Part shown: positions 1 through 33,983 of the stretch, one piece after another
How positions within the stretch are numbered: the stretch's first letter is position 1
How the letters are laid out: each line of letters begins with the position of its first letter
Source: an uncultured Bacteroidia bacterium
GTDB taxonomy: Bacteria; Bacteroidota; Bacteroidia; Bacteroidales; F082
DNA length: 33,983 nt
Reading direction: 5' to 3'
Assembly (NCBI GenBank): GCA_913009755.1
Contig: CAJVWU010000045.1
Coordinates: 1-33,983 of the forward strand
Position numbers and translations under genes: made by a program
Notes under the pieces: generated by a model
The model's input: only the letters and a program-made list of their open reading frames with translations
Databases searched by the model: none
Told to the model about the DNA's origin: nothing

Positions 1-47
1 TCTAAAATCTTCGTAACTTGCTCCTGTGTAAAGTGTATTCTTTTCAT
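1..47 (-). CDS. IS3-family transposase orfA, N-terminal fragment (cut by window edge)
   Basis: Only 15 complete codons lie inside the window, beginning MKRIHFTQEQVTKIL on the minus strand. The pattern M-K-R-x-x-F-T-x-E-Q-(I/V)-x-x-I-L is how many IS3-group OrfA proteins begin; OrfA carries the helix-turn-helix that binds the element ends and is normally joined to OrfB by a -1 frameshift. The start at 47 follows a possible Bacteroidetes -7 box, TAAATTTG, on the minus strand (85 to 78), with no convincing -33 partner. The rest of the gene runs off the left edge, so completeness cannot be judged. The call rests on a short match read by eye. Confidence 0.5.
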   Translation of the reverse strand, partial: MKRIHFTQEQVTKIL

Positions 48-105
48 ATGCTAAATATTTTAAAGTTTTATCAACTCCAAATTTAGTTAAGATGCACTTT
101 ACACA
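25..105. repeat. Inverted repeat across the start of the IS3 orfA, probable left end of the IS
   Basis: TGTGTAAAGTGTAT at 25-38 (plus strand) is repeated with one mismatch as TGTGTAAAGTGCAT on the minus strand at 105-92. The outer copy begins with TG and is placed where an IS3-type left terminal repeat is expected, about 45-60 bases before orfA. The inner copy lies inside the first codons of orfA, so the start codon falls in the 53-base interval between the arms. The outer arm may be the true IS end; the inner arm may be a second transposase-binding site or form a hairpin in the mRNA. Confidence 0.45.
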
Positions 106-107
106 CT

Positions 108-345
108 TTTTGGGATAGTATCTTTTTCACCAAAAACAATTATTTGTCCGTTGTTTCAGAACTTCCGGATTCTCACGGTATGCTTTGCAAAGCCCCCACC
201 AACGATGCCTCAGAATTGAACGCGGGTTGTTTTGGGCTTTTACATAACTTCATTACCATATCTTTATAGCCCCCCCCATCTTTGTTGGTGTCCCCACCAC
301 CAACATTTTTTTGACTAACAAGTCTTTGTTCAACCGGCAAAAGAT
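108..345. other. Non-coding stretch with relic-like sequence and a hairpin
   Basis: No intact gene is visible. On the minus strand one frame is open without an ATG from about 247 to 140, and other frames hold short peptides, all closed by stops; this looks like repeat or decayed sequence, not a gene. AAAGCCC (about 190-196) and GGGCTTT (about 234-240) form the arms of an imperfect inverted repeat enclosing CCAAC/GTTG. A C-rich run occurs at about 270-277. A separate palindrome at 284-304 is listed on its own. The stretch lies between the IS3 end and the 3' end of the uracil-DNA glycosylase gene. Confidence 0.4.
284..304. repeat. GTTGGTG / CACCAAC palindrome
   Basis: GTTGGTG (284-290) and CACCAAC (298-304) are perfect 7-base arms around a 7-base loop. 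It lies 42 bases beyond the stop of the minus-strand glycosylase gene and has no T-tract typical of an intrinsic terminator on the gene's strand. The same arm sequence recurs at 17973-17996 and, as a variant, at 26507-26526. Confidence 0.6.
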
Positions 346-1014
346 TTACAAAACCAGGCTTTTCACAGTTTGGCGCAGTATTTCATTAAGTTTTTTCCGG
401 CGATATTGCATCACCCAGCGGGGATGGGGCAGCGGGACGATTTCGCTGAAAAGTCTTAAATCACTATTGAGCATTTGCAGGTATTCATAATTCTTGCCCT
501 GACCGAGACAATAGCATTTTCTGGAGTTGATGCCCAGTCCCACCTGCTCAACCAGACTTTTGGTGATAAATTTTTTCAGGCGATGCATCAACTCGGTTGA
601 GTCATAATAATTGTAGTTTTTCCCATCCTTTTTAAAACCCAGCGGACTGACGGCCCCAATGTAATAATGGCTGTAAAAATGATCGGGGCCACCCATCATT
701 TTGATCATCCGGTAAATGAAATCGGAGGACAATTCGGGTTTTTTATCAAAACCGTTTTTTATGCCACAATCTTTTTCAAGCCTTTTGGGATCGGTGAACG
801 GGATGCCCGTGACCCCGGCCCCAAAACGTCCTGGATTTATGCCGAGGATCAGCCGCCTGCCGTTGTTGTCGTTGTAATACTTGCTATAAAACCGGCGACA
901 GGCATCCATCACTTCCTGATTCTTATAAGGGTTCATCACTTCAATGCCCTCCGGTAATGGCCCTGTTATTTCCAACGACCGGTATAATTTCATTATTCTG
1001 TCGGAGAATGTCAT
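346..1014 (-). CDS. SMUG1-like uracil-DNA glycosylase family protein (DUF4918-type)
   Basis: Predicted base-excision-repair enzyme that would remove uracil or oxidised pyrimidines from DNA in the cytoplasm. The 222-residue protein has the SMUG-type first motif GINPGRFGAGVTG (about residues 58-70), close to the GMNPGPxGMxQTG seen in SMUG1, and the second motif PLPHPRW with His near 197. Family usage suggests DUF4918, a Bacteroidetes branch of the uracil-DNA glycosylase superfamily. A longer reading frame reaches 1110 but would overlap the end of the radical SAM gene; the ATG at 1014 leaves a 4-base gap to that gene's stop and begins just before the conserved domain, so it is preferred. It is the last gene of the operon starting at 4349. 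Substrate range is not shown by the sequence. Confidence 0.8.
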   Translation of the reverse strand: MTFSDRIMKLYRSLEITGPLPEGIEVMNPYKNQEVMDACRRFYSKYYNDNNGRRLILGINPGRFGAGVTGIPFTDPKRLEKDCGIKNGFDKKPELSSDFIYRMIKMMGGPDHFYSHYYIGAVSPLGFKKDGKNYNYYDSTELMHRLKKFITKSLVEQVGLGINSRKCYCLGQGKNYEYLQMLNSDLRLFSEIVPLPHPRWVMQYRRKKLNEILRQTVKSLVL

Positions 1015-1018
1015 AAGA

Positions 1019-2164
1019 TCAATTCCAAACTCCGGCAATGGGTGTCCCACAGTAACCGCATTTTCCGTCTTTAATGTGGTTCTGCAAGACCTTAAAGCCG
1101 TTTCGTTCAATCAATAGTTTTTTACAGGAAGGGCAATAGGTATTCTGGCCTTCGCTGCCGGGGACATTGCCAACATAAACAAAATTCAACCCGGCATTCA
1201 TCGCCATTTCGCGCGCCTTGTTGAGTGTTTCAACAGGGGTAGGCGGCAGATTGGTGAGTTTGTATGCAGGATGGAAACGGCTGAAATGCAGCGGTGTATT
1301 TTCAAATCCGTTGTCGTACAACCAGTCAACCATCTTTTGGATCATATCCATATCATCTGTCCACGACGGAACAATAAGATTAGTAATTTCAAGCCACACT
1401 CCTTCTTCTTTCATCACTTTAAGGGTGTTCAGCACCGGCTGAAGGGTTCCCGCATTCAGCATTTCATAAGTTTTGTCACTCAGCGATTTCAGGTCAATGT
1501 TGGCTGCATCAAGGTATTTGCAGATGTCCCTCAAGGGCTGCTCGTTAATGTAACCTGCTGAAACAAACACATTTTTTAATCCTTGCAGCCTGGCAATCTT
1601 TGCCGTGTCATAAACATATTCATAAAAAACAATAGGTTCCGAATAAGTATAAGCGATGGACCGGGTTTTGTATTTCAACGCTTCTTCAACCACCTGATCG
1701 GGCATCAGGTCGTAATTGCGTGTTTCGTTTGGACCCACCTGTGAAATTGTATAATTCTGGCAATTAAGGCAGGCCAGATCGCAACCTGCCGTGGCTATTG
1801 AATAAGCCAGTGATTGGGGCAAAAAATGGTTAAGCGGCTTTTTCTCAATGGGGTCAATGTGGATGGCACATGGATTACCGTAAACCATGGTATAAAGTTT
1901 ACCGCCGAAATTCTGGCGTGTCCGGCAATCACCCACTTTCCCTTCCTTAATTTCACAATGTTGCGGACAAAGTTTACATTTGAGGCCTTTGGGCGTGTTG
2001 ATGTAGTAGATGGCCTCCTTGCTCCATTTCCAGGGTTTGTCATTATCAGGTACCATAGTTGTTAATGCTTTTGCCGGCAGGCTTCCTTGCAATGCCAAAG
2101 TTCCTGCACCTGCCAGGCTGAGTTTTAAAAAATCCCGTTTTGTCAACAAAAAATCTTTCATCAT
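1019..2164 (-). CDS. amrS: AmmeMemoRadiSam system radical SAM enzyme AmrS with Tat-like leader
   Basis: Radical S-adenosylmethionine enzyme of the AmmeMemoRadiSam set, whose reaction is unknown. The iron-sulfur motif CxxxCxxC is at Cys128, 132 and 135 (CDLACLNC). Further cysteines lie before it (63, 66, 70, 80) and at the C-terminus (344, 347, 369, 372), the latter arranged like a zinc ribbon. Domain order fits AmrS (PflA-like branch) of about 340-380 residues. The N-terminus has TKRDFLKLSLAGAGTLAL followed by AKA, resembling a Tat signal with Lys-Arg in place of Arg-Arg, which would suit export of a folded Fe-S protein. Two adjacent start codons (2164, 2161) are possible. It sits 31 bases after the membrane protein gene and 4 before the glycosylase gene; the Memo-AMMECR1 partner is divergent at 4411. 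Confidence 0.88.
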   Translation of the reverse strand: MMKDFLLTKRDFLKLSLAGAGTLALQGSLPAKALTTMVPDNDKPWKWSKEAIYYINTPKGLKCKLCPQHCEIKEGKVGDCRTRQNFGGKLYTMVYGNPCAIHIDPIEKKPLNHFLPQSLAYSIATAGCDLACLNCQNYTISQVGPNETRNYDLMPDQVVEEALKYKTRSIAYTYSEPIVFYEYVYDTAKIARLQGLKNVFVSAGYINEQPLRDICKYLDAANIDLKSLSDKTYEMLNAGTLQPVLNTLKVMKEEGVWLEITNLIVPSWTDDMDMIQKMVDWLYDNGFENTPLHFSRFHPAYKLTNLPPTPVETLNKAREMAMNAGLNFVYVGNVPGSEGQNTYCPSCKKLLIERNGFKVLQNHIKDGKCGYCGTPIAGVWN

Positions 2165-2195
2165 CCTTTAAAATTATCCACTTGTTAAATTTGTT

Positions 2196-4349
2196 TTAAA
2201 GATACTTCAATTTATGCTTAACTGTCAAGATAAATAATGTTAAAAAATGCAAACCGGATAAAATAATCATTGTAACGACCAGACCGTAAACCGGAATGAT
2301 ATAAATAGCAACTAGAAGGCTCCCCAGTGCCGAACCGGCCAAATCGGAAGAGTAAACCGAGGCAATGGTCTTCCCCGGTGATTTTTTTATTTTACAAACA
2401 GCAATCCCATATTGATATCCGACCAACAGGGCAATGACAAGCATGGCTGCAGAAAAAACCAGACGTGTGAAGGCATCATCCTGTATAAAACGGGAAACCA
2501 GGAAATAACCGGCCAAAGCCAGGATGAACAATCCCTCGATAAGTTGCACTTTCATCACAAGCTTCATGATGTTGCGGTCAGCACAGTTTTTGCTCAATAA
2601 CGACCCCACGGTGAGCCCGGCCATAAAAATTGTTATGATCACCCCGAGAAAGAGATAGACGTATCCGAAAATCACCTGAAAAGCAATGAGCAGCGAAACC
2701 TCGGCCGCAGCACCGGTAAAACCGCTGGTGAACATGGCCGTGGCAAAAGGTTTTGAAAAAATAAGAAAAAGTATGGCCAGCACAAGACAAAACACCGGGA
2801 TAACCCAGATATTGGTCCCGTAAAAGCTGAGCCAGTGACGGATGTATATAAGATACACCGAGGGTTTGAAATCGTGGTTTAACAAAGTGCTGCCCTTAAA
2901 ATCGGACACGATTTGCTGCGAACGGAATTGAATAAGGGCATCATTCAGATAGGCATCGTTCACATAAGTATTTTTGAGGTGTAGTGCTTTGTAGCGTTGG
3001 GCAAAATCAATGGAAAGCGTACTGTCGGAAGCCAGAAAATAGAGTTTTTTGCCGGGGACAACCAAAACATGCGGAAAAGATTTTTTCAGGCTGTTATATA
3101 CAGATGACTGCAATTCCACTTCATCGTTGCTCATATAGTTTTCGGATGACGTCAGACGGGTGGATATTAATCCGCCGGGGCGGAGAAGACGTTTGAGCCG
3201 GTGATAAAACTCAACCGTAAAAAACCGGTTTAACTCGGCACTGGAAGGGGGCGGCTCGTTAACAAAAATAACATCATATTTTTCGGCGGTCTTTTTTATA
3301 TATATCAACGGGTCTTCGGCATAAGTCCTGATGCGCTTATCGTTGAGGTAAGTCGTGTATTCCCTTGTTATCTTAAATATCGCAGGATTGACTTCAAGAT
3401 AGTCAAGCCTTTTCACATCCTTGTATTTCAGCACTTCCAGGGTAGTACCCGTCATACCTCCCCCGATCAAAAGGACATCTTTGGCATCGGGCCGTTGGAG
3501 CATGGCATAATGGATATCCTCTTCTTTTTGGGCAACATCACCCGTTGAAAAAAGTAAAACGCCGTTCTCAAAAAAGTTCATCTGCCCCCCGGTTTCGGTA
3601 ATGGTCAGGTTGCCATAAGCCGTTTCTTTGGAAAGCAATATCTTTTGGCCGGAAAATAATTTCTCTTTGGCCAGTTTGTCCGGGTCATGTTGATAAATCA
3701 ACAACATCAAAACCAGGGTAATGACAACAAAAACAAAACTTTCGAGAAATTTTCCCTGTCTGAAATCATGTATCCCGAAATATATCAGGTTGATGATCAT
3801 CAGGTATTCCAGGCTTCTGAAATTATTGATCTGCAGATAAAAAATAAAAAACAGGCTGATCAACCCACCGCCCACTAAACTTCCCAGCGATTCAAAAGCA
3901 TAAAAATCCTGCATCTTGCCCCTGCCCTGCCCCGATGTAATGTTGATGATGCTGAAAAGCAGCCCCCCGGTAAAACAAAATGGGAAAAGCAACAATGTGG
4001 AGTAGCCTGCCACTTCAACAAGTGAGGCCATCCTTCCCGGTTCCAGTATGTCATTTCTGAAATATTCGATACTAAAAGCGGCCACCAACGGGTAAATGCT
4101 AATAAAAGTAAACAAAACCCTGAGCAGGTTATCATAATTTTTTCCGGATTTCAGGAACTGACCGATCCATGATCCCAGGGCTGTAATAAGCAACCAGATG
4201 GACAACAACAAACCGATCACCAGTTCGTTGCCACTGAACACCATTAAAAACTCGCGCAACAAAATGATCTGGGCACCAAGCAGAGTAAACCCGAGAAAAA
4301 ATACATCGGCCAGCAACAGGCGGTTACTTATATATTTTTCAGCATCCAT
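2196..4349 (-). CDS. Polytopic membrane protein with spermidine synthase-like domain
   Basis: A 717-residue fusion: about seven hydrophobic segments (residues 11-219), a soluble Rossmann-type domain (about 240-500), then about seven more membrane segments (514-710). The soluble part has LLIGGGMTGTTLEVLK (293-308) and LDYLEVNP (315-322), the nucleotide/SAM-binding features of spermidine synthases, and the FFTVEFY element. Where true aminopropyltransferases have an Asp-x-x-Asp-Pro catalytic stretch this protein reads VNEPPPSS (363-370), so both aspartates are missing. It may therefore bind a SAM-like ligand or polyamine without classical synthase chemistry. It is the first gene of the operon with amrS and the glycosylase, with 61 bases to the divergent Memo-AMMECR1 gene. 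If the N-terminus is inside and the count of seven is right, the soluble domain would face the periplasm; this is uncertain. Confidence 0.8.
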   Translation of the reverse strand: MDAEKYISNRLLLADVFFLGFTLLGAQIILLREFLMVFSGNELVIGLLLSIWLLITALGSWIGQFLKSGKNYDNLLRVLFTFISIYPLVAAFSIEYFRNDILEPGRMASLVEVAGYSTLLLFPFCFTGGLLFSIINITSGQGRGKMQDFYAFESLGSLVGGGLISLFFIFYLQINNFRSLEYLMIINLIYFGIHDFRQGKFLESFVFVVITLVLMLLIYQHDPDKLAKEKLFSGQKILLSKETAYGNLTITETGGQMNFFENGVLLFSTGDVAQKEEDIHYAMLQRPDAKDVLLIGGGMTGTTLEVLKYKDVKRLDYLEVNPAIFKITREYTTYLNDKRIRTYAEDPLIYIKKTAEKYDVIFVNEPPPSSAELNRFFTVEFYHRLKRLLRPGGLISTRLTSSENYMSNDEVELQSSVYNSLKKSFPHVLVVPGKKLYFLASDSTLSIDFAQRYKALHLKNTYVNDAYLNDALIQFRSQQIVSDFKGSTLLNHDFKPSVYLIYIRHWLSFYGTNIWVIPVFCLVLAILFLIFSKPFATAMFTSGFTGAAAEVSLLIAFQVIFGYVYLFLGVIITIFMAGLTVGSLLSKNCADRNIMKLVMKVQLIEGLFILALAGYFLVSRFIQDDAFTRLVFSAAMLVIALLVGYQYGIAVCKIKKSPGKTIASVYSSDLAGSALGSLLVAIYIIPVYGLVVTMIILSGLHFLTLFILTVKHKLKYL

Positions 4350-4353
4350 CGGC

Positions 4354-4384
4354 TTGATTTTTCCTTTAAGTTTCCGTAAATTTG
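4354..4384 (+). promoter_or_regulatory. Candidate Bacteroidetes promoter for the Memo-AMMECR1 gene
   Basis: TTG at 4354-4356 and TAAATTTG at 4377-4384 are 20 bases apart, matching the Bacteroidetes -33/-7 pattern. Transcription would begin near 4390, giving a leader of about 20 bases before the ATG at 4411. It lies in the 61-base divergent intergenic region. Confidence 0.45.
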
Positions 4385-4410
4385 GCTGTTAATTACTGTG
4401 AAGTAAAGTT

Positions 4411-5934
4411 ATGAAAACCATGAATAAAATCAAAATCTTCGGCTTGATAACCCTTATGACATGGTTATCAGTGTTTACCGGCTTCGCTCAAACAAAAATT
4501 GACCGCAAACCGTATGCTGCGGGAAGATTTTATGAAGCCGATTCTGCCAAACTGGTGAACAACCTCGGTGTTTTATTCGGCAAAGCGAAAAGCCATAACC
4601 TTCAGCATATATTGGCGCTTATCTGCCCGCATGCCGGTTATGCCTATTCGGGTGAGGTTGCCGCAACCGCTTATAAACAACTTGAACCCGAAGCCGAATA
4701 TGACAACATCTTTTTAATCGGCTCTTCGCATACGATGTATCTTGACGGAGCTTCGGTTTATTCGGCAGGCAACTATCTCACACCGTTGGGCGAAGTAAAA
4801 GTAAACACGGCCCTTGCAAAGCAACTGATTGCCGAAAACAAATATATCTCTTTTGTGCCGCAGGCACATTCGCACGAACACAGCCTTGAGAATCAGTTGC
4901 CGTTTCTCCAGTATTATCTGAAAAAGCCTTTCAGGATCGTACCGGTTATCATCGGCACTAATGATAAAAAAGAACTGCAATCCCTTGCCAACACGCTGAA
5001 ACCTTATCTCAACGACAAAAACCTTTTTATCATCAGCAGCGATTTTTCCCACTATCCCCGTTACCGCAATGCCCAAAATGCCGACAGCACAACGGCCAGG
5101 GGAATCCTGACAAACAATCCGGAAAAATTTATCGAAGCCCTCCGGCAAAACAGCCGTAAAGATTTTCCGGGCCTGGTGACCAGTGCCTGTGGGCAGTCAT
5201 CCATCCTTACCCTGCTTTACATGACACAAAACATGCCCGATGTTCATTTTGTCCCGCTCAAATACATGAATTCGGGGGATGTTGCACCGGGAGACAAAAG
5301 CCGTGTTGTGGGCTATTTTTCCATTGCCCTGGTTGACCCGAAAATTCAAAGTGCAAATGACTTTCTTACACTTTCCGATAAAAAGGAACTGCTGAAAATT
5401 GCCAGGGCAACCCTTGAGGATTATATCAACAAAAAACAAATACCGGAGATTGATAAAAGCAAGCTGTCCAAAGACCTGATGGTACACAGTGGCGCTTTCG
5501 TAACCTTAAACAAGAACCATAATCTGAGGGGTTGCATTGGCCGGTTTACGGCAGATGAGCCTTTGTATAAGGTAGTACAGCAGATGACCATTGCCGCCGC
5601 CACACAAGACTACCGTTTTCAGGTTGTGAGGCCGTCCGAGTTGCCGTTGATTGACATTGAAATCTCAGTATTAACGCCGATGAAGAAAATCAATTCCATT
5701 GATGAGATCAAACTGGGTCGTGACGGCATTTACATTGTAAAAGGCAATCACAGCGGCACATTTCTGCCACAGGTAGCTACGGAAACGGGGTGGACCAGGA
5801 AAGAGTTCCTCGGCCACTGTGCGCAGGACAAAGCCGGCATAGGCTGGGACGGATGGAAAGATGCGGAGATTTATACATACCAGGCCATTGTGTTCAGTGA
5901 GGATAAGAACATTATACAATCACCAAAAGAATAA
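4411..5934 (+). CDS. Secreted Memo-AMMECR1 fusion (AmmeMemoRadiSam proteins B and A)
   Basis: Two AmmeMemoRadiSam families in one 507-residue chain. Residues 1-26 look like a Sec signal peptide ending GFAQ. Residues about 30-310 are a Memo domain: the putative metal-site residues of human Memo (His49, His81, His192, Cys244) appear as PHAGY His74, SSHT His107, SDFSHY His214 and SAC Cys260; HSHEHSLE (153-160) is also conserved. Residues about 318-495 are an AMMECR1 domain with its signature LRGCIG at 372-377. Neither biochemical role is settled; Memo is related to class III ring-opening dioxygenases and human MEMO1 has been reported to bind metals. The partner amrS is on the opposite strand of the same locus. 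A second ATG at 4420 would also give a usable signal peptide. Confidence 0.9.
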   Translation: MKTMNKIKIFGLITLMTWLSVFTGFAQTKIDRKPYAAGRFYEADSAKLVNNLGVLFGKAKSHNLQHILALICPHAGYAYSGEVAATAYKQLEPEAEYDNIFLIGSSHTMYLDGASVYSAGNYLTPLGEVKVNTALAKQLIAENKYISFVPQAHSHEHSLENQLPFLQYYLKKPFRIVPVIIGTNDKKELQSLANTLKPYLNDKNLFIISSDFSHYPRYRNAQNADSTTARGILTNNPEKFIEALRQNSRKDFPGLVTSACGQSSILTLLYMTQNMPDVHFVPLKYMNSGDVAPGDKSRVVGYFSIALVDPKIQSANDFLTLSDKKELLKIARATLEDYINKKQIPEIDKSKLSKDLMVHSGAFVTLNKNHNLRGCIGRFTADEPLYKVVQQMTIAAATQDYRFQVVRPSELPLIDIEISVLTPMKKINSIDEIKLGRDGIYIVKGNHSGTFLPQVATETGWTRKEFLGHCAQDKAGIGWDGWKDAEIYTYQAIVFSEDKNIIQSPKE

Positions 5935-5938
5935 AGAA

Positions 5939-6376
5939 ATGAGAACCTATATTTTATTATTGTCCCTAATGATAGCCATATCATGCTCTAAAGAAAATCA
6001 GCAAGAAAATCAAAAAGAATTAGAAATTAATATTACTAAAACAGAATGGTACACTTCAATTTCAGACCGGGGATTTGGGGAAGTGTATTTAAACATTGAA
6101 GGAAACACAAATGCAGAGTTGGTAACGATTGACACTTATGGGGATGGACTGGCCGGATGTTATGTAGTCAAACTGGATAAAAACAAGAATTTTTCAGAAA
6201 AAATAATGATATTATTTCATCCTAACCCGGACACCCTGCCAAAAAAATATCAAACGTATGTGAATGCTTATGAGAAATCTGAATCACCTGATGTTATAGA
6301 TTGCAGAACAGGAACAGGTAATAAAATCAGAAAGTTAATTGAAAGTGGTTACGTGACCTTTAAACAAAGGGATTAA
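5939..6376 (+). CDS. Small predicted lipoprotein, function unknown
   Basis: A 145-residue protein not recognised as a known family. The first residues MRTYILLLSLMIAISC form a short hydrophobic leader ending in a lipobox-like AISC, so Cys16 would be lipidated and the protein anchored in an envelope membrane. The mature part begins with a Lys/Glu/Gln/Asn-rich tether and continues as a mixed beta domain with two further cysteines. The ATG at 5939 is chosen over an upstream in-frame start at 5861 because it begins the signal peptide and follows the Memo-AMMECR1 stop by 4 bases; the upstream start would overlap that gene by 74 bases. Tight spacing suggests co-transcription. It is noticeably more AT-rich than the gene before it. 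Confidence 0.7.
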   Translation: MRTYILLLSLMIAISCSKENQQENQKELEINITKTEWYTSISDRGFGEVYLNIEGNTNAELVTIDTYGDGLAGCYVVKLDKNKNFSEKIMILFHPNPDTLPKKYQTYVNAYEKSESPDVIDCRTGTGNKIRKLIESGYVTFKQRD

Positions 6377-6434
6377 TCAGAATTGTCCGTCCATAAAACA
6401 GTTTCATCTAATTTGAGGCAGTGTGCTTAATCGG

Positions 6435-9400
6435 TCAGGATTTCTTGTCTTTTTGATTGGCAATAAAATCGGAAGGGGTCATGCCAAACTCGCGATGAAA
6501 GCATCTGGCAAAATAGGACAGGCTTTTAAATCCGAATTCATAGGCTGTTTCGGTAACATTCCCTTCCTCCCTTTTCAGGTATTCGGCTGCATTTTTCAGG
6601 CGGATACTGCGTATAAAATGACCGGCTGATTCCCCGGTCAGTGCTTTGATTTTTCGGTGCAACTGAACCCGGCTCATGGCCATCTCGCGGGCAAATGATT
6701 CAACACTGAATTCCGAATCGGAGATATATTTCATGACAACGGACAAAGCTTTCTGTAAAAACTGCCGGTCAATGGAAACCGGTTTCTCCGGGTCGGCTTT
6801 GGTAAACTCAACGCCCAGGGACTTTAGTAATTGCTCCCTTAATTTTTTCCGTTGTTCTATCAGGTTTTTTATGCGTATTTTCAATTCCCTGGCATTGAAA
6901 GGTTTTTCAAGGAATTCATCGGCTCCGGTTTCAAGGCCTTCAATTTTGTATTCCATAGAACTTCGGGCGGTAAGCAGGATAACCGGGATATGACTGGTCC
7001 GTTCATCGGTTTTTATCTGTCTGGACAGCTCGTTTCCGTCCATTCTGGGCATCATCACATCGCTAATGATCAGGTCAGGAACCTGGCTGATGGCTTTGTC
7101 CAGTCCTTTCACTCCGTCTGCGGCTTCAATAACTTTATAAGGAGGATCAACACAACTTCGGATATAAGTCCGCATATCCTTGTTGTCCTCAACAATCAGG
7201 ATAAGGGGCGTTGCCTTTGGTTTATGTCCCCCTTCACCACCGGTCAGGTTTTCAATGTCCGTTTCCGGTTCATCCTGTATCTGTTCATCATCCTGATCCT
7301 CAATAATTTCATCTGATTTAAAATGTTTTTTACCCAACGGCAGGGAAACGGTAAATATTGATCCTTTCCCCTCTTCACTTTCAACTTTTATGGACCCGTG
7401 GTGAAGATCAATAAGTTCTTTGGTTAAAGCCAGGCCTATGCCTGTGCCTTCCACATTCCGTTTCAGCACATCGTCCACCTGGTAAAACCTGTCAAATATA
7501 TGGTTTTGTTTTTCTTTTGCAATTCCGATTCCTGTATCCCTGACACTTATGGTCACCTCACCTTCTCCCGGTACCCCGCTGATGGATTCATCCTTGTTTG
7601 CTCCCAGACTGACTGTTATGCTACCTCCAGCGTTGGTAAACTTAAAGGCATTACTGAGCAGGTTTCCAATAATGTTTTCCATTTTTTCCTTGTCGAAGTA
7701 AATCCACAGTTTGATTACAGAGGAAGTAAAACAGAGTTTTATTTCCCGTTCTTCAGCCAATGAATGGAAAGTTTGAACAAAATGCCGGGTAAACTCCACA
7801 ATTTCTCCTTTTTTAGCTTTTATCGGAATTTTTCCCGATTCAAGCTTATAGAGGTTTAAAAGTTCGTTGATCATGGCATGCAGCCGGCGGGCATTTCTGT
7901 CCATTATTTCAAGTTCTTTCCGGATTTCCTCATCATGGGTTTTCCGGATAAGCTTGTCCAGCGGGCCGATGATGAGCGTCAAAGGGGTCCGCAACTCATG
8001 AGAAACATTGGAAAAAAACTGTTCCTTCGAGCGTTCCGATTCTTCAGCCCTGTTTTTCTCAAATTCAATGATCCTGTTTTTTTCTTCCAGTTCCCGGTTT
8101 GTTTTCCTGATATAATTTAACCGCCAGAAAAGGGCGGCAGCTACAATCAGGATCAGGAGACCAAAAGAAAGGATGATGTATTCCCGGTTTCTGGCTTCGT
8201 TTATTTTTTTTTGATAAGCCATTTCTGTTTTCAATTTGTCCTGTACCATGGCCAGGCTGTCGGCCAGATGACTTTTTTCGTATTCATACTGCAAAGAGAG
8301 GCGGGTAACCTTTTTAAAGTTTTCTCTTTTTTCCAGTGAATCGCGGGTTGTATAATATTCTTCCTGGAAACGGAAAGCTTCTTCAGGATTATCCAGTGAT
8401 TTATAGGCTGTCGTTAAACATTTGCAACTGTTGCGGGTTTCTTCCAGATAATTGGATTCCTTTGCCAGGTGATACGCTTTGGAGCACCAATTTTTTGCTT
8501 CATGGGGCCTGCCCATCTGATTATAAATGCTCCCGATATCGTTATAGGCTGCCGTTATCCCTTTTTTATTTCCCAGTTCATTGTTCAGCTTCAGGCTACG
8601 ATGAAAATAATTCAAGGCAGTATCATTTTCCCCCTTCAGACTGTAAATATTTCCTATGTTCCTGTATATGCTTGCGATTTGATCTTTTTCTTTGATGGCA
8701 GCAGCCAGTAGCAACCCTTTATTATAATAATCAAGCGCCTTGTCATATTCTTCCATATCCTTGTAGATTATACCTAAATTATTATAGGTGCGTGAAAGCA
8801 AGCGTTTGTTACCAAGCTTCTTATAATACACCATGCTCCGGGTAAGATAATCAAGTGAATTCTTCAGGTCGCCCTGATCTAGGTAAACCAGCCCGATATT
8901 TTGAATTGTTCGTGCAATCCGGGCATCGTCATGCAATTTCAGGTTAATGTCAAGGTTTTTTTGCAAATACTCAAGGGCAGCCGGTATATTGCCCTGAATA
9001 ATATAAATAACACCAATATTATTATAAATGAGGGCTTTCCCCAGCGTGTCGTTGATACCTTCTCTTATTTCCAGGCTTTTCCGGTTGGCTTTAAGGGCTT
9101 TGTCATAATCCCCCTGGTTTCTGTAAATCAGGGCCATATTGCTATAAAAGTTAGCCTGCTCATTTAGAAAGCCGGCCTGCTCGGCGATTTTCAGCCCTTT
9201 ATTATACAGAGCCATGGCCTCATCAAGGTTGCCTTTTATATCCTTTGTAATGCCCTTGGCTTTATAGCTCCAGCATTGCATATACAGGTTATTGCTTTTC
9301 AAAGCCTGGTCATACAATTTTCCGGCAAGGTTATATCCTGAATCGGGGTTCTGAAAAACCATTTTCCATGTTAAATCTTTCAGGGCATTCATCCTGATCG

Positions 9401-9533
9401 TGTCAGGTTGGGAAGGATTATTCCAGACATTCCACAGGCTGTCGGTATTAATGGAAAAAACAAATGGAAGATTTAAAAAACAAAAAACAAGCAGCAGGAA
9501 AAATTTTCTCGATAAGGATACCGGATGAATCAT
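6435..9533 (-). CDS. Hybrid two-component sensor/regulator with periplasmic TPRs, histidine kinase, receiver and AraC domains
   Basis: One 1032-residue chain combines sensor, kinase, receiver and transcription factor. A signal-anchor-like leader (about 10-28) is followed by about seven tetratricopeptide repeats (roughly 90-370), a coiled region, one membrane helix (452-472), a HisKA domain with SHELRTP and His512, an ATPase domain with N-box NLLSNAFKF (624-632), DTGIG (666-670) and GTGIG (696-700), an acidic linker, a receiver domain with acidic pocket VEDN, phospho-acceptor Asp825 and Lys877, and a C-terminal AraC helix-turn-helix pair (about 940-1027). The arrangement puts the TPRs in the periplasm as sensor, unlike polysaccharide-utilisation HTCS proteins that use beta-propellers. 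No SusC/SusD genes are in the window, so its target is unknown. It lies 107 bases after the aminotransferase. Confidence 0.93.
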   Translation of the reverse strand: MIHPVSLSRKFFLLLVFCFLNLPFVFSINTDSLWNVWNNPSQPDTIRMNALKDLTWKMVFQNPDSGYNLAGKLYDQALKSNNLYMQCWSYKAKGITKDIKGNLDEAMALYNKGLKIAEQAGFLNEQANFYSNMALIYRNQGDYDKALKANRKSLEIREGINDTLGKALIYNNIGVIYIIQGNIPAALEYLQKNLDINLKLHDDARIARTIQNIGLVYLDQGDLKNSLDYLTRSMVYYKKLGNKRLLSRTYNNLGIIYKDMEEYDKALDYYNKGLLLAAAIKEKDQIASIYRNIGNIYSLKGENDTALNYFHRSLKLNNELGNKKGITAAYNDIGSIYNQMGRPHEAKNWCSKAYHLAKESNYLEETRNSCKCLTTAYKSLDNPEEAFRFQEEYYTTRDSLEKRENFKKVTRLSLQYEYEKSHLADSLAMVQDKLKTEMAYQKKINEARNREYIILSFGLLILIVAAALFWRLNYIRKTNRELEEKNRIIEFEKNRAEESERSKEQFFSNVSHELRTPLTLIIGPLDKLIRKTHDEEIRKELEIMDRNARRLHAMINELLNLYKLESGKIPIKAKKGEIVEFTRHFVQTFHSLAEEREIKLCFTSSVIKLWIYFDKEKMENIIGNLLSNAFKFTNAGGSITVSLGANKDESISGVPGEGEVTISVRDTGIGIAKEKQNHIFDRFYQVDDVLKRNVEGTGIGLALTKELIDLHHGSIKVESEEGKGSIFTVSLPLGKKHFKSDEIIEDQDDEQIQDEPETDIENLTGGEGGHKPKATPLILIVEDNKDMRTYIRSCVDPPYKVIEAADGVKGLDKAISQVPDLIISDVMMPRMDGNELSRQIKTDERTSHIPVILLTARSSMEYKIEGLETGADEFLEKPFNARELKIRIKNLIEQRKKLREQLLKSLGVEFTKADPEKPVSIDRQFLQKALSVVMKYISDSEFSVESFAREMAMSRVQLHRKIKALTGESAGHFIRSIRLKNAAEYLKREEGNVTETAYEFGFKSLSYFARCFHREFGMTPSDFIANQKDKKS

Positions 9534-9640
9534 GAAAATACTTTTTTCAATTAATCAAAAAGGGCTGTGCTCTTTGTTTCAATGCAGTAAAATTAGGATT
9601 TTCATTTGACAATCAAACGAAAAAGGTAATATTTTTCCAA

Positions 9641-10960
9641 TTACGATATCGGATGGTCTGCATGAAATCTTTTTAACCTGAACTCAAGATCGGAAAATTG
9701 TCCCCTTCGAACAAGCGAAACGCAGGCCCGTATCCCTTCGGTACGTTCACTTCCGGTAATCAGTAATGAAATGGCGCTGATCCCATAATAAAGCAACTCG
9801 TGAAGCAGTTCTTCGGCATTCATCCCCGGATAGGAAAAAGTAAAATAAAAGCCATCGGCAATGGGCTGGTCTTCGTCTTTATCATAAACAATTTTAAAGC
9901 CGTTGTCCGTAAACATCTTTTTCATGATTTTGGCTTTCCGGCCATACTCTTTCACCTGATCCAGTAAATTAAACTCACCGTTGTTAACCGCTTTTAAAAT
10001 GGCTGCAAGGGCAAATTGCGGTGTATGGGCCGTACCCGAACTTAATGAATAGACTGTGCCGAAGATCATGGCACGGCCAACCGTGTCATATTGATAATAA
10101 CGTAAAAGCCCGGGGGCCCTGGTTTCAAAAACCTTATCGGAAATCACCATCATACCGATGCGCTGGCCTGCATAGCTGAACACTTTTGAACTGGAGATCA
10201 GGAGCACATAATTCCCCGTATATTTTGCAACCGTAGGCTGATAAGGAGGCTGTCCGGGTACTGAGTAATCTTTTCTGAAGTCCATTCCGAAATAGGCCAG
10301 GTCCTCAATAACAATGACATTATACTTGTTGGCCAGGTCGCCAATGATCTTCAATTCGTTCTCGGTAAAACAAATCCATGACGGGTTGTTCGGGTTTGAA
10401 TAAAGGATAGTAGAAACTTTTCCGGTAGAGAGATAGGATTCCACTTTTTCTTTCAGTTTATCACCACGGTAATTATACACATCAAACGACATGTATTCCT
10501 GTCCCATGGTCCTGATCTGCTGTTTGTGGACCGGAAAACCGGGATCAATAAAAAGGGTTCCCTCGCGTTCGGGGTACATGCGGTTCAAGGTAAGGAAGGC
10601 GGCATAGCTTCCCTGCATGGAACCCACGGTAGGGATACAACTTTCAGCACTGATATCCAGGTTGAGAAAAAGTTTTACAAACCGTTTGATCTCCCGTTTT
10701 AGTTGAGGAATGCCGAAAATGTCAGGATAAATGGCGGGAACGCCCGCATCCAGGGCTTTTTTCTCCGCTTCAATGCCAATCTTTAGCGGTGGAAAGCCGG
10801 GAATGCCCATTTCCATCCTGATGTATCTCTCTCCGGTGGCGTTTTCAATATCGTCAACCAGTTTTTTGATCATCCTGATTGATGCCCTCCCGACGGATTG
10901 GAGGTTGCTTTCTTTAATCTTTTGATTTACAATATTGTAATTGATTGGCGTGTTCTTCAT
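9641..10960 (-). CDS. Pyridoxal-phosphate aminotransferase, class I/II fold
   Basis: Cytoplasmic fold-type I PLP enzyme of 439 residues that should move an amino group between an amino acid and a 2-oxo acid. Visible motifs are SNPNNPSW (188-195), the cofactor-binding Asp220 with Tyr223 in IEDLAYFG, the Schiff-base lysine Lys259 in SSSKVFSYAGQRIG, and Arg267 after it. The N-terminal part has the MGIPGFPPL and YPDIFGIPQLK elements typical of aspartate aminotransferase-like enzymes. The sequence does not settle the substrate. It lies 68 bases downstream of the ADP-forming acyl-CoA ligase on the same strand, which suggests a shared route such as deamination of an amino acid followed by energy-conserving acid formation. 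Confidence 0.88.
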   Translation of the reverse strand: MKNTPINYNIVNQKIKESNLQSVGRASIRMIKKLVDDIENATGERYIRMEMGIPGFPPLKIGIEAEKKALDAGVPAIYPDIFGIPQLKREIKRFVKLFLNLDISAESCIPTVGSMQGSYAAFLTLNRMYPEREGTLFIDPGFPVHKQQIRTMGQEYMSFDVYNYRGDKLKEKVESYLSTGKVSTILYSNPNNPSWICFTENELKIIGDLANKYNVIVIEDLAYFGMDFRKDYSVPGQPPYQPTVAKYTGNYVLLISSSKVFSYAGQRIGMMVISDKVFETRAPGLLRYYQYDTVGRAMIFGTVYSLSSGTAHTPQFALAAILKAVNNGEFNLLDQVKEYGRKAKIMKKMFTDNGFKIVYDKDEDQPIADGFYFTFSYPGMNAEELLHELLYYGISAISLLITGSERTEGIRACVSLVRRGQFSDLEFRLKRFHADHPIS

Positions 10961-11028
10961 AACTGATATTTGTTTCAGGTTTCCGGGGTTTCAAAATTAT
11001 GAAATTTACCGAATATCCGGGGGTGTAA

Positions 11029-13086
11029 TTACTTCTGTATTTTTATCCGGGCATCCACGGCAACCACGTGTTGTTTTGAGCCCAGCAACGGGTTCAGGTC
11101 AAGCTCAATAATTTCAGGGGCTACCTGTGCCAGTGCTCCCAGGCGAGCAATGATTTCAGCAAACTTTTCTTCGTTGATGCCTTCCATGCCCCGTGTCCCT
11201 TTTATTATTTTGTAACTCTTTAACGATTTCATTTCGCGTAAAACTTCAGCAATGGAAACCGGAGCCAACAGCGTTCTGACATCTTTAAGCACTTCTATAA
11301 AAATGCCACCCAATCCGAATAAAATAAGATGTCCGAACTTGTCTTCTTTTTTTATACCGGCAAAAAGTTCGGTGCCTTTCATCATGGATTGGAGCAAAAT
11401 CCCTGTTACACCTTCAATTTTCATCATTCTGAAAAATTCCTGTTTCACCGTTTCCGGGAATTTCAGGTTTAGTGCCACGCCGCCAACATCAGATTTATGA
11501 ACCGGGCCAACCACTTTCATGACCAAGGGAAAACCTACTTGTTGAATGGCAACAGGCAGGTCCGTTTCACGCTTCACAACTACCTCTTCTGCCCTGCCGA
11601 TACCCGCAGCATCCAACAGGCCGCCCACCTGTACCGGGCTAAGGTATCCATTACCGGCTGTTTCAATTATGTTGCGAATCCGTTTTTTGTCAACCTGAAT
11701 AAATTCCTTTTTGTCAGGAACCGGTTTTGGCGTGAAATAAACCCGTGAAAGGGCATTGCCCAGCATAACCTCATCAGGAAAGAAAACCCTGCCCTTTTCC
11801 ACAAAAGCTTCCACTTCATTTTTTGCCGTCAATACCGAAGGCAATACCGGGAAGATGGGTTTTTTTGCTGTTTTCATTTTTTCATCCAGCAGGTCATAAA
11901 CATCATAAATATCTGACAGGCCTGGCGTCCCGAAAATAACCACCATGGCATCAATATGATCAAAATGGGTATCGGTATAATCAATAATTTTCCCTAATTG
12001 TTCTGCCGTTCCCGTGGCCAGAAAATCAATGGGGTTAGCCACCGAAGAGCCGGGAAACAGTTCGGCTTTCAGTTTTTCGGCATAAGGCCCTGTAATCGGT
12101 GGCACCTCAAGTCCGCCTTCCGAAAGGTTATCGGTAAGCATAACTGCAGGCCCGCCCGCATGGGTGATGATGGCAATATTTTTCCCTTTCAACTCAGGAT
12201 ACATAAAAACAGAAGCCACGCTAATCAGGTCTTCACGGCCATAGCACCGGACAATGCCTGCTTTTCTGAACAACGCTTCAACGGCAGCGTTCGGACTGGC
12301 CAGTGCACCGGTATGTGAAGAAGCCGCACGTCTTCCGGCTTCCGAAGTCCCGGCTTTTATGGCAGCAATCCTGCACCCTTTCCTGATTAGGGACGAGGCA
12401 TGCTTCATAAGCAAATCCGGTTTTTCAATGGTTTCGATATAGAGCAGTTTTATTTTCGTGTCTTTTTCCGGATCAAAAGTCTCGTCCATATATTGTAAAA
12501 TATCTTCAACACCCATTTGAGACGAATTGCCAACAGAATACACATTGCTAAAACTAAGCCCTTTGGGGATTCCCGCTTCCATGATGAAGCAGGCAGTTGC
12601 CCCCGATCCGGATACAAAATCACAACCGTCAGGTTTCAGTTTCGGGATGGGCAAGGTAAATACACTATGATGTTGCGGGGTTAACACCCCCACACAGTTG
12701 GGCCCGATAAGTGAACCGTTGACCCGGTTTACGGCTTCCACCACCCTATCCTCCAACAATTTGCCTTCGTGACTCTCTTCACCGAAACCGGCTGACAGAA
12801 TAATGAAAGCCCGTGTGTTTTTGTGCTGTGTTAAAAACTCGACCGTTTCGGGTGTGTATTTGGCAGCAATGGCAATGATGGCCAGGTCAACATCCGGAAT
12901 CCCTTTTGCGTCACGATAGCTTTTTATCCCCTGTACGCTGTCTTCTTTGGGGTTCAAAACATACAATTTACCTTTAAACCCCCCGTCAATGAGATTTTTC
13001 AGGACTTTGCCCCCGGGTTTTTGCACATCGTTCGAACCCCCTACAACAACAATGCTGTCCGGATGTGTGAGCTGTTTTGTGATCAT
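11029..13086 (-). CDS. Acyl-CoA synthetase (ADP-forming), fused alpha-beta subunits
   Basis: NDP-forming acetate/acyl-CoA ligase of 685 residues: it converts an acyl-CoA plus ADP and phosphate to the acid, CoA and ATP, a substrate-level phosphorylation step of acid-producing fermentation. Order of parts: CoA-binding Rossmann domain (about 8-135), succinyl-CoA-synthetase-like domains (150-450) and an ATP-grasp domain (about 465-685). The phosphohistidine motif SHTGAL places the catalytic His at 258, and the second conserved His is in HKSDVGG at 530. Both alpha and beta parts are present and full length, so this is the single-chain form. A possible -7 box (TAATTTTG on the minus strand, 13118 to 13111) precedes it. 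The aminotransferase follows and may share its transcript. Acyl specificity is unknown. Confidence 0.9.
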   Translation of the reverse strand: MITKQLTHPDSIVVVGGSNDVQKPGGKVLKNLIDGGFKGKLYVLNPKEDSVQGIKSYRDAKGIPDVDLAIIAIAAKYTPETVEFLTQHKNTRAFIILSAGFGEESHEGKLLEDRVVEAVNRVNGSLIGPNCVGVLTPQHHSVFTLPIPKLKPDGCDFVSGSGATACFIMEAGIPKGLSFSNVYSVGNSSQMGVEDILQYMDETFDPEKDTKIKLLYIETIEKPDLLMKHASSLIRKGCRIAAIKAGTSEAGRRAASSHTGALASPNAAVEALFRKAGIVRCYGREDLISVASVFMYPELKGKNIAIITHAGGPAVMLTDNLSEGGLEVPPITGPYAEKLKAELFPGSSVANPIDFLATGTAEQLGKIIDYTDTHFDHIDAMVVIFGTPGLSDIYDVYDLLDEKMKTAKKPIFPVLPSVLTAKNEVEAFVEKGRVFFPDEVMLGNALSRVYFTPKPVPDKKEFIQVDKKRIRNIIETAGNGYLSPVQVGGLLDAAGIGRAEEVVVKRETDLPVAIQQVGFPLVMKVVGPVHKSDVGGVALNLKFPETVKQEFFRMMKIEGVTGILLQSMMKGTELFAGIKKEDKFGHLILFGLGGIFIEVLKDVRTLLAPVSIAEVLREMKSLKSYKIIKGTRGMEGINEEKFAEIIARLGALAQVAPEIIELDLNPLLGSKQHVVAVDARIKIQK

Positions 13087-13181
13087 TTTTTATGATTTTT
13101 AAATGGCCATCAAAATTAGAAAAATCCACACCGGAAAAGGAGCGGGCAGAATATTTAGAATCAATAAAAGGATGGCCAAAA

Positions 13182-13213
13182 TTTGGAAATGTTATTTTTC
13201 CGCTTTACATTTG
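13182..13213 (+). promoter_or_regulatory. Candidate Bacteroidetes promoter for the T9SS protein gene at 13275
   Basis: TTTG at 13182-13185 and TACATTTG at 13206-13213 are separated by 20 bases, a full match to the -33/-7 pattern. Transcription would start near 13220, giving a leader of about 55 bases. The divergent acyl-CoA synthetase lies on the other side. Confidence 0.55.
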
Positions 13214-13274
13214 TATTTTAACATGATACTGTAACCTGATTTTAACAGTACATTAACCTAAAAATAAACTAATT

Positions 13275-14300
13275 ATGAAACGATTTTTATCCATTATTGT
13301 AATGTCGTGGCTGTTTACAGGCATGACTTATGCACAACCCTCAATTACTTATGACCATGCACCAAAGATTGGTGATGTTTATCATGAGGCCTTTTTCAGC
13401 ACCCCTGTGGACCCGGGACCGGGTGGAGCTAACCAAACCTGGAATTACGGTGATGTTCCGGCAGACAGTACCGGACAAATGGAAATGATAAGCCCGTCGG
13501 GGACACCATTTGAAAATAGTTTCCCCGAAGCAAACATTGTTTCTTATATTGTAAATGGTTATGGTCAGGTATATGGTTATGGGAATTTATCATCTGCTGA
13601 ATTTCTTAGCTGGGGATCCGGTGTTATTGCCGACACGGGCAATGTAATTATGCATTATATTGATCCGGAAAAACAAATGGCCTTTCCTTTTTCTTATCAG
13701 GACAGTTTTACTGATGATTTCTATTCATCATTTGAAGCCATGGGGATGACTATTCACCGCCGTGGAACATCAACAGTAACTGCTGATGCGTGGGGTTCGA
13801 TCACTACTCCCGAGACAACATATAACAGTGTCCTCAGGGTTAAAAATGAAACAAACAGTGTTGATTCGGTTTGGATGGGTAATATATTTATTTTGACCAT
13901 GACATCCGGCTCGGAAGATTATTCCTGGTACACCGGTGATTACGGCTTTCCTGTTTTCACCTTAACTATTTCAGGGGGTGAGCGGTCCAGCGATACAATA
14001 GGGTCATATAAAACACTGGCTCAATCTATTGGTGAAAACGGAAATAACCTGCAAAATATACAGGTTTACCCCAATCCGGCAACAGATGAACTGTTTGTTT
14101 CCATTCCTTCTTCAAATGAAGGTGACTTTAATATTTCCCTGATTGACCTCACGGGAAAAGAACTGATCAGAAAAAACAGTGATTTCAATATCCAAAACAA
14201 TGTGGTACAATTAAACCTTAACGGGATTTCACCCGGGATGTATTTCTTAAGGATAAATAACGGGCAGAATACTTTTACAAAAAAGGTGATTGTGGAATAA
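13275..14300 (+). CDS. Secreted protein with T9SS type A sorting domain, function unknown
   Basis: A 341-residue secreted protein. A Sec signal peptide (1-21, ending TYAQ) is followed by a beta-rich domain of about 230 residues that I do not recognise, and a C-terminal T9SS type A sorting domain (about 262-341) with the usual VYPNPATDEL, LTGKEL, GMYFLRI and final KKVIVE elements. The protein should cross the outer membrane through the Por system and be anchored on the surface or released. It is a single-gene unit with its own good promoter, flanked by a divergent gene and a convergent one whose stop abuts its own with no bases between. Confidence 0.85.
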   Translation: MKRFLSIIVMSWLFTGMTYAQPSITYDHAPKIGDVYHEAFFSTPVDPGPGGANQTWNYGDVPADSTGQMEMISPSGTPFENSFPEANIVSYIVNGYGQVYGYGNLSSAEFLSWGSGVIADTGNVIMHYIDPEKQMAFPFSYQDSFTDDFYSSFEAMGMTIHRRGTSTVTADAWGSITTPETTYNSVLRVKNETNSVDSVWMGNIFILTMTSGSEDYSWYTGDYGFPVFTLTISGGERSSDTIGSYKTLAQSIGENGNNLQNIQVYPNPATDELFVSIPSSNEGDFNISLIDLTGKELIRKNSDFNIQNNVVQLNLNGISPGMYFLRINNGQNTFTKKVIVE

Positions 14301-15140
14301 TTAAAAAGTAAAGGAATTTCCCGTTTCCAATTTCTTCAATTTATCATTTAAAAGGTCCCACATTATGGCATAGGCCATGTTACCGGTACAATGCCCGGTA
14401 ATTATTTCTTCGATGTTTAAATCCTGATATATCTCACTAGCCATTTCAATGACATCCCCTGTCTTTTCAGACAATCCCTGGGTTAGTGGATTAACCATAT
14501 GAAAACCGCCGATGACAACAAGTTTTTTACTCGAATATTCATGTGCTGTTTTGATCATATTCAAAATGCCATGATGCGAACAACCGGTAAAACAAAACTC
14601 TGTTTTGTCTTCAGTGATTATCAACATCAGTTCGTGGACAAAATCATCAGGTACTAACTTGCTGTTTTCTTTTTTATAGATATGTTTATTGTCCGAAGGT
14701 TGTTCGTAGGTACTTAAAAACGTGGTAATGAGGTTAATGTTGGCATTAATCATATAATCCTCATCAAGAAAAACAAACCGGTCACTGTATTTTTCCAGTA
14801 TTTCAGGATCCATCCCGATATCTTTCTTTAGCAGCAACAATTTATAATAATATTTTCCGTGTGCCTGGGTTTTGATATAAACTTTTGCCGTATCATTGAT
14901 TTGGAAGAATCTTTCCAATCCGCCGGTATGATCATAATGCGCATGTGAAATAACAACAAAGTCCACTTCCCTGAGGTCAACGCCAAGTGTTTCGGCATTT
15001 GAAGCAAATTTACCCGAAGCACCCGTATCAAATAAAATCGTATGCTTTTGTGTCCTGATCAGAAGCGACAATCCTGCTTCAGCAAATAAATCCTTTCTCC
15101 CGCGTGGTTTATCGTTTTCAATGAGTGTGATGATTTCCAT
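14301..15140 (-). CDS. MBL-fold metallo-hydrolase, MJ0936/dihydropteridine-type branch
   Basis: Metallo-beta-lactamase-fold protein of 279 residues with no signal peptide, hence cytoplasmic. The metal motif HxHxDH is SHAHYDHTGG with His66, His68, Asp70 and His71; later conserved sites are GCSHHG (187-191), GGFHM (211-215) and TGHCTG (249-253). The GCSHxG and TGHCTG ends characterise the branch that includes enzymes annotated as 7,8-dihydropterin-6-yl-methyl-4-(beta-D-ribofuranosyl)aminobenzene 5'-phosphate synthase, but that reaction belongs to methanopterin synthesis and is not a safe assignment here. It lies 54 bases after rpe on the same strand. Its stop touches that of the convergent T9SS gene. 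Confidence 0.8.
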   Translation of the reverse strand: MEIITLIENDKPRGRKDLFAEAGLSLLIRTQKHTILFDTGASGKFASNAETLGVDLREVDFVVISHAHYDHTGGLERFFQINDTAKVYIKTQAHGKYYYKLLLLKKDIGMDPEILEKYSDRFVFLDEDYMINANINLITTFLSTYEQPSDNKHIYKKENSKLVPDDFVHELMLIITEDKTEFCFTGCSHHGILNMIKTAHEYSSKKLVVIGGFHMVNPLTQGLSEKTGDVIEMASEIYQDLNIEEIITGHCTGNMAYAIMWDLLNDKLKKLETGNSFTF

Positions 15141-15194
15141 ATCAGTGTATTGAATTTAGTTGGGTTAACGATAAATGATGTATTGAAAATAATA

Positions 15195-15860
15195 TCAGTG
15201 TAAAACCGCCTTTTTAATGGCATTCAGGGCAGCCACAATATCGGGTTGTTTAAAAATGGCATTGCCGACAACCAGCACATTGGCCCCGTTTTCTATCGCT
15301 TGTTTTGCAGTATCGGGGTTGATGCCTCCGTCAACTTCTATCATAATTTGCTTACCGGCCTTTTCAGCCATTTTTTCAACCTCTTTCAATTTATCAAGCG
15401 CGTGGGGAATAAATTTCTGTCCGCCAAAGCCCGGGTTAACCGACATGATCAAAACCAGTTCTACATCTTCTATTATATCTCCGATCAGGGATACAGGCGT
15501 TTCCGGATTAAGTGAAACCCCGGCTTTCATGCCCTCCTGATGAATTTGTTGGATTGTCCGGTGCAGGTGGCGGCAAACCTCCTGGTGAACCGTTAAAATA
15601 TCTGCACCGGCACGGGCATAATCTTGAATGTGCAATTCCGGATTGGTGATCATCAGGTGAACATCCAAAGGGATGTCCACAATCCGTTTCAAGGCTTCAA
15701 CCATATTCGGGCCGAAGGTGAGGTTGGGAACAAAATGGCCGTCCATCACGTCAACATGGATCAGGTCAGCACCATTTTTAGCAACCAGATTTACCTGTTC
15801 TTCAAGCTTTAACAGATCGGCAGATAAAATGGACGGGGCAATATAAATCTTATTCTTCAT
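15195..15860 (-). CDS. rpe: Ribulose-phosphate 3-epimerase
   Basis: Interconverts ribulose 5-phosphate and xylulose 5-phosphate in the pentose phosphate pathway. The 221-residue length is standard for this TIM-barrel enzyme. Metal and catalytic residues are all visible: His35 and Asp37 in IHVDVMDGHFVPN, His68 in LDVHLMI, and Asp177 in EVDGGIN; the phosphate-binding NPGFGGQ lies at 142-148 and VVGNAIF near the end. It starts 13 bases after the transketolase stop, so the two successive pathway enzymes are almost certainly co-transcribed. Confidence 0.97.
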   Translation of the reverse strand: MKNKIYIAPSILSADLLKLEEQVNLVAKNGADLIHVDVMDGHFVPNLTFGPNMVEALKRIVDIPLDVHLMITNPELHIQDYARAGADILTVHQEVCRHLHRTIQQIHQEGMKAGVSLNPETPVSLIGDIIEDVELVLIMSVNPGFGGQKFIPHALDKLKEVEKMAEKAGKQIMIEVDGGINPDTAKQAIENGANVLVVGNAIFKQPDIVAALNAIKKAVLH

Positions 15861-15873
15861 TTGTTTTTAAATT

Positions 15874-17859
15874 TTAAGCTAAACCAAACCGGTCTTTAAT
15901 TTTCCGAACAAGTTTTTCCGGAGTAAATCCAAAAACCTCTTTCAATACTTCTGCCGGTGCCGAGGCACCATAATGGTCAAGTCCGTAAACCATCCCTTCC
16001 TGTCCGGCATATTTTTCCCAGCCAAAAGTGGTTCCGGCTTCAATGGTCACCCGTTTTTTAACTTTTGGTGGAAGTACTTTATTTTGATACGCGGCACTTT
16101 GTTCTTCAAAAAGCTCCTGCGAAGGCATGCTCACCACCCGCACTTTATGCCCGGCCAGCAATTTCGCTGTATCAAGTGCCAGGTGCACTTCCGAACCGGT
16201 GGCAATGAGAATAATATCAGGTGTCTCATTTTCGTCCCCATAAAGGATGTAAGCCCCTTTTTCAACCCCTTTGGCAGAAGGAAATACTGACCGGTCAATA
16301 ACCGGAACCCCTTGCCGTGTCAGGGCAAGTGCCGAGGGGCGTTCCTTTTCATTTAGTGCAATTTTTATGGCTTGTACCGTTTCGGTTGCATCGGCAGGGC
16401 GGAACACAAGCAATCCGGGAATGATACGCAAAGCGGCCAGATGTTCGATGGGCTGGTGTGTCGGGCCGTCTTCGCCCACATAAAAAGAATCGTGGGTAAA
16501 CACATGCAGCACTTTTAGCTTTTGAAGGGCAGACATGCGTATTGCCGGTTTTTCATAATCGGAAAACACAAGGAACGTTGCCCCAAAGGGTATCATGCTG
16601 CCGTGTAAAGCCATTCCGTTTAAAACAGCCCCCATGGGAAACTCCCTGACACCAAATGCCAGGTTTCTGCCTTTCCGGTTGGTTTTTGTAAAATCTTCTG
16701 CTTTTTTGGCAAAGGCTGCCGTCGCGTTGGAAGGTTCCAGATCAGCCGAACCACCGGCCAGGAAAGGAACTTGTCCAACCAGGGATTCAAGAACTTTTCC
16801 TGATGCCGCCCTTGTTGCAACCGGTTTATCCAGTTCAAATCCGGGCATTACAATATTTCCAACATCGCCATTTGTGGCCTTATCCCAAAGATTGGAGAAA
16901 CTTTTGTCTTTTGAAAGTTTGTTTTTAAGATTATTGTTCCATTCCGTGACTGCTTTTGTCAAGTCACCAAACCTTTCACGGAAATAATGAATAATGCCAT
17001 CGGGAAGATAAAAAAACTGATCGGGGGGTAAACCCAAATGGATTTTGCTCCTGATAATTTCTTCGGGGGAAAACGGTGATCCATGAGTTGCCGGGCTGCC
17101 TTCGAGGGTTGCCGAACCTCTGGCCATTGTTGTTTTTCCGATAATGAATGTGGGCTGATTTTTATTTTCTTTGGCCAGGATAATGGCTTTCCGTATCTCT
17201 CCGTAATTATGCCCGTTTATCCTGATCACATGCCAGCCAAAAGATTTGAAAAGTTCTTCAAAGTTTGTATTGTCGGCTCTTTCAGTCGGCCCGGATATCT
17301 GGACAGCATTCCGGTCGTAATAAAGTATTAGCTTATTTAACCCCAAATGGCCGGCAATGGCAGCACTTCCCAGTGCCACCGGTTCCTGAAGATCACCGTC
17401 ACCAGCCAGGACGTAGGTATAATGATCCACAATATCGGAACCGAGGTGTGCGGCCAACATGGCTTCGGCCACTGCCATTCCAACACCCTGTCCGATGCCT
17501 TGCCCCAAAGGGCCCGTTGTGGCTTCCACTCCGGGAGTCAACCCCCGTTCGGGGTGTCCCGGTGTCAGGCTGCCGTATTGCCTGAATTGCTGCAGTTGTT
17601 CTGCAGGTAAATATCCCTGCAAAACCAGCAATGAATACAATAGCATGGTTTCGTGTCCGGCAGACAGGATAAAACGGTCACGGTCAAACCACCCGGGGTC
17701 TTCAGGGTTGTATTTTAAAAATTCCCTGAAAAGGATATAAGCAAAGTCGGTTGACGACATGGCACCGCCGGGGTGACCTGAATTGGCTTTCCGTGTTCCG
17801 TCCATAATCAACCCCCTGATCACGGATACCGATTTTTCATCCAAATTAAAGTTCTTCAT
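15874..17859 (-). CDS. tkt: Transketolase
   Basis: Full-length 661-residue thiamine-diphosphate enzyme moving two-carbon units between sugar phosphates. Visible sites: SGHPGG (27-32), AGHE with His69, GHPERG with His102, the ThDP motif GDG at 153-155, catalytic Glu406 in REFPMGA, and HDSFYVGEDGPTHQP with His456 and His468. The GDG is followed by DLQEPV where many transketolases have CxxEG, a small departure. All three domains are present on one chain, so this is the single-subunit form. It is followed by rpe 13 bases downstream. The 225 bases upstream of it contain two hairpins and no clear promoter. Confidence 0.97.
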   Translation of the reverse strand: MKNFNLDEKSVSVIRGLIMDGTRKANSGHPGGAMSSTDFAYILFREFLKYNPEDPGWFDRDRFILSAGHETMLLYSLLVLQGYLPAEQLQQFRQYGSLTPGHPERGLTPGVEATTGPLGQGIGQGVGMAVAEAMLAAHLGSDIVDHYTYVLAGDGDLQEPVALGSAAIAGHLGLNKLILYYDRNAVQISGPTERADNTNFEELFKSFGWHVIRINGHNYGEIRKAIILAKENKNQPTFIIGKTTMARGSATLEGSPATHGSPFSPEEIIRSKIHLGLPPDQFFYLPDGIIHYFRERFGDLTKAVTEWNNNLKNKLSKDKSFSNLWDKATNGDVGNIVMPGFELDKPVATRAASGKVLESLVGQVPFLAGGSADLEPSNATAAFAKKAEDFTKTNRKGRNLAFGVREFPMGAVLNGMALHGSMIPFGATFLVFSDYEKPAIRMSALQKLKVLHVFTHDSFYVGEDGPTHQPIEHLAALRIIPGLLVFRPADATETVQAIKIALNEKERPSALALTRQGVPVIDRSVFPSAKGVEKGAYILYGDENETPDIILIATGSEVHLALDTAKLLAGHKVRVVSMPSQELFEEQSAAYQNKVLPPKVKKRVTIEAGTTFGWEKYAGQEGMVYGLDHYGASAPAEVLKEVFGFTPEKLVRKIKDRFGLA

Positions 17860-17933
17860 CAGCAGATGCTAAAATTAATTATTTTACTTCTTTTCAAACA
17901 TCAAATTATATTTTCGTAACCGTTTTAACCGTT

Positions 17934-17954
17934 GTTGTTGCCCTCACCAACAAC
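17934..17954. repeat. GTTGTTG / CAACAAC hairpin
   Basis: GTTGTTG (17934-17940) and CAACAAC (17948-17954) are perfect 7-base arms round CCCTCAC. It is the nearer to tkt of two hairpins in the 225-base gap between the 138-residue unknown gene and tkt. Its inner CCTCACCAAC (17942-17951) is also the exact inverse of GTTGGTGAGG (17976-17985) in the neighbouring hairpin, so the two could pair with each other instead. Confidence 0.5.
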
Positions 17955-17972
17955 CTATACTATAACCTGAAG

Positions 17973-17996
17973 GCAGTTGGTGAGGACACCAACTGC
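17973..17996. repeat. Perfect 10-bp palindrome of the GTTGGTG family
   Basis: Arms GCAGTTGGTG (17973-17982) and CACCAACTGC (17987-17996) pair perfectly around AGGA. It lies 88 bases past the stop of the minus-strand gene ending at 18085 and 114 bases before the tkt start. No U-tract follows on either strand, so it is not a standard intrinsic terminator. It shares its core with the palindrome at 284-304. Confidence 0.75.
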
Positions 17997-18084
17997 GGAT
18001 TACAATATGATTTTTTATCTAAACAAAAACTCTTCATCAGAGGGGAAACGTATTCTCATTCCATAATTGACTGGTTACATTTTA

Positions 18085-18501
18085 TCAAATCTTCTCCACC
18101 AATTGGATCAGGTTACGGATGTCATCATCAAACTCATCGGCATATTCTTCAGGAAAATCGCCAAAGCCTTTCAGCCGCTTTGCCGTGGTATCGTTCATCA
18201 CCTCCCACATTTTTACTTTGCGGGCCGAAACATAGTGGGATTGATCAACCTCATGTTTTGCAAGCTGATATTTTTTTGCAATTTTTTCCAATGACATCCT
18301 GATATTTCTCAAGGCATCAAGGATGGCTTTCTTTCTTTCTTCAGAAATATCATTTATCATCTTTCTCATTACCCTGTTGTCTGTATTGAGAAGTGCCGTT
18401 TCAATTTCGTCAGTTAACAGTTCAACAAGATAAACCGAAGAAGAAAGAGACCTTTTATGATTGGATGACAACGAAATCTTATTCATTACTTTAACGATCA
18501 T
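18085..18501 (-). CDS. Conserved-looking small helical protein, function unknown
   Basis: A 138-residue cytoplasmic protein (133 if it starts at 18486) that I do not recognise. It is charged and mostly helical, rich in Lys, Glu and Asp, with an early YLVELLTDEIETALLN helix, a central NDISEERKKAILDALRNIR helix and an acidic C-terminus (FPEEYADEFDDDIRNLI). No membrane segment, cysteine pair or catalytic motif stands out. The start at 18501 overlaps the S9 peptidase stop by 11 bases; the ATG at 18486 leaves a 4-base gap. Neither has a clear ribosome site. Either way it is tightly coupled to the peptidase gene, so translation or transcription is probably shared. Confidence 0.65.
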   Translation of the reverse strand: MIVKVMNKISLSSNHKRSLSSSVYLVELLTDEIETALLNTDNRVMRKMINDISEERKKAILDALRNIRMSLEKIAKKYQLAKHEVDQSHYVSARKVKMWEVMNDTTAKRLKGFGDFPEEYADEFDDDIRNLIQLVEKI

Positions 18502-21289
18502 TTAACAGTTTAAAACCAAAATCTTTTCCCTTGTCAATGGCCGGCACGCCGTATTTCATCCAGGAAGGCCCGGGTGCATCTTTCAGATAAAAATCAAAAA
18601 ATTGTTGCATCCTGACCGTCAGGTCTTCCATGTCGGCACGGCGCGACAAGTTATGGGGTGCCCCGTTATAAACCAGCATCCACACGGGTTTGTGTAGCCT
18701 GCGCATGGCTGTAAACAACTCAATTCCCTGATACCAGGGCACAGCCCCGTCATGATCGTTGTGCATCATCAACAAAGGGGTTTCAATCCTGTCGACAAAA
18801 AACACGGGGGAGTTCAGTATATACAACGGTAGTTTGTCCCACAATGTGCCCCCAATGCGGCTTTGAGAGTCTTCATACTGAAAAGCCCGGCTCAGCCCCG
18901 ACCCCCAGCGGATACCGCCGTAAGCACTCGTCATGTTGCTGACCGGGGCCCCCGCCATGGCTGCTCTGAACATATTTGTTTGAGTGACAATATAAGCGGT
19001 CTCATACCCTCCCCAGCTTTGTCCCTGAATCCCCAACCGTTGACGGTCAATAAATGGATACTTGTCACACATTGACTGGGTTCCGCTGATGATGTAGTTG
19101 AAAGCGCTGGGGCCCGGATAACCGGTCTTGTATTTTATGTCGGGGATAAAGATCAGGTAACCGTTGCTGGCATAATAAGTCCAGTTGATCACCGAACGTA
19201 TGGGTTTTGGAACATAATAGCGGTTCAGCCGCTGTGAACTCCTTTCATAAAAATAAACCAGCATGGGATATTTCTTTGTAGGGTCGAAGTTTTCAGGCTT
19301 TACGAGTATTCCCTGAACCGAATCACCGTCAAAGGAAAACCAGTCAACCAGTTCGGTAGTCCCCCAGATGTATTGGCTTTGTTGCGGGTTGGCATCGGAT
19401 ACCTTTTCAATTTGTTGAAAAATCAGATTACTTGTGTACAGGTCAGGATAATCGGTAAAAGATTCTTTTCTCCAGATCAAACGGTCTGCTTTTTTGGCTT
19501 TCACCGGATGATGATAAAAGGCCGCACCCATAGCCAGCTTCTGTAATCCATTGTTTTTCAGATCAAGGCTGTAAAAACCGGCATCTTTGTTCTTTTCATT
19601 GAAGGCAGATAAAAGCAACACGTCAGGCAGGTTCTTTTCATCAGGGTCAAGCCTGGAATACCTGAAACGGATATTCGTTTTTCTCCCTGTACCCCCGGTA
19701 ATATTTACCGGTCCGTTTTTCTGAGAAGGATCAATTTTCCACAGATCATAACGATCGTAAAGTATCAGGTTGTCATCCCGGTCCCACCCTGCCATGCCAT
19801 ACGCCCCGGCTTCATTTGGGATGTCGTTCCATTCGTTGTAGAAATTGACATTCAGCGATTTTGTCACATTCTTAACGGTTTCTGTTGTTATGGAATATAT
19901 ATTCCATGAACTGTCGGCAATGTTATACCAGGCCACATAATTTTGATTTGGGGAAAGGCTTGTCCGGGAAGCTACTTTCCGTAATATCATTTTTCGTTCA
20001 CCCGTTTTACGATCAACCAGGTACACATCTTCGTAACGGCTGGCATCCCAGGAAATCATTTTCCGGTAGGGTTTGTCGTTATAACCCAAAGCATATTTTC
20101 CCTCTGCCCTTACCACTATATTAACATCTTCCATTTCGGGAACGGCCAGTTGAACAAGTTTTTCATCTTTCGGGAAATAAACCGCCGTGTAACTCCTTTT
20201 CTTTTCCCTGTCCAGTTGTTTCAGTTGCTGGGGCTGCAACAGGTTGTCCTGCCAGTTCCAGATGTCGAGGCTTACCTTTTCATCTTCGGTGAGCGTGTCT
20301 TTGGGCTCGGCAGCAGGGCGTGGCCGGGTACCGAAATAAAGCTCATTGCTTTTTTTGTTGAAAAATATTTTTCCCTCTTTGCTGACAGACCATCCTTTGC
20401 GTAACCGGTTGTTTTGATCACCCGATACATTTTTCAGGTCCTTCTTTTCAATATCAAAATAATAAAGTCCGAATGCTTTCTTTTTAGCCGTATCCGATGA
20501 AAAGGTAAAAGCAAGCTGTGTTCCGGATTCATCCACCGAAATATTTTCGGAAAACCCTTTTTGCCGGAAGACGGGAACCAACCTTTGTTTTTTGGTATTA
20601 AAGACATCAACATAAACCGAATCAATGGAATCGTTCAAGGTCTTTATCATGGCACATGCCCGTCCGTTTTTGGAAAATGCAAAACGAGATATATGGTCAA
20701 ATGACACCGAGTCGCCTGTCACGGGATTGAGGATCACCAGCAATCCTTCTTTTGTTTTTTTCTTTTTCTTTTCTTTTATTGCTGTTGTATCGTTTTCAGT
20801 GTTATGTGCCTTTGGCTTTTCCAGAAGGAAAGCAATCCATCCGGATTCTTTTTCGGGAACGGCAACCCTTTTGATCGCCGGGAACTTCATGATCTTTTTA
20901 TCGGCAATAATCAGTATGCCGAGTGAGTCTTTTGGCAACTTGTCTTTTTTCACTTTTTTTAATTTGGCCTGCCTCACCGTATCAAATTGTGGTTTGATCC
21001 TGAAAACCATCACATCCGCACCGGGCATCAGGGCTGCATTTGCGCCTCTTTGAATGGTATCATATTCGTGGGCATCCACACTGAAAAGAATCAGCTTTCC
21101 ATCCCCTTTCTGGGGATCAAGCTCAAAGGCAATCAGGCTGCCGTTATTTGAGATGACCGAATTTTTCAAATTTTTCCAGCTATTGTAAACCGAATGATCA
21201 AGGGGTATCTTATCCTGGGAAACGGCGATAAATGTAAAATGGACAAGAATAAGCAGGCATAAAAATGCAAAAGTTCCTGAAGGTTTCAT
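18491..21289 (-). CDS. Secreted S9-family prolyl oligopeptidase-type peptidase
   Basis: A 932-residue serine peptidase. A Sec signal peptide (about 1-25, FIAVSQD) implies action in the periplasm. The middle, roughly 50-640, is a long beta-propeller-like region with many short WD/NI-type strands and a lysine-rich insert near 170-180. The C-terminal alpha/beta-hydrolase domain has the nucleophile Ser758 in GQSWGGYE, Asp847 in DHDGAVPW and His879 in GAPHNLSRR, a complete triad in the order usual for S9. It most resembles dipeptidyl or acylaminoacyl peptidases, which release short N-terminal units from peptides; exact specificity is not visible. At 932 residues it is longer than many S9 members. 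A possible minus-strand -7 box (TATATTTG, 21326 to 21319) precedes it. Confidence 0.92.
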   Translation of the reverse strand: MKPSGTFAFLCLLILVHFTFIAVSQDKIPLDHSVYNSWKNLKNSVISNNGSLIAFELDPQKGDGKLILFSVDAHEYDTIQRGANAALMPGADVMVFRIKPQFDTVRQAKLKKVKKDKLPKDSLGILIIADKKIMKFPAIKRVAVPEKESGWIAFLLEKPKAHNTENDTTAIKEKKKKKTKEGLLVILNPVTGDSVSFDHISRFAFSKNGRACAMIKTLNDSIDSVYVDVFNTKKQRLVPVFRQKGFSENISVDESGTQLAFTFSSDTAKKKAFGLYYFDIEKKDLKNVSGDQNNRLRKGWSVSKEGKIFFNKKSNELYFGTRPRPAAEPKDTLTEDEKVSLDIWNWQDNLLQPQQLKQLDREKKRSYTAVYFPKDEKLVQLAVPEMEDVNIVVRAEGKYALGYNDKPYRKMISWDASRYEDVYLVDRKTGERKMILRKVASRTSLSPNQNYVAWYNIADSSWNIYSITTETVKNVTKSLNVNFYNEWNDIPNEAGAYGMAGWDRDDNLILYDRYDLWKIDPSQKNGPVNITGGTGRKTNIRFRYSRLDPDEKNLPDVLLLSAFNEKNKDAGFYSLDLKNNGLQKLAMGAAFYHHPVKAKKADRLIWRKESFTDYPDLYTSNLIFQQIEKVSDANPQQSQYIWGTTELVDWFSFDGDSVQGILVKPENFDPTKKYPMLVYFYERSSQRLNRYYVPKPIRSVINWTYYASNGYLIFIPDIKYKTGYPGPSAFNYIISGTQSMCDKYPFIDRQRLGIQGQSWGGYETAYIVTQTNMFRAAMAGAPVSNMTSAYGGIRWGSGLSRAFQYEDSQSRIGGTLWDKLPLYILNSPVFFVDRIETPLLMMHNDHDGAVPWYQGIELFTAMRRLHKPVWMLVYNGAPHNLSRRADMEDLTVRMQQFFDFYLKDAPGPSWMKYGVPAIDKGKDFGFKLLNDR

Positions 21290-21361
21290 AAAAATCAGAC
21301 CATTAAAATATAGCGGGTCAAATATACCGTAAAATTAAGTTTATGTTAATAATTCATTAAA

Positions 21362-21393
21362 TTGAGCTGATACAAATATTTACAATACTTTTG
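21362..21393 (+). promoter_or_regulatory. Candidate Bacteroidetes promoter for the glycogen module
   Basis: TTG at 21362-21364 and TACTTTTG at 21386-21393 are 21 bases apart. Transcription would start near 21400, about 38 bases before the debranching enzyme ATG. The region is shared with the divergent S9 peptidase gene. Confidence 0.45.
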
Positions 21394-21437
21394 CAGGGAC
21401 AAACGGAACAAATTTTATTTTTTGTAACATTTGGATA

Positions 21438-23378
21438 ATGAGTTATATACATTTCGACAAAACCCAGTTGGTCAATCTTAAATTTTCACTTGAAAGGGAA
21501 ATGCTGCGTACCAACAGGGCGGGAAGCTATGCCAGTTCAACCATAATTTTCACCAACACACGCAAATACCACGGACTTCTTGTTGTGAGGCAACCGTTGA
21601 TAGACGAAAACAATCATGTGCTGCTTTCTTCACTTGATGAAACGATTATTGAAAACGACTACGAGTTTCATCTGAGCATGCGCATGTTCCCCGGTGGCAT
21701 TTACGAGCCGAAAGGGCATAAATACCTGCGTACGTTTGATTCGACACCCAACCCGAAAATTGTTTACCGGCTGGGCAGGATCATTTTTTCGAAAGAATAC
21801 ATTTATTCGGAAAAAGAAAACCGCATCCTGATACGGTATTCCCTGGATGATTCGGCAAAAAAGATAACCCTCAGGATAAAACCTTTCCTGGCTTATCGCA
21901 GCGTACACAGCCTGGCCAAAGCCAATCTGGATGTAAACAAAAAGTTTACAGAGGTAAAAAACGGGGCCCTGTGGCAGATGTATAAAGGCTATGACAAAGT
22001 ATTTCTCCAGTTTTCCAAAAAAGTGAATTATACCCATGTCCCCGACTGGTATTACAACATTCAATATATCCGTGAGATGGAGCGGGGTTATCCCGACACG
22101 GAAGACCTTTTTGTTCCCGGTTATTTTGAAGTGGAAATGAAGAAAGGGGAATCGGTTGTTATTTCAGCCAGTACCGAAGAACATAATCCGGCCACTTTCA
22201 AAAGAAGGTTTATTACTGAGATACAGCATCGTACGCCCCGCGATAATTATGAACACTGTCTTTATAATGCAGCGGACGAATTTTTTGTCCATATCAATAA
22301 AAAGACGGAAGTCATTGCCGGATATCCCTGGTTTAACCGGTGGGGGCGCGATACTTTTATTGCCCTGCCCGGGCTCACCCTTGTGAGGAATGACACTAAA
22401 AAGTTTAAAGCAGTGATGAGTACCATGCTCGGGGAAATGAAAGACGGCCTGTTTCCCAACATAGGACAGGGCAAAAATGCTTCGTACAATTCGGTGGATA
22501 CAAGCCTTTGGTTTTTCTGGGCGCTGCAACAGTATGCCCTGATTACCGGGCAAAACGGACAACTCTGGAAGGAATATGGCAAACCCATGCAATCCATATT
22601 AAATAAATTTGCAAAAGGAACATTGTATAATATCACCATGCACCCCAACGGTTTGCTGTGGCAGGGAGGAAAAGGCATGGCCCTTACCTGGATGGATACC
22701 GTTGTTGATGGCAAACCCGTAACAGGACGTCATGGATATGCCGTTGAAGTGAATGCCCTGTGGTACAACGCCATTATGTTTGCACTGGAACTGGCTGAAA
22801 ATGCCGGCGATCAACGGTATATTAATAAATGGGAAAAATGGCCTGAAATTATCAGGAATTCTTTTAAAGATACTTTCTGGGATGACCAACGGGGGTATCT
22901 GGCCGATCATGTGAATGAAAACGGCAAGAACCAGGACGTGAGGCCCAACATGCTCTTTGCCGTTTCGTTGCCCCATTCACCGGTAGGCCCTTACATACAG
23001 GCAGCCGTGTTGCAGATTGTCGAACAGGAACTGCTCACCTCACGCGGATTAAGATCATTGTCACCAAAAAACCATCAATACAAAGGAACTTACTTTGGCG
23101 ATCAAAAACAACGCGACCTGGCTTATCACCAGGGAACCGTATGGCCGTGGCTGCTGGGTGCCTATGCCGATGCTTACCTGAGGCTCCACGATAAACAGGA
23201 CAAAGACCATATCAAATCCTTATATAAAAATTTTGAAGAGGTGATGAGCGAAGCCGGCATCGGGACAATATCGGAAATATATGACGGTGATCCGCCCCAT
23301 GTTGCAAGGGGCGCCTTGTCGCAGGCATGGAATGTTTCCGAACTGCTCAGGATAAAATGGATGCTTGACCATCTATAA
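21438..23378 (+). CDS. Glycogen debranching enzyme (amylo-alpha-1,6-glucosidase type, GH133-like)
   Basis: Predicted cytoplasmic enzyme of 646 residues that removes alpha-1,6 branch stubs from glycogen. It has the two parts of archaeal/bacterial debranching enzymes: an N-terminal beta-sandwich (about 10-260), with NRAGSYASST and TRKYHGLL near the start, and a C-terminal (alpha/alpha)6 barrel (about 270-646) with YPWFNRWGRDTFIALPGL (296-313), LTWMD with Asp420, and YHQGTVWPWLLG (563-574). No signal peptide is present. It is the first gene of a same-strand set with a glycosyltransferase and a GH57 protein, a grouping that fits storage-glucan turnover. Confidence 0.92.
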   Translation: MSYIHFDKTQLVNLKFSLEREMLRTNRAGSYASSTIIFTNTRKYHGLLVVRQPLIDENNHVLLSSLDETIIENDYEFHLSMRMFPGGIYEPKGHKYLRTFDSTPNPKIVYRLGRIIFSKEYIYSEKENRILIRYSLDDSAKKITLRIKPFLAYRSVHSLAKANLDVNKKFTEVKNGALWQMYKGYDKVFLQFSKKVNYTHVPDWYYNIQYIREMERGYPDTEDLFVPGYFEVEMKKGESVVISASTEEHNPATFKRRFITEIQHRTPRDNYEHCLYNAADEFFVHINKKTEVIAGYPWFNRWGRDTFIALPGLTLVRNDTKKFKAVMSTMLGEMKDGLFPNIGQGKNASYNSVDTSLWFFWALQQYALITGQNGQLWKEYGKPMQSILNKFAKGTLYNITMHPNGLLWQGGKGMALTWMDTVVDGKPVTGRHGYAVEVNALWYNAIMFALELAENAGDQRYINKWEKWPEIIRNSFKDTFWDDQRGYLADHVNENGKNQDVRPNMLFAVSLPHSPVGPYIQAAVLQIVEQELLTSRGLRSLSPKNHQYKGTYFGDQKQRDLAYHQGTVWPWLLGAYADAYLRLHDKQDKDHIKSLYKNFEEVMSEAGIGTISEIYDGDPPHVARGALSQAWNVSELLRIKWMLDHL

Positions 23379-23580
23379 CTTTTTAATATTGTTAATGATT
23401 CAAATACAAGATATAACAATGATCAGGAAAATTGGAATACTGGAATATTGAAATAGTGAAAAGAAAAATCAGGATAAGTCAGGCAATATTCAATAAACCC
23501 AATTGATTTTAAAATATGAATAACAAGAAAATGAACATAACCATGATTCCAGAAAGGTGGAATTCTAATTCAGATTAAAT

Positions 23581-24879
23581 ATGAGAGTTCTAATGTTTGG
23601 CTGGGAATTCCCGCCACATATCACCGGAGGACTGGGCACGGCTTGTTTCGGACTTACAAAAGGCCTGGCAAAACAAGGGGTTGACGTCATATTTGTTGTT
23701 CCCAAAGCGTATGGCGACGAAGACCAACAGGCCGTGAGACTTGTTAATGCCAGTGATGTTACTTTCGACCTGGAGAGCAAAGAATCCAGGGAATTCTGGA
23801 GCCGCGTAAAATATATGGAAGTGGGATCCAACATTATTCCTTACGTTAGCCCCGAAGAGTTTTCAAAAGTCGTTGAAAAAAAGAAAAAAACCGGCGAAAC
23901 ATTCACCAGTCAGGTTTTTTCAAAAGAATATAAATTTTCGGGTGTTTACGGCCCAAACCTCATGGAAGAAGTTTCGCGTTATGCCCTGATTGCTTCTGCC
24001 ATAGCGCTGAAAGAAGATTTCGATGTTATCCATGCCCACGACTGGCTTTGCTATCCGGCCGGGATTGCAGCAAAAAAATCATCGGGCAAACCGCTGGTGG
24101 TACACATGCACGCCACGGAGTTTGACCGTACCGGGGAGGAGGTGAACGACATTGTTTACAATATGGAACGTGAAGGCATGGAAGCTGCCGACCTGGTCAT
24201 TACGGTGAGCAACATGACCCGCAACACGGTGATCAACCGTTACGGTATTGACCATAACAAAGTCATCACGGTTTATAATGCCGTTGACCAGGGCATGACC
24301 AAAGAGTTGTCGCACATCAAACGCCACCTGAAAGAAAAAATCGTAACATTCCTGGGCAGGGTAACCTTCCAGAAAGGACCCGAGTATTTTATTGAAGCGG
24401 CGAATAAGATTTTGAAGAAGGATGATAATGTGCGGTTTGTGATGGCCGGCTCAGGCGATTTGCTTAACAAAATGATTGAACGGGTGGCCTCGCTGCACAT
24501 TGCCGACAAGTTTCATTTTACAGGCTTTCTGAAAGGGGAATCCGTGGACAGGATGTTTGCCCTGAGCGATGTGTTTGTCATGCCTTCGGTTTCGGAACCC
24601 TTCGGGATCGTTCCCCTTGAAGCCATGCGTATTCATGTGCCGGTGGTTATTTCCAAACAATCGGGCGTTTCGGAAATATTGAAACACGCCCTTAAAATTG
24701 ACTTTTGGGATGTGGATGCCATGGCCGATGCCATTTACGGAATATGCCATTACAATGCGCTTTCGGAAACTTTTAAGAAACATGGTAAGGAGGAGGTGGA
24801 AAGCCTGAAATGGGACAATGCCGCTTTGAAAGTAAAAGAAGTTTATCAAAAAGCACTGGCCAGCGATAAACAAAATTGA
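23581..24879 (+). CDS. Glycosyltransferase, glycogen synthase-like (GT4/GT5 fold)
   Basis: A 432-residue GT-B-fold transferase. The N-terminal domain opens with MRVLMFGWEFPPHITGGLG, where the Gly-Gly-Leu loop is typical of starch/glycogen synthases that bind a nucleotide sugar, and has HAHDW at 151-155. The C-terminal domain has FLGRVTFQKGPEYFI (Arg260, Lys265) and the E-x7-E signature EPFGIVPLE (Glu339, Glu347). Context with debranching enzyme and GH57 suggests alpha-1,4-glucan synthesis, but GT4 and GT5 cannot be separated by eye. The 202-base gap before it contains GGAATA-type imperfect repeats (about 23433-23450) and no good -33/-7 pair. It is followed after 29 bases by the GH57 gene. Confidence 0.88.
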   Translation: MRVLMFGWEFPPHITGGLGTACFGLTKGLAKQGVDVIFVVPKAYGDEDQQAVRLVNASDVTFDLESKESREFWSRVKYMEVGSNIIPYVSPEEFSKVVEKKKKTGETFTSQVFSKEYKFSGVYGPNLMEEVSRYALIASAIALKEDFDVIHAHDWLCYPAGIAAKKSSGKPLVVHMHATEFDRTGEEVNDIVYNMEREGMEAADLVITVSNMTRNTVINRYGIDHNKVITVYNAVDQGMTKELSHIKRHLKEKIVTFLGRVTFQKGPEYFIEAANKILKKDDNVRFVMAGSGDLLNKMIERVASLHIADKFHFTGFLKGESVDRMFALSDVFVMPSVSEPFGIVPLEAMRIHVPVVISKQSGVSEILKHALKIDFWDVDAMADAIYGICHYNALSETFKKHGKEEVESLKWDNAALKVKEVYQKALASDKQN

Positions 24880-24908
24880 TTAAAAAACCATAACAACACC
24901 TTATTATA

Positions 24909-26495
24909 ATGAGATCCATCTGTTTATATTTCCAGGTCCACCAACCCTTCCGGCTCAGGACATACCGGTTTTTTGATATTGGCGACAAACATGATTATTT
25001 TGATGATTTCAACAACAGGATGATCATGCAGCGTGTGGCTGCAAAAAGCTATTTGCCAATGAACAAAATATTGCTCGGACTGATCAAAGAATTCGGCGCT
25101 GCCTTTAAAGTCAGCTTCTCCATTTCCGGAGCTGCCATCGAACAGTTTGAGGCGTACGCACCCGAAGTGCTCGAAAGTTTTCAGGAGCTGGCCAAAACGG
25201 GCAATGTTGAGTTTTTGGCCGAAACCTATAACCACTCGCTCAGCTCGCTGAACAATAAGGATGAGTTTGTCAGGCAGGTAAACATGCATGCTGAAAAAAC
25301 AAAAGAACTGTTTGGTAAAAAACCGGTTTCTTTCCGCAATACAGAGTTGATCTATTCCGACGAAATCGGAAGTATTGTCGCCGACATGGGCTATCAGGTC
25401 ATGCTCACCGAGGGGGCAAAACATATCCTCGGCTGGCGCAGCCCCAACCTGTTGTATGCCAATGCCATTAACCCTAAACTGAAACTGTTGTTGCGCAACT
25501 TCAGGTTGAGCGATGATATTGCCTTCAGGTTTTCACTACAAAGTTGGAGCGAATGGCCGTTAACAACCGGGAAATTTACAAACTGGCTCAACGATCTGGA
25601 AGAAAATGAAGAGGTGGTCAACTTGTTTATGGACTATGAAACTTTCGGTGAACATCAATGGGAAGAAACGGGAATATTTGATTTCTTCAGGGCATTGCCC
25701 GGGCGTATCCTGGCCGGTTCCGGTTTTACTTTTTCCACACCGGCCGAATTGTCAAAAAAACTACAACCTGTTTCACCAATCCGTGTCCCCTTCCCTATTT
25801 CATGGGCCGATGAGGAACGCGATATTACGGCATGGCTTGGCAACGATATGCAGGAAGAAGCCTTTGGCAAACTCAATGCCTTGTCCGGGAAATTAAAGGA
25901 GTGTGATGACGGTCAGATCAAAAAGGACTGGCTGTTTTTGCAGACCTCCGACCATTTTTACTACATGGCCACAAAATGGTTCTCCGATGGGGATGTACAC
26001 AAATATTTTAACCCTTACAACAGCCCTTATGATGCATTTCTTAATTATATGAATGTATTGTCGGATTTCATTATCCGGGTGAATGAGAACTGTGGTTCAG
26101 AAAATAACGGGATGAAAGAAATGAAAGAAATAAAAGAAGCCACGGCACGGCTGGCTGAAAAAACAGGAAAACTGGTCAGGGACAAAGCAAATGTTGCCGC
26201 CAAAAAAGTTAAAAAAGCCGTTGACAAAGGAAAAGAACTGTCTTTTGACGACATTAAGAAGATGCCGGACACGAAAGTCAAGCAACTGCTCCGCAACCTG
26301 GATGTTGAGGAACTATCCGTTGCCCTGAAAGATGCCGGGCAGGAACTGGTTGAAAAGATCATCCCCAACTTGGGCAAACGGGCAAAAAAACAATATGACG
26401 AGTTGCAGAAAGAACTCAAAAAAGTAAAAAAATCCGACATTCATAAATACCGGAAATCAGTTGAAGACAAGTTAAAGGAACTTTTCGGGAAGTAA
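24909..26495 (+). CDS. GH57 glycoside hydrolase with FliG-like C-terminal extension
   Basis: Glycoside hydrolase family 57 enzyme (alpha-amylase, 4-alpha-glucanotransferase or branching-type activity on glycogen), 528 residues, no signal peptide. Family motifs in order: VHQP (10-13), AETYNHSLS (104-112), FRNTE with nucleophile Glu146, and MDYETFGEHQW with acid Asp242. The catalytic part ends near 395. Then comes a lysine/alanine/glutamate-rich helical linker (about 400-440) and a terminal segment (about 445-528) whose LRNLDVEELSVALKDAG and EKIIPNLGKRA resemble the helical FliG middle/C-terminal module. That resemblance was judged by eye and its purpose is unknown; a binding or oligomerisation role is plausible. 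Exact GH57 activity cannot be decided from these motifs. Confidence 0.88.
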   Translation: MRSICLYFQVHQPFRLRTYRFFDIGDKHDYFDDFNNRMIMQRVAAKSYLPMNKILLGLIKEFGAAFKVSFSISGAAIEQFEAYAPEVLESFQELAKTGNVEFLAETYNHSLSSLNNKDEFVRQVNMHAEKTKELFGKKPVSFRNTELIYSDEIGSIVADMGYQVMLTEGAKHILGWRSPNLLYANAINPKLKLLLRNFRLSDDIAFRFSLQSWSEWPLTTGKFTNWLNDLEENEEVVNLFMDYETFGEHQWEETGIFDFFRALPGRILAGSGFTFSTPAELSKKLQPVSPIRVPFPISWADEERDITAWLGNDMQEEAFGKLNALSGKLKECDDGQIKKDWLFLQTSDHFYYMATKWFSDGDVHKYFNPYNSPYDAFLNYMNVLSDFIIRVNENCGSENNGMKEMKEIKEATARLAEKTGKLVRDKANVAAKKVKKAVDKGKELSFDDIKKMPDTKVKQLLRNLDVEELSVALKDAGQELVEKIIPNLGKRAKKQYDELQKELKKVKKSDIHKYRKSVEDKLKELFGK

Positions 26496-26506
26496 GATTT
26501 ATTTCT

Positions 26507-26526
26507 GGTTGGCGCCCCCGCCAACC
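26507..26526. repeat. GGTTGGCG / CGCCAACC palindrome after the GH57 gene
   Basis: Perfect 8-base arms (26507-26514 and 26519-26526) around CCCC, starting 11 bases after the GH57 stop. No T-run follows. It looks like a compensated variant (T to C, A to G in the arms) of the GTTGGTG palindromes at 284 and 17973. Confidence 0.7.
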
Positions 26527-27069
26527 GAAGGTCTAAAACCGATAAACATCTTTTCACCAACAAGAATAACAATATAAAATACACATCCTCGTCCGGCAAC
26601 GCATTATTTGCAAGAACATGTCAAGGTGGCTGAACCAGAAAAACCAGGCTTGGGGCTTATTCACCTTATCTTTAGCGCAAAAATCTGATAGCCACTATTC
26701 TGTGGATCATGTGATTGGAAAATACCTATCCTAAAGCATAGGGCAAAACCCATCATCCGCCTTTCTTGATGCGCGTAAAATACCGGCCTATATTGTACCC
26801 GCCTATTACAACTGAAAACTTCTTGTTGATCAGCTTTTATATAACGGCAGCCGTGCCTTCAATGTAACGATAACCATGAAAACCCTTGTCCCCGTAGAGA
26901 GAGAGAGAGAGAGAGAGAGAGCTAACTCATATTCAAACTTTTTCCTTCATTCCTTTTCCTTTTTCCGTTTCGGCAGATCGCCACCCGCCTTAATGTGTTA
27001 TTAATTAACCGTGAGTAAACGAACCGGACGTATCTGTTTAATCATTGTTAACTTAAAAATCTTATTATC
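26527..27069. other. Long non-coding stretch containing an (AG)13 microsatellite
   Basis: No gene is recognised in these 543 bases. Minus-strand frames between about 26600 and 26895 give short runs of protein-like sequence, for example a piece reading YGDKGFHGYRYIEGTAAVI before a stop near 26838, but stops interrupt every frame. This is compatible with a decayed gene, though I cannot name its family. The microsatellite at 26896-26921 follows, then a pyrimidine-rich tract and an AT-rich leader to the ATG at 27070. No convincing -33/-7 promoter was found here. Confidence 0.45.
26896..26921. repeat. (AG)13 dinucleotide microsatellite
   Basis: Thirteen uninterrupted AG units, about 150 bases upstream of the ATG of the 1553-residue T9SS protein. 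It does not lie in any convincing open frame. Such tracts change length by slippage and could alter promoter spacing or leader structure. Confidence 0.95.
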
Positions 27070-30000
27070 ATGAAAAAATTATTATTTTTATTATTATTAT
27101 TTCTATCAGTATCTATGCTTTTCAGCCAAATAACTGATAATTATTGGGAAAAACTGGCGTTTGAACCTGAACATTTCGACCAAATTGTTGACACATTTAA
27201 TACATACCTTTCAACAACATATCCCGATTCAGTCCCGCAGGATAAATTATCAAATATCAAGGATTACCAAAGGTTTGTTTATTTTTGGAAAAGCAGGCTG
27301 GGCATTGATAGCAGTCAAGCAAGTTATGAACCGTATCAAAAAGCCGTGATAAACAATTTATCCAGGGGCTATTGTGCAACGGGCGATCCTGCCAACTGGG
27401 AAATGGCAGGGCCGGTTACTTATTCTTCACAGCTACTTGGCCTTGTACGGCAGGTATTACACGACCCGAATAATCCGGGAAGTTATTTACTGGCATCCGA
27501 TTACGGGGGCATCTGGAAAAGCCGGGAAACCGGTAATTCCTGGGAAAATGTTACCGATAACCTTCGATCACCCGGGCTTGCCATTTCGGAATTGATTAGA
27601 GATCCAAATAACGCTAATCATCTATTGGCATCAACATCAAGCGGTTTACACAGCGCAGGAAACAAAGCCGGTTATGGCATCGGTATTATCGAATCGTTTG
27701 ATAACGGAAATACATGGTCGGTTAATACCGGGTTTCCCCTTGTTGAAAATACAGGCGCCGGCGTTGTTAAGGTTTTGTACAGTCCTGCCGGTACTTTATA
27801 TGCTATTACATCAGATTCAATATATTATTCTACGGAAAACGGATATATTTGGTGGCATTTTACAACCCCAGACAGTTTAACCAAGAATGATGTTTTTCAC
27901 GACATCGAAATAGCCGATAACGGGGATGTTTTTTTAGCAACAAAATATCCTTACAATGATTCCACTGGTAAAATATACAGATATAACAATAGCTCGGAAA
28001 AGTGGGAAAACATTAAAACCCTCAATCCGCAAATATTGGATTTTCAAACAGCCAGTTTTTCAACACCCTATCAGGGGAAAATTTTTATGCACTGTACCGG
28101 CAAATGTGGCTCGATTGTTTACAAAACATTGAATGATGGAGACACGTGGGAATTATTAAAAAAAAACAACAAACCTTTGTCACTTGGAGCAATGAAAAAC
28201 GAAATAGAATATTCCCCCGACTCAAATATCGTTTATTCTGGAAGTGATTATTTATACTACTTTAAAGATGGAGTGTACACATTACATCATTTTGGACATG
28301 AAGATAATATGCATGAGGATATAAGGGATCTGGATTTTATGGGCATTGATGCCGACGGTAAGGAAAATATACTTATTGCCACTGACGGGGGGATTTCACT
28401 GGGCAAAATAAATGTCCAAACCCTATCCGCTGACAATCCTGTAAACCTAAACGGAAACTATCTCCCGATTTGTGAATTTGTCGGTTTCGGAATTTCACAC
28501 TCATCACCCGAATTTATTGTTGCCGGCGCCATGCATAACCATACATACAGGTATCAAAATGGACAATGGGATAATTTTCCCGGCGGAGATGGTGGCGATT
28601 GTGAAATAAACTGGGATAACCCTGATATTTATTATTACATGAGTAATAGTGCAATGGTAAGTAGTTCAGAATCCGATTTTAATTATTATGGGCCGGCAGC
28701 CTGGTTTATCGGCATGGAATATGAACTCAACCCGAACGACCCCTATATTTTATATTTTGGCCGCGGGCGGATATCTGGTGATAATCCAAATGCAATAATT
28801 GGAATGTACAATGAACACACAAAGGTTTTAACCACAAATACTGTCCCCATTGAAATATCTGAAGTCGGTGCAATAGGCGTAAACACAAACAATGAAATTT
28901 TCGTTGCTGATTTTATACCAAAAAAGTATGATAAACCGAACCGGCTTATTAAATCATCTGATAATGGGGACAGTTGGGAGGATTTATCATACAATACTGT
29001 TCATGCAAGTGACGGAACAGATAAACAGCTTAAACAGGTAATTGATTATAAAACCATTGAGGATATTGTGTTTAACCCGAAAAACCCTGACGAAATGTGG
29101 ATTTCAATAGGCGGGGTACAAACAAAAAACAAAATACCCGAAAGCGATAAATACAGGGTGCTTCATTCAACAAACGGCGGTGAAACATGGAACGATTATT
29201 CCGAAGGGCTGTCGGCGTTTCCGGTCATGGCGCTTGAATACCAGGCCGGTTCCGACAACAGGCTGTTTGCCGGAACCGATGCCGGTATTTATTACCGCGA
29301 CCCATCAATGAACCAATGGGAATGTTTTTCGCAGGGGTTGCCCATATCTATTATCACCGATCTCGATTACGACCCCTGCAGCAAATACCTCTATGCTTCG
29401 GCTTACGGAAGATCATTGTACAAAACTTACGTCCCGTTTGACGATGATGTTCAAACCCTCATTACGGGAAATAATGTTGTATGGGACAATCCTGTTGAGT
29501 TGGCAAATGACCTGCTGATAAAATCCGGGTCACAACTGACCATAAAGTCAAACGTGTTTATCAGTGAAGGTAAAAAAATAAGTGTGGAACAAAATGCCAG
29601 ACTCATCGTTGACGGCGGCACACTCACCAATGCCTGCGGTGATGCCTGGCAGGGCATCGAAGTGTGGGGAAACACCAACCAGCACCAATACGATGATGAA
29701 AACGGAAACTGCGCACAGGGTAAGCTCATCCTGAAAAACGGCGCTACCATCGAAAATGCCTGGAATGCCGTGACCAATTGGAAACCCAGCAACTGGGACA
29801 CGCGCGGTGGCATAATTATTGCAACGGATGCTCATTTTATTAACAACAAACGTTCGGTTGAGTTAATGAAATACCAGAATTTCGATCCGGCTACGGGCAT
29901 CCCTACGCATTACAGGGCCCGGTTTACAAATTGCGAATTTGTGTATAACGACGATTGCCATATTTCCACCGCTCCATACGACCACATTACCTTATGGGCC

Positions 30001-31731
30001 GTGAACGGCGTTACCTTTAAAGGTTGTACCTTTACCAGCGAGGTAACCGCCAAGCCCAATACCGGTAGTGGTATCTACTCATTAGACGCCGGTTATACGG
30101 TGGCCAATTTTTGCAATGAGCCCATCATCAACTGCCCCGGCGGCGGCGTCCGCTCGGTTTTCAACGGGTTTGAAAAAGGTATTGAATCAGAAAACGATCA
30201 ATTCATTCCTTATCAAATCAGCATTTTCAATTCCGATTTTATTGACAACGGCACCGGGATCATGTTAACTTCCGTACTTGCCCCGGTCATTGTAAACGAC
30301 ACCTTTGAACTGGGCGCCATTGATGACGGCTGTGACAACAAAGTGGGCATCGGTATTCAACTCAATAATTCCAAGATGTTTGCCATAGAGCAAAACAGTT
30401 TCCAAACCTTTTCGGGTGCGCCTCCTGCACAATTTATCGGTATCCGTGTGGCCAATACCAACAACAAATCTGACGAGATTTACAAAAACAGCTACGACGG
30501 GCTGGATGTTTCCATTCAGGCGGAAGGTAAGAATTGGTCAATTTTAAAGGAGCATGGCCTTGCTTACTACTGCAACGACAATCAAAACAATGATTATGAT
30601 TTTTATGTTAAAAGAATAGATCGTGAAGATGGAATCCAGAAATTACAAGGTTCAGGCACAATGGTTGCCGGCAACATCTTTTCAACCAATGTTAATCAAA
30701 AAGGTAATTTTTACAATGAAAGCGATTACACAATTGATTATCATTATGCTCAAAACGGGCAAAACGAGTATCCGGCCGAGCGAGAAAATGTTGATGTTTA
30801 CCCTGAACAATTATCCAAAGTGTGCCCCTCCCATTATGGCGATGGAGGCCACGAAATACGGATGAGCATTACCGATTACCAACAACGCGAAACCGATTAC
30901 AACACGGCATCGGCATCATACAGCAACGCGGAAAGTCAATACGATGCGGCAACCGACACGGCAACCCGCGACTACTGGGCCGATAAGATGAGCTATTACA
31001 ATACCGAAAGAGCGAGAGCAGCTTACGATATCATTCGCAGCGACATGGCCGATACAATTGCCCATCCCGACAGGTATAAAACATGGATGGAAAAGCTGAA
31101 TACCTACGCAACAAACGAGACCATGGTTGACTATTACCTGCAACAGGGCGACTATATCACCGCCCTTAACAAGGTGGATTCGTTGCCTTACAGGTTTGCC
31201 TTTACCGCTTACGACAGCACAGAGTACCCGCTTTACAGCGATTTTAAACACCTGCAGGCAACCTGGCTTGACCAGGGACAGACGGTTTTCGACCTGACTA
31301 CGACTGAAATCAACAGCCTGATAACCATTGCCGACAGCAGCAAAGGCACAGCCGGTGCGCAGGCACGGGCTATATTGCAATTTGCTTATCCATCGCAATA
31401 CAGTTATACAGATTGTATAGGAAAACCCGGTGGTACGACTAAATCGGCCGAATTAAACAACGGTTCCGCAAGCGAAAACAGCGAACTAACCGTAAGCGTG
31501 AAGCCCAACCCGGTTAGCACGACCGTTACTTTTAGTTATACTTTGCCAAAAGACAATTCGACAGGCACTGTAGTACTGTATGATAACTCTGGCAAAAAAG
31601 TAAAAACGATTCAAATTAATAATAACGGAACAACAACGCTTGATTGTTCCGGATTATCTTCCGGTATCTACCTGTATCGCTTTACTTCGGGTAGCAGCGT
31701 AAAAACGGGCAAATTTGTTATTCAACATTAA
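27070..31731 (+). CDS. Large secreted protein with BNR/propeller repeats, beta-helix region and T9SS sorting domain
   Basis: A 1553-residue surface or extracellular protein. Signal peptide: MKKLLFLLLLFLSVSMLFSQ. About 110-790 is a beta-propeller region with BNR/sortilin-type motifs such as GGIWKSRETGNSWENVT (146-162), RLIKSSDNGDSWEDL (near 623) and LHSTNGGETWNDYSEGL (near 697). About 800-1240 has short repeated strands with asparagine ladders (LILKNGATIENAWNAV, FINN, TFKGCTF), like a right-handed parallel beta-helix. About 1270-1450 is helical and Ala/Tyr/Asp-rich. The end (about 1470-1553) is a T9SS type A domain with VKPNPVSTTVTF, SSGIYLYRF and KTGKFVIQH. A role in adhesion or polymer binding is possible but not shown. 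The 5' part is more AT-rich than the 3' half. Confidence 0.88.
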   Translation: MKKLLFLLLLFLSVSMLFSQITDNYWEKLAFEPEHFDQIVDTFNTYLSTTYPDSVPQDKLSNIKDYQRFVYFWKSRLGIDSSQASYEPYQKAVINNLSRGYCATGDPANWEMAGPVTYSSQLLGLVRQVLHDPNNPGSYLLASDYGGIWKSRETGNSWENVTDNLRSPGLAISELIRDPNNANHLLASTSSGLHSAGNKAGYGIGIIESFDNGNTWSVNTGFPLVENTGAGVVKVLYSPAGTLYAITSDSIYYSTENGYIWWHFTTPDSLTKNDVFHDIEIADNGDVFLATKYPYNDSTGKIYRYNNSSEKWENIKTLNPQILDFQTASFSTPYQGKIFMHCTGKCGSIVYKTLNDGDTWELLKKNNKPLSLGAMKNEIEYSPDSNIVYSGSDYLYYFKDGVYTLHHFGHEDNMHEDIRDLDFMGIDADGKENILIATDGGISLGKINVQTLSADNPVNLNGNYLPICEFVGFGISHSSPEFIVAGAMHNHTYRYQNGQWDNFPGGDGGDCEINWDNPDIYYYMSNSAMVSSSESDFNYYGPAAWFIGMEYELNPNDPYILYFGRGRISGDNPNAIIGMYNEHTKVLTTNTVPIEISEVGAIGVNTNNEIFVADFIPKKYDKPNRLIKSSDNGDSWEDLSYNTVHASDGTDKQLKQVIDYKTIEDIVFNPKNPDEMWISIGGVQTKNKIPESDKYRVLHSTNGGETWNDYSEGLSAFPVMALEYQAGSDNRLFAGTDAGIYYRDPSMNQWECFSQGLPISIITDLDYDPCSKYLYASAYGRSLYKTYVPFDDDVQTLITGNNVVWDNPVELANDLLIKSGSQLTIKSNVFISEGKKISVEQNARLIVDGGTLTNACGDAWQGIEVWGNTNQHQYDDENGNCAQGKLILKNGATIENAWNAVTNWKPSNWDTRGGIIIATDAHFINNKRSVELMKYQNFDPATGIPTHYRARFTNCEFVYNDDCHISTAPYDHITLWAVNGVTFKGCTFTSEVTAKPNTGSGIYSLDAGYTVANFCNEPIINCPGGGVRSVFNGFEKGIESENDQFIPYQISIFNSDFIDNGTGIMLTSVLAPVIVNDTFELGAIDDGCDNKVGIGIQLNNSKMFAIEQNSFQTFSGAPPAQFIGIRVANTNNKSDEIYKNSYDGLDVSIQAEGKNWSILKEHGLAYYCNDNQNNDYDFYVKRIDREDGIQKLQGSGTMVAGNIFSTNVNQKGNFYNESDYTIDYHYAQNGQNEYPAERENVDVYPEQLSKVCPSHYGDGGHEIRMSITDYQQRETDYNTASASYSNAESQYDAATDTATRDYWADKMSYYNTERARAAYDIIRSDMADTIAHPDRYKTWMEKLNTYATNETMVDYYLQQGDYITALNKVDSLPYRFAFTAYDSTEYPLYSDFKHLQATWLDQGQTVFDLTTTEINSLITIADSSKGTAGAQARAILQFAYPSQYSYTDCIGKPGGTTKSAELNNGSASENSELTVSVKPNPVSTTVTFSYTLPKDNSTGTVVLYDNSGKKVKTIQINNNGTTTLDCSGLSSGIYLYRFTSGSSVKTGKFVIQH

Positions 31732-31743
31732 TTAACAACAAAC

Positions 31744-31773
31744 AAAAGGGGCAAAAATAATTTTGCCCCTTTT
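31744..31773. terminator. Perfect intrinsic terminator hairpin
   Basis: Arms AAAAGGGGCAAAA (31744-31756) and TTTTGCCCCTTTT (31761-31773) pair fully around ATAA, with a GC core and T-run, 12 bases after the stop of the 1553-residue gene. The symmetric A and T runs would allow termination on both strands. The next gene starts only 16 bases later. A TAATTTTG sequence (31758-31765) inside it matches the Bacteroidetes -7 box, but no TTG lies at -33. Confidence 0.85.
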
Positions 31774-31789
31774 CAAATATTTTCTTAAA

Positions 31790-33424
31790 ATGAAAAACAC
31801 AAAATTTACGGTACTATTGATTTTACTATTTGTATGGGCACAATCCTTCGCGCAGGTTTTTGCCCCCAAATGGGAAAAGTGTTACGGGGGAACCCAATGG
31901 GACGAGGCAACGGGTATAATACAGGTTGACAGCACTTATTGGGTGGTTGGAAGTACCGAGTCAACGGATGGAGATATTTCGTATAACCATGGCAACAGGG
32001 ATATATGGCTATTAAATATAGATAGTAATGGAAACTTGATTAGTGAAAAAACTTTTGGAGGATCTAAGAAAGAAGGTTTTTGGACAAGATTACTAAAGCT
32101 AAATGATAGTACATTTTACCTTGCAACAGAAAGTGGTTCATCAAATGGTGACATCAGCAATAATCCCTGGCCATATTTTAGTAATTATTGGATTTTACAA
32201 ATAAACAACGAAAGTGGCATATTATGGGATCGGGTTTGTGGTGGTAACGACATTGATGGTGTAATTGATGCAACTATCACTACACATAGGGGAATTATTG
32301 CTTTAGGTACTTCAGTTTCTACCGATGGTGATGTTGTTGATCATCATGGTTATGGAAAATGGGATTTATGGCTTATCAAACTCGGTGTTGACGGCCAAAA
32401 GCAATGGACCTTGAGCCTTGGGGGACTGGGCGATGAAGATGGTGGTTCGATAATACAAACTTCTGATGGCGGGTACATGGTAGTGGGATACACCGATGGC
32501 AGAGGCGGCGGTAACTATGATTCTGCCTGTAATTTTCATGGCAATCCGATATGGACTACTGATGTATGGGTAGTAAAACTGGATTCTGTAGGGTATATTG
32601 AATGGCAGCAATGTTACGGGGGAACTTATGGTGATTACGGTAGTAATGTAATCGAATTGGCCGATGGTTATGTTGTTTTGGGCGGCACCATGTCCAACGA
32701 TGGTGATGTTTCAGGGTTACACGACCCACCCGGCAACAGTGAAAACAATGGCGATATATGGGTTTTTAAAATCGACAAAACAGGCAACCTGCTGTGGCAA
32801 AAGTGTCTCGGCGGCACGTATGATGATTTTGCCCGCAACATTTTCACCACAAGTGACGGCGGGTTTATGATTGTGGGGACTACCGGCTCCAATGATGGCG
32901 ATGTTGTAGGAAATCATAACTACGGAACGGGTTACGGGCTGCACGACATCTGGTTTGTAAAAATAGACAGCATTGGTAATTTTGTTTGGCAATATTGCTA
33001 CGGTGGCAACGCTGACGAAATGCTCTATCGCGGCGTCTATCAGAAAAGCGATTGGGATTATGTTGTTGCAATCGGTACTACTTCCCATGACTGGCAGTGC
33101 TACCATTCTGCCTATCCCGATGTGCGTGTGGTTGAGTTGTACGACAGCACGGTGGGCGTCAGCGAACCGCCGGTCGGAAAGATAAAGGTTAACATCTACC
33201 CCAACCCCGCCACCTCAACATTAAACATCGAACTGCCGGATAATCCCCTTACAAATACCGCCACGGTGGAAATGCTGGATATCAGCGGCAGGGTTGTTTT
33301 GAAAGAATATTTCACCGCCCCCGTCCTGCACCTCAACACCTCCGGGTTAAACAGCGGGCTTTACCTCGTTAAAGTGCAAACCGCAAAAGGGGTGGTTACA
33401 GAAAAGGTGGTGGTGAGGAGATAA
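31790..33424 (+). CDS. Secreted repeat protein with T9SS type A sorting domain
   Basis: A 544-residue secreted protein. A signal peptide (about 1-22, ending QSFAQ) starts at the ATG at 31790; an in-frame ATG at 31763 lies inside the terminator hairpin and is rejected. Roughly residues 26-455 consist of six to seven imperfect repeats of about 60-70 residues, each built on W-x-KCYGGT-x-x-D, a DGGYxVVGxT strand, SxDGDV and DIWxxKID-x-xGN. The pattern suggests a beta-propeller assembled from DGG-type strands. The last 75 or so residues are a T9SS type A domain (VNIYPNPATSTLNIEL, LNSGLYLVKV, EKVVVRR). Ligand or activity is unknown. It has no obvious promoter of its own because the terminator lies immediately upstream. 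Confidence 0.88.
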   Translation: MKNTKFTVLLILLFVWAQSFAQVFAPKWEKCYGGTQWDEATGIIQVDSTYWVVGSTESTDGDISYNHGNRDIWLLNIDSNGNLISEKTFGGSKKEGFWTRLLKLNDSTFYLATESGSSNGDISNNPWPYFSNYWILQINNESGILWDRVCGGNDIDGVIDATITTHRGIIALGTSVSTDGDVVDHHGYGKWDLWLIKLGVDGQKQWTLSLGGLGDEDGGSIIQTSDGGYMVVGYTDGRGGGNYDSACNFHGNPIWTTDVWVVKLDSVGYIEWQQCYGGTYGDYGSNVIELADGYVVLGGTMSNDGDVSGLHDPPGNSENNGDIWVFKIDKTGNLLWQKCLGGTYDDFARNIFTTSDGGFMIVGTTGSNDGDVVGNHNYGTGYGLHDIWFVKIDSIGNFVWQYCYGGNADEMLYRGVYQKSDWDYVVAIGTTSHDWQCYHSAYPDVRVVELYDSTVGVSEPPVGKIKVNIYPNPATSTLNIELPDNPLTNTATVEMLDISGRVVLKEYFTAPVLHLNTSGLNSGLYLVKVQTAKGVVTEKVVVRR

Positions 33425-33444
33425 TGTTATGCCCTGACCTTTTA

Positions 33445-33486
33445 GGTGGCGCCGCTACCCGGAGCACAGCGGAGGGGACGGCCTCC
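33445..33486. repeat. GC-rich hairpin pair between a T9SS gene and an IS110 element
   Basis: GGTGGCGCCGCTACC (33445-33459) is nearly its own reverse complement. It is followed by GGAGG (33471-33475) and CCTCC (33482-33486) around GGACGG. The segment is far more GC-rich than its surroundings and starts 20 bases past the T9SS gene stop. It could be a terminator-like structure, a dispersed repeat, or part of the IS110 end. A T8 run lies further on at 33513-33520. Confidence 0.45.
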
Positions 33487-33603
33487 TGAAAGATACTGTG
33501 TTAAAATCCAAATTTTTTTTAATATTTTTGTGTCAGCAGAAAGAAGGACTTTGGCCTCCGCATTACCTGATGACTATCTTCTTTTTTTTGCTTTCAATGT
33601 TTT

Positions 33604-33983
33604 CTATGCAGCTTTTTGTTTTTCATAATTTTCGATATAAACCGTATCATTTTTCCAAAGCGTGTATATCAGTCCTAACAACTTTCTCTGTACAGCAACA
33701 GCAGCAATTAATGAAACATCTTTTTTATCAAGCAACCGCTCATAAAAAAGCTTGTAGTTTTGGGAATGTTGAATTGAAGTGTATGCAGGAAAATAAAGCG
33801 CTTTCCGGATATGTACATTCCCTGCTTTGGATATTTTTGTTTTCCCTTTCCATTTACCCGATTCCCTTATTTTTATATCTAAACCGGCATAAGCTACGAT
33901 TTGCTTTATACTTCTTATTAATGCAAAACCATCGGTTTCAGCTATAATAATGATTGCTGTTAAAAAACCAACACCGGGAATGG
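33604..33983 (-). CDS. IS110-family transposase, C-terminal 125 residues (cut by window edge)
   Basis: The frame enters from the right edge and ends at TAG (33606-33604), with no ATG inside the window. It begins IPGVGFLTAIIIIAET and continues with IVAYAGLDI, ESGKWKGKTKISKAGN, IRKALYFPAY and AVQRKLLGLIYTLWKND. This is the IS116/IS110/IS902 C-terminal domain (Transposase_20), in which a conserved serine works with an N-terminal DEDD domain; the Ser of ESGKW is a candidate, not proven. IS110 elements lack ordinary terminal repeats and encode a structured bridge RNA in flanking non-coding DNA that chooses the target. No frameshift is visible in the part shown, so the copy may be intact. Confidence 0.85.
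   Translation of the reverse strand, partial: IPGVGFLTAIIIIAETDGFALIRSIKQIVAYAGLDIKIRESGKWKGKTKISKAGNVHIRKALYFPAYTSIQHSQNYKLFYERLLDKKDVSLIAAVAVQRKLLGLIYTLWKNDTVYIENYEKQKAA
33604..33983 (-). mobile_element. IS110-family insertion sequence, partial
   Basis: Defined by the transposase fragment described for the same interval. The transposase-distal boundary lies somewhere in 33425-33603 and cannot be fixed without a second copy or an empty site. The 179 bases between the transposase stop and the T9SS gene include an A/T-rich part (33500-33603) and the GC-rich hairpins at 33445-33486. Confidence 0.7.

Follow-up and report, generated by a model that had tools for sequence, protein, structure and literature searches.

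An apparently exported AmmeMemoRadiSam system associated with a membrane protein that carries a spermidine-synthase-like domain

INTRODUCTION

The cytosolic AmmeMemoRadiSam system unites the radical SAM enzyme AmrS with Memo and AMMECR1, and our literature searches found no biochemical activity for this trio. Since SAM and low-potential electrons are found in the cytoplasm, radical SAM enzymes are assumed to reside there, and we know of no case in which SAM and a donor of low potential are available outside it. Neither an exported AmrS nor the membrane protein treated below, here called MEM, was described among the results of these searches; a 2019 study by Burroughs and co-workers (cited in PMC7159879), which reportedly treats the dioxygenase/Memo superfamily, may mention part of the arrangement. 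The closest solved fold to the core of the AmrS AF2 model is that of pyruvate formate-lyase activating enzyme (3cb8, 3c8f; TM-score by target 0.82, sequence E value 2.6e-9). MEM resembles the fused MFS/spermidine synthases (NF037959) and, as far as the available text of PMC11237479 describes them, the 7TM-spermidine synthases of PspA-linked operons, in which N-terminal helices are likewise followed by a SpeE-like domain. The helix arrangement of both MEM halves is also that of MFS/POT transporters (SV2A, 9okg; OCTN2, 9pdq; PepTSo, 4uvm), with Z scores of 22.8 to 25.5 over 340 to 376 residues.

We analyzed a stretch of 33,983 nucleotides from an uncultured Bacteroidia bacterium, referred to as the window. 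Like the cytosolic system, the proteins encoded here score above the cut-offs of TIGR04335, TIGR04336, and TIGR04337 and share its cluster cysteines and its LRGCIG motif. Unlike it, both AmrS and a Memo-AMMECR1 protein carry leaders, fusion of Memo to AMMECR1 is common, MEM is a partner, and AmrS belongs to a separate clade; fusion alone is not unique to the exported form, since leaderless fusions are found at two loci (L006 and L007). Compared with pyruvate formate-lyase activating enzyme, to which it is 16 to 17% identical over the fold alignment, AmrS adds N- and C-terminal cysteine sets and the leader. Relative to NF037959 and to the PspA-operon proteins as portrayed in the available text, MEM adds a second set of seven helices, lacks the gate Asp, and is tied to an exported AmrS, and it differs from MFS/POT transporters (9 to 13% identity) by a domain of approximately 270 residues between its halves. 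Relatives with this arrangement are found across many groups of bacteria and in some archaea.

RESULTS

Organization of the locus

The features of the locus are collected in Table 1. MEM and AmrS are co-directional and separated by 31 bp, and MEM and Memo-AMMECR1 diverge, giving two transcription units. A membrane-protein gene does lie between those for AmrS and Memo-AMMECR1, as the original prediction held, but the two outer genes do not face each other as it had stated, Memo-AMMECR1 being transcribed away from the MEM-AmrS pair.

TABLE 1 Coordinates of the genes, domains, and motifs of the locus within the window
Feature	Positions	Strand	Description
AmrS gene	1019..2164	-	Radical SAM enzyme, 381 aa; TIGR04337; exported-clade member
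CX3CX2C radical SAM cluster motif	1760..1783	-	C128, C132, C135; kept in 84/84 exported-clade AmrS
Tat-like leader of AmrS	2066..2164	-	Residues 1-33, TKRDFLK motif, hydrophobic stretch; from sequence and leaders of relatives
MEM gene	2196..4349	-	717 aa; 14-helix MFS-type protein, inserted spermidine-synthase-like domain
C-terminal seven transmembrane helices of MEM	2202..2804	-	Residues 516-716, first helix (516-531) short; from AF2 helices and topology
Spermidine-synthase-like domain of MEM	2850..3656	-	About residues 232-500, predicted extracytoplasmic; PDB profile match 3anx/1uir
N-terminal seven transmembrane helices of MEM	3687..4346	-	Residues 2-221; from AF2 helices and topology
Intergenic region MEM-AmrS / Memo-AMMECR1	4350..4410		61 bp, divergent; from sequence
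Memo-AMMECR1 fusion gene	4411..5934	+	507 aa, Sec-type leader; TIGR04336, TIGR04335, PF01875, PF01871
Sec-type signal peptide of Memo-AMMECR1	4411..4491	+	About residues 1-27; window copy without lipobox Cys; from sequence
Memo domain	4504..5328	+	Residues 32-306
AMMECR1 domain	5386..5895	+	Residues 326-495, LRGCIG motif

A fourth conserved partner was sought by blastp clustering (half-length overlap) of 779 ORFs from 80 loci, and no family outside the trio was present in more than 5 loci. Of the 101 close neighbors in the same orientation, 88 were scanned with Pfam, and no common redox partner emerged; the other 13 were duplicates, near-repeats, or, in one case, a very long protein. Fer4_5 was found in 3 of the 88, and its carriers include proteins at L086 and L091, within this set, and at L067, outside it. 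TatC is encoded in the window's own genome and, at four archaeal MAG loci (L081, L083, L091, and L099), a few genes from the cluster.

AmrS and its leader

The window AmrS matches TIGR04337 with 366.4 bits (cut-off 220), and its CX3CX2C motif together with the SAM-barrel fold of the AF2 model identifies it as a radical SAM protein. The profile covers residues 61 to 380 only, and the 60 additional N-terminal residues, which begin MMKDFLLTKRDFLKLSLAGAG, bear out the Tat-like leader that had been claimed for this protein. Tat substrates have the consensus S/T-R-R-x-F-L-K followed by a hydrophobic region; in the window AmrS the first Arg is replaced by Lys, and this KR form is shared by most Bacteroidota-titled members of its clade. 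RR occurs in many other members of the clade, as in SRRDFLK and TRREFVK, and one AmrS (L124) has a Sec-like leader instead.

In a tree of 179 dereplicated AmrS proteins, 79 of the 80 that bear leaders fell within a single clade of 84, which spans several phyla as judged by record titles. MEM was encoded within 5 kb of 59 of these 84 proteins versus 4 of the 95 outside the clade. All four N-terminal cysteines are kept in 84/84 members and the four C-terminal ones in 83 or 84 of 84, and most of the residues conserved among cytosolic AmrS proteins are kept as well. It is distinguished by R296, present in every member (59 of the 95 others have Ala), and by C99 (70/84). An N-terminal CXXCH, a possible point of electron entry, was seen in L046 and L047 only; in the remaining listed AmrS proteins CXXCH is the C-terminal cysteine pair, which is also found in cytosolic AmrS.

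The association was also examined in genomes of the window's phylum. In a sample of 296 genomes, a Tat-like leader was present on 7 of 7 MEM-linked AmrS proteins and on none of 65 others. These 65 controls are above the TIGR04337 cut-off and have readable N termini; L028 (contig edge), L152 (motif not read), and two leaderless sub-cut-off matches (L168 and L169) were omitted, L019 and L054, which are one gene, were counted once, and the gene pieces on C75 and C5 of G097 were taken as one. In a second phylum sample, 28 of 60 MEM loci were linked. Among the matches listed, leader-bearing AmrS proteins were found in 23 of 29 genomes with unlinked MEM genes, compared to 1 of 20 genomes without MEM; of the 6 lacking them among these matches, 3 have AmrS copies at contig edges. 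AmrS counts for the 22 MEM genomes of the second phylum sample refer to the matches listed, and those for the 20 MEM-less genomes to the full list. One genome (G324) encodes a leader-bearing AmrS with no MEM match at 1e-30, leaderless AmrS proteins lie near MEM at L179, L180, L181, and L195, and 13 of the 80 MEM loci, some on short contigs, have no AmrS, Memo, or AMMECR1 inside 5 kb. Three pairs of loci that overlap between samples share the same MEM (L045/L103, L116/L178, and L129/L177). A test on phylogenetically independent pairs gave p = 0.5 with 4 pairs, a number at which it is powerless.

The Memo-AMMECR1 fusion

Memo-AMMECR1 scored 238.5 bits against TIGR04336 (cut-off 26) and 171.5 bits against TIGR04335 (cut-off 99). 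Across 50 aligned fusions, two of them from loci without MEM, every position of LRGCIG is kept in at least 90%, H74 and H107 of the Memo domain are invariant, and C260 is present in at least 90%. The iron ligands of MEMO1 are given as H49, H81, and C244 in the available text of PMC11081632.

The window leader was judged by eye; ahead of residue 32 it has the n-region, hydrophobic region, and cleavage region of a Sec signal peptide, in agreement with the original prediction. Relatives were scored by a hydropathy test, in which 55 of 58 distinct fusions at MEM loci had a leader (56 of 59 rows, L045 and L103 being one protein), as did 3 of 4 single Memo proteins at such loci, versus none of 9 Memo proteins away from them. 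Not included are 14 proteins, namely 5 at MEM loci (2 fused, 3 single) and 9 single ones elsewhere. The three fusions that failed are L047, which has a wrong start, and L064 and L111, which are just under the threshold. A lipobox-like Cys was present in 24 of the 56 leader-bearing rows, and single AMMECR1 proteins at five MEM loci (L088, L120, L185, L188, and L201) have leader-like or anchor N-terminal segments.

Taken together, the leaders and their co-occurrence with MEM are established at the level of sequence, and they support the export proposed in the original prediction well beyond the window itself. Leader and trio recur together at so many loci that their association is beyond chance. 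With the four archaeal TatC neighbors, these data make an extracytoplasmic location of the system, and the apparent export of both soluble proteins, well supported by sequence.

Predicted structure of MEM

The AF2 model of MEM (pLDDT 92, pTM 0.91) has 7 + 7 helices, with a SpeE-like domain inserted between helices 7 and 8. The MFS fold, defined by two six-helix bundles, is recognized here at the level of structure. Residues 279 to 399 match Spermine_synth, and the model aligns to the SpeE fold with a Z score of 29.3. Mean K + R content was 18.8 in loops assigned to the inside and 4.9 in those assigned to the outside, was higher inside in all 69 rows (68 of them distinct), and showed the same excess within each MEM half separately. 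By the positive-inside rule, the SpeE-like domain is therefore predicted to lie outside the membrane and not in the cytoplasm, which sharpens the original description of MEM.

The putative pocket retains nucleotide-contact acids, and E276, D346, N374, and R375 are present in 69/69 rows. The gate Asp of the GGGDG motif is missing, the aligned position 299 being Asp or Glu in 0/69. At the second catalytic Asp position, 29 of the 69 rows have N and 27 have D; at the third, the residue is most often D (41 rows), followed by E (13) and P (8), the last also in the window protein (P367). MEM scored 76 against the SpeE equivalog TIGR00417 (cut-off 249.55) and 29.6 against NF037959 (cut-off 40). The missing catalytic Asp and scores far below SpeE equivalogs rule out MEM as a true spermidine synthase, and with the gate Asp absent, the pocket may accommodate a different ligand or none at all.

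DISCUSSION

We consider it probable, if by no means certain, that this locus encodes an extracytoplasmic AmmeMemoRadiSam system in which AmrS and Memo-AMMECR1 are exported and MEM supplies or handles a SAM-type ligand. AmrS would fold and acquire its iron-sulfur clusters while still cytoplasmic and then be exported by Tat; Memo-AMMECR1 would leave through Sec and in many relatives apparently stay anchored, either as a lipoprotein or through a helix. The predicted topology would hold the spermidine-synthase-like nucleotide pocket of MEM on the same outer side as these partners. A role for MEM as nucleotide supplier or product handler is plausible: most likely it would hold a SAM-type nucleotide or carry it through the membrane, be it SAM or one of the products methylthioadenosine and 5'-deoxyadenosine. 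We infer that the trio, through such transport, SAM binding, and reduction, would use radical SAM chemistry to modify a substrate in the periplasm or, in archaea, outside the membrane. In view of the resemblance of the AmrS core to pyruvate formate-lyase activase, a protein loop, for example LRGCIG of AMMECR1, is a candidate target; no glycyl radical enzyme was detected among six window proteins scanned with Pfam.

Other readings differ mainly in what MEM and AmrS do. MEM could be an enzyme or flippase, its outer SpeE-like domain transferring a group (e.g., aminopropyl or aminocarboxypropyl) to a product of AmrS and Memo-AMMECR1, or its MFS part moving a substrate, such as a lipid-linked one, to the outer leaflet. 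The SpeE fold with its invariant pocket residues and the MFS-type fold are compatible with this, as is the aminopropylation proposed for the 7TM-spermidine synthases in the available text of PMC11237479; the loss of the GGGDG Asp, the variability of the other catalytic Asp positions, and the low SpeE equivalog scores speak against it, and we regard it as doubtful. It is still less probable that exported AmrS performs a single turnover, leaving the cell with SAM bound, or does no SAM chemistry and instead provides Memo-AMMECR1 with an iron-sulfur or redox partner. Proteins transported by Tat are folded and loaded with cofactor, and either role would suit such transport and the lack of any known SAM supply outside; against this, the clade has kept its cluster cysteines and most residues conserved in the cytosolic enzymes, which suggests that catalysis is selected, and a membrane partner, MEM, co-occurs.

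Retention of AmrS at the membrane by an uncleaved leader, possibly on the cytoplasmic face, seems improbable even beside that possibility. It would fit the KR motif of the window protein and of most Bacteroidota-titled members and the Sec-like leader of L124, but other members of the same clade have RR motifs, the partners have Sec or lipoprotein leaders, and TatC genes are neighbors. In addition, positive residues ahead of a hydrophobic stretch favor an N-in orientation, and a leader so oriented would place the enzyme outside. That the leaders are chance hydrophobic N termini and the linkage merely local is barely credible: the leader test is loose, as 29 of 360 neighboring ORFs also pass it, but chance is contradicted by the confinement of 79 of 80 leaders to one clade and by the 0/65 of the phylum control.

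A bolder form of the extracytoplasmic reading is that a complete radical SAM pathway operates outside the cytoplasm, with Tat-exported AmrS, exported Memo-AMMECR1, MEM as a transporter of SAM or SAM products, and its outward SpeE-like domain as a SAM reservoir, and that this pathway was acquired about once and spread over many phyla and DPANN archaea. We advance this only tentatively, as something that falls short of an even chance. If an extracytoplasmic system of this kind is real, SAM or an equivalent, together with reducing power, would have to get outside the cytoplasm, the location of the substrate would be fixed for a widespread uncharacterized system, and the finding would have a bearing on the human-linked domains MEMO1 and AMMECR1.

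Organization of the trio

The original prediction of an AmrS with a Tat-like leader, a membrane protein gene (MEM) and a Memo-AMMECR1 fusion held for the window (see table), and all three family cut-offs were exceeded, making the trio a member of the AmmeMemoRadiSam system. It is a distinct variant in its predicted localization, its clade and its MEM partner. The genes of AmrS and Memo-AMMECR1 were also said to face each other, which was incorrect because MEM and amrS share a strand and Memo-AMMECR1 is divergent. On sequence, MEM-amrS looks like a single unit from which Memo-AMMECR1 diverges. Residues 1 to 60 of AmrS lie outside the family match and start as a Tat-like leader in which a hydrophobic stretch comes after TKRDFLK; the genome contains one AmrS match and a TatC. 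No description of an exported form was found in a full-text literature search, whose reach covered the key literature in part.

Features of the window and of loci from other genomes (L numbers)
Feature	Positions	Strand	Observation
AmrS	1019-2164	-	TIGR04337, 366.4 bits, match from residue 61 onward only
MEM	2196-4349	-	61 bp from Memo-AMMECR1 start; amrS next after 31-bp gap
Memo-AMMECR1	4411-5934	+	Divergent from MEM
TAAATTTG	within 4350-4410		In MEM/Memo-AMMECR1 gap; resembles the consensus of the Bacteroidota -7 promoter element
Uracil-DNA-glycosylase superfamily protein	346-1110	-	Directly after amrS; longest ORF overlaps it by 92 bp, true start probably internal
Small putative lipoprotein (MRTYILLLSLMIAISCSKEN...)	5939-6376	+	Directly 3' of Memo-AMMECR1; no Pfam match to the longer ORF
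Large hybrid two-component regulator	6435-9533	-	TPRs, histidine kinase, receiver and AraC-type HTH on one chain
L046 exported AmrS	9839-11080		Additional N-terminal CXXCH, located after the leader and before the core
L047 exported AmrS	10068-11312		As L046
L067 Fer4_5 membrane protein	2550-3308		Near MEM or AmrS
L086 Fer4_5 membrane protein	16726-17394		Near MEM or AmrS
L091 Fer4_5 membrane protein	15617-16330		Near MEM or AmrS
L116 second, weakly AmrS-like protein	1374-2456		Next to MEM; Tat motif TRRDFIK
L178 second, weakly AmrS-like protein	3285-4367		As L116; judged the same contig by shared MEM

The AmrS leader tends to accompany MEM

Of 296 genomes from the window's phylum, 7 contained full-length MEM, adjoined in each case by an AmrS with a KR or RR leader; none of the 65 other AmrS above the cut-off whose N-termini could be read had such a leader (p about 7e-10, Fisher's test, uncorrected for kinship). 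A scan of named genomes with a MEM alignment gave at least 529 relatives, and the best 80 of these were kept as loci, with titles of Bacteroidales, Ignavibacteriales, Deltaproteobacteria, Opitutia, Pirellulales, Acidobacteria, Omnitrophota and DPANN archaea. AmrS, Memo or AMMECR1 lay within 5 kb of MEM in 67 of these best 80 and all three did so in 40; the other 13 had none within 5 kb, several being nearly flankless.

For a tree, 255 AmrS rows, some representing genes fetched twice, were reduced to 179 at <78% identity: 59 combined a leader with a MEM no more than 5 kb away, 21 had only the leader, 4 only such a MEM, and 95 lacked both. When the cores were aligned with the leader excluded (FastTree), one clade of 84 held 79 of the 80 leader-bearing AmrS (support 83). 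MEM lay within 5 kb of 59/84 members versus 4/95 others. By these sequences the leader is a clade trait. The single leader-bearing AmrS outside (L182) is a weak match in an overlong ORF. Five clade members were scored leaderless: a GRRGFLK motif is visible by eye in L261, the leader of L124 is Sec-like, L323 begins close to a contig edge, and neither L267 nor L290 has a leader. An independent-pairs test yielded 4 pairs, too few to decide, as would be expected from roughly a single gain of the leader; for this reason the counts of co-occurrence do not represent independent events.

In a second phylum (148 genomes sampled; that of a genome titled Desulfobacterales, G296), AmrS or AMMECR1 lay within 5 kb of 28 of 60 long MEM matches; one locus (L236) yielded no MEM ORF. 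Where MEM was unlinked, a leader-bearing AmrS occurred elsewhere in 23 of 29 genomes examined (20/22 plus 3/7), versus 1 of 20 genomes lacking MEM (p about 2e-7). Counter-cases were L179, L180, L181 and L195, with leaderless AmrS near MEM; their MEM relatives (755-772 aa) are possibly a distinct subgroup.

Leaders of the partner proteins

Fused Memo-AMMECR1 at MEM loci carried a hydrophobic leader in 55 of 58 distinct scored proteins (56/59 rows), with a lipobox-like Cys in 24 of the 56 leader-bearing rows; none of 9 scored Memo proteins away from MEM loci had one, and the scoring skipped 14 proteins. Unfused AMMECR1 at L088, L120, L185, L188 and L201 had an N-terminal leader or anchor segment and that at L118 did not, cut or short proteins (L090, L101, L184) being left out. 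Four archaeal-titled MAG loci (L081, L083, L091 and L099) encode a TatC (PF00902, 178-199 bits) only a few genes away from their MEM and AmrS, and L091 at least is probably not a binning error because its S6e- and aIF2-gamma-like neighbors are archaeal-looking by eye. These sequence features indicate with high confidence that AmrS and its partner are exported.

Topology and pocket of MEM

The MEM AF2 model (pLDDT 92.0, pTM 0.91) consists of seven helices, a domain and seven further helices. The domain matched polyamine aminopropyltransferase 1uir (Z 29.3, rmsd 2.8, 278 residues) and the helices matched MFS proteins (SV2A, Z 25.5; OCTN2, 24.6; PepTSo, 22.8). In POT-type MFS proteins, with whose 14-helix plan MEM agrees, an extra hairpin lies at the site of the MEM helix 7-8 insertion. 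Apart from the Spermine_synth domain, full MEM had no NCBIfam or Pfam family above cut-off. K+R per loop was counted with the N-terminus inside, excluding the N-terminus and SpeE loop, in 69 rows (68 distinct); means were 18.8 inside versus 4.9 outside, and inside exceeded outside in 69/69 rows, as it did for either half alone. Since both halves place the helix 7-8 loop outside, the SpeE-like domain is predicted, quite confidently, to be outside.

E276, D346, N374, R375 and F381 were invariant (69/69) and E319 was present in 65/69. Position 299, aligned to the Asp of GGGDG, was Asp or Glu in 0/69 rows, 364 was N in 29 and D in 27, and 367 was D in 41, E in 13 and P in 8, including the window; the roles of such positions are presumed from SpeE. 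This combination suggests a nucleotide-type pocket and makes a standard aminopropyltransferase unlikely. Proteins of ~500 aa at L039, L040 and L041 have hydrophobic helices at the N-terminus and contain a SpeE domain whose motifs look intact; this domain would also lie outside if there are seven helices with the N-terminus inside. The L040 protein adjoins a protein with an NRRHFLK leader, flavoprotein-like by eye. 7TM-spermidine synthases are described for PspA operons (PMC11237479).

AmrS and a possible extracytoplasmic reaction

In the AF2 model of AmrS (pLDDT 94.2) the leader forms a helix of its own, the linker is loose, and the structure closest to the core is pyruvate formate-lyase activase. 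CX3CX2C, the N-terminal CX2CX3CX9C set, K226, E259 and R296 were each present in 84/84 clade members, and the C-terminal pairs in 83-84/84. Some positions were looser than in the other AmrS, among them 224 (D in 70, N in 13 of 84, versus D in 94/95 others). R296 is clade-specific, with A at this position in 59/95 others, as are C99 and H102, which occurred in 70/84 and 66/84. C99 and R296 are possible substrate-site changes.

AmrS would be exported by Tat, already cluster-loaded, and outside it would need SAM and an electron. MEM was the only common partner found; its MFS body and outward SAM-type pocket would fit a SAM carrier or a remover of the SAM product. That MEM handles a SAM-type ligand is a nearly even prospect, and its role as SAM supplier is a more tentative one. 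Pfam scans of MEM and AmrS neighbors revealed no general electron donor. The Fer4_5 membrane proteins are candidate donors at their three loci, the CXXCH of L046 and L047 is a possible c-type heme site and electron entry, and L099 has a cytochrome b561-like neighbor scoring below the Pfam cut-off.

The Memo domain retains H74, H107 and C260. Both His align with MEMO1, for which PMC11081632 gives H49, H81 and C244 as iron ligands, and C260 presumably corresponds to the MEMO1 Cys. The AMMECR1 domain keeps its LRGCIG loop, which together with the activase-like AmrS core led us to guess at a peptide radical or modification on AMMECR1, an improbable substrate in our estimate. Memo-AMMECR1 would be exported by Sec, unfolded, so that it and the folded AmrS should meet only outside. 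Three proteins that occur together without leaders elsewhere would have moved outside jointly, and this joint relocation would be best explained by a substrate that is itself outside.
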